From Treponema sp. (GTDB lineage Bacteria; Spirochaetota; Spirochaetia; Treponematales; Treponemataceae), in the NCBI GenBank assembly GCA_024693045.1, contig JAILLQ010000038.1, positions 1 to 64,000 on the forward strand: a DNA stretch of 64,000 bases, given 5' to 3'. Position numbers and translations under genes: made by a program. Numbering within the stretch: position 1 is the first letter of the stretch; every line of letters starts with the position of its first letter. Below, in pieces: positions 1 to 64,000 of the stretch. The notes beneath the pieces are model-generated. The model searched no databases. It saw only the letters and a program-made list of their open reading frames with translations, and was not told where the DNA came from.

Positions 1-219
<219 letters not shown>

Positions 220-282
220 TTATTTCTAATTTAATGAATTTTACATTATTCGTCTACATATAATATCTTTCAAAAAAGTTAA

Positions 283-2868
283 TTAACTAAAAGAAAGACA
301 ATTTCCATCAGATGAAACTGAAATTGTAGAACCCTCATTAAATTTTCCGGCAAGCAATTCCTTTGAAAGAGGATTTTCGACCCAGTTTTGAACAGCTCTT
401 TTTACAGGTCGGGCACCAAAAGCTGGGTCATATCCTTTTTCGGAAAGGAAATCGATTGCAGAATCATCAAAATGAATTGAAATTCTCTTATCTTCAAGGC
501 GTCTGGCAAGACGGTCAAGCTGAATTTTTACAATTCCTCCAATGCATTCTTTTCCTAATTTCTGGAACATTACTATTTCATCTATACGGTTCAAAAATTC
601 CGGTCGGAAATGCTGTTTTAAAAGTCCGTCAATTCTTTCCTTTGTTTCAGATGAAATTTCAGAGGAAGATTCGTCAAGCAAAAATTCACTGCCAAGATTA
701 CTAGTCATAATAATAATCGTATTCTTGAAATCAACCACTCTTCCCTGGCCATCAGTTAAACGTCCGTCATCAAGTACCTGAAGCAAAACATTGAAAACAT
801 CTGGATGAGCTTTTTCAACTTCATCGAAGAGAACAACACTGTATGGTCTACGACGAACGGCTTCTGTAAGCTGGCCTCCTTCATCATAACCAACATATCC
901 CGGAGGTGCTCCAATAAGTCTAGAAACGCTGAATTTTTCCATGTACTCAGACATATCTATTCGAGTAAGAGCCTTTTCATCATTGAAAAGGAAATCTGCA
1001 AGAGTTTTTGCAAGTTCAGTTTTACCTACTCCAGTAGGTCCAATAAAGAGGAAGGAGCCCAGCGGTCTATTAGGATCACTTAAGCCACTTCGATTTCTGC
1101 GTATTGCATCACTGACAACCTGAACGGCTTCATTTTGCCCTATAACTCTTTTATGCAGAACATCTTCCAGTTGAAGATATTTCTGTTTTTCACTTGTCAT
1201 CATTTTGCTTACAGGTATTCCTGTCCAAGTCGATACAACTTTTGCTATGTCTTCTTCAGTAACACTCTGTCGTAACAGGCTTTCTCTTTCAGGATTAGCA
1301 TCCCTCTCTTTGTCGGCTTTTACAGCTTCTTCCAAATCTTTTTGTAAATTAGGAATGACACTGTATTTCAGTTCAGCAGCCTTTGCCAGATTTCCTTCAC
1401 GAGTGTATTTTTCCTCTTCAAAGCGGGCATTTTCAAGCTGTTCCTTTAAATTCCTGCTTTTATCAATAGAAGATTTTTCATTCTGCCACTGAAGTTTCAT
1501 AGCGTCTCTTTTAGAAGAAAAATCAGAAAGTTCTTTTTCGAGTTTTACAAGACGTTCCTTTGAAGCTTCATCATCTTCTTTTGAAAGAGACTGTTTTTCA
1601 ATCTGAAGCTGAAGAATTTTTCTTTCAACTTGGTCAAGTTCTGTAGGCTGACTTTCTATTTCCATCTTTAATCGGCTTGCAGCTTCATCAACAAGATCTA
1701 TAGCCTTATCAGGCATAAAACGATTAGTAATATACCTGTTAGAAAGAATGGCTGCACTGACCAAAGCTTCATCTTCGATAGTTACCCCGTGATGAATTTC
1801 ATATTTTTCCCTAAGGCCTCGTAAAATTGCTATGGTATCTTCTATTCCCGGTTCTGCACAGTAAACTTGCTGGAACCTTCGCTCAAGAGCTGCGTCTTTT
1901 TCAATGTATTTTCTATATTCATCTAAAGTTGTAGCCCCGATTACATGAAGTTCACCCCGGCTCAAGGCTGGTTTTAACAGATTTGAAGCATCCATACTGC
2001 CCTCACTTGCCCCGGCACCAACAATTGTATGAAGTTCATCTATAAAAAGAATAATCTGTCCTTCGGATTTTACGACTTCAGTAATTACAGCTTTAAGTCT
2101 TTCTTCAAACTCGCCACGGAATTTTGCTCCGGCAACAAGGCTTCCCATATCAAGAGAAAGGAGTCTCTTATCTTTTAAACTTTCCGGCACATCTCCGCTT
2201 GCAACGCGTCTGGCAAGCCCTTCTACAATAGCAGTCTTTCCAACCCCTGGTTCACCGATTAAAACTGGATTGTTTTTTGTACGGCGGCAAAGTACCTGCA
2301 TTACTCGACGAATTTCTTCATCCCTTCCGATTACAGGGTCAATTTTATCCTGGCGGGCACGGGCAGTTAAATCAGTACAATATTTTTCAAGACTTCTCAT
2401 CTTGCTTTCCGGATCCTGACTGTCTATCGTCTGATTACCCCTTACGCTTTTTAAAGCTTCTAAAATTGAATCTCGGTTTATGCCATTTTTTCTTAAAAGG
2501 TCTCCAACCCTGCTGTCAGAATCAGACATTGAAAGAAAAATATGCTCGCAGGAAAGGTACTGATCTTTAAGTGCAGCCATTTCACCTTCCGCTTTAGCAA
2601 GAACTTTCTGAGCCTGATCGGCAAGACGCATTTGAGTATTACCAGTAACCTTTGGAAACTGATTTAATAATTCTGTAACTTGGTTTTTAAGATTTTGTAG
2701 GGAAAGCCCGATTCTTTCTACAATAGGGGGAACAATTCCATCTTTTTGTGAAAGTAAAACTGACAAAAGATGTTCAAGCCCTATTTCTGAATGATCATTT
2801 CTCTGAGCAAGAGCACTGGCTTCCTGAAGTGCATCCTGCAGTTTAAGTGTAAAATGTTCGTAATCCAT
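283..2868 (-). CDS. clpB: ATP-dependent chaperone ClpB (likely start [10 protein letters not shown] at 2868; track ORF extends to 2895)
   Basis: Two AAA+ modules ([30 protein letters not shown]), Clp_N repeats, middle coiled coil; SD-like GGAGG upstream of the ATG at 2868. Confidence 0.96.
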
Positions 2869-2937
2869 AATTACCTCCAACATTTTTATCTTCACTGTTG
2901 AAAATAACTATGGATTAACAAAAGGACAAGTATTTTT

Positions 2938-3276
2938 TTATTCAGCGGAATCTGTTTTTTCTGCTTTCAATTTTTCCTCTCGAATGGCAATTTCAGAATC
3001 CAAACGACGTATTTCTTCCAAAATAGTAACAACAGCTTCCTCTCCAGCAGAAAGAACAGCTTTGTCGTCATCAAGGAATTTTTCAGCAGCAAGACGACCC
3101 AGTTTTTTAAGCTGTTCATCTTTCTTTACTTCCAGCTGATGCTGTTCGATTTTTATTACACTTTTATCGCTAAAATCCTGGACAGCATTACCAGCTTTTC
3201 CAAGAGCTTTTTTTGACGATTCCAAAAATTTATCCATTCCAGTTTTAAACTTTTCTTTCATTTCTTCTTTATCCAT
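2938..3276 (-). CDS. Small charged coiled-coil protein of unknown function (likely start MDKEEMKEKF)
   Basis: ORF with SD-like AAGGAGG just upstream of the ATG at 3276. Confidence 0.75.
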   Translation of the reverse strand: MDKEEMKEKFKTGMDKFLESSKKALGKAGNAVQDFSDKSVIKIEQHQLEVKKDEQLKKLGRLAAEKFLDDDKAVLSAGEEAVVTILEEIRRLDSEIAIREEKLKAEKTDSAE

Positions 3277-3381
3277 ATCATACCTCCTTCTGAATTTATA
3301 AATAGAATAAACAAGGTTACCTTTTAAATATACGCTCAAATTCTCCCATTGAAAAGGAAAATCTTTTTATTATTTTTATAC

Positions 3382-6300
3382 TTATGGTCTTTGTATTGCT
3401 ATTACTGTCAGGTCATCTTCCTGAACATCTTCCTTACAGAAGGCATAGTAGATGTAATTAGGATTTTTTGGCCTGATAATTTCACCTTTATCATCTTTTG
3501 GCTGAATTGCATAGGAATCATAAAGATTAAAATGATCTTTTAGGAAACGATCTATTGCTACATCAACTTCAACCCAATCCTTTTCACTTGCACTAGTCGG
3601 CTTGTAAAGACGGAAAACCTTTTCGATTGAAGCAAGAGCCGTAACGCATTCTTCAATGGTTCCCTGGCAATTTGAAAAATTAAATTCCAGTTTTTCACCC
3701 ACTGATGGATTCTGATCTTTCGTAAGAGAGTATGAAGAACGGTTAAGTAACGCCATTACTATGTCATTTACTCGATTTTCGCCAAATTCTTCCTTATCAA
3801 CTTCCCACTCAAGATTTCCATAAGAGTCTACAATCTGAACTCCCTCGCTATCGAGTTTAGGCTTCATAATTGCAGAATAATCAAATTTTCTTTTTGCTCG
3901 TCCGTTTTCTTCAATACCGTCTGTATAGAGTAAAAGTATATCTTTGCTCTTAAGATTAGATTTTTCAACTTTAAAACCACCCTTCATATCAACCATAAAT
4001 GTAGGGAATGGCCCAAGAGCTGGAGTTTCCACCAGTTCCTTTCGTTCTAAAAGTTTTCTTGAAGAAGAATATATGCGGAAAATCTTATCCCCCGCATGAC
4101 TCATATAAACATCTCCTGTTTTTGAATCATAGAGACAAATTACCATAGCTACGAATTTACCCTTTATGTTCAAGGATTCAAGGAAATCGTTTGCTCTGTT
4201 CAAAAATTCGTTCAGACGGGTACCATCTTTATTGAAGTTCCAGTTTTCCGCCCATTTTTTGTACAAGGTTGCTATTATTGTAACAAGAATTCCTGCTGGA
4301 GCTGCGTGGCCAGAAGCATCGCATTTAACCGAAACATAAAAGCGGTCATCCAGTTTCTTAAAATCAAAATAGTCCCCAGAAACCCCTGCAGCCCCCTTAT
4401 AATAGGCAAATTCAAAAACATTTTTGTCTTCGATACGAGAAATATTCTGTTTTACATTACCAGAAAGAGGTTCTAGAGGAACTAATCCCTGCTGAATTTC
4501 AGAGGCGTTTAACTGAAGATTCAATTCACGGGCATTAAAACCTAAATCCCTTTGCAAGCGGTTTACAGATTCACCAAGACGACCGATTTCGTTATTCGGA
4601 AGATTCTTAATTTCATTTCTTAAAAGAAGTTCCTTGTTATTTTCTTCGGAAATCTCTTTTACAACACTTTCAAGATGACTTATCGGCTTTACCATTCTTA
4701 CTGCAAAAATAATGGCAGATATAATTCCTACAAGAATAGAGAAAAGAGCGATATAAAGAACCGAATAACTGATAGTCTTAATTGAATTGTTAAGTTCATT
4801 AATCAAGGATGAAGTATCAATTCGAATAAAAACAAAACCTCTAACGAATTCAGTTGATTTTCCGCTTCTGAACAAAACCGGTCTGTAGAAGAAATAATCG
4901 GTAATTTCCCCGTCAATACGGTTTTTATCGAACTCAGGTATAGAACCAATGGATTTTGAGGCAAGCTCTGTTAGTTTTGTGTTTATATCAATATTGATAG
5001 CCTGCATCTGGGCATTTAATTCTTTTTTAAGGGAAGACTTTGCCCTGGCACTTTCCTGACTCAATTCTGATAATTTTTTTACCTGTTCTCCACAGAGTTT
5101 TACAGCTTCTTCATTTATAAGTCCTACGATTTCCTGAAATTTCTGAACAGAATCGCTGTCTTTCGAAAGCATCGAGCGCCCCGGAATGAAAGAAGTTTTT
5201 CTACTGTTCAGCATATCAATTTTTTCTGTAATGTTCTTGTCGTTTGAAGCCCATACATACAGAGGTAAGTTCTGTTTTTTTCCATCGAATGTGGAATCAG
5301 GGTAACCTGCGATAGTTACATATTGAGCTTCACTTACGGAACTAATCTGCCTTGGAAGCTGGCTGAGTTCAAGTATATCTTCTGAAGGCAGATATGAGCG
5401 GGAACCAGTTGCAATAGAAGAAAGCAAAACCCCTACCCTGTCGTTCAAACCATTTGCCAGAGTTCTGTTTTGATTTCTGATCATCTGAACACCAAGAATA
5501 AGAGTCAAAAGCACGATAATAAACACTACAAGAGAAATTGTGAAACCAGCTAGACTCTGCTTTAAACTTCCCTTTCGCTTTTTATTTTCTGCAAATACAG
5601 TTTCCATAAGAACTCCTTTTGATACTTGAGAGACAAGTTTTCTAACGGCAAAAAGCTCTCTGCAATTTTTTAGGAACTCGATTCCAAAGGCAACGATTCC
5701 GATTGCAGAAAGAATTAAAAGAATAAAAACAAGGGCACTTGTAATATAAAGCCTGTATTTATATGTTTTTGTTATAGCCCGCCATTTTGGCTTATAGTAA
5801 TAATCGTTTTCAATTTTAACAGTTCCATTAGTTTCTATCTTGAGAGCGGCCTTCTTTGTCATACAGAGGCCACGATCAGAATGAATAAGACCTACATAAT
5901 AAGAACCTTCATCCAGTTCAGAACCAAGATTAATTCCACTTATTTTCTCATTAGAAGAAACTTTAAAGCCTTTTTCGGCTGCGGTAACTACAATATCATA
6001 AGGAGCCTTTCCATCAGAATCGATAATAACTTTGGTAATAGTACCGTCAACAGTAAAGTCTTTACCGATTATATCTATTGCTACATCTCCAAAAATAGAT
6101 TCCTGCTTATTTATCTTATAAATTTGAGTTAACGGAGCGTACTTATTAACAACAAAAGCTACTTTTTCAGACTGCCCTACATGACCTGCCAAATCTATTG
6201 CAGCCACAGTCAGAACATAAAGCCCATTTTCGATATTTGTGTATTTTAAAACCGGGAAATTTACTCTTATATCATTAGAAAGATGACGCTCTTTTTCTAT

Positions 6301-8067
6301 CTGTTTTGAATTACTTGCCAGTAAATTACTGCAGTATTCTTCAGCCCCGCTTCTCTTTATATTAAGTGGATGTTTTGGTGTTGAATAATATTTGTGATTG
6401 ATTCCACATATTCGGTTTAAGGAATAATTATAGCCTGCGATATCATCATCACTTTCATCTGGCTTCCACTTTATCGAAGGTGACCTTTCTGCAAGGAATC
6501 CAGCGTTATCCTTTTGCAATTCTTCAAAAACAACCGCCTTTGGTGGAGTTAAGTCCAGACTGTAGCAGAATTCACTAGACTTTGACCAGTTTCCTGCCCG
6601 GTCCATTACGCGGACTTTTAAATACCAATCGCCTTCATCCTGAGCCGTTAAATTCAAAACTGTTGAAGAAGGTAACCTTAAATCATTTTCATCCAAAAGA
6701 GGCTGAAAATCTTTATCTTTTGACCAGCTGTAAACATAACCATCTATTCCTGAAGAATCTTTTGGCAATGTGATTTTAAACTTCACTTTTTGATTTTTAG
6801 TTCGCTGACCTTCCCTATACTTTTCTGCGCTAATAGCAGCCTGGGCGCATGTTGAATCTGGAGCCATATAGCGAATTCTATTTTTTCCCCCGGAATATGA
6901 TTCCTGCCAGACAAAAGCACAATGGTTTCTAAATTTCAAAGGTACAGGATTCCTGCAGGAACCAGAAGCAGCTTCGATTCTTTCTCTTTTCCAGGTAAAA
7001 CCATCTTTTACAGCATAATAAACGGTTTCTAATCTTCCGCTCTGAGAAAACCAGGTTGCATACAAATTATCATCTAGAGAAAAAAGTTGAACCTGACGGG
7101 CATTACCTTCATCTATGATAGTTTCTGCAGAGCGAGGAATTATTCCATTCCTGTCGATAAGAGCATAACAAATTGTTGAATTATCTGAACCAGAAGAATT
7201 GCGCTCCCAGGCAAGGTGAACTTCATCATCCTTAACAAAAGCAAAAGGAAGTTGATTGTCAAAAGAAGAATAATCATCCTGCTTGAATTCAAAAGAATCA
7301 TCTCCAGAAATCAGTACAGGTTCACTCCAGGAAGAATAATCATCTGCTGCGAAGGAAGAAAAAAGCTGGTATGTAACAAACCCTTTATTTTGCAGCTGAG
7401 TTTGAAAAATCAGATAGTTTCCAGATTCACAGGAAGCGAGAACAGGAGAGAAAGAATTTTTATACTTTTCGTCCATAAAAACCTGACGGAAATCAGACCA
7501 ATCCTGACCATTTACGGAAGAAGCCCCATAAATGTAAAAGTTATGAGTCATTATTGAACTAGTTCCACCAAGATTTTCCTGTTTTGCAAGAGAACAGAAA
7601 AGAAGAAAAGTTCCTCCCCGGGTAGCATAAATTTTTGGAGCAATAAATTCCGCCTTTTGAACCGGAAAATCATGTTTTATGAAAGTTGAACAAGCATCGT
7701 TAGAAAGAAATGTAGAAATCTGAGATTCAGAAGAAAGAGCTACTACGACAACTTTTCCGCTTTCTGAAACCGCAACCGAATATAAATCAGGAATTTCTCC
7801 AGAATATGAAAATGGACCTGCAAATTTTCGATTAATTGAAGTCTTACCATCTGAATTAATTTTAAGCACGCTCAGATATATTTTTTTTGAAGAAGAATCG
7901 ATTTCCTGCCAGAAAGCATAAGATTCGTCCTTATAAGAAAGGGAGCGAGGAAATCTAGCTTCTCCAGAAGATATTGTTTTTGCTTCTTCCCAGTAAAATT
8001 CTTGAGAAAAAACTGGTAACGAGAAAAAGAGAAATGCAAAAAACAATATAATTTTTTTTATCTGCAT
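3382..8067 (-). CDS. Large membrane receptor-type PP2C/SpoIIE (RsbU-like) serine/threonine phosphatase with HAMP
   Basis: Signal peptide MQIKKIILFFAFLFFSLPVFSQ, long extracytoplasmic region, TM helices, HAMP-like segment, then PP2C motifs GDYFDF, CDASGHAAPAGIL, LLLYTDGIEENG, DDLTVIAIQ. Start at 8067 avoids overlap with the upstream gene. Confidence 0.9.
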   Translation of the reverse strand: MQIKKIILFFAFLFFSLPVFSQEFYWEEAKTISSGEARFPRSLSYKDESYAFWQEIDSSSKKIYLSVLKINSDGKTSINRKFAGPFSYSGEIPDLYSVAVSESGKVVVVALSSESQISTFLSNDACSTFIKHDFPVQKAEFIAPKIYATRGGTFLLFCSLAKQENLGGTSSIMTHNFYIYGASSVNGQDWSDFRQVFMDEKYKNSFSPVLASCESGNYLIFQTQLQNKGFVTYQLFSSFAADDYSSWSEPVLISGDDSFEFKQDDYSSFDNQLPFAFVKDDEVHLAWERNSSGSDNSTICYALIDRNGIIPRSAETIIDEGNARQVQLFSLDDNLYATWFSQSGRLETVYYAVKDGFTWKRERIEAASGSCRNPVPLKFRNHCAFVWQESYSGGKNRIRYMAPDSTCAQAAISAEKYREGQRTKNQKVKFKITLPKDSSGIDGYVYSWSKDKDFQPLLDENDLRLPSSTVLNLTAQDEGDWYLKVRVMDRAGNWSKSSEFCYSLDLTPPKAVVFEELQKDNAGFLAERSPSIKWKPDESDDDIAGYNYSLNRICGINHKYYSTPKHPLNIKRSGAEEYCSNLLASNSKQIEKERHLSNDIRVNFPVLKYTNIENGLYVLTVAAIDLAGHVGQSEKVAFVVNKYAPLTQIYKINKQESIFGDVAIDIIGKDFTVDGTITKVIIDSDGKAPYDIVVTAAEKGFKVSSNEKISGINLGSELDEGSYYVGLIHSDRGLCMTKKAALKIETNGTVKIENDYYYKPKWRAITKTYKYRLYITSALVFILLILSAIGIVAFGIEFLKNCRELFAVRKLVSQVSKGVLMETVFAENKKRKGSLKQSLAGFTISLVVFIIVLLTLILGVQMIRNQNRTLANGLNDRVGVLLSSIATGSRSYLPSEDILELSQLPRQISSVSEAQYVTIAGYPDSTFDGKKQNLPLYVWASNDKNITEKIDMLNSRKTSFIPGRSMLSKDSDSVQKFQEIVGLINEEAVKLCGEQVKKLSELSQESARAKSSLKKELNAQMQAINIDINTKLTELASKSIGSIPEFDKNRIDGEITDYFFYRPVLFRSGKSTEFVRGFVFIRIDTSSLINELNNSIKTISYSVLYIALFSILVGIISAIIFAVRMVKPISHLESVVKEISEENNKELLLRNEIKNLPNNEIGRLGESVNRLQRDLGFNARELNLQLNASEIQQGLVPLEPLSGNVKQNISRIEDKNVFEFAYYKGAAGVSGDYFDFKKLDDRFYVSVKCDASGHAAPAGILVTIIATLYKKWAENWNFNKDGTRLNEFLNRANDFLESLNIKGKFVAMVICLYDSKTGDVYMSHAGDKIFRIYSSSRKLLERKELVETPALGPFPTFMVDMKGGFKVEKSNLKSKDILLLYTDGIEENGRAKRKFDYSAIMKPKLDSEGVQIVDSYGNLEWEVDKEEFGENRVNDIVMALLNRSSYSLTKDQNPSVGEKLEFNFSNCQGTIEECVTALASIEKVFRLYKPTSASEKDWVEVDVAIDRFLKDHFNLYDSYAIQPKDDKGEIIRPKNPNYIYYAFCKEDVQEDDLTVIAIQRP

Positions 8068-8068
8068 A

Positions 8069-11000
8069 TTAAATAAGTTCTGCCTTAATTCGTTTTCTGA
8101 GTTTATCGATTTTATCAGTACGGTTCTGACTATTCTGCCATATTTGCTCCATAATTTCGTTTGCACCCGCATAATCAAATGCATTGTAACGATCCAGAGC
8201 TTCCTGATACTTTTCGTTTACCTCGAAAGTTACATTTACAACCTGAGAATCAAGTTTAACACGAATTCTATTTTTTAGCGACTTAGCTTCTTTATTTTCA
8301 CTATATTTTGCGAGTGCCTGGTCAGCTTTTGCCATAGCCTGCTTTAACAGAGTCTGGTTGGTTCCAGCCTTGTTGAAAATGTTTCTCGCCTCGGCAAGGA
8401 GTTTTGAAGATTCAGCCTTACTTGTATCCGTAATACGAACCTTAATCCCAATTTCATATTCAATTTCAAGAATAAGCTCTTTCAAGCCCGGATAATTTGG
8501 ATTCATTTCAGCAAGATCTTTGAGTTCCCCATAAACTTCAAGCTGCTTGTCCTTTTTCTTGTAATCAATCTTTGCCTGCTCAATTTTGATTTTGAATCTT
8601 TCTGCAAATCTACCCGGATCCTGGAACTGCTGAATCTTGAGCCGAAGAATATTTGCATCCTTATTCTTAGGAGCAATAGATTTAAGTTCATCAAGTTTTT
8701 TCAAAGCCTTATTGAATTCTTCAACAGCCTCTGGATTTTTGCCTTTTTTAGAAAGAGTCAGCCCCTTATCATAATTTTGGTTAGCAATACTTAAAATCTG
8801 AGTGATTTCACTAACTTTATCTGTAGGGTATCTTCCGTTATTTGCAAGCAGAGCAATTTCTACAATCGAACTGAGGTTTGAAATTTCTCCGTTATCAATT
8901 TCAGGGAATACAACATTCCATCTTTCTTTAGCTCGATTCAGATAATCCTGAGCTTCATTGTAATTGTCATTTCTGTATTCCTGATTTGCCTTTACAATAA
9001 GATTATCAACTTCATCAAAGATATAAACTTTCTGCTTGTCCTTAATTTCTGTCAGGAGATTTGTAACAGCCAGAGAACTGCTACGACTAAATTCTTCATC
9101 ATAGTTATCTTTAAGAGATTCAATATAGTAATCGCTGGCCTTGTAAGCCTGGTCGGTAGCTCGATCAAAGTTTTCACGAGAAAGAGATTTTCTTGAGTCT
9201 TTCATAGATTCATCACCCTTTCTCCTGTTTGTTTCAGCCCTTTTTACAAGTTTTTCAGCCGTAACAAGAGTTTCTCTAGATTCGATTACAACATTATCCA
9301 GACGGTTAATAGAATCTGCTATTGAAGTCGAATAATCCCAATAAGACGGGGAATAGGCACTTTCAATTTTTTTCTGTCCGTCCACAAGAACTTTTTTCGA
9401 TTTTGTGATAAAGGTAGTCAATTCTCCGGTTAAAACAACAGCCTTTTGAGAATAGCGTCGGGAATTTCCAGAAGCAGGATCTCCGTTTACAAGTTTACCA
9501 ATATTCTTTGCTTCCGCCTCTGCTCTTTCAACATAGGAAGTACCACAATCTGCATAATGTTTTGCAAGGAGCACATACACTCGAGACAGAGCCTCATCAG
9601 CATAAGAAAGAACAGCTTCTTCAAAGTCCAGAGAAGTTGCTTCTATTTTATCCCATTCGATAATATCGTCTTTAATATCAATTCCCGGACTTTTCCTTTT
9701 TTCCGAATTTTTACTAGGAATTCTAGTAAGCTGTTCCTTGTAAAGGGAGCCCCAGTTTGATTTTCTGTAGGAATTACTTTCAATGCTTTTCCTAATTCCG
9801 TCAATTGCAACAACAGAACTAAGCATATCCCCAGAAAAAGCAGAACCAACTAATTCTTCGTCAATAGCATTTTTGCGTTCAGAAATCTGAACAGCCTTAT
9901 CCCTGTAGCTATAAATCTCCAAAATATCGGAAACAATTTTTTCGGTTACAGACGCAAGACCTTCAACATAATCAACAGAAATATTGTAGTTTGGATAAGT
10001 CGGCCGATATTCTTTACCATCATCATTTTTTAAGAGGGAATAAAGTCCATTTACAGCCTTTGCGTAATTAGAATATTTTTTGATTTTTATGAGCAGAGCC
10101 TTATCAGGAAGAGAACCTAAAGCCCGGAACTTTTCAATTGAGTTTGCATCAGAAAACAAAGCAGCAAGAGAATTGATTTCTGCTGCACTAACAGCCTTCA
10201 TTTTTTCTACGGCTATGTTCCACTCTGCATCAATTGCTCCAAGAATTCCGTGATCAGGGTCATCTAGTTCTTTCCAGCCGTATACACAACCAACTGCAAG
10301 CCCCGGATATTCCTTTCCGTGAAGCAGGAATACATCCTGACTGTCCTTAGAGCTTTTCTTTGCCTTACCTTTTAGAGAAAGGGATTCCTTTTCATAAGTT
10401 TTCAAAGCAAGTCCACAATCATTCACTTCGTTTCGAATTTTTGCAAAGTCAGTAAAAACAGAACGAACACTTGAAAGACAGGAATCAATTTGATTTTCAT
10501 TTCCACCTTTAATTGCTTTAATGTAAGCTTCTACAGAAGATTCAAGTTTAGCTGAAAGAGATTCCACCTGAGAAGAAAGGGAAAGCAAGCGGGTAATTTG
10601 ATTTTCCGTATTAGCAACAATTGCAGAACCACTAAAATTCAACGAAAAGTTTTCCTTAAGGATTTCAAAACCTTCCACTGCTTTTACAGCGGCCTCTCCG
10701 TATTTTTTTTCAGCAATAAGTTTTTTTGTTTTATTCTGAATGGAACTATACTTGTACATAGAAACCAGATAGTTTGTATCTTCAACAACTTTTAATCTCG
10801 GATCAGAAGGGTTTCTTTCGATTTTGAGGATATTGTCAGTAATTAATTTTAGTTCTTCTTCTTTACCTTCTTCCCCACTTTTAATAACTTTCATCAGTTG
10901 ATTTACACTGTCTGTATAAGAATCCCTTTCCTTCAAAACCCTTGAAAGTCTGGCCTGTACAGCATCAAATTCTTCAGGATAAGCTGCAAAATACTTATTA

Positions 11001-11161
11001 AGTTCTTCAATAGCTCTTGAAAAATCTTTTTTATCCTGGGATAAAATCAACTGATCAATTTCAGCTAGAGACATTACGCCTTCAACCAGTTTTTTTTCCT
11101 TGCCAAAAAAAGTAAAAATTGAGAAAAATATAAGTGTGAAAAATAATGTTTTCTTAAACAT
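8069..11161 (-). CDS. Large periplasmic TPR/coiled-coil repeat protein
   Basis: Signal peptide MFKKTLFFTLIFFSIFTFFG; helical repeats (e.g. ANQNYDKGLTLSKKGKNPEAVEEFNKALKKLDELKSIAPKNKDA). Confidence 0.8.
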   Translation of the reverse strand: MFKKTLFFTLIFFSIFTFFGKEKKLVEGVMSLAEIDQLILSQDKKDFSRAIEELNKYFAAYPEEFDAVQARLSRVLKERDSYTDSVNQLMKVIKSGEEGKEEELKLITDNILKIERNPSDPRLKVVEDTNYLVSMYKYSSIQNKTKKLIAEKKYGEAAVKAVEGFEILKENFSLNFSGSAIVANTENQITRLLSLSSQVESLSAKLESSVEAYIKAIKGGNENQIDSCLSSVRSVFTDFAKIRNEVNDCGLALKTYEKESLSLKGKAKKSSKDSQDVFLLHGKEYPGLAVGCVYGWKELDDPDHGILGAIDAEWNIAVEKMKAVSAAEINSLAALFSDANSIEKFRALGSLPDKALLIKIKKYSNYAKAVNGLYSLLKNDDGKEYRPTYPNYNISVDYVEGLASVTEKIVSDILEIYSYRDKAVQISERKNAIDEELVGSAFSGDMLSSVVAIDGIRKSIESNSYRKSNWGSLYKEQLTRIPSKNSEKRKSPGIDIKDDIIEWDKIEATSLDFEEAVLSYADEALSRVYVLLAKHYADCGTSYVERAEAEAKNIGKLVNGDPASGNSRRYSQKAVVLTGELTTFITKSKKVLVDGQKKIESAYSPSYWDYSTSIADSINRLDNVVIESRETLVTAEKLVKRAETNRRKGDESMKDSRKSLSRENFDRATDQAYKASDYYIESLKDNYDEEFSRSSSLAVTNLLTEIKDKQKVYIFDEVDNLIVKANQEYRNDNYNEAQDYLNRAKERWNVVFPEIDNGEISNLSSIVEIALLANNGRYPTDKVSEITQILSIANQNYDKGLTLSKKGKNPEAVEEFNKALKKLDELKSIAPKNKDANILRLKIQQFQDPGRFAERFKIKIEQAKIDYKKKDKQLEVYGELKDLAEMNPNYPGLKELILEIEYEIGIKVRITDTSKAESSKLLAEARNIFNKAGTNQTLLKQAMAKADQALAKYSENKEAKSLKNRIRVKLDSQVVNVTFEVNEKYQEALDRYNAFDYAGANEIMEQIWQNSQNRTDKIDKLRKRIKAELI

Positions 11162-11233
11162 TTCCTTCTTTGATTTTCGGTAGTTTACATATAGAATATA
11201 CGAAAAATAGTCGAAGATAAATAAGAAGATACT

Positions 11234-12523
11234 ATGAATTTGTCAGTTAAAAGAATTTTATATTTTTTCCTCATAACACTAGCTTTAAAACCAGCTTTTA
11301 GTTTGGATTTAACTGACATGACAGATTCCCTTGCCGGAACCTTTCTAGAACTCAGCGGCGAAAATGAAGGGACAACCGGTTTCCGTTCCCTGCTGATTCC
11401 TCAGGGTGGCCGGTCTGAAAGTCTAGGCGGAGCATATACAGGCCTCTGCGACGATATCAGCTATATCGACTACAACCCTGCAGCTTCCGCAATACTTGAA
11501 CAAACAGAAATTGCCCTCTTTCACAACACCTGGATTGCAGATTCAGCAATGGAAACAATAGCAGCCACAACACGATTTAACAACTTCGGAATCGGTGGAA
11601 AAATCTCCTGCTTTTATGTGCCTTTTTCAGAATATGACGCTTTTGGTATAAAAACAGGAAGTGCCTACTATTCAGAAACAACAGCCGTCTTTAATGCAGC
11701 CTATAATTTTCATCCAGGCTACCGCTTTAGGGGACTTAGCTTGGGAGCAAATCTAAAAGCTGGCTGGCGTTCTGTTCCAGATTACAGTGACAACGATACA
11801 AATGAAATTATTTCAGATTCAGGACTTACTCAGTCTGCCCTGGCTTTTATGGCTGATGTAGGAGTATTAACTCAATTCAACTTTGCAAAATTTTACTACT
11901 CCAGAGACACTAACTTTAAAGTTGGCCTAAGTCTTAATAATCTGGGGGCAGCAATAACAGGATTTACAGATTCCATAACTATGGACGATCCACTTCCTTC
12001 TTCAATAGGACTTGGAATCTCTTACAAAATTATACGGCCTGTGACCCTTGCCTTGGAATTCCGCCAACCCTTTAATCTTATGGACTTAAGTGAATACCAG
12101 ATGTTTTATGCAGGTAGTGGAGTTTCTGTTGATATAACCGACTTTATTTCAATTCTTGGGGGCTTCCAGTTAAAAGGAGCAAACCCAAGATTCAGTTTAG
12201 GAAGTGAATTTGAAATTTTAAAAATGCGTTTTAATATAAATTATACATTGGATTTAACTTCTTCGATTAATCCATTAAACCGCATAAGTCTTTCTGCAAA
12301 AATAAAACTTGGAGATAAGAATCGTCACGTCAAAAAGACAAAAGTAGATGAACTCTACAGTCAGGGAATGCAGTTTTATTCACAAATGGAATATGACAAG
12401 GCTATGGATTGTTGGAAAGAAGCTCTAGAACTAGACAAATATTTTGACCCAGCAAAGGAAGCTATCATAAATACGGAAAAATATCTAAAAATGCTGGAAG
12501 AAATCAACATTCTGAACTTATAG
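11234..12523 (+). CDS. UPF0164 / PorV-FadL-like outer-membrane protein with C-terminal TPR
   Basis: Signal peptide; LLIPQGGRSESLGGAYTGLCDDISYIDYNPAASA is typical of treponemal UPF0164 proteins; C-terminus YSQGMQFYSQMEYDKAMDCWKEALELDKYFDPA is TPR-like. Confidence 0.8.
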   Translation: MNLSVKRILYFFLITLALKPAFSLDLTDMTDSLAGTFLELSGENEGTTGFRSLLIPQGGRSESLGGAYTGLCDDISYIDYNPAASAILEQTEIALFHNTWIADSAMETIAATTRFNNFGIGGKISCFYVPFSEYDAFGIKTGSAYYSETTAVFNAAYNFHPGYRFRGLSLGANLKAGWRSVPDYSDNDTNEIISDSGLTQSALAFMADVGVLTQFNFAKFYYSRDTNFKVGLSLNNLGAAITGFTDSITMDDPLPSSIGLGISYKIIRPVTLALEFRQPFNLMDLSEYQMFYAGSGVSVDITDFISILGGFQLKGANPRFSLGSEFEILKMRFNINYTLDLTSSINPLNRISLSAKIKLGDKNRHVKKTKVDELYSQGMQFYSQMEYDKAMDCWKEALELDKYFDPAKEAIINTEKYLKMLEEINILNL

Positions 12524-12553
12524 TCGGGCTCCATGAAACCCGACCAAGTTTTT
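12523..12553. terminator. Putative rho-independent terminator between convergent genes
   Basis: GTCGGG-ctccatgaaa-CCCGAC stem followed by a short T run. Confidence 0.5.
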
Positions 12554-12554
12554 A

Positions 12555-14168
12555 TTAATGTTTCTTACAGAAAATTCTATAGTTCATCCATGGGAAAATC
12601 TGATGCTCACTTTCCAGTTTTGTAAGCCATTCTGTACTTACCGTATTTGAGCCAAGAGCATCGAATACAGCAGTAAAATCATTAATACTCTGCTTGAATC
12701 TCATTTCTGCATATTCAGGGAAAACCTCAGATTCCATCATTTTTGCCCAGCCAGATGATTCTGCAAACATAAGTTCTTTTACGCCCAAGTTCAAAAGACG
12801 AGCCTTTAAGCCTGTTTCAGCAGGGAAACGTTCAGCAAGATCAACCATTCTTTCACTTGCCTTTCTGGCATATCGCATCATCCAGTTATTCTTACTTGAA
12901 AGTAATTCTTCAGCGTAACCAGAAGAAGAGCAGGAACCGTAGTAAGGAACAATTCTCTGAAGTTTAAATGGATTGTCGACAATACTCCTTGGACTTGCAG
13001 TTTCAATTTCTTCTGCAGCAGCCATACGCAATACTTGTTCAAGCCACAAAATACCTTCGTTCCAATTTTCTCTCAGTCTGTTAGCATCTATAGTTACAAG
13101 AACTGTAACATCTTCTTCAGGAATCAAAGAAGCCGCTTTATTCAACTTTTCAACTTTACTGTCAAGGAAAAGCTTTGCATGTTCACAAAGACGCTTTTTA
13201 GCAGTTTCTGCATCGTAGAGATTAGAAGAGTCATTTGCATTACCTGCTTCATCTTCATTAATTGGAGATTTATTCCAATAAGAATAGCCCATTGAATATC
13301 GTGAAGTTCCTTTTGCAATATATGGTTCAAGGGCTTCAGGAGCTAAAGTAAAGCCTACATCACGAGCTAGATTTTTATAAGCATAATCGCGACAATAACC
13401 GTTCTGTCCGAAAATTTCTGTATCAGAATCATAGTCACGGCCGTAGCAAACAAGAGCATTTGTAAACCGTGCTGGAGTGAAGAGACCGTTTTTTGGTTCA
13501 ATTTTACTAAAGAGGAAACTTCTGGAATCCAAAATTGTATAATTGATTCCATAAGATTTTATTATTTTTTCTACCCCTTCATAGTATCCAAGTTCCGGTA
13601 ACCAGAAACCATCAGGAAGATCCCCAAAGAAATTTCTAAACGAAAGAATTCCAGACTCTACCTGGGCTGACATAACTTCTTCCATGTCATGGTAGAAAGG
13701 CATAAAAATATCAGTTCCACAAGTTGCAAGGAATTCTACCAATCCCTTTTTCTTGAATTCGTAAAACTTTCTAACCAAACGGCAGTTATATGATTCAAAC
13801 AATTCTTTGTCTTTCTGATATTTTTCAAAAGTATTTTTACATATTGCCTGTAAAGCAGGATTTCCTGAAGTACGCTGAATCTCTTTCTGTCCAAATTCAA
13901 CTTTTTTATCAAGCCAGGCTAAATACTGACTCTGAATTTCTTTATCTTCAAGAAGTGTACACAAAACAGGTGTAAGAACCAGGGAAAGCTTAAAAGAAAC
14001 ATTGTCCTTTTCAAGATTTTCCAGCATTTTAAGCAAAGGTAAATAAGTTTCTGAAATAGCATCAAATAAGTAATTTGAAACAGACGCGTATTTTTCAGCA
14101 TTTTCCCCAGTGTGTCTAATATATTCCTGAGTGGCGTTAAGTACAAAAACTAATCTCTTGTTGCCCAT
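12555..14168 (-). CDS. Glycoside hydrolase family 57 / DUF1957-type protein (alpha-glucan branching enzyme-like, active site apparently degenerate)
   Basis: GFWLPELGYYEGVEK, GYSYWNKS and DANRLRENWNEGILWLEQVLR align by eye with GH57 branching-enzyme motifs. Confidence 0.75.
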   Translation of the reverse strand: MGNKRLVFVLNATQEYIRHTGENAEKYASVSNYLFDAISETYLPLLKMLENLEKDNVSFKLSLVLTPVLCTLLEDKEIQSQYLAWLDKKVEFGQKEIQRTSGNPALQAICKNTFEKYQKDKELFESYNCRLVRKFYEFKKKGLVEFLATCGTDIFMPFYHDMEEVMSAQVESGILSFRNFFGDLPDGFWLPELGYYEGVEKIIKSYGINYTILDSRSFLFSKIEPKNGLFTPARFTNALVCYGRDYDSDTEIFGQNGYCRDYAYKNLARDVGFTLAPEALEPYIAKGTSRYSMGYSYWNKSPINEDEAGNANDSSNLYDAETAKKRLCEHAKLFLDSKVEKLNKAASLIPEEDVTVLVTIDANRLRENWNEGILWLEQVLRMAAAEEIETASPRSIVDNPFKLQRIVPYYGSCSSSGYAEELLSSKNNWMMRYARKASERMVDLAERFPAETGLKARLLNLGVKELMFAESSGWAKMMESEVFPEYAEMRFKQSINDFTAVFDALGSNTVSTEWLTKLESEHQIFPWMNYRIFCKKH

Positions 14169-14186
14169 TTTTATTTCCTATTTAGA

Positions 14187-14855
14187 TTAAGAGAAAGATT
14201 CTCTATGATTTTTGTAGTGTTCTAAAAGCATATCGGAATAACCAGAAAGCTTCATGATTTCAGAACAAGCTTCTTTTCTTCCAGGTCGTATATCTGCAAG
14301 CACGTCTGCACCAACAGGCATTTCCATTACCTTTGAAGAAGAAAGAATATCGATAATTCCGTCAATATTAAAAAGCAGGTCAATTCTAAAATATTTCTTT
14401 CCAGCTGGAAGAAGAACATATTGCCCGTCATCTTCTTTTGAAATCTGAATATCAAAAAAATCATCTGGCTTAATCTGATCTTTTTCAGAAAATGAAGATA
14501 TTCTCAACATCATCTGACTGATAAAAGCCTTGTCTAATGAAATTCTGTCCGAATCGCTTATATTCCAATATACAAAAGCCCAGGCAGGATTTCGAAGCAT
14601 TATCTGTACTTCGGTTATATTATATGAGCGTACGCTCATCTCTTTTTCTTCAGCTATAAACTCTTCATCCGAGATAATCATTTCCTGCTGACTCATCGAA
14701 TTTTCCATATCGGATACGACTTCAATAATCTCACCGATAAGAAAAGCTCTGTTTAAATCATCAGGGACATCAATACCATATTCGTCCGCAACTTTTACTA
14801 AATCAGAAAAGGAAAGTGTCTCAAGGAAAGCTCTATTTATTTCAGTAATTTCCAT
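14187..14855 (-). CDS. DUF4912 domain-containing protein
   Basis: ITEVQIMLRNPAWAFVYWNISDSDRISLDKAF resembles the DUF4912 core; adjacent to the GH57-like gene. Confidence 0.7.
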   Translation of the reverse strand: MEITEINRAFLETLSFSDLVKVADEYGIDVPDDLNRAFLIGEIIEVVSDMENSMSQQEMIISDEEFIAEEKEMSVRSYNITEVQIMLRNPAWAFVYWNISDSDRISLDKAFISQMMLRISSFSEKDQIKPDDFFDIQISKEDDGQYVLLPAGKKYFRIDLLFNIDGIIDILSSSKVMEMPVGADVLADIRPGRKEACSEIMKLSGYSDMLLEHYKNHRESFS

Positions 14856-14905
14856 ATCTATTACAATATTCTTAAAAAACGCTTTTTAGTCAAGGGAATG
14901 AACTT

Positions 14906-15841
14906 TTAAAATTTTGCAAGTAGATTTTTTCCCTGAAAAATTTGATTTTCCCGAAAATATCTGGTCATAGAATTCAAAACTTTTTTCTTGTCCGCGGTCC
15001 ACAAAGGCGAAATCAATATTTTTTTTGGTCCATCCCCTGTTAAACGGTGAATGACAACATTTTGAGGAGTATTCGAAATAGCTTTTCCTAGAACAGAAAA
15101 ATATTCTTCCATTTCCATACTTTTAAATTTACCATTTTCAAAATCAGTAAGTAGTCTTGTTCCCTTCAGAACATGCAGCAAAGAAATTTTAATACCATCA
15201 CTTCCGGCTTTGACTGCATAATCTAAACTTGAAAGCATATCCCCTTCACTTTCACCGGGAAGGCCAAAAATCAAATGAGTCACCACATGAATTTTAGGAC
15301 AGCGTTCTTTGAGAATTTTTACAGCTTTTTCATACTCACAATTTTCATAACAGCGATTTATATATTTAACGCTGGATTCCTTTACCGTCTGCAGGCCTAA
15401 TTCAAGCTGAATAAAGTGATTTTTGGAAAGTTCGGAAAGCAGCTCTATTATTTTTTCATCAAGACAGTCTGGGCGGGTTCCAATGGCAAGCCCCACAACC
15501 CCAGGAAATGAAAGAGCCTGGAAGTATATTTTTTTTAAATATTCTGGCTTAGCATAAGTATTTGTGTAGCTTTGAAAATAAGCGATTATAACTCCATCTT
15601 TTATTTTTGAAGAAATGAATTCCCGCCCCTTTTCAAGCTGCATTTCAATACTTTCATTCTGAGACTGAATAAAATCCCCCGAGCCAGAGGAACTGCAGAA
15701 AATACAGCCGCCATAAGCCTTGCTGCCATCCCTATTAGGACAAGTACATCCTGAACTTAAGGCTATTTTGTAAACTTTTTTTCCGAAAAGAGAGCGATAA
15801 AAATCATTTGCTGAATAATAAAAACCGTTAGAAAAGGACAT
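14906..15841 (-). CDS. TIGR01212/YhcC-type radical SAM protein
   Basis: CTCPNRDGSKAYGGCIFCSSSGSGDF cysteine motif and VVTHLIFGLPGESEGDML. Confidence 0.88.
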   Translation of the reverse strand: MSFSNGFYYSANDFYRSLFGKKVYKIALSSGCTCPNRDGSKAYGGCIFCSSSGSGDFIQSQNESIEMQLEKGREFISSKIKDGVIIAYFQSYTNTYAKPEYLKKIYFQALSFPGVVGLAIGTRPDCLDEKIIELLSELSKNHFIQLELGLQTVKESSVKYINRCYENCEYEKAVKILKERCPKIHVVTHLIFGLPGESEGDMLSSLDYAVKAGSDGIKISLLHVLKGTRLLTDFENGKFKSMEMEEYFSVLGKAISNTPQNVVIHRLTGDGPKKILISPLWTADKKKVLNSMTRYFRENQIFQGKNLLAKF

Positions 15842-15851
15842 TTAAAAATCC

Positions 15852-15880
15852 AAAAAAAAACCCGATTTATAAAAATCGGG
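15852..15880 (-). terminator. Rho-independent terminator downstream of tRNA-Arg
   Basis: CCCGATTT-TTAT-AAATCGGG stem followed by a T run on the minus strand. Confidence 0.8.
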
Positions 15881-15883
15881 CAA

Positions 15884-15957
15884 TGATCCTTGGCAGAATC
15901 GAACTGTCGACCTACTGCTTAGAAGGCAGTTGCTCTATCCAGCTGAGCTAAAGGACC
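15884..15957 (-). tRNA. tRNA-Arg (anticodon TCT)
   Basis: Minus strand GGTCCTTTAGCTCAGCTGGATAGAGCAACTGCCTTCTAAGCAGTAGGTCGACAGTTCGATTCTGCCAAGGATCA: 7-bp acceptor stem, D-loop, anticodon loop CTTCTAA and T-loop all visible. Confidence 0.95.
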
Positions 15958-16022
15958 GTACAAAAGACTATATAGCAAATACAAAAGATTTGCAAGTTTA
16001 TAGGGTAAATATCTTTTAAAAA

Positions 16023-16820
16023 TTAGTTATCTTCAGAATTCTGACTGATTGCAACGGCCCCTAAATGAAGGGCGTTACTATACTGAGTAGTATAGGATTC
16101 ATCACGACCGATTCCAATAGCATACATGGCAACATACCAAACACCTGAACTTGAAGCTGTACCGCTGTATACATCATCATCACCGGAAGCAGGATAAACA
16201 TAGTTTCCAGAGTTTTGACCAGAAGTATATTTTCGTCCAAAGTCAAAATTCAAGTTAGTACCTACAGCTCTGTATGGTATTCCTAATTTTAAAGTAGCAC
16301 TATCTGCAACACCACTTTCACAATTTCCGCCTACCCAAATTCTAGCTGCAAAAAGAGGGTTTTCTTCATTGTAATTTGATAGTCGTATATATACTTTTCT
16401 ATTTGTCCCAGTAGAAGCAATAATAGGAAAATCATTAGTTCCAGAACACTTTAAAGCCTGATACTTTAAACTTTCAACAATATATGTTGCAGCAGAAGCT
16501 TCACTTGTAGAACTGATTTTCGTACTTATTGTAGAAATATCACTGTTCATCTTGGAATAATTATTGTAAATCTTGTAGTAGATTCCTGTTCCCAGGTACT
16601 CAAAACTATCATAATCATTAGACTCTTCTTCTGTTTTAAAACTGAAGTAAGAAGTTTCATAATTACCGGAAGGATCAGAATAATTTGCGGAAGTGATAAC
16701 AGGTACGTTATAAGTTACGGTTGAAGGATAAATATAATAAATTACATCCATCCCGCAAGAAAGAAATGCAAAAAGGCAGCATGCAACAAAAGAGAATATG
16801 AATAATATTTTTTTGTACAT
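16023..16820 (-). CDS. Putative lipoprotein of unknown function
   Basis: Signal sequence MYKKILFIFSFVACCLFAFLSC with lipobox-like LSC. Confidence 0.7.
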   Translation of the reverse strand: MYKKILFIFSFVACCLFAFLSCGMDVIYYIYPSTVTYNVPVITSANYSDPSGNYETSYFSFKTEEESNDYDSFEYLGTGIYYKIYNNYSKMNSDISTISTKISSTSEASAATYIVESLKYQALKCSGTNDFPIIASTGTNRKVYIRLSNYNEENPLFAARIWVGGNCESGVADSATLKLGIPYRAVGTNLNFDFGRKYTSGQNSGNYVYPASGDDDVYSGTASSSGVWYVAMYAIGIGRDESYTTQYSNALHLGAVAISQNSEDN

Positions 16821-16836
16821 CACTGCCCCTTATTAA

Positions 16837-17517
16837 CTATTTATTTTCACCAAGAACAAGAATTCTTGATTTAGCAAGCTTTGCCCATGGATCATCAGGA
16901 AGAGCATTGTAAAGTTCTGTATAAAGAGAAAGAGCTTCATCTTTGTTTCCCTTTTCTTCCAGAAGACGACCTAAACTGAATTTTGCATGTGCAATCTGAT
17001 CAAAATCTTCAAATGCAATTGCAGAACGGTAGGCTTTTTCAGCTTCTTCTACTTTTCCAGCTTCTTCATATGCAACAGCAGCGTTAAAATTTGACAATGG
17101 AGCTGTATAAGACTTCTTTCCTTTTTCAGCAGCCTTTGTCCAGGCAGCAGCAGCCTTTTCGAAATCTTTCTGAGAGTAATAAATTTCAGCAGCAAGCATA
17201 TTTGCTCTTACGCCAACAATTCCACCTTTTGAAAGATATTTTTCGAGAGAAGCAAGAGCCTTTTCTCCTCGACCTTTAAGTTCATCTTCAGCCAAAGATG
17301 CTGAATCTTTTGTCATCAAATACGAAATGGAATCGATATCAGCAAGACCTTTTTCTGCACTCTTTACAGATACAGTAACAATTGTTCCATAAGTGGCCAA
17401 AGCGACTACAAGTACAATCACTACTACTAACAATACACTACGAATAGATGTTACAAATTCTGCAACTTTTTCACTTACAGTTGTTTTTTCAAACTGTTTT
17501 TCCATTTTTGTCTCCAT
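16837..17517 (-). CDS. Membrane-anchored tetratricopeptide repeat protein
   Basis: N-terminal TM (SVLLVVVIVLVVALATYGTIVTV), TPR units AAAWTKAAEKGKKSYTAPLSNFNAAVAYEEAGKVEEAEKAYRSAI. Confidence 0.8.
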   Translation of the reverse strand: METKMEKQFEKTTVSEKVAEFVTSIRSVLLVVVIVLVVALATYGTIVTVSVKSAEKGLADIDSISYLMTKDSASLAEDELKGRGEKALASLEKYLSKGGIVGVRANMLAAEIYYSQKDFEKAAAAWTKAAEKGKKSYTAPLSNFNAAVAYEEAGKVEEAEKAYRSAIAFEDFDQIAHAKFSLGRLLEEKGNKDEALSLYTELYNALPDDPWAKLAKSRILVLGENK

Positions 17518-17531
17518 TATTTTTGTTATCT

Positions 17532-19091
17532 TTATTTATTACCATTATTTTCACGAATATGCAACTCATTCATAAGCCTAGAAACATAAGTCCTTTGAAT
17601 TCCAAGAACTTTTCCTGCTTTAGTTTGATTCCAGTTACATTCTTCAAGGATTTGAATAAGGTAAGCCCTCTTAAAAACGGCAAGTGCATTTTTAAGAGTT
17701 TTGTCCCCATTTGAAATCATAGGAGTGACAGAAGCAAATTCACCCATATTTGAAGCTAATCCAGACTCATCACTAACATCGGAAACAGAAAGCCTCAAAT
17801 CATTCTTTTGGATAACTGGTTCATTACCTACGATACAAGCCCTGGCAATCGCATTATCCAGTTCACGGATATTTCCCGGCCAGTAATAATGCTGCATGGC
17901 AAAAACTGCATCCTCTGAAAAGCCGGTAAATTTCTTCGCATATTCACGATTATATTTTGTTAGAAAGGATTTTGAAATCGGAAGAATATCTTCGACTCTA
18001 GCTCTTAAAGGAGGAACTCGTATAGGCATAACATTCAGACGGAAAAACAAATCTTCTCTGAACCTTCCCTGGCGGACCATTTCTTCAAGATTACGATTTG
18101 TAGCAGCAATGATTCTAACATCAACAGAAATCGATTCAGAAGAACCAACTTTTTCAAACTGCTTATCCTGAATGATTCGAAGAAGTTTAGGCTGAAGCTG
18201 CAAAGGAATTTCTCCAACTTCATCGAGAAAGATAGTTCCTCCGTCGGCCATTTCAAACCGCCCCTTCTGGGTTGATTCTGCACTTGTATAGGCCCCCTTT
18301 ATGTGACCAAAAAGTTCACTTTCCATAAGGGTTTCTGTAAGAGCCGCACAATTTACTCTTATAAAAGGGCGATTAACTCTACTACTGTGCAAATAAATCT
18401 GTTCAGCAAAAAGTTCCTTACCAACTCCACTTTCTCCGGTAATCAATATCGAAGAATTTGTAATTGCAGCCCTGCGGACAACATTCATCAAATCTTTTAT
18501 AACAGGACTTTCTGCAATAAAAGGATGAAGTTTTACACTACCGGCTGAAGAAACCTTTGCATTTAAATTTGAAATGCTTTCCAATTGACTTTGAATCTTA
18601 AAGAAAGACTCATAAGCAGCTTTTGCTGATTTTGTAAGCTGCTCCATAATGAGATCATCTTTTTCATCAAAATCATAATCGATTTTATTAACCAACAAAA
18701 TGGCAGCATTAACAGAAGTTTCATCTTTTAGAGGATAGAACATAAAAGAGTCAACATCCTGATAAAGAGAATTCAAAGCCTGGGAGAAAAACAAATCTTC
18801 CTGAACATCATTTACAAGAAATTTTTCTTTCTTAAAAAATAAAGATTCAAAAAGACTGTTTAATTCCAAAACCTTATTTAATTTGCTCTCTTTTTCATCT
18901 TCCAACTTGTATACAAGATGAACTTCTGCACCATTTTCAACAGTAACAATAAATGCTGCCTTAGAACGAATAAGACGCATTGCAGCTTTCAAAACACGAA
19001 AGAACAATGCGTCTTTATCGTTATAATCAGAATTAATATCACTGTTGAGTTCGATGAGAGCTTTCAATGTTTCCAAAGATAACTGATTCAT
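17532..19091 (-). CDS. Sigma-54-dependent transcriptional activator (GAF-AAA+-Fis HTH)
   Basis: ESGVGKELFAEQIYLHS, GAYTSA, MADGGTIFLDEVGEIPLQLQPKLLRIIQ, C-terminal LEECNWNQTKAGKVLGIQRTYVSRLMNEL. Confidence 0.93.
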   Translation of the reverse strand: MNQLSLETLKALIELNSDINSDYNDKDALFFRVLKAAMRLIRSKAAFIVTVENGAEVHLVYKLEDEKESKLNKVLELNSLFESLFFKKEKFLVNDVQEDLFFSQALNSLYQDVDSFMFYPLKDETSVNAAILLVNKIDYDFDEKDDLIMEQLTKSAKAAYESFFKIQSQLESISNLNAKVSSAGSVKLHPFIAESPVIKDLMNVVRRAAITNSSILITGESGVGKELFAEQIYLHSSRVNRPFIRVNCAALTETLMESELFGHIKGAYTSAESTQKGRFEMADGGTIFLDEVGEIPLQLQPKLLRIIQDKQFEKVGSSESISVDVRIIAATNRNLEEMVRQGRFREDLFFRLNVMPIRVPPLRARVEDILPISKSFLTKYNREYAKKFTGFSEDAVFAMQHYYWPGNIRELDNAIARACIVGNEPVIQKNDLRLSVSDVSDESGLASNMGEFASVTPMISNGDKTLKNALAVFKRAYLIQILEECNWNQTKAGKVLGIQRTYVSRLMNELHIRENNGNK

Positions 19092-19109
19092 CAAAACCCT
19101 TCAGTATAT

Positions 19110-21458
19110 TTATTTTTTAAGCATATCGCCGATTGTATAAGCACCGTCATCACTATTGTCTGACTGAGCCATATACTGCGAAATTTCATCACGCTGCTGC
19201 TTTCTCTTGAATTCACGTACAGAGAATGCAACCTTCTCTTTTTCTACGTTTACTTCAACAACAAACACGTTGATTTTATCGCCAACATTGTACTTTTTAA
19301 CAGCTTCTTCATAAGGAGTATCGCGATCTTCACTCAAGTTAGCCTTGTTTACAAGACCTTCGATTCCATTTGGAGCTTTTACAAATACACCAAATTCAGT
19401 GATAGAAGTTACTTCACCTTCAAGTGTTGAACCTGGTTTGTATTCTTCAGCAAACTGCTTCCAAGGGTCATCTGTAAGCTGTTTGATACCAACTTTAATG
19501 CGGTGTCCTTCAACATCACAGTCGATTACAACAACTTCAATTTCCTGATCTACAGTAAGTTCACTGCCAGGATGCTTAACTTTCTTTGTCCATGAGATAT
19601 CATCTGCATGAAGGAATCCGTCAATGCCTTCTTCAAGCTGAACGAATGCACCTGCATTTGTAAGTTTTACAACCTTACCAGTTACCTTTGTTCCAACTGG
19701 ATATTTATCACCAATTGAATCCCAAGGATTGTCTGTAACCTGTTTAATACCCAAAGATACGCGGCCAGCCTGAATGTCGTAACCCAAAATCATAGCTTCA
19801 ACTTCATCACCAACATTTACCATGTCAGAAGGCTTGCTGATTTTCTTTGTCCAAGAGAATTCACTGATATGAACAAGACCTTCAATGCCTTCTTCAAGTT
19901 CAATAAATGCACCGAAATCTGTGAGTTTTGTAACTTTACCTTTTACGATGTCATTTACATGATATTTTTCTTCAAAGTGAATCCATGGGTCTTCTGCAAA
20001 GTGCTTAAGAGAAAGATTGATTCTCTTTTCAGCTGGATCAAGACGAATAACCTTAAGTTCGATTTCCTGACCTTTCTTTACAAAATCTTTTGGACGAGCT
20101 ACATGACCCCAACTCATATCGTTGATATGAAGAAGTCCGTCAAATCCACCCAAATCGATGAAAGCACCGAAACTTGTAAAACTCTTTACAGTTCCTTTTA
20201 CTGAATCACCAATTTTTACTTCATTGAAGAAAGCATCTCGTTTTGTATCAATCTGTTCTTCAAGATATTTTCTGCGATTTACAACAACATTTGCTCTTGC
20301 ATCAGAATAAAGACGTTCAACATAAAACAGAGATTCCAAACCTATTAATGAATCAGCCTTTTCTACTTTCTGACTATCTGACTGGCTGATTGGCAGGAAT
20401 GCATGAATACCGCCACCAAGGTTTACATCATAACCACCTTTAACAATCTTTGTAATTGTTCCTTCTACAGGTGTTTTGTCTTTAAATGCCTGGGCAACGT
20501 CTTTCCATAAACGTTTTGCATCTGCCTTAGTTTTTGAAATTTCCGGACCATTGTGGCCAAAAACTTTTACTAAGAATACTGAAACTTTGTCCCCTACGTT
20601 TGGCAGTTTACCTGCGAACTCCTCTACGGGGAGTCTACCCTCTGACTTACAGCCTACATCAAGAAAAACATAGTCATCAGAAACTGAAATTACTTCACCT
20701 TCTACGATCTGTCCTTCTGCTTGATTATTGAGACTTTTCAGAGACTCTTCTAATTGTGTCTGGATAGCGCTCTTGGAGTTCTGAGCTTCTTCCTTTTCCA
20801 CTTCCATTTCTTCCATATTGAACCCTTGTTTATTGATTTTGTTTAATATTATTTCACAAACCTGCTCTATGGTCAAGTTAGAGGTATCCACGTAAACTGC
20901 GTCAGGAGCACGTTTTAGAGCACCTTCGGCTTTATTTCTGTCGATTTCATCTCTTTTTCGAATAGCTTCTTTTATTTCTTCAAGAGTCATATTGCTTACG
21001 CCCTGATCGAAGCGGCGCTGAGCCTGTACATCAAGAGAAGCATCCAGATAAAACTTGTGTTCAGCCTGAGGGAACACAACAGTTGTCATATCCCGACCTT
21101 CGCAAACAATATCAATACTCTTTGTAAGTTCCTGCATACGGTCATTTACCAAGTGACGAATAGGAACAATTGCCGAAATCTGAGCAACATTTTTGCTTAC
21201 TCTATCGTCATGAAGATGATCTTCAACATCATTGCCATTAAGAACAAGTCTTGATTTATTGTAATCAAGCTTCTGCTTTTTGCAGAATTCAACAACAGCG
21301 TCTTCGTTAGTAAGATCTACTCCTCCGTCCAAAAGAGAGAGTGTTAATGCGCGGTAAAAACTTCCGCTGTTCAAATACGTAATGTTCAATTTTTTTGCAA
21401 TAATTGAAGCAATAGTACTTTTTCCTGTTCCGGCAGGTCCGTCCATAGCAATAATCAT
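19110..21458 (-). CDS. cmk-rpsA: Fused (d)CMP kinase / 30S ribosomal protein S1
   Basis: N-terminus MIIAMDGPAGTGKSTIASIIAKKLNITYLNSGSFYRALTL (Cmk), then six S1 repeats (e.g. VKGTVKSFTSFGAFIDLGGFDGLLHINDMSW) in one uninterrupted ORF. Confidence 0.95.
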   Translation of the reverse strand: MIIAMDGPAGTGKSTIASIIAKKLNITYLNSGSFYRALTLSLLDGGVDLTNEDAVVEFCKKQKLDYNKSRLVLNGNDVEDHLHDDRVSKNVAQISAIVPIRHLVNDRMQELTKSIDIVCEGRDMTTVVFPQAEHKFYLDASLDVQAQRRFDQGVSNMTLEEIKEAIRKRDEIDRNKAEGALKRAPDAVYVDTSNLTIEQVCEIILNKINKQGFNMEEMEVEKEEAQNSKSAIQTQLEESLKSLNNQAEGQIVEGEVISVSDDYVFLDVGCKSEGRLPVEEFAGKLPNVGDKVSVFLVKVFGHNGPEISKTKADAKRLWKDVAQAFKDKTPVEGTITKIVKGGYDVNLGGGIHAFLPISQSDSQKVEKADSLIGLESLFYVERLYSDARANVVVNRRKYLEEQIDTKRDAFFNEVKIGDSVKGTVKSFTSFGAFIDLGGFDGLLHINDMSWGHVARPKDFVKKGQEIELKVIRLDPAEKRINLSLKHFAEDPWIHFEEKYHVNDIVKGKVTKLTDFGAFIELEEGIEGLVHISEFSWTKKISKPSDMVNVGDEVEAMILGYDIQAGRVSLGIKQVTDNPWDSIGDKYPVGTKVTGKVVKLTNAGAFVQLEEGIDGFLHADDISWTKKVKHPGSELTVDQEIEVVVIDCDVEGHRIKVGIKQLTDDPWKQFAEEYKPGSTLEGEVTSITEFGVFVKAPNGIEGLVNKANLSEDRDTPYEEAVKKYNVGDKINVFVVEVNVEKEKVAFSVREFKRKQQRDEISQYMAQSDNSDDGAYTIGDMLKK

Positions 21459-21474
21459 ATTTTTTCCTTATATA

Positions 21475-22245
21475 TCAGAATTTTTCTGTTTTTCTGCAAA
21501 GTTTTAATAACCCCTGAACTTCTTCTGCTGTCAGGTCTCGAAATTCTCCAGGCTTTAAATCCTTCAATTCTACATTACCTATTCTAACTCGAGTAAGTTT
21601 TTTAATACCGATTTCTTTTGAAGCAAAAACATTTCGGATTTCCCGGTTTTTACCTTCAACAAGAACAATTTTTATCTTACGGGCATTTAACTCATGAGCT
21701 GATTTACACTTGTAAAAAACTCCATCAACCCGGAGGCCTTTTTCGAATTCTTCACAAAGACTTCGTGGCAAAGGCATTGATGAATCTACTATATATTCTT
21801 TTTCCAATTCTGCAGAAGGATGAGAAAGCCTTGCGGCAAAATTTCCGTCATTTGTAAAAATTATCAAGCCCTGACTAAACATATCCAGACGACCAACATT
21901 ATAAAGGCGTTCTGAATAAGCATCTTTTAACAAATCTGCAGCAATAGGTCTATCCTTTTCATCAGAAAGGGAGCAGACAAATCCAGCAGGCTTATTCAAA
22001 AGTACATAACGCTTTTTTTCTTCCGGAGTTATTTTTTTTCCGTCAAGCAAGACTTCATCTTTATCAGAAACCTTTGTACCTAATTCAGTAACAACTGTTC
22101 CGTTCACACTTACACGACCATCAAGTATTATTTTTTCACTAGCACGACGGCTAGCTACACCAGAATGAGCCAAAAACACCTGAAGTCGGATTTCATTTTT
22201 TTCATCGTTAGCGGGCAAGTTCAAACCTCTGTTCTTCGTCTTCAT
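21475..22245 (-). CDS. RsuA/RluB-family pseudouridine synthase
   Basis: S4 domain RLQVFLAHSGVASRRASEKIILDGRVSVNGTVV and NVGRLDMFSQGLIIFTNDG catalytic Asp motif. Confidence 0.9.
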   Translation of the reverse strand: MKTKNRGLNLPANDEKNEIRLQVFLAHSGVASRRASEKIILDGRVSVNGTVVTELGTKVSDKDEVLLDGKKITPEEKKRYVLLNKPAGFVCSLSDEKDRPIAADLLKDAYSERLYNVGRLDMFSQGLIIFTNDGNFAARLSHPSAELEKEYIVDSSMPLPRSLCEEFEKGLRVDGVFYKCKSAHELNARKIKIVLVEGKNREIRNVFASKEIGIKKLTRVRIGNVELKDLKPGEFRDLTAEEVQGLLKLCRKTEKF

Positions 22246-22747
22246 CAAGTTTAGGCAGTTCTGAAATACTGTTCAAGTGGAAGAACTTTAAAAATTCCTT
22301 TGTTGTACCAAATTGAATTGGTTTACCAGGAACATCCTTGCGTCCTACTTCTTTTATCAAACTTCTTTCTATCAGTTGGCGTATCATATTATCCGCACTT
22401 ACGCCACGAATTTTTTCAATTTCACTTCTTGTAATTGGTTGAGAATATGCAATTATAGAAAGAGTTTCCAAGGCTGATTTAGACAGGCGGCCTGAATTCT
22501 TTTCACCATAACGTTCCCTTAACACATCCCAATATTCACCTTTAGGAATAAGTGTCCACCCACCGGTAATCATAGTCAATTCGATACCAGAATTTTCTGC
22601 CTTATATTTTTCCTGCAAATTTTCAATACAAACTTTAACAACTTCTTCTGAAATCTGAGCTATATTTGAAATCTGCTTTTCTGAAACAGGTTCACTTTCC
22701 AAAAACAAGACAGCTTCAACGAGAGCGGTTTCTTTTTCTAATTCCAT
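22208..22747 (-). CDS. scpB: SMC-ScpA complex protein ScpB
   Basis: LSKSALETLSIIAYSQPITRSEIEKIRGVSADNMIRQLIERSLIKEVGRKDVPGKPIQFGTT. Confidence 0.94.
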   Translation of the reverse strand: MELEKETALVEAVLFLESEPVSEKQISNIAQISEEVVKVCIENLQEKYKAENSGIELTMITGGWTLIPKGEYWDVLRERYGEKNSGRLSKSALETLSIIAYSQPITRSEIEKIRGVSADNMIRQLIERSLIKEVGRKDVPGKPIQFGTTKEFLKFFHLNSISELPKLDEDEEQRFELAR

Positions 22748-22761
22748 CTTTATTCTATCCT

Positions 22762-23652
22762 TTAGTTCTGATTATTTTCTGTATTATCTCCGCCGGTATT
22801 TTCTACCCGATCGATAGTAATTTCAAAATTTTCGAAACTTTCATTTGTATCCAGTCTTTTTACAATTTTGATATCACCAAAAACTTTATTTTGCATTATT
22901 TTAATCATTCTGAACTTTACAGCTTCCAAAATCGCCATAAAAGCACATACGATATCCATTGAATTTCCCGCCCTGGTAATCAAATCGGAAAACATACACT
23001 CATTGTTTTTTTCAAACAACTCGTTCATCAGAGTGATTTTTTCATTTACTGAAATTTCCTCATACATATTGAGAATTTTTTCGTTTGAATACTGACTGAC
23101 CATGGTCTTAAAAAGTTTCTGCATCTGCTGCAAAAGTTCCCATGTATCAATTTCTTCCCAATCATCAGAGCGTTCTTCAAAAGGTAGAGTCCTTTGGATT
23201 TTACTTCGCTCAAAATTCCAGTCAGAATTATCCTCTTTTTCTTCCATAAGAGCTGAAAGTTTTTTGAATTTCTGATACTCAATCAGTTTTTCGACGAGTT
23301 CTGAGCGAGGATCCTCATACTCATCGTCATCGTATTTTATTTCTACAGGAAGCAACATCTTACTTTTCATATTAAGAAGCATAGCTGCCCATTTGTAAAA
23401 TTCACTTAAATCAGAAAGATCTGTTTGAGTTGCGTAATCCAGATATTCCAAATACTGTTCTGTAATTTCTGCAATAGGAATATCATAAATATTTATTTCG
23501 CTCTTATGTATCAAAAACCAGAGAAGATCTAAAGGACCTTCAAATTCACCAGCGGTAAATTTGCGTTTGATTTCTTCAACATCTTCCTTTTCAACAGTTA
23601 GAGTCTGTAAATTCGAATCAGCAACTTTTGTTCCCATAGCATCCGCCTTCAA
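22762..23652 (-). CDS. scpA: Segregation and condensation protein ScpA
   Basis: FEGPLDLLWFLIHKSEINIYDIPIAEITEQYLEYL motif; next to scpB. Confidence 0.93.
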   Translation of the reverse strand: MKADAMGTKVADSNLQTLTVEKEDVEEIKRKFTAGEFEGPLDLLWFLIHKSEINIYDIPIAEITEQYLEYLDYATQTDLSDLSEFYKWAAMLLNMKSKMLLPVEIKYDDDEYEDPRSELVEKLIEYQKFKKLSALMEEKEDNSDWNFERSKIQRTLPFEERSDDWEEIDTWELLQQMQKLFKTMVSQYSNEKILNMYEEISVNEKITLMNELFEKNNECMFSDLITRAGNSMDIVCAFMAILEAVKFRMIKIMQNKVFGDIKIVKRLDTNESFENFEITIDRVENTGGDNTENNQN

Positions 23653-24181
23653 AGATACTTTTAAAAAGAATCTGCGTTTTTTCAGGGCATTTAGTAACGC
23701 CCTGTGGTAAAAGAGACTTTAAATATGAATTTAAAGTTTCCCATAATTTACAATCGGCAGATTTATCTAAAATCTCAAGGGCTGGAAGCAAAACAAATTC
23801 TCTTTCTTGTATTCGCGGATGAGGAAGAATCAAATCAGGAGAATTTATTCGCTTTGAACCAAATTCTTCTATATCAATGTCTAAAGAACGAGGTCCAAAA
23901 CGTATTTCTTTTGTGCGATCTCTGCCATATTTAGCTTCAATGGCATTTATTTTATTTAAAAGTTCAAAAGGATCCATGGAATCTTCCACAAATCCTTTTA
24001 CAGCCATATTGTAAAAATTATCCTGATTTGTTACATACATGGCCTTGGACTCGTACACTGACGAGAATGAAAAATTCTGCAAAAGTCCTCGGAGATCCTG
24101 ACAAGCTTTTGCAAGTAATTCTAAAGAAGAAAGACCTGCAAAACTTGTATTAGATCCCAAACCAAGTAATACAGGAATCAC
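23618..24181 (-). CDS. folK: 2-amino-4-hydroxy-6-hydroxymethyldihydropteridine diphosphokinase (GTG start)
   Basis: LLGLGSNTSFAG, FYNMAVKG, GPRSLDIDIEEFG, LPHPRIQEREFVLLPALE. Start GTG overlaps the recA stop (TAGTG). Confidence 0.92.
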   Translation of the reverse strand: MIPVLLGLGSNTSFAGLSSLELLAKACQDLRGLLQNFSFSSVYESKAMYVTNQDNFYNMAVKGFVEDSMDPFELLNKINAIEAKYGRDRTKEIRFGPRSLDIDIEEFGSKRINSPDLILPHPRIQEREFVLLPALEILDKSADCKLWETLNSYLKSLLPQGVTKCPEKTQILFKSIFEGGCYGNKSC

Positions 24182-25326
24182 TAGAAAAGACCTTCCTGAG
24201 CAGGATTTTCCTTACTATCTGCAGATTCAGCCTTAGTCTTTTTCTTGTTATCCTTTTCTTCTTTCTTTATAGGATTTCCTTCTTTATCGCGGAGAACAAG
24301 TTTAGGGAAAAGCATTGTTTGAAGTTCTTTTTCTATATTATCTGCAAATTCCTTGTTATTTTCAAGGAAAGCAACGGCATTTTCATGCCCCTGACCAACT
24401 TTTATGTCACCCTGAGTAAACCAAGCCCCTCTCTTATCGATAAGACCATGTTTAACAGCAGAATCCAGAAGACTGGCGCATCGTGAAATACCCTTACCAA
24501 AATAGATATCGAGTTCTGTTTTTCTAAATGGTGCAGCAACCTTATTCTTAACAATTTTTACACGAACTCGGTTTCCGACTGCATCTTCATCGCCCTTTCC
24601 GTCAATTGATTCTATACGACGGATTTCCAGACGAACAGAAGTATAAAATTTCAAAGCCTGTCCACCAGTTGTTGTTTCTGGATTTCCAAACATAACGCCG
24701 ATTTTCATACGAATCTGATTGATAAAAATTACGATACAGTTTGATTTACCGATTATTGCAGTAAGTTTACGCAAAGCCTGACTCATAAGACGAGCCTGCA
24801 TACCCATTACAGCATCTCCCATTTCTCCTTCAATTTCTTTCTGAGGAGTTAAAGCGGCTACAGAGTCTACAACAACGATATCAACGGCTCCGGAGCGAAC
24901 CAAGTGTTCAGTAATTTCAAGAGCCTGTTCTCCACTATCTGGCTGACTGACCCAAAGATTATCGATATCAACACCAAGATTTTTTGCATAAACAGGATCA
25001 AGAGCGTGTTCAGCATCAACAAAAGCCGCAATACCACCTAGTTTCTGAGCTTCCGCGATAGCATGCAGAGCAAGTGTTGTTTTACCCGAACTTTCAGGAC
25101 CATACATTTCAATGATACGACCCCGTGGATAACCGCCAATACCTAAGGCTTCATCGAGCAAAATCGAACCAGAAGGAATTACATCAACTCCTTCTCCATT
25201 ATTCTGGTTTCCCAAACGCATAAGAGAGTTCTGTCCAAACTGCTTTTCTATCTGAACACGAGCAGCTTCAAGAGCCTTTAACTTTTCATCCATATTAGTA
25301 GAAACATCTGCCATTTTTTTCTCCAA
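24181..25326 (-). CDS. recA: Recombinase RecA
   Basis: [45 protein letters not shown] and [23 protein letters not shown]. Confidence 0.98.
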
Positions 25327-25402
25327 ATATATTTTCTTCTACATATACATCATTAATTTTTGTGCAAAACTGCATTTTTAAGAACACTTTTTTGATTTTG
25401 CA

Positions 25403-26488
25403 TTATTGCACAGATTGATAAACTGCTCTACCTTCCAGACAAATTTTTCCGTCAATAGATTTAATTTTTGCAAGGATTTTTACGGGTTTATCATTTTCAA
25501 TAATAGGAGGAACTGTAAACTGAACAGGAACAATACCTTCTACATTTTCCATTTTTTCATAACCCACAAGTAAATCACATTTATATAGACTTTCTGTCTG
25601 AACAACATTTGATATTCTTCCTGACCAGACCACCCAGCAATCCAAATAAAGACAGGCTTCACCATTGACCTGTTTATATGTTGGTATATCCTTTATGGAA
25701 TCAAAACCTGGTTCTTCCAGATAAGTCATTAAAATATTTGCCTTCTGCTTAACAAAAACAGAAGCATTAGAATTTAAGAGCCTGTTGATTTCTATCTGAG
25801 AAAGATTATCCCTGTAATTCTGAAAATAATACTGAGCCTTTTCATAAGAATCATTAATCTGACTGCTGGATAGAATATAGGCAAAAGAACCTGCAGACAA
25901 ATCTTTTTCCTGTAAATCCTTTCTTTCAGAAACACTTAAAACGAGTGCTGATAAATCTGCTCTTTTTGCAGCAGAAGTCCCTGTTTTTCCAAATAAAACA
26001 AAGACTAAAAACAGTCCCAAAAAGCAGGCCAACACAGGGAAAACAATTCCCGCAACCTTGTAAATATTAAAACCAAGAGGAGGATAGAACTGCTCAATCC
26101 GGCCTGTATCGACCCAGCGGCAGATTGTATTAAAATCGCCCTTGTAACGGATAAAATCTAAAGCTTCCGTTGCAATTTTATTTCCAGGATCGTTTTCCAA
26201 AATTTCAAGATAGTAAGACAAAGCCCTGTAAGTATCCCCTCTGCGTAAAAAAAGAGCTGCCTGCCCTAAAAGCAGATTTGTATCAGTGAGTTTAATATTT
26301 CTTGCTCTCTGAAAATACATAGACGCAGAGCCTGTATCCCCAAGGTAGAGATTAGCAGTTGCAAGCATGAGATTGTAATCAAAGTTTTCGTAATAGATAT
26401 CAGAACGGCCTTCCAGGAGCTTTATAGCTTTTCCAAACTGGCGCCGAACCATATAACCTTTTGCTACGTCTAAAACGTCACGAACCAT
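25403..26488 (-). CDS. Membrane protein with N-terminal TPR, unknown function
   Basis: TPR-like N-terminus and one TM segment VAGIVFPVLACFLGLFLVFVLF. Confidence 0.65.
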   Translation of the reverse strand: MVRDVLDVAKGYMVRRQFGKAIKLLEGRSDIYYENFDYNLMLATANLYLGDTGSASMYFQRARNIKLTDTNLLLGQAALFLRRGDTYRALSYYLEILENDPGNKIATEALDFIRYKGDFNTICRWVDTGRIEQFYPPLGFNIYKVAGIVFPVLACFLGLFLVFVLFGKTGTSAAKRADLSALVLSVSERKDLQEKDLSAGSFAYILSSSQINDSYEKAQYYFQNYRDNLSQIEINRLLNSNASVFVKQKANILMTYLEEPGFDSIKDIPTYKQVNGEACLYLDCWVVWSGRISNVVQTESLYKCDLLVGYEKMENVEGIVPVQFTVPPIIENDKPVKILAKIKSIDGKICLEGRAVYQSVQ

Positions 26489-27925
26489 TTATTCATGCCT
26501 CAATTTTTCTAGAATCGCATCAAGCTCAGCATGAAGCTTTAAAATTTCATTTCTATCAATTGAATCATCATTTTCTTCCAGAGCATTAATTCTATTAATG
26601 AGTCCCTGAACATACTCTGGATTCATCTGTTCTGCAGATATCGAGTTCAAATCAAAATTAACTTCCGGAACTTCTTCTGGAACAGGAGCTTCTTCCGGTT
26701 CAGGAAGTCCAGAAGGAGGCATATCTTCTTCGTAATCGTAATCATTTTCAGAAAAAGCTTCCTTAAGTAAATCCTCTTCAGAAGGATTGAGTTTCTTTTC
26801 GATAAGTTCTTTTAATTCCTTTAAGCGTTCATTCTGATTATCAGGATTTTCCCATAACTTCATAACAATGTCATAGGCTTCTTTATATTCTTCAGCTTCG
26901 TATTTCGCTAAGGCTTCCTGGAATAAATCTTCAAATTCTTTTACAGAATATTTCTCTTCTACTTCTTTATTATTCAATTTATTTTCATACCATGAAATAA
27001 ATTGTTCTCCCATGCATTTTTCACCATCAGAATTTATGGCCATGTAATAAACAAAAGTAGCTATTTGCCCTGGTTCAAGGACAACATCTTTCCACATGAT
27101 ACAAAGAGCAGAGTTGTTATAAGAAAGAACTGAGTCAAAATTTCTGTCTCCGCCTACCTGAGGTGTCCATGAAGGAAGAGAAAGAAAATCCTTATTACTT
27201 ACAATTACCATCTCTGGAGGGGTTACGTCCGCTCCATATAAAAGAAATTGAACACTTGTTTCCCCATCAGAAGATAAAAGCCATTTTGCTTCATCAAGTT
27301 TTCTAAAGCAGCGTTCTTTTTTTAGATTTTCTTCTACAGCAGTAGAAAAATGACTTCCATCTTTTTCACCGAGAACAGTATCCATTACATTTTTCAAGGC
27401 AAAAGTCTGAGTTTTTGTACTCCTGTTTAAAATAGTAGAAGTAACCTTGATAACTTCGCCCTTTAGATTTGCAGGAGCTGCCATTTTTTCATATTTTGTA
27501 AACACTCTGGCTTTCTTAGGCACAGAAAAAACCATCTGACCGCCCAAATCACCTCTTCTAGCCCCTGTTACTGTTACAGAAGAATCATTCAAACGGTAAA
27601 CTCTATTATCTATTTTTAAATCAAAAAATGTTGAAGAAAACTCGTCCTGAGTTGAAAACACTGGAACAGGATTTTTCTTTTCATCCAGGACATACAACTG
27701 ATAGGTTCCTAAAGCTCCTTTAAGAAGATATTTCATTTTACCTAAAGAAAAAACGACTTTTTTTGCCTGAAAAGCGCCTTCATCTTCTACAACTTCAACA
27801 ACTTTCATTTTTGCGGCTTTTTTTACAGCCTTCTTCTGAGTCTTATCTAACTCCTTAGCAGAAAGAGGCAGCAAGAACACAGATAGTGAGATAAGGACAA
27901 ATATTTTTTTTACGAGGCAATTCAT
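26489..27925 (-). CDS. Secreted/periplasmic protein of unknown function
   Basis: Signal peptide MNCLVKKIFVLISLSVFLLPLSAKE; acidic proline-rich segment near the C-terminus; start is 2 nt... adjacent to the preceding gene's end (27926). Confidence 0.65.
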   Translation of the reverse strand: MNCLVKKIFVLISLSVFLLPLSAKELDKTQKKAVKKAAKMKVVEVVEDEGAFQAKKVVFSLGKMKYLLKGALGTYQLYVLDEKKNPVPVFSTQDEFSSTFFDLKIDNRVYRLNDSSVTVTGARRGDLGGQMVFSVPKKARVFTKYEKMAAPANLKGEVIKVTSTILNRSTKTQTFALKNVMDTVLGEKDGSHFSTAVEENLKKERCFRKLDEAKWLLSSDGETSVQFLLYGADVTPPEMVIVSNKDFLSLPSWTPQVGGDRNFDSVLSYNNSALCIMWKDVVLEPGQIATFVYYMAINSDGEKCMGEQFISWYENKLNNKEVEEKYSVKEFEDLFQEALAKYEAEEYKEAYDIVMKLWENPDNQNERLKELKELIEKKLNPSEEDLLKEAFSENDYDYEEDMPPSGLPEPEEAPVPEEVPEVNFDLNSISAEQMNPEYVQGLINRINALEENDDSIDRNEILKLHAELDAILEKLRHE

Positions 27926-28828
27926 TTACATCTCCTCCCTACTCTTTTCGTTAAGAAGTTTCTGAGTTTCAGCAGCTTTACGCTTTAAATCAAGTAAAAG
28001 GAAGTTTGTATCCTTTTTTACATCGGAATTTTTTGCAACTTCACCGTTTAATTTTTCCTGCAAACTTGCAACTTCATGTTCTAATTCAAGAATTCGTCTT
28101 TCGTTATCAGAATTTTCCCTTTGCAAATCGAGAATCCTTCGGCGGGCATCACTTGTGGTTTCTATACCAGACAATCTGAGCTGTCTTTCATACTCTTCTT
28201 TTGCCGCAAGATATTCTTCTCCGGTTTCTTTCAAAAGATAAAGCAGTTTTTCTTCCCTTCCAGCCTGTTTTATCGTTTCAAGTCTGTACTGGGCTGAATC
28301 AGCCTTGGCATCATCAGGATAATCGTTTACAACTGCTGAATACAAAAGTTCTGCATCCTCATAGTTATAGGCAGCAAAAAATGATTCCGCAATCCAATAG
28401 AGAGCAGAGGGATACATTTCATGTTCTGGGAACTGATGACAGAAGTCACTTAAAACGAGAACAGATTTTTCGTATTCTCCCATACAGAAAAGAGCTCTAC
28501 CTCTATGATAAAGTACATAAGAATCATAGGGACTTTCAGGGAAGTTTTGAGTAAAAGTTTCGCAATCCTGAAAAGCGTTTTTATATTCACCAGCGTACAT
28601 TTCTGCAGTAATCAACATATACCAGGTATCCTGATTAAAGTTTTCCGGATAAGAAAGAGCTTTTCTAAGCAGAAAAATTGAAGAAGTCCATTCACCTGCA
28701 CTAAAAGCCTTAGCCCCCTGAACAAAAGCTGTCACGGAAGGACTCTGAGTTGAAGTCTGCGTAAAACCAAAATTTGCGCTCATGAGTATTAATAATGCAA
28801 ATACAAAAAACTTCTTCATTTTTTTCAT
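27926..28828 (-). CDS. Secreted TPR protein (YbgF/BamD-like repeats) with C-terminal coiled coil
   Basis: Signal peptide and FPESPYDSYVLYHRGRALFCMGEYEKSVLVLSDFCHQFPEHEMYPSALYWIAESFF. Confidence 0.75.
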   Translation of the reverse strand: MKKMKKFFVFALLILMSANFGFTQTSTQSPSVTAFVQGAKAFSAGEWTSSIFLLRKALSYPENFNQDTWYMLITAEMYAGEYKNAFQDCETFTQNFPESPYDSYVLYHRGRALFCMGEYEKSVLVLSDFCHQFPEHEMYPSALYWIAESFFAAYNYEDAELLYSAVVNDYPDDAKADSAQYRLETIKQAGREEKLLYLLKETGEEYLAAKEEYERQLRLSGIETTSDARRRILDLQRENSDNERRILELEHEVASLQEKLNGEVAKNSDVKKDTNFLLLDLKRKAAETQKLLNEKSREEM

Positions 28829-28848
28829 TTATAAACAAATCTCCATAT

Positions 28849-29484
28849 CTAAGAATTATTCCATTTAAGTTTTCCGGAAAAGAAAGCTGAACCAGAAACA
28901 ACCACATCAGGACCGGCTGCAAGAACTGAATCCATAGTCTCCGAATTAACTCCGCCGTCTACAGAAATCAAAAAGTTTAAATTTCTATCTTTGCGGATTT
29001 CTGCTAATTCAGAAATCTTTTTTACACAAGAAGGAATAAGTTTCTGCCCGCCAAAACCTGGGTTTACAGTCATTACTAAAACTAAATCAACATATTCAAG
29101 AAGTTCAGAAATTGCCTGAACCGGTGTCGAAGGAACAATAGAAATTCCAGCTTTTTTTCCAAGGGAATGTATTTTCTGAATAAGTCTGTGGGAATGCACA
29201 CATGCTTCGTGATGAAAGGTAATCCAGTCGGCACCAGAAGAAGCAAAGGACTCAACCTGATTTTCCGGTTTTTCAACCATAAGATGAACATCAAAAGGAA
29301 GTTTCGAATAAGGGCGTATACTTTGTACAACAGGCTGCCCGTAAGAAATTTGAGGTACAAAAAGTCCATCCATAACATCGATATGAACTACACTGCCCCC
29401 ATTTTCTTCAATTTTCACTAAGGCAGATTTTAAATCAGAGAAGTCAGCACTCAATAAAGATGGTGCAAGCATTATATTTTTCAT
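28849..29484 (-). CDS. rpe: Ribulose-phosphate 3-epimerase
   Basis: LAPSLLSADFSDL, VHIDVMDGLFVPQISYG, VLVMTVNPGFGGQKLIPS, ISVDGGVN. Confidence 0.96.
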   Translation of the reverse strand: MKNIMLAPSLLSADFSDLKSALVKIEENGGSVVHIDVMDGLFVPQISYGQPVVQSIRPYSKLPFDVHLMVEKPENQVESFASSGADWITFHHEACVHSHRLIQKIHSLGKKAGISIVPSTPVQAISELLEYVDLVLVMTVNPGFGGQKLIPSCVKKISELAEIRKDRNLNFLISVDGGVNSETMDSVLAAGPDVVVSGSAFFSGKLKWNNS

Positions 29485-29576
29485 ATTTCTTCAATAATAG
29501 CAGATGAAATCTTTATTGTAAATGTTCTATAAAAGCAGAAAATATAGAAAAGGAAAAAAATATTTATAAAAATATA

Positions 29577-29605
29577 TTGACATAACAGGCATTTACCAGT
29601 ATAAA
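29577..29605 (+). promoter_or_regulatory. Putative sigma-70 promoter (distal of a tandem pair)
   Basis: TTGACA-17 bp-TATAAA. Confidence 0.65.
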
Positions 29606-29640
29606 CTTTACCCCATTTTTAACAAAATTCATTCAAATTA

Positions 29641-29668
29641 TTGACTAAAATACACATTTTGATATAAT
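29641..29668 (+). promoter_or_regulatory. Putative sigma-70 promoter (proximal of a tandem pair)
   Basis: TTGACT-16 bp-TATAAT, 14 bp before the ATG at 29683. Confidence 0.65.
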
Positions 29669-29682
29669 TAAACTTACCGCAT

Positions 29683-30612
29683 ATGGATATTCAAACAGAA
29701 AAAGGATTAAAAGACGCCCTCTCGTTTATAGAAGCCGGGAATTTTATCCAAGCTCAGAAGATAATACTGGCAGCTTTTGAATATTCATTAGAATCGTCAG
29801 AACTTGTATTTACTTCAGATTGCTGTAACCGCTGGATAGCTCCAATAAACAGTTTAAGCGAACTGAATGATTACTCGGAAAAAGGTGAAAGTCTTCTTGT
29901 AGAATGGAAAAATTTTCTCTACTACTTGAAGTCGCAAAAGAACATTTATCAGCCTGCATATTATGCAGTATGCAGAGGTATATTTTCTTTGGCTTTACAG
30001 AACTTCTCTCACCTTCTGAACGAAAAATCACCTGTTCAAAAAGCAGATATCCTTAGAAAAACAGGACTTTGCTACAAAAAACTGGGTGAATTTGAAAATG
30101 CAAAAAACTGTCTTTCAGAAGCAAACTCGCTTCACGGAAGCCAAGCCGCTGTAATGGCTGATTTGGCAGACTGTTATGCACTATGCGGTAACGACAAGGC
30201 TGCAAAAGTTTTGTTCAGAGAAGCTTTCTTTATCGATTACAAGTCTATCGATTTAGAGTTTCTTGACTCAGAACTGATTAAATGTCTTATCGAAAAAACT
30301 GAAAATATTGGCTATTCCGGTGAAGAACTGAAAGCCTGGATTCCTGTATATGGAGTGCTGTGGGGAGTTTTTACCATCAGAAGAACAATGCGCTCTCAGG
30401 AAGTCGGTAAATTAAAACAGGAAATATACGCAATGGAAAACGAAAACAAGGATCCTTCCCGCTCGTCTCCAATGCTGATTCCGAGATTGATTTACAAATA
30501 TTTTTGGCTCATTGATTACTGTCAGTCCATTAATGACTCTCAGCTTATCAACGAGGTTTTATTGAAAATTAAAATTCTGGATACAAACGTATATAACCAA
30601 TATGTAAAGTAG
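29683..30612 (+). CDS. TPR-containing protein of unknown function
   Basis: KADILRKTGLCYKKLGEFENAKNCLSEANSLHGSQAAVMADLADCYALCGNDKAAKVLFREAF. Confidence 0.75.
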   Translation: MDIQTEKGLKDALSFIEAGNFIQAQKIILAAFEYSLESSELVFTSDCCNRWIAPINSLSELNDYSEKGESLLVEWKNFLYYLKSQKNIYQPAYYAVCRGIFSLALQNFSHLLNEKSPVQKADILRKTGLCYKKLGEFENAKNCLSEANSLHGSQAAVMADLADCYALCGNDKAAKVLFREAFFIDYKSIDLEFLDSELIKCLIEKTENIGYSGEELKAWIPVYGVLWGVFTIRRTMRSQEVGKLKQEIYAMENENKDPSRSSPMLIPRLIYKYFWLIDYCQSINDSQLINEVLLKIKILDTNVYNQYVK

Positions 30613-30659
30613 ACAGAAAGAAAAAGGGCATGAGTTTAAAATAAGCAAAGGGGTTTTTT

Positions 30660-33392
30660 ATGGCTGAAGAATTAATTAAGACAGTTCAGGACATGCTTAA
30701 AGAAGAAACATGGACACGTGCTGCTATCGGTAACTACACAAAGGAAAAGATTATTGAACTTTCCTCTATCGTAGAAAAAGCACGGGAAGAAAACTGCATC
30801 AATGAATTACAGGAAATCTGCGAAGAGCAGCTTTCACATTCAAAAGATAGCATCATCGCTCTTTATATCAGTGGAATCATTTCACTTCAGAAAGGAACTC
30901 TTGATAACACACCTCTTGTAACTCTTGTTGATATTTTCCAGAAAAATCACAAAGAATCTGTTGTTGAATACCTCTGTACAAGTATTCTTGAAGATGACCC
31001 TAATAACAGATTTGCTCTCAGAACCCTTGCTGAATTTTACCGTGCAGACGGAAACCCAAAAGTTTGGGAACTTTATACACAGATTGTAAAGGTAGATTTC
31101 GAAGAAGCTGAACTTGCAAAAGCTCTTGCTGATCACTACGAAACAGAAGGTGATATCGAAAACGCTACAGAATACTACAAAAAAGCAATTCTTCGCTATG
31201 TAACAGCAGGAAACATCAACGCTGTAAAAGAAACATGGACAAAACTTGTTCAGCTCATTCCTCAGGAAATTGACTTCTTCCAGCTTGTAAAACGAAAGAT
31301 TGCAAAAACTCTTGGCGAAGACAAAACTGCTATTCTCCTTCAGGAGCTTTACGCATGGTACAAGGATAACAAAAAATGGGACATAGCTATCAGCCTGCTC
31401 AAAGAAATCCTTGCAATTGACCAGAAAGACATTTGGGCAAGAAAAGAACTTGTTGACTGCTACCGCGGAAAATACGAAAAACACAGCCACCTGGACGACT
31501 ACATCCGCTCTTCAAACCTTTCTCAGAATTTCAGAAACGTATTTGAAGCTATCAATGACTTTGAAAAACACATCGCTTTTGATGTAAAGAGCTTCGTATA
31601 CCACCGTGCATGGGGAGTTGGTGTAATCCGCAAGGTAGAAAATGACAACCTTATCATTAACTTTGGTTCAAAAGTTGGAATTAAGGAAATGTCATTGAAA
31701 ATGGCTGTAAGTGCCCTCACACCACTTGCAAAAAATCATATTTGGGTACTTAAAGCAAAGAACTATGTAATGGTAAAGGGCGAAAAGATTGAACTCGCTA
31801 AAAAAGTAAAAGAAGATAAGGAATGGGCTCTCAAAACTGTAATCAAATCATTTGGAAACAGTTGTGATTTCAAAAAAATCAAGGCAGAACTCGTACCATC
31901 TATTCTTAAAGACACAGAATGGACTTCTTGGAACACAGCAGCTAAAAAGATTCTTGAATCTAACTCAACTTTTGGTGTAAATCCAAACGACATCACACAG
32001 TACATCGTTCGCGAACATGAAATCAGCATTGAAGAAAAACTTGCAAACGAATTTAAAGCTCAGAAAGCATTCTTTGCCCGCATCGATATCCTGATGAAGT
32101 ACATGAACCGCGAAGAAACTGATAAAACAAGTGAACTTTTCGCAGAAATGTTCAACTATTTTGCTGCTTTCGTAAAAACATTGGATACAGCCGACAGCAC
32201 ATCTAAAATTACAGAACAGATTGTAGCTTCTTACCTTGTTGTTCAGTATGTTACACAGAGAAACAAGCAGCTTGTAAACCCTTCAAAGGTTACATTCCAG
32301 AGCATTTACAACAAAATCGAAAATCCTCGTGAAATGTATGAATTGCTCAAAGATACAAAGAACACATCTCTTAAGGCAGATTTCCTTGCAAATGTTAAAA
32401 TGCTTCCAAACTGGGCAGATGAATTCATTCTTCTCTTCCCTACAGTACTAAACGGAGACATGCTCAAAGTATTGGAAAACACTGGACACACAGACAAAAT
32501 TCAGAAGCTTGCATCAACTTGCTTTGAAAATTGCCGTGATTACCGTTATGCAGTTCTTTACTTCTTTGAAAACTGCCAGAAAGAAGAATGGTTCCAAAAC
32601 TGTGGAATTTCTTATGAACGCCAGTTGATTACATTGGTTCAGATTATCGAACTTGCATATCGCGAAATTTCAAACCATGTAAATTCAACAGAAAACAAGA
32701 AGATTTCTAAGAAAGCTACAGATCTTCTCTTTGAAAACAACACACTCTTGAACTACATGTTTGCTAACGATGAACAGACTGTAAACAGAATGTACACATT
32801 GATTAATGACCTTGCTGACTTTGATCCATCATACAAGGCTCAGCTCCGTGCAAAAATCATGGAAAAATATCCAAACTTCAACTTCCACATCACAGAAGAA
32901 AAAGTTTCTCAGCCAAAGGGTATGCTTGTTACTGCAAAGATGCTTGAAGAAAAGAAAAACCGTCTTGATCAGATTCAGACTGTTGAAATTCCTGCAAACG
33001 CAAAGGAAATTTCAGAAGCTCGTGCTCAGGGCGACTTGAAGGAAAACGCAGAATACAAGGCAGCAAAGGAACACCAGCACTGGCTCAACGAACAGGCTAC
33101 AAAATTGCAGGCTGAAATCAACCGTGCAGTTATCTTTGACCCAACAACAATCACAACCGCTATGGTATCTTTCGCAACTATCGTTACACTTACAAACGAA
33201 GATACAAAAGCTGAAGAAACATACACAATTCTTGGACCATGGGAATCAGATCCAGACAACAATGTTGTTTCTTATATGGCTCCATTCGGAAATGCACTTA
33301 TGGACAAAAAGGTTGGAGAAAAAGCTTCGTTCACAATCAACGATCACAAATTTAATTACACTGTAAAGGCAATTAAAGCTCTCCAGCTGTAG
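30660..33392 (+). CDS. greA: Spirochaete-type giant transcription elongation factor GreA (large N-terminal extension plus Gre domain)
   Basis: C-terminus EIPANAKEISEARAQGDLKENAEYKAAKEHQHWLNEQATKLQAEINRA matches the GreA coiled-coil hairpin; about 750 aa N-terminal helical-repeat region. Confidence 0.92.
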   Translation: MAEELIKTVQDMLKEETWTRAAIGNYTKEKIIELSSIVEKAREENCINELQEICEEQLSHSKDSIIALYISGIISLQKGTLDNTPLVTLVDIFQKNHKESVVEYLCTSILEDDPNNRFALRTLAEFYRADGNPKVWELYTQIVKVDFEEAELAKALADHYETEGDIENATEYYKKAILRYVTAGNINAVKETWTKLVQLIPQEIDFFQLVKRKIAKTLGEDKTAILLQELYAWYKDNKKWDIAISLLKEILAIDQKDIWARKELVDCYRGKYEKHSHLDDYIRSSNLSQNFRNVFEAINDFEKHIAFDVKSFVYHRAWGVGVIRKVENDNLIINFGSKVGIKEMSLKMAVSALTPLAKNHIWVLKAKNYVMVKGEKIELAKKVKEDKEWALKTVIKSFGNSCDFKKIKAELVPSILKDTEWTSWNTAAKKILESNSTFGVNPNDITQYIVREHEISIEEKLANEFKAQKAFFARIDILMKYMNREETDKTSELFAEMFNYFAAFVKTLDTADSTSKITEQIVASYLVVQYVTQRNKQLVNPSKVTFQSIYNKIENPREMYELLKDTKNTSLKADFLANVKMLPNWADEFILLFPTVLNGDMLKVLENTGHTDKIQKLASTCFENCRDYRYAVLYFFENCQKEEWFQNCGISYERQLITLVQIIELAYREISNHVNSTENKKISKKATDLLFENNTLLNYMFANDEQTVNRMYTLINDLADFDPSYKAQLRAKIMEKYPNFNFHITEEKVSQPKGMLVTAKMLEEKKNRLDQIQTVEIPANAKEISEARAQGDLKENAEYKAAKEHQHWLNEQATKLQAEINRAVIFDPTTITTAMVSFATIVTLTNEDTKAEETYTILGPWESDPDNNVVSYMAPFGNALMDKKVGEKASFTINDHKFNYTVKAIKALQL

Positions 33393-33410
33393 TTTAACGA
33401 TTTATTACCT

Positions 33411-33450
33411 GCCCGGAGAATTTCCTGTGGAATTTTCCGGGCATTTTTTT
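33411..33450 (+). terminator. Rho-independent terminator after greA
   Basis: GCCCGGAGAATTT...AATTTTCCGGGC followed by TTTTTTTT. Confidence 0.88.
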
Positions 33451-33465
33451 TATTAGGAAAAAATT

Positions 33466-34428
33466 ATGGCAGCAATTCAAATTCTAGACTCTGTTTACTA
33501 CATACCCGGCGACACTAATGTAGGAATCATTTGTGCTAATCAAAGTAAAGATAATTCAGAGCCAGTTGAACTGTATCTTGTTGAATCAGGAATGCACAGA
33601 AAAGACGCTGAAAGAATTTATAAAGAATTAGAAGTCCTCTTTCCCCATGAAAAAGGAGGTTTCAAAATCTCTGCCATAATCAATACCCATGCTCACACAG
33701 ACCACGCCGGGGGAAACGCTTTTTTTTATGAAAAAACAAAATGCGACATAATGATAAGCAAAAAAGAAGCCGCAGTTCTTTTGAATCCGGCTCTAAACGG
33801 AATAATATTCTGTGGCGGTCACATGTATCCGGGAATAAATATCCCCTACTTCATAGCAGAATATTCAGAGCCAAATAAAATAATAAACTCCGAAAGTGTC
33901 ATAGATTTACCAAATGGAAGTCAGATTTCTTTTACAGATTTACCTGGACACACTTTTGAAATGCTTGGTGTAATTGTAAAGGAAAAAAGCGGAAAATCAG
34001 CTTTTTTTGCAGGCGACGCCTTTTTTGGAAGCAATCACATTATAAAATACTGGATTCCCTATCTATTTGATGTTAAAGAGTTTAAAGCCAGCCTGGATAG
34101 GCTTTCTATGATGAATTATGATATTTTCATTCCAGGTCACGGAAATCCCTGCAAGAACATAGCAGAAGAAACAGAGTTAAATAAAATAGCAGTGCTTTCT
34201 ACAGAAGAATGTATTTTGCACTGCCTTGAAAAAGAAGGTAAAACAGAAACCGACATACTTAAATATGTTGCCGATAAAAACAACATAAGGTTAAAAATCA
34301 GTCAGTTTGTACTGATTTCCATAACCATAAAAGCATACCTTATGTACCTGCTTGAAGAAAATCTTGTTTCCTTCCAAATTGTTGAAAACAAGATGATCTG
34401 GTCCATCAATAAAAGTGATAATCAGTAA
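33466..34428 (+). CDS. MBL-fold metallo-hydrolase
   Basis: INTHAHTDHAGGNAFF (HxHxDH), LPGHTFEMLGV, IPGHGNPC. Confidence 0.88.
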   Translation: MAAIQILDSVYYIPGDTNVGIICANQSKDNSEPVELYLVESGMHRKDAERIYKELEVLFPHEKGGFKISAIINTHAHTDHAGGNAFFYEKTKCDIMISKKEAAVLLNPALNGIIFCGGHMYPGINIPYFIAEYSEPNKIINSESVIDLPNGSQISFTDLPGHTFEMLGVIVKEKSGKSAFFAGDAFFGSNHIIKYWIPYLFDVKEFKASLDRLSMMNYDIFIPGHGNPCKNIAEETELNKIAVLSTEECILHCLEKEGKTETDILKYVADKNNIRLKISQFVLISITIKAYLMYLLEENLVSFQIVENKMIWSINKSDNQ

Positions 34429-35162
34429 TCCCAACCAGGAATTTTTATTGATTCATCCCAATTTTCTATAATCTGTACACCATTAGAAGAGCCTATCCTG
34501 TTTGCTCCTGCAATCAGCATATCAATGGCTTTTCTTGTGGTTCTAATTCCGCCGGAAGCTTTTACTCCAAAATCAGGACCTACGATTTTTCTCATCAATT
34601 CAACACAATGAATTGAAGCTCCGCTAGGAAGAAGTTTTCCATCAGAACTTAAAGGAGTGGCGAAACCTGTTGAAGTTTTTACAAAGTCAGCCCCTGCCCT
34701 TTTTACAAATCGACAGCAGGTATCTAGAAGAGCATCATTCAAGTAGCATGTTTCAAGAATTACCTTAACGATAATTTTTTTTCCTATTTTTGCCCCTGCA
34801 AAATGAGCAGCTTCCGTTACTTCTGCTATATCGATTTCGGCTTCAGAAAAACGACAGTCCATTACAGCACCAAGATTGATAACCATATCAATTTCATCAG
34901 CACCAAATGCTATAGCCTGAGTAGTTTCACTTATTTTATCTTGGGTAGAAATGGCTCCCAAAGGGAAACCTATTACAGTACATACTTTTATATCTGTATA
35001 TTCAAGTTCTGTTTTACAAACTGGTACATAAACCGGGTTTACACATACAGAAGCAAACTTATATTTTTTTGCTTCCTGACACAATCTGATAATTTCACGA
35101 ACACCAGCTGTCTGAGCCAGTAGTGTGTGATCAATAAGAGAGGCTGCTAAATCTTTTTTCAT
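34422..35162 (-). CDS. deoC: Deoxyribose-phosphate aldolase
   Basis: LIDHTLLAQTAG, VCTVIGFPLG, DEIDMVINLG, DFVKTSTGF, VKASGGIRT. Confidence 0.95.
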   Translation of the reverse strand: MKKDLAASLIDHTLLAQTAGVREIIRLCQEAKKYKFASVCVNPVYVPVCKTELEYTDIKVCTVIGFPLGAISTQDKISETTQAIAFGADEIDMVINLGAVMDCRFSEAEIDIAEVTEAAHFAGAKIGKKIIVKVILETCYLNDALLDTCCRFVKRAGADFVKTSTGFATPLSSDGKLLPSGASIHCVELMRKIVGPDFGVKASGGIRTTRKAIDMLIAGANRIGSSNGVQIIENWDESIKIPGWDY

Positions 35163-35237
35163 AGTCCTATTATACAACTTGAAATCTTAAAAAGTCTAGG
35201 TTAGAATTGACCCATCTTATGCCTTAAGGAGAACATT

Positions 35238-35408
35238 ATGGCTTACAAAATTAACGAAGATCAGTGCGTAAACTGTGGTTCTTGCGAACCAGAATGCCCT
35301 GTAGGAGCAATTTCTGAAAAGAACGACAAACGCGTAATCGATGCAGATGCTTGTATCAGTTGCGGAAGTTGTGCAGCTACATGCCCAGCAGAAGCTATTT
35401 CTGAATAA
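35238..35408 (+). CDS. 2[4Fe-4S] ferredoxin, 56 aa (absent from the supplied ORF track)
   Basis: MAYKINEDQCVNCGSCEPECPVGAISEKNDKRVIDADACISCGSCAATCPAEAISE; two CxxCxxCxxxCP motifs; SD AAGGAG upstream. Confidence 0.96.
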   Translation: MAYKINEDQCVNCGSCEPECPVGAISEKNDKRVIDADACISCGSCAATCPAEAISE

Positions 35409-35420
35409 GTTTATTTGCAA

Positions 35421-35454
35421 AACAGGTTTCCCCTTTCGGAAGCCTGTTTTTTAT
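35421..35454 (+). terminator. Rho-independent terminator after ferredoxin
   Basis: AACAGGTTTCC-cctttc-GGAAGCCTGTT then T run. Confidence 0.8.
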
Positions 35455-35513
35455 TCGATACTTGATAAAAATTTCCTACCTGTAATTTTTATCGCTTAGT
35501 TGGAGAAATTATA

Positions 35514-35900
35514 ATGAGCAGAATATTAAATACCTTAAGAGAAAACTTTTTTACAGCAATAAAAATTATCATACTAGTGATTCTTTGCCTTCTTTCAGGC
35601 TTTATAATTTCTTTCCCCTTTTGGAAATTTGCAACAACAAATCCAAAAATGTATACAATTTGTGCCCTTTCTTTAATTTCTATCTTTGCAATTTTTTACA
35701 TTGTAAAAAATTTCCGTGCCATGTCCGTAAAAAAAGCAGCAAAAATACTTATCAATTTTTTTATAATAGCTGCAGGTACAGCAGGAATAATAATACTCAT
35801 ATTAAATGAACTAAGAATTATTTCACTTTTGCTTTTACTTGCAATACTTTTTCTTTGTTTTTTGACGAATATGCTTTTGTATGAAAAAAAAGTGGACTAA
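35514..35900 (+). CDS. Small polytopic membrane protein, unknown function
   Basis: Four hydrophobic segments; stop overlaps the start of the next gene. Confidence 0.65.
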   Translation: MSRILNTLRENFFTAIKIIILVILCLLSGFIISFPFWKFATTNPKMYTICALSLISIFAIFYIVKNFRAMSVKKAAKILINFFIIAAGTAGIIILILNELRIISLLLLLAILFLCFLTNMLLYEKKVD

Positions 35901-36831
35901 ATTATTTTTCTTCTGTCTTATGACAGCTAACAATCTAATTTTTTCTCAAAACGCCAGTCACCAGGAAGTAAAAATTACAGAAAGCAGGCTGCCACTTATA
36001 AAAGAACTTTCTTCAAGAGACAACATCTACAAACAATTCAGTCAAACTGTAAATTATAACGAAAAATTAATAGCCCAAAATCAAAATTACTCCCTTGAAA
36101 TGGAATTTTATTCTTACACTGCAAAAAAATATGATGACACCCTTACCCTGGCAGCAGAAAGTGGTATCCCATACGACACATTGATAAGTATCAATTCAAT
36201 TTCAAATGCTGGCATAAATCTAAATCAAAAAAAATTGATTTTACCTACCGCAAAAGGCATCTTTATCACGAAGACACCGGAAAGTAACATAGAAGCACTT
36301 ATATATCAGGAATTCAAAGAATTAATTAGCAATTACGAAGATATATGTTATAATATAAAAGATAGGGTTTTCTATTTTCTGCCCGGCAAAAGACTAACGC
36401 CCACTCAAAGGGCCTTTTTTCTTGATCCTTCTATGCAGCTTCCTTTGCAGAATATTTCCATAACATCAGCATTCGGATTCAGAAACAGTCCCATATACAA
36501 GAGGTGGAAATTCCACAAGGGTATAGACCTTGCTGCTAAGGATGGAACTCCTGTATACGCGTGCCAGAACGGAAAAGTCAAGGCTGTTCTAAAAATGGAT
36601 CCGATATTCGGGAACTGTCTTATCATAGAACACGAAAATGCTTACTCTTCGGTTTATGCACATCTTTCAGACTTCTGTGTAAAAAAAGGTGATATTGTCG
36701 CCAAAGGAACAGAAATAGCCCACACGGGTCACACAGGAGCTGTCACGGGGCCTCACCTTCACTTTGAATTAAGGTTGAAAGGACAGGCCTTAAATCCGGA
36801 AGATATACTGGATTTTTCTGAAAAAAACTGA
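35881..36831 (+). CDS. M23-family metallopeptidase with LysM-like region
   Basis: HKGIDLAAKDGTPVYACQNGKV and HTGHTGAVTGPHLHFELRLKG catalytic motifs. Confidence 0.92.
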   Translation: MKKKWTKLFFFCLMTANNLIFSQNASHQEVKITESRLPLIKELSSRDNIYKQFSQTVNYNEKLIAQNQNYSLEMEFYSYTAKKYDDTLTLAAESGIPYDTLISINSISNAGINLNQKKLILPTAKGIFITKTPESNIEALIYQEFKELISNYEDICYNIKDRVFYFLPGKRLTPTQRAFFLDPSMQLPLQNISITSAFGFRNSPIYKRWKFHKGIDLAAKDGTPVYACQNGKVKAVLKMDPIFGNCLIIEHENAYSSVYAHLSDFCVKKGDIVAKGTEIAHTGHTGAVTGPHLHFELRLKGQALNPEDILDFSEKN

Positions 36832-36839
36832 AAGGAAAA

Positions 36840-37820
36840 TTGATGAAAAGGGTAAAACTTTTTTTTACATTTATAATATCTTCTCTTCTTTTCAATGTAT
36901 ACGCAGAAACTTTTAGAGTCAGCAAAACAAACCTTCTGAATCTAGAAGCACAACCTGGATATGAAAGCAGCATTAAAATCGGAATAAATGACGCTATTGC
37001 AATATCATTACCGGAAAACAGAAAATATCTTGAAGGCATAGAATTAAAAATCCAAATTCCTAAAATAGTAAGCGACTGGAGAGATTGCGTTGCCTTTTCA
37101 ATTTACGATGACATAAGCCCAAAACCCCATGTTAATCAAATCGATTATAACGGCAAAAAAATCTATGTTACCCCTATTCCCCAGAAATTAAACTGGATTG
37201 TTCAAATTCCCCTGTCAGAAGATAATTCAATAAGGGATAGTTCCTATGTTTCAAAACTAAACATATATCCTGATACAAAAAATAATTTTGCTTTCTTTAG
37301 ATTCCAGCCAGCAATGAAGGGTGTTCCAGACGAAACTTATGACGCTCTTCTTCAGGTAACTGTAAAACCTGTTCTTAAAAATTTAGGAGAACTTTCCCTG
37401 AAAGTTGAAAATTCAGCTCACGAAAGCCTATCTTCAGAAGTTTTTATCGACGACAAAAGCGTAATCTTAAATCAAGGTAAAATTTTACTGGAACCAGGTC
37501 TACATAATATTTCTGTGCAAAATGCTGAATACAGAAATGAGTTCCGCTCAATTGTTATTGACCAGGCAAAAACTACAGAGGTTAAATTAACATTAAGAAG
37601 CAATGATCCAATGATAAAAATTCTTGCTCCGCATAACGCACAAATATCTCTTGATTCTAAGACAATTACCTCTTACAACGAAGAATTCCCGATTTCTGAA
37701 GGAGAACATTCAATACGATGTCTTTTAGGCGGCTATGAACTTGTAAGAACGGTTAATATACAAAAGGGAAAAACTTATTGCATAAACCTTATTGTAGATA
37801 TGGAAATTACTGAAGAATAA
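36840..37820 (+). CDS. Secreted protein with PEGA-like C-terminal repeats
   Basis: Signal peptide; repeats SSEVFIDDKSVILNQGKILLEPGLHNISVQNAEYRNEFRSIVI and AQISLDSKTITSYNEEFPISEGEHSIRCLLGGYELVRTVNI. Confidence 0.65.
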   Translation: MMKRVKLFFTFIISSLLFNVYAETFRVSKTNLLNLEAQPGYESSIKIGINDAIAISLPENRKYLEGIELKIQIPKIVSDWRDCVAFSIYDDISPKPHVNQIDYNGKKIYVTPIPQKLNWIVQIPLSEDNSIRDSSYVSKLNIYPDTKNNFAFFRFQPAMKGVPDETYDALLQVTVKPVLKNLGELSLKVENSAHESLSSEVFIDDKSVILNQGKILLEPGLHNISVQNAEYRNEFRSIVIDQAKTTEVKLTLRSNDPMIKILAPHNAQISLDSKTITSYNEEFPISEGEHSIRCLLGGYELVRTVNIQKGKTYCINLIVDMEITEE

Positions 37821-37844
37821 AAAAAAATGCTAAAGTTTTTCGCA

Positions 37845-37945
37845 GTCTAGGGCGATAATAATAATACCGGGGGCATTTTCCCCTCCCACCCGTGTCCCCG
37901 GTTGCCTGATGGGCATGGCGCTGCACAAAGCAGCGCCTTTTTTTT
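37845..37945 (+). ncRNA. Candidate structured RNA element or attenuator, family unknown, ending in a strong terminator
   Basis: GC-rich island in AT-rich context; ACCGGGG/CCCCGGT stem (37866-37872 / 37896-37902) and terminator GGCGCTGC-acaaa-GCAGCGCC-TTTTTTTT (37917-37945). Confidence 0.45.
37917..37945 (+). terminator. Rho-independent terminator
   Basis: Perfect 8-bp GC-rich stem GGCGCTGC/GCAGCGCC plus 8 T. Confidence 0.92.
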
Positions 37946-37974
37946 ATTAAAAAAGATGCGTTATATGAAGAAAA

Positions 37975-38003
37975 TTGACAAAACGGGTCAAATTTCATAA
38001 TCT
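37975..38003 (+). promoter_or_regulatory. Putative sigma-70 promoter for PBP1A
   Basis: TTGACA then CATAAT/TAATCT region 15-17 bp downstream, directly before the ATG at 38010. Confidence 0.55.
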
Positions 38004-38009
38004 ATTAGA

Positions 38010-40565
38010 ATGAATGATATAAAAAAATCTACTATTTTTTTCTTCAGCCTGCTTTTTCTTGCAGCCATTTTTTGTGGCTCTTTATTAGGGCTGGGTATTT
38101 CAGAAACAAATAATATTAAAAATACAGAATACATAAATTCATTTGATACCGCTCTTCCAACAAAATTACTGGATATAAACGGAGAATTGATTACAGAATT
38201 CTCATCTGATGAAAAAAGAGAAATTATCAGTTTAAATAGACTTCCACAGCATATGCTAGACGCCCTTCTTACTCGAGAAGACCGCATTTTTTACAAGCAC
38301 CATGGGTTTAGTTTTAAAGCAGTTATGCGAGCCGTTGTTGGAAAACTTACCGGAAAATCACTTGGTGGAGGTTCTACTTTAACACAGCAGATTGCAGGAA
38401 CCTTGTATTGTGACCGAACAGAAATGTCTATCATGCGTAAAATAAAAGAGCTTTGGTGGGCAATTCAAATGGAACGTCATCTTTCTAAAAATGAAATTCT
38501 TGAACTCTATTTAAACAAAATCTACTTTGGTGGCGGAACATACGGAGTAAACGCCGCGTCGAAATATTATTTTGGACATTCAGCAGAAGAAATTACTCCA
38601 GCAGAAGCTGCAATTCTTGTTATTCAGCTTTCAAACCCGGCTTTCTACAACCCATTCGATCATCCAAACAGAGCAATGGACAGACAGAAAGACGTTCTTG
38701 ATTCAATGGTTAAAGCCGGCTACATAGCAAAAGAAGATGCAGATGAATCCTTTGACACATACTGGAGTAATTTTGATTACACAAGAACCAGTTCTTCTGC
38801 CTACATGATGAGGGATGACAAAGCTCCTTGGTTCAGTGAATACGTTCGCCGAGAATTGGGTGGTATGATTTACGGAAGCCAGAACATTTATACAAGTGGT
38901 TTTACAGTTAATACAACCTTAAACCTAAAGCACCAGGAACATGCCCAGCGAATTATGGAAAAATATATTCGCATTGCAAACGACCGATATCAGGCTGAAC
39001 ACACCTCCCGCTCTGGAATGGCTTTTTCAACTTATATACCTATGACAGAACTTATGTCTTTGGTATTTAACCTTCCTGCACTAAAAGTAAGCGAGCAAAG
39101 GGCTGAAGCTCTGGCAAATTCTACTTATAAAAATCAGATAAACCCTATCCTCGACGTAGTATCTATGATGACTGGTGTCGACAGTTTGAAAATATCTGTC
39201 ATCAACAGAGCAAATGCAGAAACTAAGAAAGAAAGTGAAAAAACTACGATTGAAGGAACAATGGTTTCCCTTGAAAATGACACAGGTTATATAACCGCTC
39301 TTGTCGGAGGAAGTAAATTCGACCAGGAAAATCAGTTTATTCGCGCTGTACAGGCAAGGGTTCAACCTGGTTCAACATTTAAGCCTCTTTACTACACAGA
39401 AGCAATCGATTCACGCAAGTTTACACCGGTAACACCAATTTCAGATACTCCAGTTGTTTTCCATACCGCAGACGGAAAGCCTTATATTCCTTTGAACTTT
39501 AAAGGTGAATGGGAAGGCGATGTAGAAGTATGGTATGCACTCTGCCGCTCAATGAACGTACCATCTCTAAAAGTCCTTGACGGAATCGGTTTTGATGCAG
39601 CTATAAACAGAGCCGTAAGTCTTTTGGGAATTACAAAAGAAGAACTCCCAAGCCGAGCCTTTATTCCTGGTTATCCATTGGGATTAGGTGTTGTTTCAGT
39701 TCGTCCTATAGAAATGGCCAGGGCTTTCAGCATTATAGCCAGTAGTGGTAAAGAAATTACTCCGATGGCAATAAGAACCGTAGAAGATAGAAACGGAAAT
39801 GTTATAATGAACCCGGAAAGAGAAATCCGAGAAGCTCAGAAAGCCAAGGGAGAAGCAATTCAGGTACTGTCCCCACAAACAGCTTTTGTTATGGAAAAAA
39901 TGCTTGAAAACACTGTAAACGGTCCTGGAACTTTGAGTGCACAGAGCTGGAAATTTGACTACAAAAACGAAAAAGGTCAGAAATATACAATCCACGCGGG
40001 TGGTAAAACTGGTACAACACAGAACTGGGCTGATGCCTGGACAGTTGGTTTTACTCCATACAACACATCTGCTTTCTGGTTCGGTTTCGATAAACCAGGG
40101 CAGTCACTTGGATTAAGAATTACTGGTGCTACTCTTGCAGGTTTTGCATGGGGTGATTATATGAGAGAAATCCACCGAGGGCTTCCTGCAAAAGACTTTA
40201 ATAAACCTGCAGAAGGGGTTATTCAGGTTACAGTATGTTCTGTAAGTGGAAAAATCGCCACACCTGAATGTGGAAGCCATGTAACAACCCAGTGGATTTT
40301 GGAAGGAACTCAACCAACTGATATTTGTACTTTACACGGAGGAAAAACTTCTAACTCTTCAGCATTGGGAATTTACCGTCTGAAAAATGAAATGTATCAG
40401 TCTGGTGCCCGAAGCATGAGAACTTTTGAAAAAACTCCTCTTAAATTAAATCTTGACTTCTTAAATGGAATTGAAGTAAATTCAAGCCATACAGAAGATA
40501 GAGCGGAAGATATCAAGCAGGAAGAAGAAAGCCGATTGCCTGATTATAACTACCTGATGGAATAG
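38010..40565 (+). CDS. Class A penicillin-binding protein (PBP1A-like glycosyltransferase/transpeptidase)
   Basis: EDRIFYKHHGFSFKAVMRAVVGKLTGKSLGGGSTLTQQIAGTLY (GT51), QPGSTFKPLYYTEAI (SxxK), GGKTGTTQNWADAW (KTG). Confidence 0.95.
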   Translation: MNDIKKSTIFFFSLLFLAAIFCGSLLGLGISETNNIKNTEYINSFDTALPTKLLDINGELITEFSSDEKREIISLNRLPQHMLDALLTREDRIFYKHHGFSFKAVMRAVVGKLTGKSLGGGSTLTQQIAGTLYCDRTEMSIMRKIKELWWAIQMERHLSKNEILELYLNKIYFGGGTYGVNAASKYYFGHSAEEITPAEAAILVIQLSNPAFYNPFDHPNRAMDRQKDVLDSMVKAGYIAKEDADESFDTYWSNFDYTRTSSSAYMMRDDKAPWFSEYVRRELGGMIYGSQNIYTSGFTVNTTLNLKHQEHAQRIMEKYIRIANDRYQAEHTSRSGMAFSTYIPMTELMSLVFNLPALKVSEQRAEALANSTYKNQINPILDVVSMMTGVDSLKISVINRANAETKKESEKTTIEGTMVSLENDTGYITALVGGSKFDQENQFIRAVQARVQPGSTFKPLYYTEAIDSRKFTPVTPISDTPVVFHTADGKPYIPLNFKGEWEGDVEVWYALCRSMNVPSLKVLDGIGFDAAINRAVSLLGITKEELPSRAFIPGYPLGLGVVSVRPIEMARAFSIIASSGKEITPMAIRTVEDRNGNVIMNPEREIREAQKAKGEAIQVLSPQTAFVMEKMLENTVNGPGTLSAQSWKFDYKNEKGQKYTIHAGGKTGTTQNWADAWTVGFTPYNTSAFWFGFDKPGQSLGLRITGATLAGFAWGDYMREIHRGLPAKDFNKPAEGVIQVTVCSVSGKIATPECGSHVTTQWILEGTQPTDICTLHGGKTSNSSALGIYRLKNEMYQSGARSMRTFEKTPLKLNLDFLNGIEVNSSHTEDRAEDIKQEEESRLPDYNYLME

Positions 40566-40571
40566 TTTTTA

Positions 40572-40976
40572 ATGCTTGTTAATATAAAAGACATAAAAAT
40601 AAAAAAAAGGGTAAGAAAGGACTTAGGAAATCTTGAAGATTTGAAAAACAGTCTTAGAACCTATGGTCTTTTAAATCCGATAACACTCAATTCAAAATAT
40701 GAACTAATTGCTGGCGAAAGACGCCTGCAGGCAGCAACTCAACTCGGCTGGACAAATATTAATGCTAACATTCTTAGTAATATAAGCGAAATAGATGAAC
40801 TTGAAATGGAGTTGGAGGAAAATAACCAGAGAAAGGAATTTACTAGAGATGAGCTACTGGAAGGATACAGGCGCTTAGAAAAATTAAGAAATCCGTCTGT
40901 TTTGGGAAAAATAATAAAGCTTATCAAAACCTTTTTTCAATGGATTAAAAGTATTATTACTAGCAAAAAAAAATAA
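40572..40976 (+). CDS. Truncated ParB/Spo0J-like N-terminal domain protein with basic hydrophobic tail
   Basis: IKDIKIKKRVRKDLGNLEDLKNSLRTYGLLNPITL, LIAGERRLQAATQLGW, LEENNQRKEFTRDELLEGYRRL; tail KIIKLIKTFFQWIKSIITSKKK. Confidence 0.82.
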   Translation: MLVNIKDIKIKKRVRKDLGNLEDLKNSLRTYGLLNPITLNSKYELIAGERRLQAATQLGWTNINANILSNISEIDELEMELEENNQRKEFTRDELLEGYRRLEKLRNPSVLGKIIKLIKTFFQWIKSIITSKKK

Positions 40977-40978
40977 AA

Positions 40979-41002
40979 AGTCGGGTCAAGCCCGACTTTT
41001 TC
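40979..41002. terminator. Bidirectional rho-independent terminator (convergent ParB-like / tyrS)
   Basis: AGTCGGG-tcaag-CCCGACT flanked by A and T runs. Confidence 0.85.
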
Positions 41003-41009
41003 TCTTAAA

Positions 41010-42242
41010 CTATATCTGCCCGATAAAGTACTTTTTCTTTCCCCTACGGAAAATCAAAATCTTACCTTCCAAAGCCATATCCTTAGTAATCATCTGATTT
41101 TCATCAGTGACTGCTTCACCATTTACAAAAACAGCTTTTGCATTAAGGAATTCGCGAGCTTCCCGGCGACTCTGTGCAATTTTGTTATTTACAAGAACAT
41201 CGATTACAGGTTCTTCTTTTTCGAACTTGAAAGAAGGAACTCCTTTCATTCCGCTAAGGATATCCTTAACAGAAAGTCCTTTAAAATCGCCTGCAAAAAG
41301 TTTCTGAGAAACATTAACAGCATTGTCAGCCTCTTCCTTTCCGTGGATATCTTTTACAACTTCCCATGCAAGAGTTTTCTGTGCAATACGAGTTTCCGGG
41401 TGTTCCTGCTGCTGAGCATATATTTCTTCAATCTTTTCTTTAGACAGGAATGTGAAAACCTTAAGATATTCCAAAACCTTTGCATCATCAGTATTGATAA
41501 GGTACTGGTAAATTTCATATGCAGAAGTTTTATCTTTGTTAAGCCAGAGAGCATTTCCTTCTGATTTACCAAATTTCTTTCCTGTAGAATCCAAAATCAA
41601 TGGCATAGTAAAGGCATAAGCGGTCTTATCCAGCATTTTTCTGATAAGGTCTACACCTGTAGTAATATTACCCCACTGGTCACTACCTGCTACCTGCATG
41701 ATACATTTCTTTTCCTGGAAAAGATGAACAAAGTCATAGCCCTGCATAAGCATATATGAAAATTCAGCAAAAGTTATTCCAGACTCAAGACGACGCTGAA
41801 TAATGTCTTTTCCCAGCATATAATTAACGTTTATATACTTACCTATATCTCGGAGGAAGTTTAACCAGCTGTAATTTTTAAGCCAGTCATAATTATCAAC
41901 AAGTTCAGCAGTTGGAACAAGTCGTGAAATTTGAGTCTTAATTCCTGAAATATTTTTATTTACAGTTTCTTCAGAAATTATTTCTCTTTCTGCTGTTGGG
42001 CGAGGATCTCCGATTCTACCAGTAGCACCGCCACATAAAAGAACCGGATGATGTCCTGCATTAGCAAGTCGCTTAGCCATACAAAGAGAAGAATAATGAC
42101 CAAGATGAAGACTATCTGCTGTTGGGTCTGTTCCCCAATAAAAACTGAATGGCTGACCATCCAAAACTTTCTGCAATTCACTTTCTTCACCGGCAACGTC
42201 TTTAATCAAACCGCGCCATTTAAGATCTTCGTACAATGACAT
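41010..42242 (-). CDS. tyrS: Tyrosyl-tRNA synthetase
   Basis: FYWGTDPTADSLHLGHYSSLCMAKRL, GSDQWGNITTGVDLIRK, KFGKSEGNALWL (KFGKS), C-terminal S4 domain. Confidence 0.96.
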   Translation of the reverse strand: MSLYEDLKWRGLIKDVAGEESELQKVLDGQPFSFYWGTDPTADSLHLGHYSSLCMAKRLANAGHHPVLLCGGATGRIGDPRPTAEREIISEETVNKNISGIKTQISRLVPTAELVDNYDWLKNYSWLNFLRDIGKYINVNYMLGKDIIQRRLESGITFAEFSYMLMQGYDFVHLFQEKKCIMQVAGSDQWGNITTGVDLIRKMLDKTAYAFTMPLILDSTGKKFGKSEGNALWLNKDKTSAYEIYQYLINTDDAKVLEYLKVFTFLSKEKIEEIYAQQQEHPETRIAQKTLAWEVVKDIHGKEEADNAVNVSQKLFAGDFKGLSVKDILSGMKGVPSFKFEKEEPVIDVLVNNKIAQSRREAREFLNAKAVFVNGEAVTDENQMITKDMALEGKILIFRRGKKKYFIGQI

Positions 42243-42314
42243 AATTCAATTCCTATATTGTTTTTTATGATAATTCAGTATAATTAATTACGAATATTTA
42301 TGAAAGGTGACAAT

Positions 42315-42812
42315 ATGAAAAAAATAATTGCTATCCTTCTTATTTTGTTATTTAAGAGCGGACTTTTTGCCATAGGAATCGGACCCCAAATCTCTTTTGG
42401 ACAAGGATTTTTGATACAAGAAAATATGATTCTAATTACAGGAGCATCTTGTTCTATTAAGCTCGATAAAGAACCGGTTGTAATAAACATAGCGACAAAT
42501 TACGACCATATCATAGATTGCTTTAATCCGGAAATTACTGTCGACTACTGGTTATTTTCACCAAAGATTTCTAAATACTGCAATTACTTTTTAGGAATCG
42601 GCATGGGCTCTGGAGTTGAATTCAGCAAGAATGATTTTCATTTTACTTCTACAAAAAGATTAGTCACAGGTTTCAGCTGGACCTATTACGATGGATTTTT
42701 GGAATACTTCATGCAATTAACAGCAGAAGAAGAAAACCACTTCAAATTCCCATTTAATACTAGATATGCCTTTAAATTTCCGCTGAGTTTAGGAGTTAGA
42801 TTTTATTATTAA
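42315..42812 (+). CDS. Small secreted/outer-membrane-like protein, unknown function
   Basis: Signal peptide MKKIIAILLILLFKSGLFAIG; SD AAAGGTG before the ATG at 42315; beta-strand-rich with aromatic C-terminus. Confidence 0.6.
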   Translation: MKKIIAILLILLFKSGLFAIGIGPQISFGQGFLIQENMILITGASCSIKLDKEPVVINIATNYDHIIDCFNPEITVDYWLFSPKISKYCNYFLGIGMGSGVEFSKNDFHFTSTKRLVTGFSWTYYDGFLEYFMQLTAEEENHFKFPFNTRYAFKFPLSLGVRFYY

Positions 42813-42813
42813 A

Positions 42814-43092
42814 CTATTCCTCTGACTTTTCAGAGTCATCAATAGCTTCACCGATAAACTTTGAAAGGCTATTTCCTAATCTAGTGGCCTTCTGTTTAGC
42901 TTTTCTAGCGAGTTTAGAAGCCACATACTTATTGTATTGACTGTGAGCTAGTTTGCATTCTTCTTTTATTTCTTCAGAAGCATTTTTATAATCTTCACAT
43001 TCAATTAACTTATGAGTTTTTTGATTAAATTCACAGGCAAAAGAAGCTGAATAAATTGAAAATATAGCCAGTAAAATACAAATCTTTTTCAT
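42814..43092 (-). CDS. Small secreted protein, unknown function
   Basis: Signal peptide MKKICILLAIFSIYSASFACE. Confidence 0.6.
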   Translation of the reverse strand: MKKICILLAIFSIYSASFACEFNQKTHKLIECEDYKNASEEIKEECKLAHSQYNKYVASKLARKAKQKATRLGNSLSKFIGEAIDDSEKSEE

Positions 43093-43121
43093 ACCGCCTC
43101 CAATAAATTATAAAGTCAATT

Positions 43122-44048
43122 CTAGTTTTTGTCTAAATAGCTAAGGGTAAAAGAGCCATTTCCATCTTTTCCTAGAATATTTGAAAGATAAGGAAGAATA
43201 GCATTTAAATGCTCGTACAATCCCCAGCTGGGATTAACAATAAACATTCCGCTTCCATAAAGCCTGGGCTTATCACTTCCAATTGAATTTTCAAGAGATG
43301 TTTCCTGGTGGGAATCTTCCTTGTCGACACAAAGACATGCATCAAGAACTTCTGTATGAATATCTCGGTTTTTAACAGTAGAAAAAATCATCTGCTTCAT
43401 ATTTTCAATTTCTTCAATTTTGTTAGAAAGAAGTGGATACCATAACATAAGCGTTGCCCCACTCCACTTTTTATGAACCAAAGAAAGATATTGAGCCGCA
43501 TTGTGATAATCAGAAAGTTCTTCATAACTTGGGTCACATAAAACAGCACCTCTTTTTATTACAGGAGGTATTTTTGATTTTAAAATATCCCAAGCGCTTT
43601 TATTTACGGCATTTACTGTCAAATCCTTTTGGTTTTCAGTTAAAACAGCAAGTGAACTTTGCAGTTTTTCAAACTCCTTTTTATGAAGTTCGGAAAGATA
43701 AACTGCATTTCCCTTCCCTTTTAATGCGCTTTCTATTTCAAAAGCTGGACTTCCTGGATAAAATTTTCGAGAAAGACAATCTTTTACAAAAGAAAGATAA
43801 GGTTTTAATTCTTCAGGAAAATCTGACTTTCCGCTTTCATTTAGTAGCTTCAATATTCCTTTTTCAGCTTCCCCAGTTTTCAGAGCTTCCTGGGAAGATA
43901 GATTGTAAATGCCGCTTCCACTATGACTGTCAAAAATACACCAGGGTTTCGATTTTTTTCCCAAATAATCAAGTACATAAAGGAGACAGACGTGTTTTAA
44001 TATATCCGCATGGTTACCGGCATGAAATTCGTGTAAGTAGCTGAGCAT
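43122..44048 (-). CDS. rlmJ: 23S rRNA (adenine(2030)-N6)-methyltransferase RlmJ-like
   Basis: MLSYLHEFHAGNHADILKHVCL, FYPGSPAFEIESAL, AVLCDPSYEELSDY, SGMFIVNPSWGL. Confidence 0.92.
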   Translation of the reverse strand: MLSYLHEFHAGNHADILKHVCLLYVLDYLGKKSKPWCIFDSHSGSGIYNLSSQEALKTGEAEKGILKLLNESGKSDFPEELKPYLSFVKDCLSRKFYPGSPAFEIESALKGKGNAVYLSELHKKEFEKLQSSLAVLTENQKDLTVNAVNKSAWDILKSKIPPVIKRGAVLCDPSYEELSDYHNAAQYLSLVHKKWSGATLMLWYPLLSNKIEEIENMKQMIFSTVKNRDIHTEVLDACLCVDKEDSHQETSLENSIGSDKPRLYGSGMFIVNPSWGLYEHLNAILPYLSNILGKDGNGSFTLSYLDKN

Positions 44049-46046
44049 TTATTTTAACCTGTCAATTTCAGATAGCCAAATGGAAGAACTAGCATCACTT
44101 GGCATTCTCCAGTCTCCTCTCGGAGAAAGGTTTACTGTACCTACTTTAGCTCCATCTGGCATACAACTTCTCTTGAACTGCTGATTGAAAAATCTTCTGT
44201 AAAAAGTTCGTAACCATTTGAGCTTAAAATCATGGTCATAAGGAAGAGATGAAGAATCTGCAAGGAAAAGTATTTTTTCCGGTGAAAAGCCAAATCTTAA
44301 TAGATAATACAGATAAAAATCATGGAGTTCGTAAGGACCGACTAAATCTTCAGTTTTTTGAGAAATATTTCCATTTTCAGGAGGAAGAAGTTCAGGCGAA
44401 ACTGGAGTGTCCAAAATATCATTCAATACATTTGAAAGAGCCTGATTTTGTGGCAATGAAAGGGAATCTTCATTTTCGTCCTGACCTTTTGAGTAACCGT
44501 CAGCAAAGTATTTTACAAGATAGCGAACAAGAGTTTTCGGAATAGAAGAATTAACCCCATACATACTCATATGGTCACCATTATAAGTACACCAGCCTAA
44601 AGCAAGTTCGCTTAAATCACCAGTTCCAATTACAATTCCATTCGTTTTATTTGCAAGATCCATAAGAACTTGAGTTCTTTCTCGCGCCTGGCAGTTTTCA
44701 TAAGTTATATCGTGTTTAGCTTCATCTTGCCCGATATCTTTAAAATGCTGACGAACGCTATCGGCAATGCGCACTTCTTTTAAAGACACACCGCTTTCTT
44801 TTGCGAGTGTACAGGAATTATTATAAGTTCGATCAGTTGTTCCAAAACAAGGCATAGTAACCGCAAGAATTCCAGAACGATTAAAACCACAAAGGTCAAA
44901 AGCCCTGCAAGTAACTAGAAGAGCTAGTGTTGAATCAAGACCACCGCTAAGTCCTATAACAGCAGAGCTACACTTTATATGCCTTAACCTTTTTGCTAAG
45001 CCTTCGGCCTGAAGGGTAATAACTTCTTTACACCTCTGGCTTCGTTCAGAAAGAAGAGAAGGAACAAAAGGATGAGAATCAACCAAACGGCCTAAGTTTT
45101 TTTTAGAAAAATCTACCTTTTTTACCGAAATATCAATAAAGGTAAAATCTTCGTCTTTCTGCATTGATAAGAAAGACCTTGAAGCACATTCTGCGAAAGT
45201 CTTGGTTTTGTTTCTTTCCTGGAAAATTCTTTCTAAATCAATGGAAGCAGTAATAGAGTCTTTTGAAAAAGCCTTTCTTTCAGCAAGGATACTTCCATTT
45301 TCGGCAATTAAACTGTGACCACTAAAAACCAAATCCTGGCTTGACTCATCGTGACTCGCATTCGAATATATATATGCGCACAGAGATTTTGCAGAATTCA
45401 TTTTTACAAGATTTCTACGGTATTCAGCCTTCCCGATAATTTCGTTTGAACCGGAAAGATTTGCGATAATGCTGGCACCAGCCAAAGCAAGTTTTACAGA
45501 AGGAGAAAGAGGAACCCATGCATCTTCGCAAAGTTCAAGACCTAAGACGAAATTAGAATCTTCTGTATCGCGAATTAAGATATTGCTTCCAAATGGAACA
45601 GAAGGATTTTTTTCCGAAATAAAAACATTTCGTATTTTTCCAAGAGGAGCCGAAGAAAAGTGGCGGCCTTCATAAAATTCAGAATAATTTGGAATATAGG
45701 TTTTTGGAATTAAACAGAGAATCTTACCTTTGAATAATACGGCAGCTACATTGTACAAAGCCCCGGAATATGAGTAAGGTAGTCCAAGACAAATCAATAT
45801 ATCAAGAGATGAAGTTTTCTTTGCAATAAATTCAAGGCTTTTTATCGCGGATTCCTGCAGACTTTTTTGAAGGAACAAATCTCCACAAGTATAACCTGTA
45901 ATGCACAATTCAGGGAATACAATTAACGATGCCCCCTTTTGATTAGCAAGGCGAACCTCGTCAATAATATTTTCTGCATTATATTCGCAGTCACAAACCT
46001 TTAAAGAAGGACTGGCAGAAGTAACCTTATAAAAACCGTAATTCAT
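44049..46046 (-). CDS. nadE: Glutamine-dependent NAD+ synthetase
   Basis: Nitrilase N-domain (FPELCITGYTCGDLF) and synthetase SGGLDSTLALLV, GTGDLSELALGWCTYNGDHMSMYGVNSS. Confidence 0.95.
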   Translation of the reverse strand: MNYGFYKVTSASPSLKVCDCEYNAENIIDEVRLANQKGASLIVFPELCITGYTCGDLFLQKSLQESAIKSLEFIAKKTSSLDILICLGLPYSYSGALYNVAAVLFKGKILCLIPKTYIPNYSEFYEGRHFSSAPLGKIRNVFISEKNPSVPFGSNILIRDTEDSNFVLGLELCEDAWVPLSPSVKLALAGASIIANLSGSNEIIGKAEYRRNLVKMNSAKSLCAYIYSNASHDESSQDLVFSGHSLIAENGSILAERKAFSKDSITASIDLERIFQERNKTKTFAECASRSFLSMQKDEDFTFIDISVKKVDFSKKNLGRLVDSHPFVPSLLSERSQRCKEVITLQAEGLAKRLRHIKCSSAVIGLSGGLDSTLALLVTCRAFDLCGFNRSGILAVTMPCFGTTDRTYNNSCTLAKESGVSLKEVRIADSVRQHFKDIGQDEAKHDITYENCQARERTQVLMDLANKTNGIVIGTGDLSELALGWCTYNGDHMSMYGVNSSIPKTLVRYLVKYFADGYSKGQDENEDSLSLPQNQALSNVLNDILDTPVSPELLPPENGNISQKTEDLVGPYELHDFYLYYLLRFGFSPEKILFLADSSSLPYDHDFKLKWLRTFYRRFFNQQFKRSCMPDGAKVGTVNLSPRGDWRMPSDASSSIWLSEIDRLK

Positions 46047-46100
46047 GTGCTCATAATAGCACTTTGTAAAGCTTCTTTCCACCAGTCCTTTTTTGATTAA

Positions 46101-46676
46101 TTATGAGTTTTTAATTTGTCGACCATCCTGAAAAGCTTTACCTACGATTTCTCCCAATTTTATATAATTATGATTTACAGGATCATAAGTAATAGGTTCA
46201 ACTTTTGCCGGATCTATCTTCCCGTCAGTAAGAACATCTTCTTCAGCACTTACATTTAGTATATCCGCAACCATGTAGCCTGATTCTTCATCATAGCTGA
46301 CAAGTCTACATTCCAGTGCCATAGGAAGCTCATTGATAATAGGAGCGTCTACATTATCACTTTTTTTTACAGTGAAACCGGCTTTTTTTACCTTGTCTGG
46401 TTCTTTATTACCGGAAACGATTCCTACATAATCGCAGGAGGCAACATGCTTTGCATCTGCCATACTTACAGTAAAAGCCTTGCGGTCAAGAATATTCTTT
46501 ACAGTTTTGTGCTCCGGACTAAGACAAATACCAATCTGATTAGTATCGTGTATACCACCCCAAGCCGCATTCATTGCATCCACAGTACCATCAGTACCAT
46601 AAGTCGCAATAATAAGAACCGGCATAGGAAACATAAAGGTCTGTGTTCCAAAATTTACTTTCATACAGTTCTCCAA
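46101..46676 (-). CDS. Flavin reductase family protein (DIM6/NTAB-type)
   Basis: TFMFPMPVLIIATYGTDGTVDAMNAAWGGIHDTNQIGICLSPEHKTVKNILDRKAFTVS. Confidence 0.88.
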   Translation of the reverse strand: MENCMKVNFGTQTFMFPMPVLIIATYGTDGTVDAMNAAWGGIHDTNQIGICLSPEHKTVKNILDRKAFTVSMADAKHVASCDYVGIVSGNKEPDKVKKAGFTVKKSDNVDAPIINELPMALECRLVSYDEESGYMVADILNVSAEEDVLTDGKIDPAKVEPITYDPVNHNYIKLGEIVGKAFQDGRQIKNS

Positions 46677-46758
46677 TTGAAATTTAGGTATATTTTATCA
46701 TGCTTTTCGCCTATTGTAAAAAAATACCCCTTTTGTCATACTAAATAAAGGTGACAGC

Positions 46759-47478
46759 ATGGAAGCTTCTGAATTAACTACAAATCTTAATCTAACAGGC
46801 AGTAATGCTGTGATTTTTGACATGGACGGAACTATTCTAGATTCCATGACCTACTGGGCTGATACTGCCGAAAGATACCTTCTAAAACTCGGCATAGAAC
46901 CTGAAGCAAACCTAAGCCGCAAAATAGCAAATAAGAGCCTGAAACACGGCGCAGAATACCTTAGAAGAAAGTACGGTCTAAAAAAATCAGATTTAGAAAT
47001 AATAAAAGGCATAAAAGAAGTTATAGCCCAAGCTTACCGCTATGAAATCCAAGCAAAGGATGGAGCTGAAAACTTTCTAAAAGAACTAAAAAAAAGGGGA
47101 ATTAAAACAGCCCTGGCAACAGCTACGGATAGAATAATCTTTGATTCTGCAATGAAAAGATTAAATTTGGAACAATATTTTGATTTTATACTCACCTGCT
47201 CTGAATACAATACTTCGAAAACAGAGCCATTGATTTATTTGAAGGCGGCAGAAAAACTAAATTGCCCGATTGAAAATACCTGGGTATTTGAAGATGCTTT
47301 ATATGCACTAAAAACAGCCTCTTCTGCAGGATTTAAAACTGCCTGCATCTATGACTCCTGTGCAGAAGAATCTGTTGAAGAATTAAAAGCCTTCAGCAAT
47401 TTGTACTTTGAAAATTATGACAGAGTTTCAGCCTATTTTTTTGGAGGAGTTGATTCCTTTCTGTCTTTACAAAAATAA
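46759..47478 (+). CDS. HAD-superfamily hydrolase (beta-phosphoglucomutase-like)
   Basis: AVIFDMDGTILDSMTYW; TALATATDR; NTWVFEDALYALKTASSAGFKTACI; SD AAAGGTGA. Confidence 0.9.
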   Translation: MEASELTTNLNLTGSNAVIFDMDGTILDSMTYWADTAERYLLKLGIEPEANLSRKIANKSLKHGAEYLRRKYGLKKSDLEIIKGIKEVIAQAYRYEIQAKDGAENFLKELKKRGIKTALATATDRIIFDSAMKRLNLEQYFDFILTCSEYNTSKTEPLIYLKAAEKLNCPIENTWVFEDALYALKTASSAGFKTACIYDSCAEESVEELKAFSNLYFENYDRVSAYFFGGVDSFLSLQK

Positions 47479-48074
47479 CCGCCATCTTCCAGATAACGGC
47501 GACGAGTCATAATTAGATTTATAAGTTCCTGATACATGTTATAGTCGATTTCTATAGCCATTGGGAGCAGAAAAAACTCTGTTTCATCGCAATAACGCTC
47601 TATGAATTTCGGGTCAGTAACATAACCAAGAGAAATCATATTAGAAATTCTATCTGCACACTTTAAAATTTTTGCCTTTTGGCTGCCTGTATCAAGAATT
47701 CTCTTTAAGAATGCCCTTTTATCTTCATCTTCCCGTCGTGTAACTTCTAATACTAAATCCAGGACTTTTTCACCTTCTGAATCTGCATTTATAATAAGAT
47801 TTCTGTCAAAACCGGGAATATCTTCTACAGTATCATGAACAACAGAGGCCTTTAGAAGCACGGAATCTATGTATCCATAATCGATAAGAATAGCCAGTGT
47901 ATCCATCTGATGGCGAAACATATTACCACCAGCATGACGGGCTTTACCAATAAGACCAGTTGCAAGCTGCATGTATGGAGCCAAATGCATATCACTTAAA
48001 CGCTGCATTTCTTCAATTTTCATATTTTTAGAGCGTTCGACTTTCATCTCATACTTTGCTTTAGCCATATGCAT
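47433..48074 (-). CDS. Stand-alone HD-domain protein resembling the RelA/SpoT hydrolase domain
   Basis: FRHQMDTLAILIDYGYIDSVLLKASVVHDTVEDI and ILKCADRISNMISLGY. Confidence 0.7.
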   Translation of the reverse strand: MHMAKAKYEMKVERSKNMKIEEMQRLSDMHLAPYMQLATGLIGKARHAGGNMFRHQMDTLAILIDYGYIDSVLLKASVVHDTVEDIPGFDRNLIINADSEGEKVLDLVLEVTRREDEDKRAFLKRILDTGSQKAKILKCADRISNMISLGYVTDPKFIERYCDETEFFLLPMAIEIDYNMYQELINLIMTRRRYLEDGGYFCKDRKESTPPKK

Positions 48075-48139
48075 TCCTCCTGAATTCTAGCTGCACAAAT
48101 TCAAGGCAAACCGGTTATTAAGTTTGCCTTGAATATTAA

Positions 48140-50887
48140 TTAAAGACTAGAAATATAAGACTGAAGTTTTTCAATCTTACGTTTATTTTCTTCCATCTTG
48201 TCTCTTTCTGCCTGAACAACTTCAGCAGGAGCATGTTGAGCGAAACTGCCTGAAAGTTTTGCTTCACTTCGTTTTACCCAACCAGATTCAGTATCTATTT
48301 CTTTCTTGAAACGAGCAATTAAAGCATCCTTGTTGATTGATTCATCAACAATAATAAATGCTTCATAACCCTTTCCAACAGTTCCTACCGAACTCAGAGG
48401 CTTTGCATCAGTGAATTCAACATTTGCAACACCACAAAGTAATTTTATCATATCAACTTTTTCTGTGCAAACTTCTGCTTCACTTCCCTTTGTAATTAGC
48501 AGAGCAATATTGATTTTATTAGCAGGATCAATACCACATTCGGCACGCAATGCTCGAACCTGACCAATCAAGTCTTTTAGAACATCAAAACGAGCCTGAA
48601 CAGCTTTGTCATCACGCTCTGCTACAACTTCTGGGAAAGGAGCGTTGATAAGCATAGCCTGGTATTCAGAATTAGAAAGAATCTTGTTTTGGCCAGCCTT
48701 CTTTCTATTTTCAATAATTTCTGCTAATGGAAGCTTAGAATAGATTTCCTCTGTAACAAACGGAATAAATGGATGAAGAAGTCTTAAAGATTCTTCAAGA
48801 ACATTAAGAAGAACAGAAACAGCTCTATCTTTTTCATTTTCATCGCCATGCCAGAAGCTTAATTTTGTGGCTTCAACATACCAGTCACAGAATTCGTTCC
48901 AGAAATATTCCATAAGAGAAGAAGCTGCATCATTGTAACGGTAACTTTCAAGAGCTTCTCTATTTGCCTTTACAGCAGCATTAAGGCGTGCATAAATCCA
49001 GCGGTCAAGTTCTGTAAGATCAGAATCTTTTACAGGAATCAATGTACGGCCTTCAAGATTTCCAAGAATGTAGCGGCTTGCATTCCAAACTTTATTACAG
49101 AAGCGGCTTCCTAATTTAAAGCTATCTTTGTCGATAAGGATATCCTGTCCCTGTGCACACATAAAACTTAATGTAAACTTGAGGGCATCAGAACCATAGA
49201 GGTCAATAATTTCAAGAGGATCGATACCATTTCCCAAAGACTTACTCATCTTGCGGCCCTGCTTATCTCTAACAAGACCATGGATATAGATATCATGGAA
49301 AGGAACTTTTCCTGTAAATTCCAAAGAAGCCATAATCATTCGGCTTACCCAGAAGAAAATGATATCGTAAGCAGTTACAAGAGCACTTGTAGGGAAGAAA
49401 TTTTCAAAATCTGGAGTCTTTTCAGGCCAGCCTAAGGTACTAAAAGGCCACAACCATGAAGAGAACCATGTATCAAGTACATCTTCATCCTGTTTAAGTT
49501 TCTTTGAACCACACTTTGGACAGCAGCTTGGGTCTTCACGACTTACAATTGTTTCTCCACAATCTTCACAGTACCAGGCAGGAATACGGTGACCCCACCA
49601 AATCTGACGGCTTACACACCAGTCGCGAATATTTTCAAGCCAGTTGCGATATGTGTTTTCCCATTTCTGAGGAAAGAACTGAATTTCTCCATTCTTCCAT
49701 GCAGCAAGAGCTTTTTCTGCCATTGGCTTCATTTTTACGAACCACTGAGCAGAAAGATAAGGTTCAACAACAGTCTTACAACGATAACAGTGTCCTACAG
49801 AGTGAACCATTTTTTCTTCACCCTTAAAAAGGCCAGCCTCTGTCAAATCTTCTATGACGAGTTTGCGGGCAGCTTCAGGTTTTAATCCCTGATATTTTTC
49901 AGGAACATTTTCGTTTAAGCGTCCGTCTGGAGTCAAAAGATTTATTACTTCAAGATTATGGCGTTTACCAACTTCCCAGTCGTTAGGGTCGTGAGCAGGC
50001 GTAATCTTTACCATACCTGTTCCAAAGGCCATATCAACATAATCATCTGCAATAATAGGGATTTCTTTTCCTGTGATAGGAAGTTTTAGTTTTTTTCCAA
50101 CAATAGACTTGTAGCGGTCATCGTTAGGGTTTACAGCAACAGCAGTATCACCAAAGAAAGTTTCAGGACGAGTTGTAGCAACCTCAATTTTTCCACTTCC
50201 ATCAGCGTATTCATAGTAAAGGTGGTACATTGCCCCCTGTGTATCTTCGTGGTCAACTTCATCATCTGCCAATGCTGTTCCACAACGAGGACACCAGTTT
50301 ACAAGACGCTGGCCCTTATACATAAGACCGCGTTCATATAATGTTACAAAAACATCTCGAACGGCTTTTGAAAGACCTTCATCATAAGTAAATCTTTCAC
50401 GATCCCAGTCTGTTGAATTACCAAGTTTTCTCTGCTGTTTCACGATGATGTCGTGATGAGCCTTCTTAACTTCCCAAGTTCTTTCAATAAACTTTTCACG
50501 GCCAAGGTCATTGCGAGTCTTGCCTTCTTTTTTGAGCTGTCGTTCAACAACATTCTGAGTTGCAATACCGGCGTGGTCTGTACCTGTAAGCCAAAGAGTA
50601 TTATCACCCTTCATACGGTGATATCGAACAACTACATCCTGTAAAGTATTATTCAATCCGTGACCCATGTGAAGAACGCCGGTAACATTTGGCGGAGGAA
50701 TCACGACTGTATATTTTCCTGATTTACCACTGCAATCTTTACAACTGCATTTTTTAACGTATTCTGCATGAATCGGAGATGATTCATCACTTGCTGGCTT
50801 AAAGTAGCCACCCTCGTCCCACTGATTATAAATTCTGTCTTCAAAATCTTTAGGGGAATATGCCTTTTCAAGTTCAATTGCTTTCAT
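48140..50887 (-). CDS. valS: Valyl-tRNA synthetase
   Basis: PPPNVTGVLHMGHGLNNTLQDVVVRYHRMKGDNTLWLTGTDHAGIATQ; KMSKSLGNGIDPLEI. Confidence 0.97.
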   Translation of the reverse strand: MKAIELEKAYSPKDFEDRIYNQWDEGGYFKPASDESSPIHAEYVKKCSCKDCSGKSGKYTVVIPPPNVTGVLHMGHGLNNTLQDVVVRYHRMKGDNTLWLTGTDHAGIATQNVVERQLKKEGKTRNDLGREKFIERTWEVKKAHHDIIVKQQRKLGNSTDWDRERFTYDEGLSKAVRDVFVTLYERGLMYKGQRLVNWCPRCGTALADDEVDHEDTQGAMYHLYYEYADGSGKIEVATTRPETFFGDTAVAVNPNDDRYKSIVGKKLKLPITGKEIPIIADDYVDMAFGTGMVKITPAHDPNDWEVGKRHNLEVINLLTPDGRLNENVPEKYQGLKPEAARKLVIEDLTEAGLFKGEEKMVHSVGHCYRCKTVVEPYLSAQWFVKMKPMAEKALAAWKNGEIQFFPQKWENTYRNWLENIRDWCVSRQIWWGHRIPAWYCEDCGETIVSREDPSCCPKCGSKKLKQDEDVLDTWFSSWLWPFSTLGWPEKTPDFENFFPTSALVTAYDIIFFWVSRMIMASLEFTGKVPFHDIYIHGLVRDKQGRKMSKSLGNGIDPLEIIDLYGSDALKFTLSFMCAQGQDILIDKDSFKLGSRFCNKVWNASRYILGNLEGRTLIPVKDSDLTELDRWIYARLNAAVKANREALESYRYNDAASSLMEYFWNEFCDWYVEATKLSFWHGDENEKDRAVSVLLNVLEESLRLLHPFIPFVTEEIYSKLPLAEIIENRKKAGQNKILSNSEYQAMLINAPFPEVVAERDDKAVQARFDVLKDLIGQVRALRAECGIDPANKINIALLITKGSEAEVCTEKVDMIKLLCGVANVEFTDAKPLSSVGTVGKGYEAFIIVDESINKDALIARFKKEIDTESGWVKRSEAKLSGSFAQHAPAEVVQAERDKMEENKRKIEKLQSYISSL

Positions 50888-50938
50888 AGCCAAAAATTAT
50901 AATGAATTTGAACACTTGTTACAATTGAGAAAATAATC

Positions 50939-51358
50939 TTATTCCAGACCTAAATTCTTCCATATTTGACTTAATTCATCCCTTGAAATCACAAATGTTA
51001 AATACATTGATAAATCCGGATATTCGGAGAAGTCAGGACTTTCTACTCTTCCTAAAAAAGAAGCGCCCAAACCACATAGTTTTTGATTGAGTGCAGAAAA
51101 TTCTTCCCCTCTGCATTCATGAGAAAGTCTAAGGCGACCTTTGATTCCAGAAATGTCAGCACACAGCAAGGCGGTAAGTTCTTCTTTTTTTTCATCATGG
51201 TAAAGATAGAGGAAACCATTATAATCCCTGTAAGTGTATTTTTCCCAAATCAAATAAGGATGTTCTTCTATAGGCTTAGCCCGGTGGCAGGACGAAAAAA
51301 GCGTGATAAAAAGCAAAAAAATAATAATTTTAATTTTTTTAAAAGTCATTTTTCCCAT
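50939..51358 (-). CDS. Putative small lipoprotein, unknown function
   Basis: Signal sequence KIKIIIFLLFITLFSSC with lipobox-like FSSC; start codon uncertain (51358 or 51349). Confidence 0.6.
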   Translation of the reverse strand: MGKMTFKKIKIIIFLLFITLFSSCHRAKPIEEHPYLIWEKYTYRDYNGFLYLYHDEKKEELTALLCADISGIKGRLRLSHECRGEEFSALNQKLCGLGASFLGRVESPDFSEYPDLSMYLTFVISRDELSQIWKNLGLE

Positions 51359-51457
51359 ACTATATTCAGTCAGAATCAGTGTCAAATGTAATTTTTTTCT
51401 TTCCTTTTAAAAATACCGTAGTATAATTTATGTCATTGTAAAGACTTCGGAGGTTCT

Positions 51458-53539
51458 ATGAAATTTTTTCACAGTCTTGAATTTCGTATTTTAGCGATTT
51501 CAATAGGTATTATAATACTATCAAATGTTTTTCTTACATTTATATCCCTCAATCTCTCTTTGTCTGCAAATCAAGAATCTGTAGAAGCACTATTAGATGC
51601 TGTTTCAGATTCTGCAGCTGGAAAAATCAAAGGTGAAACAGAAAAACAAATAAGAATGCTTGAAACTCTGGCCAGATCAGAATTCCTTACCGATTCTAAT
51701 ATTTCCCTAAGAGAAAAATGCGCAATGCTTTCTAAATATGCTGGCGTAAACAAAGAATATGAAAATATCGGGTTTTACGATTTAGCCGGTAACTCTTATA
51801 CAGCAGATGGAAGAAAAATCCAGCTTCAGAGAGTTTATATCGATAATGCAAAAATAGGAAAGAACACAATCATGAATCCTGCAATAAATCCTGTTACAAA
51901 TATTTTATTTCAGATTTATGCAGTTCCTGTTTATGATGGAAATAAAATTATCGGATGTCTTACAGCTAATGTTTTAGGTGAAAGCCTTTCTGAAAAAATT
52001 GCCCAGCTCACTTTCGGTAAATCTGATTCAATGGTTATGGTAATCGATAGAGAATCTGGTAAGATTGTAGCATCCCAGCAAATAGAAGATGTTCAAAACG
52101 AAAATAACCTCAGTTCTTACACAAATCCTTCTAATGAAGCTGTCTTGAATAGAATGTTAGCAGGAGAAACTGGAAACGATTCCTTTATTGAAGAAGCAAC
52201 AGGAGTAAGACGAATTGTAGCCTTCAGACCTGTTCCAGGAATCAATTGGGCGGTACTGGGACTCTGTGATTATGATGACTTCTATGGACACATCGATCAA
52301 ATGAAGATTTTTATTTCAATTCTTTCAGTAGTAATTCTTCTTGTTTCAGTAATAGCTATCGGTGCTACAGTACACCTTGGTTTAAGCTCTCTTTCAAAAC
52401 TTAAGGCTGCTATCGAAGAAATTGCATCTGGAGAAGCTGACCTTACCAAACGAATTGACCACAAAGCTAAAGATGAAATTGGAGACGTAGTAAAAGGCTT
52501 TAACAAATTTGTAGACAGACTTCAGGAAATAATGACAAACATCAAGGGAACAAAAGAAGGACTTTCTCTTGAAGATGAAAACCTTGAAGCTGCAACCCAG
52601 GATGCCTCAGCTTGTATAACTCAAATTTCAGCTAACATCGAAAGTGTAAATACTCAGATTAGTTCTCAGGCAAACAGCGTTACAGAAACAGCCGGAGCTG
52701 TAAATGAGATTGCAAGCAACATTGAAAGTCTTGAACACATGATTGAATCACAAGCTTCAGGAATTACTCAGGCATCTTCTGCCGTAGAAGAAATGATTGG
52801 AAACATCAATTCCGTAAACAGTGCAGTTGATAAAATGGTATCTTCTTTCAATCTGCTTGAATCAAACACAAACACTGGTATCAATACACTTTCGAATGCT
52901 AATGAAAAAATTAAACAGATTGAAGATGAGTCAAACATGCTCCAAGATGCTAACACGGCAATTGCAAACATAGCAGAACAGACAAACCTGCTTGCTATGA
53001 ATGCCGCAATCGAAGCAGCTCATGCAGGTGAAGCGGGAAAAGGTTTTAGCGTTGTAGCCGACGAAATTCGTAAACTTTCAGAAACCTCTTCGTCCCAGTC
53101 TAGAACTATTGGCGAAGAGCTTAAGAAAATTCAGGAAACAATTGCTTCTGTCGTTATTGCAGCAGGAGATACAACAGCAGCCTTCGGGTCAGTTTCAACA
53201 AGTATCGACGACACAAGCAATATAATCCAGCAAATTAAAGCTGCAATGGAAGAACAGCAGATTGGTTCAAAACAGATTATAGATGCACTTCAATCTATGA
53301 ATAACTCTACAGCAGAAGTAAAAGCAGCTTCTCAGGAAATGCTTGAAGGAAACAAGCAGATTCTTAAAGAAGTTGAACTCCTGAAAGAATCTTCTGCAAT
53401 TATGACAGACAGCATGAACGAAATGTCAGCGGGTGCATTAAAAATGAATGAAACAGGAGCCGCTCTGGCAACTATTTCTAACAAAGTAACAGATTCTATT
53501 AAAGAAATTGGCGACGAAATCGATAAATTCGTTGTATAA
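51458..53539 (+). CDS. Methyl-accepting chemotaxis protein with CACHE-like sensor, HAMP and signalling domain
   Basis: [60 protein letters not shown]. Confidence 0.96.
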
Positions 53540-53574
53540 AAAAAGGCCCGAACTTTTGTTCAGACCTTAATTCA

Positions 53575-53617
53575 AAGGTGATTTTGAAGCTGGTAGTTTC
53601 AAAGTCACCTTTTTTTA
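53575..53617. terminator. Rho-independent terminator between convergent MCP and symporter genes
   Basis: AAGGTGATTTTGAA...TTTCAAAGTCACCTT then TTTTT. Confidence 0.85.
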
Positions 53618-53627
53618 TTACTAATTC

Positions 53628-55112
53628 TTAGTCAGCTAAAACCTTATCATTATTAAAATCATAACCGATTGTATAAATTCGTTTTCCACTAAAGAAGTCT
53701 TTTGTAAGTTTTACTATTACTCCATTCAAAATCAAAAGTGAAATAATATTTGGAATAGCCATAAGTCCGTTTACGATATCGGCTATTGTCCAAACAGCAG
53801 ATACTGTCATATAAGGACCTGCAAATACGGCTACAATGTAGAGCCAACGGTAAATTTTTACAGGAGTCATATTTCCATTTGAAAGATATTCAATACATCT
53901 TTCTGAGTAATAATCCCATCCCAAGATTGTAGTAAAAGCAAAGAGAACTAGAGAAATCATCAATACAAATGATATTACAACAGGAGGAACTCTAGGTAGC
54001 AAAACCTGGAAAGCAGAGTTAGTAAGTTCAAAACCAGTAAGATTTGCAATCTCCGGCTTTATCAAAAGTCCAATTACAATAGAAAGACCAGTCATAGAAC
54101 AAATAACAATTGTATCAAAGAAAGTTCCAGTCATTGAAATTATACCCTGCTGAACAGCATGATCAACTTTTGCAGCGGAAGCGGCAATTGGAGCAGAACC
54201 TAATCCAGCTTCGTTACTAAAAATACCACGAGCAATACCTTTCTGCATTGCAACAATCATAGCACCTACAGCACCACCGGTAGCAGCCTTAAATCCAAAA
54301 GCTCCCTGGAATACTGCTTCAATTGCATCAAGAATATGTGAAACGTTACATGCTAAAGCAAACACAGCAAAAACAACGTAGATTACAGCCATAACAGGAA
54401 CGATAACACCTGCAACAGTAGAAATACGCTTTAATCCACCAATTATAACCAATGCTACGAATACTGCGAGTATAATAGAAGAAACAACTACAACTACTGA
54501 ATAACTACCTAAAAGAGGAATATTAACAAGCTGAAGTTCTCCACAGGCTGTCTTTGCGAAAGTCTGAATACCATTTGTAATAGAGTTCACCTGACTGAAT
54601 GTACCAATTCCAAAAAGCCCTACCATTGTTCCAAAAATTGCAAAAAGCACTGCAAGTAATTTACCGAATACAGGAAACTTAGCCCCTACACCTTTTTCAC
54701 ATGTATAGAAAGGTCCGCCCAAGATATGACCATCAGCTTTTTCTTCACGGTAATGAATGGCAAGAAGACATTCAGCATATTTTGTAGCCATACCCAATAA
54801 AGCAGCAAGCCACATCCAGAAAAGAGCTCCTGGACCGCCCAATGCAATGGCTGTCGCAACACCTACAATATTTCCAGTTCCTACGGTTGCAGAAAGAGCA
54901 GTACAAAGAGCCTTAAAACTAGAAAGTTCACCGTCTCCGCCATCAGTGTTTTTACTGAAAATCGATTTAAGAGCGAACTTCAGCTGCTTAAACTGCACAC
55001 CCTTTAATCTGATTGTTAAAAAGATACCAGTTACCAGAATCAAAATGATTAATGGTAAGCCCCAGACAAAACCATCAATGGCTTCTAAAATAGAATTGAT
55101 TTTTGCGAACAT
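53628..55112 (-). CDS. AGCS-family alanine/glycine:cation (Na+) symporter
   Basis: ALSATVGTGNIVGVATAIALGGPGALFWMWLAALLGMATKYAECLLAIHYR and GIARGIFSNEAGLGSAPIAASAAK. Confidence 0.95.
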   Translation of the reverse strand: MFAKINSILEAIDGFVWGLPLIILILVTGIFLTIRLKGVQFKQLKFALKSIFSKNTDGGDGELSSFKALCTALSATVGTGNIVGVATAIALGGPGALFWMWLAALLGMATKYAECLLAIHYREEKADGHILGGPFYTCEKGVGAKFPVFGKLLAVLFAIFGTMVGLFGIGTFSQVNSITNGIQTFAKTACGELQLVNIPLLGSYSVVVVVSSIILAVFVALVIIGGLKRISTVAGVIVPVMAVIYVVFAVFALACNVSHILDAIEAVFQGAFGFKAATGGAVGAMIVAMQKGIARGIFSNEAGLGSAPIAASAAKVDHAVQQGIISMTGTFFDTIVICSMTGLSIVIGLLIKPEIANLTGFELTNSAFQVLLPRVPPVVISFVLMISLVLFAFTTILGWDYYSERCIEYLSNGNMTPVKIYRWLYIVAVFAGPYMTVSAVWTIADIVNGLMAIPNIISLLILNGVIVKLTKDFFSGKRIYTIGYDFNNDKVLAD

Positions 55113-55186
55113 TACGTTCCCCCAAAATTCAGCAATTTTTTTATATTATATATTTAAACAAAAAATGTGTATATAAATGAAAATCC

Positions 55187-55218
55187 TTGACACTAGTAGT
55201 ACAGTCTGACATACTACT
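55187..55218 (+). promoter_or_regulatory. Putative promoter overlapped by a dyad-symmetric operator, upstream of MATE gene
   Basis: TTGACA (55187-55192), 17 bp, CATACT (55210-55215); AGTAGTA-N10-TACTACT at 55195-55218. Confidence 0.6.
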
Positions 55219-55222
55219 TTCT

Positions 55223-56599
55223 ATGAACAATAAATATTTTGGAACAGCTTCTTTTTATAAAAGAGCTCTTGCAATAGCAATTCCTGTAATGGCTCAGCTT
55301 TTAGTACAAACCCTAGTTTCTCTTGTTGACAACTTTATGGTTGCCGGTCTAGGAGACATAAAAATGAGTGGAGTAAACATAGCCGGTTCCATAAATTTTA
55401 TTTTCCTCATTTTCACGAATACTGTATGTATGGCAGGTGGAATCTTTATGAGTCAGTTCAAAGGAGCTGATGATAAAGAAAACATGCAGCAGACCTTCCG
55501 CTTCAAATTGCTCTTTCTCGGCTTTTTCGGTATTGCCTATTCACTTTTGTGCTGGTTTGCACCAAGACAGCTCTTTAACCTTATGGTTACAATAAACAAG
55601 GATGCAGACAAGATACTTATCCAAGCTCAGCTTTACAGCCGTGCGGTTTCATTTTCATGGATTTTTATGGTTTTGGCACAAGCATGCGCCTCATCCCTTA
55701 GAGAAATAGAAAAAGTTAGAGCTCCACTTGTTATTTCTGTTGCAGCAACTCTAATAAATACTCTTTTCAACTGGCTCCTGATATATGGAAATTTAGGTTT
55801 TCCACGACTGGAAGTAAAAGGTGCTGGATACGCAACCGTAATAGCCCAAATGTCACAACTTTTGATTTTCATTATATATCTTGCAATAAAAAAGCCGGAT
55901 TTTATTTTCAATCCACTGAAAATTTTTGCAATAAGAATAAAACTTTTTCTTACTATTTCACGAAAATCTCTTGTTATTCTATATTCAGAACTTTTCTGGG
56001 CCTTTTCAGAAACTTTATCAAATGCCCTTTTCAATACTAGAGGTGGAGCAGAGGTCGTTTCTGGAATGGCAGCCGGATTTGCAATTGCAAACCTCTTTTT
56101 CATCTGTTTTTCAGGTATTGTAAACAGTACAAGCGTAATAATAGGACAGGAACTTGGAGCCGGTCATCTAGAAGAAGCAAGAAGGCAAAAAAACTGGGTT
56201 TTGTCTGGCTCTATAATTTTTGGAAGTATTTTTACACTTATTGGATTTTCAACTATAGGTCTTATTCCCTTTGTATTTAAAAATCTTACCCCAGAAGCCA
56301 GAGTTATTGCCCGAAACCTGATAATTGTAGCAGCTATTTACCTGCCTTTGTGGGCATACATTAATGCTCTTTATTCTATTTCTAGAACCGGCGGAGACAC
56401 CAAAATGGGGGCAGTTTGCGACACCGTTGCAAATATTCTATTCATTTTAGGGATGATAGCCACAACCTTCTTAACAAAATGGGGACCGGTTACAATGTAC
56501 GCAATCGTAAAATTAAGTGATTTCCCAAAAGCACTGATTGGACAAATATGGCTCAAAAAAGAAAGATGGCTTGTGAACCTTGCAGAAAAAAACCGCTGA
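55223..56599 (+). CDS. MATE-family efflux transporter (start MNNKYFGTAS; track ORF begins at 55187)
   Basis: ALAIAIPVMAQLLVQTLVSLVDNFMVAGLGD and 12-TM hydrophobic pattern. Confidence 0.93.
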   Translation: MNNKYFGTASFYKRALAIAIPVMAQLLVQTLVSLVDNFMVAGLGDIKMSGVNIAGSINFIFLIFTNTVCMAGGIFMSQFKGADDKENMQQTFRFKLLFLGFFGIAYSLLCWFAPRQLFNLMVTINKDADKILIQAQLYSRAVSFSWIFMVLAQACASSLREIEKVRAPLVISVAATLINTLFNWLLIYGNLGFPRLEVKGAGYATVIAQMSQLLIFIIYLAIKKPDFIFNPLKIFAIRIKLFLTISRKSLVILYSELFWAFSETLSNALFNTRGGAEVVSGMAAGFAIANLFFICFSGIVNSTSVIIGQELGAGHLEEARRQKNWVLSGSIIFGSIFTLIGFSTIGLIPFVFKNLTPEARVIARNLIIVAAIYLPLWAYINALYSISRTGGDTKMGAVCDTVANILFILGMIATTFLTKWGPVTMYAIVKLSDFPKALIGQIWLKKERWLVNLAEKNR

Positions 56600-56681
56600 T
56601 TGTAAAAAATAAGCGAATTCATTATTATTCTAAACAATACCGCTTTTAAAGCGAATCAATTTTAATTTTACGAGGCTTCAA

Positions 56682-58265
56682 ATGGCTACATGGTCAAACG
56701 CTGACACTCTTTCTTCATGGAAGAAGTTGCAGTCCCTTAAGGGAATGGTTTCTGTTAAAGACGAACTTTCGTCTGCTAACGCAGTAAAAAGAATCAAAGA
56801 ATATTCTGTTCCAATGGCAGAAGGACTTACTTACAATTACGCTGCAAAACAGGTAAATGAGCAGATTCTTAAAACTTTGCAGGAACTTTCTGATGAATCA
56901 CAGCTTCTTGAAAAATTTGAAGCTCTTTACAACGGTGAAGTTGTAAACACTGGTGAAAAAAGAATGGTACTTCACCAGCTCACTCGCGGACAGCTTGGAA
57001 AAGATGTAATGGCGGACGGTGTAAACAAAAGAGAATTCTACATTAAAGAACAGAAACGCATTGCTGAATTTGCTGACAAGGTTCACTCGGGAAAAATTGT
57101 AAACGAAAAGGGTGAAAAATTTACATCAGTATGCCAGATTGGTATCGGCGGTTCAGACTTAGGTCCTCGCGCAATGTACCTTGCTCTTGAAAACTGGGCA
57201 AAAAAGAACAATACATTCAAAATGGAAGCTCACTTCATTTCAAATGTAGACCCAGATGACGCATCTGCAGTTCTTGCTTCAATTGATCTTGCTCATACAA
57301 TCTTTATCCTTGTTTCTAAATCAGGAACAACTCTTGAAACTTTGACAAACGAATCATTCGTTAAAGATGGACTTAAAAAGGCTGGTCTTGAAGTTTCTAA
57401 ACATATGATTGCTGTAACATCTGAAACAAGTCCACTTGCTCACAACCCTGACTACATGGAAGCTTTCTACATGGACGACTACATCGGTGGTCGTTACTCA
57501 TCATGTTCTGGCGTTGGTGGAGCAGTACTTTCACTTGCATTTGGTCCAAAAGTTTTCGCAGACTTCCTTGACGGAGCTGCTGCAGAAGACAAAACAGCTT
57601 TAAATAAAGACATCACAAAAAACCCAGCTCTTCTGGACGCACTCATCGGAGTTTACGAAAGAAATGTTCAGGATTATCCATCAACAGCTATTCTTCCATA
57701 CAGTCAGGCTCTTTCTCGTTTCCCTGCTCACCTTCAGCAGCTTGATATGGAATCTAACGGTAAATCTGTAAACCGCGATGGAAAAGCAATCAACTATGTA
57801 ACTGGTCCTGTAATTTTCGGAGAACCAGGAACAAATGGTCAGCATTCTTTCTACCAGCTTCTTCACCAGGGAACAAGTATCGTTCCTCTTCAGTTCATCG
57901 CATTCAGCGAAAATCAGACTGGAAAAGATGTTGTAATTGAAGATTCTACCAGCCAGAAAAAACTCTGCGCTAATGTTGTAGCTCAGATTGTTGCTTTCGC
58001 TTGTGGAAAAACTGATGCAGATCCAAACAAATCATTTGCAGGTAACAGACCTTCTTCTTTGATTTACGGTAAAGCACTTACACCAAAAACACTGGGAGCT
58101 CTTTTGGCTCACTTCGAAAACAAAGTAATGTTCCAGGGCTTTGTATGGAACATCAACTCTTTCGATCAGGAAGGTGTTCAGCTGGGTAAAAAACTTGCAA
58201 AAGCAGTTCTTTCAAATCAGATGGAAGCTTCTCTTGCAGAATATGCAAGTCTCTTAATTAAATAA
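56682..58265 (+). CDS. pgi: Glucose-6-phosphate isomerase
   Basis: VCQIGIGGSDLGPRAMYLAL, FILVSKSGTTLETLTNESFVK, GGRYSSCSGVGGAVLSLAFG, EPGTNGQHSFYQLLHQGT. Confidence 0.96.
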   Translation: MATWSNADTLSSWKKLQSLKGMVSVKDELSSANAVKRIKEYSVPMAEGLTYNYAAKQVNEQILKTLQELSDESQLLEKFEALYNGEVVNTGEKRMVLHQLTRGQLGKDVMADGVNKREFYIKEQKRIAEFADKVHSGKIVNEKGEKFTSVCQIGIGGSDLGPRAMYLALENWAKKNNTFKMEAHFISNVDPDDASAVLASIDLAHTIFILVSKSGTTLETLTNESFVKDGLKKAGLEVSKHMIAVTSETSPLAHNPDYMEAFYMDDYIGGRYSSCSGVGGAVLSLAFGPKVFADFLDGAAAEDKTALNKDITKNPALLDALIGVYERNVQDYPSTAILPYSQALSRFPAHLQQLDMESNGKSVNRDGKAINYVTGPVIFGEPGTNGQHSFYQLLHQGTSIVPLQFIAFSENQTGKDVVIEDSTSQKKLCANVVAQIVAFACGKTDADPNKSFAGNRPSSLIYGKALTPKTLGALLAHFENKVMFQGFVWNINSFDQEGVQLGKKLAKAVLSNQMEASLAEYASLLIK

Positions 58266-58290
58266 ATTTGATTAAATTGACAAATAAAAA

Positions 58291-58329
58291 ACTGCGAAAA
58301 AGTTTTATCCTTTTTCGCAGTTTTTTTTA
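58291..58329. terminator. Bidirectional rho-independent terminator (pgi / HD-GYP convergent)
   Basis: AACTGCGAAAAAG...CTTTTTCGCAGTT followed by T run. Confidence 0.9.
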
Positions 58330-59691
58330 TTAACAGCAGTTCATAATCTTTAGAACTTCTTCCTTCTCTTTTATAAACAAGTCTGCCAGAATAGGATCAA
58401 AATGACTTCCTGAAGATTCCTTTATAATTTCAAATGCCCTCTCTGGAGAAAAAGCCTTTTTGTAACAACGCGGTGAAACCAAAGCATCAAAGACATCTGC
58501 TACAGCCATGATTCTAGCACACAAGGGTATCGCTTCTCCTTTTAAATTATTAGGATAACCACTTCCATCCCAGCGTTCATGATGCCCTTTTGCTACATCA
58601 ATTGCCATTTTTACATATTCATCGGATTCAATTTTACCCAGGACTTCCTTAATAATTTTTTCACCAAAAATAGTGTGAATTTTCATTTTTTCAAATTCTT
58701 CTGCAGTCAATTTGCCTGGTTTCTGCAAAATAATATCTGATACAGCAATTTTTCCAATATCATGCATCGGTGCAACTTTTTTTAAAATATCAATATAATG
58801 CTCGGTAAGAATTTCTGGAAAATATCCATAAGAACGAGCGGCCTTTGCCAAAAGTTCTACATACAAACTGGTTCTTCTAACATGTTCTCCTGTTTCAGTA
58901 TCACGGCTTTCAATTATTGTAGACATACCAAGAATAGTCTGTTCCTGTACATACTGCAGGTGACGATTTTTAGCAACAATTTCAGAAGTCTTTTTATTAA
59001 CTTCTTTTTCCAAATTATCACGATTTTCTTCCAGTTTTTCAGTAAGGCTGATGCAAACAATTGTAAGACAAACAAAAGTTATGATTAAAACAACAATTAC
59101 TAATTCAACGACTAGTCTTGTAATATTAACAAATCCTTTCATATCTTCCTGAGCGGAATCCAAATCTCTTGCGATAAAGGACATAAGTTTTGAAAAATTA
59201 GCTTTTGCCTCAGAAAAAGAATTCATCATATCTTTTGAAATATAGCGCTCGGCAAGTTCTTTTGAATTATTAGTTCGCAAATCCATTGCTATATCAATTT
59301 GTGAAAAAATATGATGACAAAGACTATCTGCGTCATGGAATACCTGCTTTAACTCTTCACTGTATCCCAGATTGCTTTCAATTTCCTTCAAATCAATAAG
59401 AATTTTATTATGGATTAAGAATTCTTTCTGCTTGTAATTAGGAAGTAAATCCACATCAGATGTAAGAACATAAAGAGCAGTTACAGATTGTTCTTCGGCT
59501 AAATTCTTAAGGACATTCTGAATTAATTCTAAATTTATAGCTCCAGGTGCAATAGAGGCTTTATATGTATTAATAGTTCTTGTCAGACACAAACAGATTA
59601 GTGCTAAACCAAAGAGTTCAATACAAAAGAAACTGAGACATATTTTAAAAAGCCTTAAAGAATTTTCACTTCTTAATCTAAACATCAACAC
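58330..59691 (-). CDS. Membrane HD-GYP domain protein (putative c-di-GMP phosphodiesterase) with periplasmic helical sensor
   Basis: TGEHVRRTSLYVELLAKAA, APMHDIGKIAVSDIILQKPGKLTAEEFEKMKIHTIFGEKII, GHHERWDGSGYPNNLKGEAIPLCARIMAVADVFDAL. Confidence 0.94.
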   Translation of the reverse strand: MLMFRLRSENSLRLFKICLSFFCIELFGLALICLCLTRTINTYKASIAPGAINLELIQNVLKNLAEEQSVTALYVLTSDVDLLPNYKQKEFLIHNKILIDLKEIESNLGYSEELKQVFHDADSLCHHIFSQIDIAMDLRTNNSKELAERYISKDMMNSFSEAKANFSKLMSFIARDLDSAQEDMKGFVNITRLVVELVIVVLIITFVCLTIVCISLTEKLEENRDNLEKEVNKKTSEIVAKNRHLQYVQEQTILGMSTIIESRDTETGEHVRRTSLYVELLAKAARSYGYFPEILTEHYIDILKKVAPMHDIGKIAVSDIILQKPGKLTAEEFEKMKIHTIFGEKIIKEVLGKIESDEYVKMAIDVAKGHHERWDGSGYPNNLKGEAIPLCARIMAVADVFDALVSPRCYKKAFSPERAFEIIKESSGSHFDPILADLFIKEKEEVLKIMNCC

Positions 59692-59699
59692 TCCGATTA

Positions 59700-60917
59700 T
59701 TATTCACTTTTACCAGAAATTTCTTCAACTAAGTCGTCCAATTCATCTTGCAAATCTATATCCTCTAATTTTGATTCTGTCAAAGTGTGTCCAAAAAGTT
59801 TTGCCGGTTTCCAGACAGATTTGTAAACATTCTGACGATGGCTATATTTTGACTGTTCCATTAGTGCAGAAAGAGCTGGCGAGGATTTTACCGCTTCTGA
59901 ATGAGCTACTCTAAGATTCGCAGGACACTCGCCGGTATTTTCAAAAATCATGAATTGACTTTCGTCATTAGTCAGCCAGTCCGCAACTTTTTCGGCCCAT
60001 TCCGGGAAAGATGTCCTAGGAGAAATTCCCAGCATTTTATATCCGGCATAACTGTGCAGCTGTAAATCCCTGCCGGCAATATTCAATGTTGGAAGTTTAC
60101 AGGCAGCATAATTATCGCCCCAAAGTTCCTGAACTCTAATTGAATTCCATGCCCCATTTACTCCAGCTACGATTTCATCATTTTCCATAAGCTTAATAAA
60201 AGAAGAATCTGAGGCACTCTTAAAACCTGGTAAATGAGCAAGCGTATGTATAGCTTTTGCTACATCAATTCCTTTAATTTCCGATTTAGTACAATTCCAG
60301 TTGCAAGTGTTACTGATTCCATCTGTATTCATTTCAATATCCAAACCAGCAGCCTTAAAAAAGGAATAAAGATACCAACCATTTTGTAAATCCATTGTTA
60401 CATATTTTCCAGCAGAAAGAGCCTTATCAGCCATTTTTTCAAAAGACTTTACATCGTTTTCGTTCAAATATGCCTTGTTGTAATACAAAAAATAACCATT
60501 ACTGTTTAATACAGGATATGCGTAAAGTTTATCTTCGTGCATGGAAGCCTTTATTATTCCTGTTTCAAGTCCACCACACGATGTAATAACATAGTCCTTG
60601 TTGTAAGTAACTTCTTTTAGATAATCATTATCCATAAGTTCATTAAACTGATTATCCACAAATACAAAGATATCAGGTTCTTTTATACTGCCAGAAAGAA
60701 GAACATTTCTACATTTAGCCGAAGACTGCTCAATTATGTTGAAATTAAAAGAAGCATATTTTTTATTCAATTCAGCAAATTTTTCTAATCTTGATTTTGA
60801 AAGTTCTACATTGCCTTCATCAACCCAAACAGTAAGACAAACACTTTCTTTCTTACACGATGAAAACATTAAAAGAGTAATTAGTACAAATATAACAAAG
60901 CCTTTGATTCTAAACAT
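59700..60917 (-). CDS. Extracellular solute-binding lipoprotein (family 1 SBP-like)
   Basis: Lipobox FSSC, LTVWVDEGNVELSKSRLEKFAELNKKYASFNFNII, AGVNGAWNSIRVQELWGDNYAACKLPTL. Confidence 0.85.
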   Translation of the reverse strand: MFRIKGFVIFVLITLLMFSSCKKESVCLTVWVDEGNVELSKSRLEKFAELNKKYASFNFNIIEQSSAKCRNVLLSGSIKEPDIFVFVDNQFNELMDNDYLKEVTYNKDYVITSCGGLETGIIKASMHEDKLYAYPVLNSNGYFLYYNKAYLNENDVKSFEKMADKALSAGKYVTMDLQNGWYLYSFFKAAGLDIEMNTDGISNTCNWNCTKSEIKGIDVAKAIHTLAHLPGFKSASDSSFIKLMENDEIVAGVNGAWNSIRVQELWGDNYAACKLPTLNIAGRDLQLHSYAGYKMLGISPRTSFPEWAEKVADWLTNDESQFMIFENTGECPANLRVAHSEAVKSSPALSALMEQSKYSHRQNVYKSVWKPAKLFGHTLTESKLEDIDLQDELDDLVEEISGKSE

Positions 60918-60972
60918 GACCTATATTATTATAAGTCATTTTTCTTAAAAAGATAGTTATTGAAAAATAAAA

Positions 60973-61791
60973 TTACAAAGTTTTTACAGTAAATGCAGCC
61001 TGAACTGTAAAAGCTTTTCCTAAAGAACTTTCCCTTCTATTTGAACCAAATATTTCTGTATGGCAGGTACAATCTCTAGAAATAACAATATTTTCGTCGC
61101 GAATATTACAACTTTTTAAAAGTGCAAGATTAGCCTTTAGCAAACTTAAATGAAAAAGTTCCCCTGGCCCACAATTCCAATTTTTTGCTACCTGCGAAAA
61201 ATCTTCTGCAGAAGTCACTGGTCTAACACAGTCTGGAGAAAAGTTTGAAGCAAAATAATCAGCTCTTTCCTTGTTAACAATGTAACAGCAGTCCTGAATG
61301 TGTGGCCCGATTGCAACTGAAATATTTTCTGCCTTTGCTCCATATTTTTCTGCGGCAAGTTTAATTGCATTTGCTGCTATTCCAGTTCCCTTCCAACCAG
61401 AATGAATAGTCCCAAAAAATCCACTTTCAGCTTCGTACAGATAAACAGGAAGACAGTCTGCTACGGTAACAAGGGGTAAAAGCTCTGCATTTTTTGTAAT
61501 AATACCGTCTCCAATTTTGTTTTCGGTATCAAGAGAAGAATCTACACTATAAACAAGCTTAGTGTGATCTAACTGAACCTGACTTATCACTTTTCCTCCA
61601 AAGTCACTGCAAATAGAGGCCAGCATTTTATTGCGGTTTTCATTTTCTTCATTCCACCTGAATCGCATAGAACCAGCAGCAAGAAGAGTAAGCCCCCACT
61701 GTGCGCCAGTTAAAGGCTTTCCATCTCTGTAAAAAGGAAAAGTTCTGTATTTTTCACCTTTATAATTTTTTTCAAAAGAAATTTCAGTCAT
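60973..61791 (-). CDS. YfiH/LACC1-family (polyphenol oxidase/purine nucleoside phosphorylase-like) protein
   Basis: VTVADCLPVYLYEAESGFFGTIHSGWKGTGIAANAIKLAAEKYGAKAENISVAIGPHIQDCCYIV. Confidence 0.9.
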   Translation of the reverse strand: MTEISFEKNYKGEKYRTFPFYRDGKPLTGAQWGLTLLAAGSMRFRWNEENENRNKMLASICSDFGGKVISQVQLDHTKLVYSVDSSLDTENKIGDGIITKNAELLPLVTVADCLPVYLYEAESGFFGTIHSGWKGTGIAANAIKLAAEKYGAKAENISVAIGPHIQDCCYIVNKERADYFASNFSPDCVRPVTSAEDFSQVAKNWNCGPGELFHLSLLKANLALLKSCNIRDENIVISRDCTCHTEIFGSNRRESSLGKAFTVQAAFTVKTL

Positions 61792-61802
61792 TTCAAACTC
61801 AT

Positions 61803-63545
61803 TTACCGTTTTAGCATATCCAGAGGTTCTATTTCTGCCAGTATTTGTCTACACTGGGTTAATTCTTCTCTTGCCTTTGCCAAATTATCGCGATATTCTC
61901 TATTTCCCCGTCCCTTTAGTGTCATCAGGTTCTGCAAAGAATCGTAGCCTTTAACCTTTTCATCATCCAAAATTCCATGAAAAACCCTTTCCATAGTTCT
62001 TACTGAATCACAAAATTTAGCTTCCCATGTTCGTATAGAGGCTTCTGCATTGTTAATTACAGAATCGATAAGAGTCTGGCCTTTTAAAGTCCTTACGTGT
62101 TCATCAATCTGTTTCTGAATAACTTGACCAATTGAACCATTAGGCTTTAATGAAGCAGCAAAATTTAAAAGATCCATATTAGTATCATTAAAAAGATTTA
62201 AAGCTTCGGAAAGTTCAGACCTGTTTTCGTTATTTACAAAAACACCTTCCAAAACGAGCACATTCAAAATCTGCATCATATCTGCGAACTTTGATTCTGC
62301 AAACCAGACTAAAAAACCTGCGGTCATCTCACAGTGAAAAGGGATTCCTCCCCAAAGTCTAGTCCAAGGGCGTTCCTGCAATTCAGGAAAAGATTCAAGA
62401 TTAAATTTTTCTTTTAAGACACTAGCAAGCTGAGCCTTCTTCCTATCTCGTAACCATGCAGCCCATCTAGAATCGAAAACACATTTCCATTCTTCCTTGA
62501 ACTTTACAAACCAGTCTTCACCACCGGCAGAATCAGCAGGCATCCAGTCATAATCGGAAAAAACAACTTTACCCAAAGCAGCCATAGGAACGGTTGAAAT
62601 AAACATTTGAATCATAGAAATATTGGATGCCGATTTAGAAAGGAATTCCCGCAAGGAATTTTCAGTTTCTCCGGCAAGTTCAACAGCAGCTCCACCCTTT
62701 CGCTGAGGGAAAAGAAAAAGAGCTTCCAAAGCTTCATTGGGAATCGACCTGGCATTACAAAGAACTCCCGCAAAAGCCGGGAAATCCACCTGAGCATTAG
62801 AATAAGGAGCCGTATAACTTTCAGAAACAATTGCCGTAAACTGAGAAACAAAATGAGTATATGGTAGATTTGTAAAAGATTTTAACCAGGACAAGGCTCT
62901 TACCGCATTGTAAAGTTCAGCTTTTTCTCTAGGGTTAATGTCTTTTAAAATGTTATCCATTCTCTTTAATAAAGATGCCCTTAACTCAGTTGTAGCTTCC
63001 CTTTCAAATGGAATCTGATAGGGATCTGCTTCCTTGTTAATATTTTCAGTTATGCCGGGAGCAATAAAAGCTCCTAAAAATACATAAAATTTTCCAGGAT
63101 CATCGTCCATTATAGTAATGTAGGGTTTAAAGAAATCAGCAGTATTTTTTAATTCCTTAAGTTTTTCAAAAAAGAGAGAATGTAAAAGTCCATTCCCCAC
63201 GTCGAGAAGTCCCGGGTGATTTTTATTAATTTTTCTGGCAAGATTATCAATCAAGTCCATATTGTAGAGTTCGATTTTTGGCTTTTTTGTAATAAAAGTA
63301 CGAATCCATAAGAAAAAACGGTATAGCAGAGACTCATTTCTAAGTTTTACCTCCAGAGTAAAATCATCTGCATCTTCACGAGTCGGCTGTAGTATTGGTA
63401 ATTCTTTTTCTCTATTTTGATTTATTTTTGCAAGTAGAAATTTTCGTTCTTCAGAACTAATTCCTGCCACAAGATCATCAAACGAATTTTTTTCTGCTGA
63501 AGTTTCCATATTGGTATTATAAAATAAAGAGGAAGCATTTTCCAC
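61803..63545 (-). CDS. Conserved treponemal-type helical protein of unknown function (possibly DUF5312)
   Basis: Long intact ORF; no catalytic motif recognised. Confidence 0.6.
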   Translation of the reverse strand: MENASSLFYNTNMETSAEKNSFDDLVAGISSEERKFLLAKINQNREKELPILQPTREDADDFTLEVKLRNESLLYRFFLWIRTFITKKPKIELYNMDLIDNLARKINKNHPGLLDVGNGLLHSLFFEKLKELKNTADFFKPYITIMDDDPGKFYVFLGAFIAPGITENINKEADPYQIPFEREATTELRASLLKRMDNILKDINPREKAELYNAVRALSWLKSFTNLPYTHFVSQFTAIVSESYTAPYSNAQVDFPAFAGVLCNARSIPNEALEALFLFPQRKGGAAVELAGETENSLREFLSKSASNISMIQMFISTVPMAALGKVVFSDYDWMPADSAGGEDWFVKFKEEWKCVFDSRWAAWLRDRKKAQLASVLKEKFNLESFPELQERPWTRLWGGIPFHCEMTAGFLVWFAESKFADMMQILNVLVLEGVFVNNENRSELSEALNLFNDTNMDLLNFAASLKPNGSIGQVIQKQIDEHVRTLKGQTLIDSVINNAEASIRTWEAKFCDSVRTMERVFHGILDDEKVKGYDSLQNLMTLKGRGNREYRDNLAKAREELTQCRQILAEIEPLDMLKR

Positions 63546-63611
63546 ATAATTTTTTATACATGTTCCTTGTAATTAAAAAATTCACTATAATTTAAAAGTG
63601 GAGGTTTTTAC

Positions 63612-64000
63612 ATGGAACAAATTACTAGTACTGACATAGTTCTTCAAATTCTGGTATCTGTCGGTATTATAGTCATGGCGGCAAAATACATTGGTACTTT
63701 GTCTAAAAAAATAGGTTTCCCTCAGGTAGCAGGAATGATTATCGCGGGACTTTTATTACGCTTTCTTCCCCTATTTAAAAATTTCGGATCAAATCCAGAT
63801 GGAACACTTTTAGGTGAAAGCGAAAGATTTATTTCATACCTTGCCGAAATAGGTGTTATTCTTATTATGTTTAGTGCAGGTCTTGGAACCAATTTGAAAT
63901 CCCTTATGAAGTCTGGGCCTAAAGCAACTATAATAGCTTTATGTGGAGTTTTAGTTCCTCTTATTATGGGAACCATTATGTCTCTATGTTTCTGGGGTTT
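63612..64000 (+). CDS. CPA2-type cation:proton antiporter / KefB-like, N-terminal part (truncated by window edge)
   Basis: MEQITSTDIVLQILVSVGIIVMAAKYIGTLSKKIGFPQVAGMIIAGLLLRFL...FISYLAEIGVILIMFSAGLGTNLKSL; absent from the ORF track because it is open at the window end. Confidence 0.85.
   Translation, partial: MEQITSTDIVLQILVSVGIIVMAAKYIGTLSKKIGFPQVAGMIIAGLLLRFLPLFKNFGSNPDGTLLGESERFISYLAEIGVILIMFSAGLGTNLKSLMKSGPKATIIALCGVLVPLIMGTIMSLCFWG

Follow-up and report, generated by a model that had tools for sequence, protein, structure and literature searches.

What does a ParB-fold protein do when it has no DNA-binding part and its gene sits directly behind a penicillin-binding protein gene? The question is raised by a 134-aa open reading frame in the window, a stretch of 64,000 nucleotides from a contig of Treponema sp. 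(Table 1). A sequence-only reading of this DNA had described the product as a ParB-type CTPase domain lacking the helix-turn-helix (HTH), with an amphipathic basic tail and translational coupling to the PBP1A gene, and had proposed a membrane-tethered CTP switch for cell-wall synthesis. The reading frame itself, its motifs GERRLQAA, ENNQR and FTRDELLEGYRRL, the 6-nt gap between the PBP1A stop (40565) and its ATG, and the lack of a visible Shine-Dalgarno sequence before it were all as described. We give about an even chance to the reading that the protein sits on the membrane as a scaffold or sensor in wall growth and binds a nucleotide, probably CTP, with weak or no hydrolysis.

Table 1. Features of the PBP1A and ParB-like gene pair in the window.
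Feature	Positions	Strand	Remarks
Class A penicillin-binding protein PBP1A (851 aa; transglycosylase plus transpeptidase)	38010..40565	+	First of gene pair
134-aa ParB-fold protein, no HTH, amphipathic helix at the C-terminus	40572..40976	+	ATG start; 226 homologues read
Box I region, residues 10-24 (IKKRVRKDLGNLEDL)	40599..40643	+	R13, R15 invariant (224/224)
C-motif, base-contacting, S27 to G32 (= C. crescentus S74, G79; PMC8367383)	40650..40667	+	S27, G32 invariant
P-motif 2, GERR, residues 48-51	40713..40724	+	G, R, R invariant; E49 variable across family
P-motif 3, ENNQR, residues 83-87	40818..40832	+	E83, N84, R87 invariant
Basic amphipathic helix at the C-terminus, residues 110-134 (VLGKIIKLIKTFFQWIKSIITSKKK)	40899..40973	+	Predicted helix 110-133
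Terminator-like hairpin between the 134-aa gene and tyrS (opposite strand)	40975..41001	.	

The identity of the upstream gene is clear from its two Pfam domains, PF00912 (E 1.6e-58) and PF00905 (E 4.3e-21). The neighbours of the 134-aa gene in the window are PBP1A and tyrS, with no adjacent parA; a separate, canonical parA-parB pair, with a full-length ParB of 319 aa, is found on contig 30 of the same genome. Shortly upstream of PBP1A, an M23-type (probably also LysM) peptidase-like ORF was read from the sequence at 35881-36831, and the PBP1A neighbourhood therefore has a second wall gene. Between the ORF at 36840-37820 and PBP1A lies a G+C-rich block (37842-37945) closed by a strong terminator-like hairpin at 37917-37937; the block had no Rfam match, and an Rfam search of positions 30000-50000 gave no matches at all.

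The assignment to the ParB fold held up by sequence and by structure. Residues 10-85 gave a ParB_N (PF02195) match of 45.7 bits (cut-off 26.3; E 6.8e-12). Noc (TIGR04285) and parB_part ranked at the top of NCBIfam, both below cut-off, and the best relative of solved structure by sequence was Noc (7ng0, E 4.8e-12). A Pfam match to CUX1_N over residues 60-133 scored 22.5 bits against a cut-off of 27 and was treated as a helical artefact. An AlphaFold2 model, built from an alignment of 28 homologues (mean pLDDT 85), has a ParB fold, a helix at 92-106 and then a single helix at 110-133 in the place of the ParB HTH that binds parS. Foldseek searches of the PDB with this model again ranked Noc first (7nfu, E 2e-6), followed by M. 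xanthus ParB with CTPgammaS or CDP, C. crescentus ParB with nucleotides, and PadC (6ryk). The protein is a single ParB_N domain with a C-terminal helix and without a dimerisation domain.

These matches place the protein near Noc of the Bacillales, which likewise joins a ParB-fold domain to a membrane-targeting amphipathic helix, in Noc switched by CTP (PMC8429893). Noc, however, keeps the HTH and the C-terminal domain, binds NBS DNA and hydrolyses CTP, and its amphipathic helix is N-terminal, whereas the spirochaete protein starts with the ParB domain, carries its helix at the C-terminus and lacks the other two parts. It shares the ParB_N domain and the full set of seven CTP-binding residues with canonical ParB/Spo0J proteins; unlike them, it lacks the HTH, the C-terminal dimerisation domain, a neighbouring parA and the ParA-binding motif (L/F/I)G(K/R)G(L/F/I), which was found in 0 of 226 homologues.

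The tail was described correctly as amphipathic and basic. Its hydrophobic moment in the window protein is 0.39, a value reached by none of 500 shuffles. Among 99 non-redundant members from the order, the 18 residues after P108 had a mean moment of 0.41, the tail was significantly amphipathic compared with shuffles (p<0.05) in 91, and the net charge over 20 residues averaged +3.8. In 40 more distant members the last 30 residues were scanned for their best 18-mer, which was compared with shuffles handled likewise, and 26 were significant. Tails from the order's other families follow the consensus NPGFFRRIWNAIxxFFxRLF. Sixteen members from the window's family, 195-225 aa long, continue beyond the amphipathic helix with two strong hydrophobic segments, and an AlphaFold2 model of one of these contains long helices at 131-163 and 169-205, with pLDDT mostly near 90. 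This transmembrane hairpin behind the same helix is the strongest argument in favor of membrane attachment. The ratio dN/dS was about 0.16 for the tail and about 0.06 for the core, both well below 1, with synonymous sites near saturation in many pairs and a tail value drawn from few sites. The character of the tail is therefore better conserved than its exact sequence.

The helix could instead be a protein-protein element for dimerisation or docking, which would make the product a soluble nucleotide-dependent adaptor, an explanation that we regard as unlikely. Amphipathic helices serve as interaction surfaces too, the modelled helix is continuous with a pLDDT near 80, and substitutions accumulate faster in the tail than in the core. 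However, the hairpin in the 16 relatives, the basic, aromatic-rich composition typical of membrane helices, and a character better conserved than the sequence all point to the membrane. Somewhat less probable still is that the basic tail binds DNA or RNA and the protein is a regulator, for example of its own operon, comparable to the CTP-controlled expression of KorB and VirB. The positive charge of the tail would suit this, as would the fact that characterised ParB-like proteins mostly act on DNA according to a 2025 survey of the fold (PMC12704722). On the other hand, the 226 homologues are, except for the hairpin forms, too short for the HTH and C-terminal domain of ParB, and the tail has an alternating hydrophobic face and exists in transmembrane variants.

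The membrane-bound protein that we prefer would also hold a nucleotide, and the residues for this were compared with those known from ParB. Mutational data from C. crescentus ParB have shown that CTP binding needs R60, S74, G79, R103, R104, N136 and R139, while hydrolysis needs Q58, E102 and E135 (PMC8367383); the hydrolysis residues of B. subtilis (E78, E111) and M. xanthus (Q52, E93) agree with these. In our alignment of 224 homologues, the equivalents of the seven binding residues (R15, placed in a Box I register that is uncertain by two residues relative to canonical ParB, and S27, G32, R50, R51, N84 and R87) were invariant in 99/99 non-redundant order members and 40/40 further phylum members. 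The free variation of CTP-contacting residues that the sequence-only reading had named, together with a non-conserved tail, as a refuting outcome was therefore not seen. As to the register, MAFFT pairs R13 with the ParB arginine, while an RxxF-like spacing makes R15 the equivalent of the arginine and R13 that of the glutamine. Neither candidate arginine varies, and R15 was preferred because members of g2, a genus in the window's own family, have RKEF there. An HH alignment begins at residue 17, downstream of both.

The catalytic trio of a ParB-type CTPase, in contrast, is incomplete. The Box I glutamine (the Q58 equivalent) occurred in 0/224 sequences, whether sought at R13 or at position 11. 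The GERR glutamate (E102) is E in 45/99 order members and in 3/40 of the more distant ones, with G, R, Q, H, Y or F as substitutes across the family, and only the E135 equivalent, E83, is always E. With the first of the three always missing and the second frequently substituted, the label of CTPase is unsupported.

The same two positions set apart PadC, a bactofilin-associated protein of Myxococcus xanthus that likewise has a ParB fold without DNA binding. PadC lacks the catalytic glutamine and the GERR glutamate, and it binds CTP without hydrolysing it (PMC8367383, PMC8494293). The residue pattern of the spirochaete family resembles that of such a non-hydrolysing CTP binder; by analogy, the spirochaete proteins would be expected to bind the nucleotide but to hydrolyse it hardly, if at all. 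Some hydrolysis may remain, given that the window protein itself retains the GERR glutamate and that E83 is found everywhere. The two proteins also differ: PadC has the ParA-binding motif and lacks ENxQR entirely, whereas the spirochaete protein lacks the ParA motif, carries ENxQR, ends in a membrane tail or hairpin and is linked to PBP1A.

Judging from these residues, the ligand is most likely CTP. Some members of the ParB fold bind ATP or GTP, and nucleotide choice in this fold is not predictable from sequence, as stated in the survey (PMC12704722). One alternative is a membrane-attached, single-domain enzyme of the SerK or sulfiredoxin type that uses ATP or ADP. SerK, SbnI and sulfiredoxin have the same fold without an HTH, SerK and sulfiredoxin were among the lower-ranking Foldseek matches, and ATP is bound by other members of the fold. 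We consider this improbable, because Noc, ParB and PadC match much better by both sequence and fold and because P-motif 3 (E83, N84, R87), which the survey describes as often lost in atypical members, is fully kept.

The preferred reading of a membrane-bound nucleotide binder acquires its suggested link to wall synthesis from gene order. PBP1A lies directly upstream in 191 of the 223 loci with enough flanking DNA, confirming that the linkage seen in the window is stable. The order set comprises 186 loci, with 176 linked to PBP1A on the same strand, 3 without upstream DNA and 7 unlinked; the unlinked ones are all six g2 loci read and one genome of g3. Class members from other orders, Borrelia-like ones included, were linked in 15/15 sampled cases, and outside the class linkage was found in 0/25 sampled loci. 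Synteny had been proposed for examination across Treponema; it reaches far beyond that genus, across the class, but is absent from the loci sampled outside the class and from those of g2. The gene downstream varies by lineage, being tyrS in part of the genus and pgi-like in Borrelia-like genomes. Since the downstream gene changes while the pair persists, the pair of PBP1A and ParB-like genes is conserved for its own sake, and chance linkage through conserved surrounding synteny was ruled out.

The gap between the two genes has a median of 18 nt and is within 50 nt in 163 of the 191 linked loci. Translational coupling had been suggested from the 6-nt gap without a Shine-Dalgarno sequence, which is true of the copy in the window, but an SD-like core precedes the start in 137/191 linked loci. 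Obligate coupling was therefore ruled out as a general rule, and likely co-transcription fits better.

A strict partnership with PBP1A was also ruled out. The 7 unlinked loci in the order, the 25/25 outside the class and the many genomes with PBP1A only mean that PBP1A cannot be the sole partner. In addition, the cytoplasmic N-terminus of PBP1A has only a few residues and would offer little surface for direct contact. That no linkage was seen outside the class suggests an original role of the protein at the membrane generally, with PBP1A as a later partner or the clearest one. In g2 (loci L111 and L113) the gene follows a putative lipoprotein of 518-519 aa, the L111 copy being without a Pfam match. 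Several genomes from outside the class have, after the ParB-like gene, a secreted or lipoprotein-like ORF of 585-660 aa (L224:4399-6282, L226:980-2962, L232 and L233:4400-6328), with no Pfam match in the three scanned; these ORFs are possible alternative partners.

We read 226 homologues, 186 from the order set and 40 from further loci. A contig scan gave 76 close relatives, all of Treponema or Spirochaetaceae type, and a PBP1A orthologue stood upstream in every one having upstream DNA. A profile search of 294 order genomes was bimodal, with the family below about 1e-26 and canonical ParB near 1e-10; three families of the order have the gene, one of them with a patchy distribution, and a fourth lacks it. 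Searched across the phylum, the family extends to other orders and classes, including a small-genome family with a 0.9-Mb chromosome. The gene order in those small genomes is a PlzA-like gene, PBP1A, the ParB-like gene and a glucose-6-phosphate-isomerase-like gene, which we take to be the order in Borrelia. Many complete genomes, including a T. pallidum-like one of 1.1 Mb and several of the window's genus, have PBP1A without the ParB-like gene. PBP1A was found in 14/14 genomes searched with the PBP1A protein, and at the parsed PBP1A loci of family-lacking genomes, which do not include three reverse-strand loci, no family member follows.

The homologues are all short and the gene is under purifying selection (dN/dS about 0.08), so a frameshifted remnant of a full-length ParB, which the sequence-only reading had named as one outcome that would undo it, was rejected. 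With PBP1A linkage and the tail recurring across the class at that dN/dS, the arrangement is far beyond chance. In a ParB_N tree, which rests on 112 columns, the family stood apart from four canonical ParB proteins and grouped with ParB-like domains from viral contigs, a placement biased by the viral rows having been gathered with the family's own profile. The nearest ParB_N outside the phylum among our searches also came from viral contigs (best 46% over 94 aa). The orphan ParB-CTPase-fold proteins of phages and mobile elements, the second group in the survey (PMC12704722), have a similar Box I spacing, RxRxxLGDLxxL, likewise carry LGWxxI after GxRR, and are nearer than canonical ParB in the tree. 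Unlike the spirochaete protein with its short membrane tail, most of the viral orphans examined run to 330-610 aa and carry long extensions at the C-terminus. That the gene is a phage- or plasmid-derived ParB relic riding behind PBP1A with no envelope role is very improbable: the viral affinity (from biased sampling) and the gene's absence from many genomes would fit, but the phylum-wide spread, strong purifying selection, invariant pocket and consistent linkage in class members outside the order argue against it.

In the reading that we favor, the product would be a small peripheral membrane protein of spirochaetes whose C-terminal basic helix holds the inner face of the cytoplasmic membrane; in some lineages the two-helix transmembrane hairpin would serve the same role. 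The ParB-fold domain would bind nucleotide, most likely CTP, with poor or no hydrolysis, and would probably dimerise through this nucleotide domain, as in ParB, Noc and PadC. The state of the protein would then be set by the off-rate of the nucleotide and not by hydrolysis. When occupied, it may signal the level of CTP or serve as a scaffold close to PBP1A, and so position or tune envelope growth. In the class Spirochaetia it would act together with PBP1A, the pair probably being co-transcribed. A narrower version, in which the protein is a spirochaete-specific, membrane-anchored, CTP-binding and non-hydrolysing sensor or scaffold for PBP1A that sets where or when peptidoglycan is inserted, with no DNA involved, is offered only tentatively and is less probable than the general one.

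The ParB fold, its use without DNA in PadC and membrane binding by a ParB relative in Noc are already known. An HTH-less, membrane-tailed ParB fold behind PBP1A across a class appears to be undescribed: the main text of the survey (PMC12704722) makes no mention of spirochaetes, penicillin-binding proteins or transmembrane forms, and literature searches on BB0731, and on ParB-like proteins with Treponema and PBP, found nothing relevant. In Borrelia burgdorferi, bactofilins were recently reported to organise peptidoglycan insertion (PMC13393453). The conserved membrane-tailed protein behind PBP1A is a new candidate for the machinery that restricts peptidoglycan insertion in spirochaetes. If the proposal is true, a fold known mainly as a DNA clamp would be at work on the membrane without DNA, and nucleotide supply may be tied to wall growth. 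Natural variants make the switch testable, having the helix alone or with the hairpin, and E, G, R, Y or F at a catalytic position.

Finally, two g3 genomes without the ParB-like gene have a deaminase gene after PBP1A (L137:4417-4908 and L139). The L137 product is a dCMP/cytidine deaminase (PF00383, E 1e-25), which may hint at a link to cytidine nucleotides or is perhaps a coincidence.
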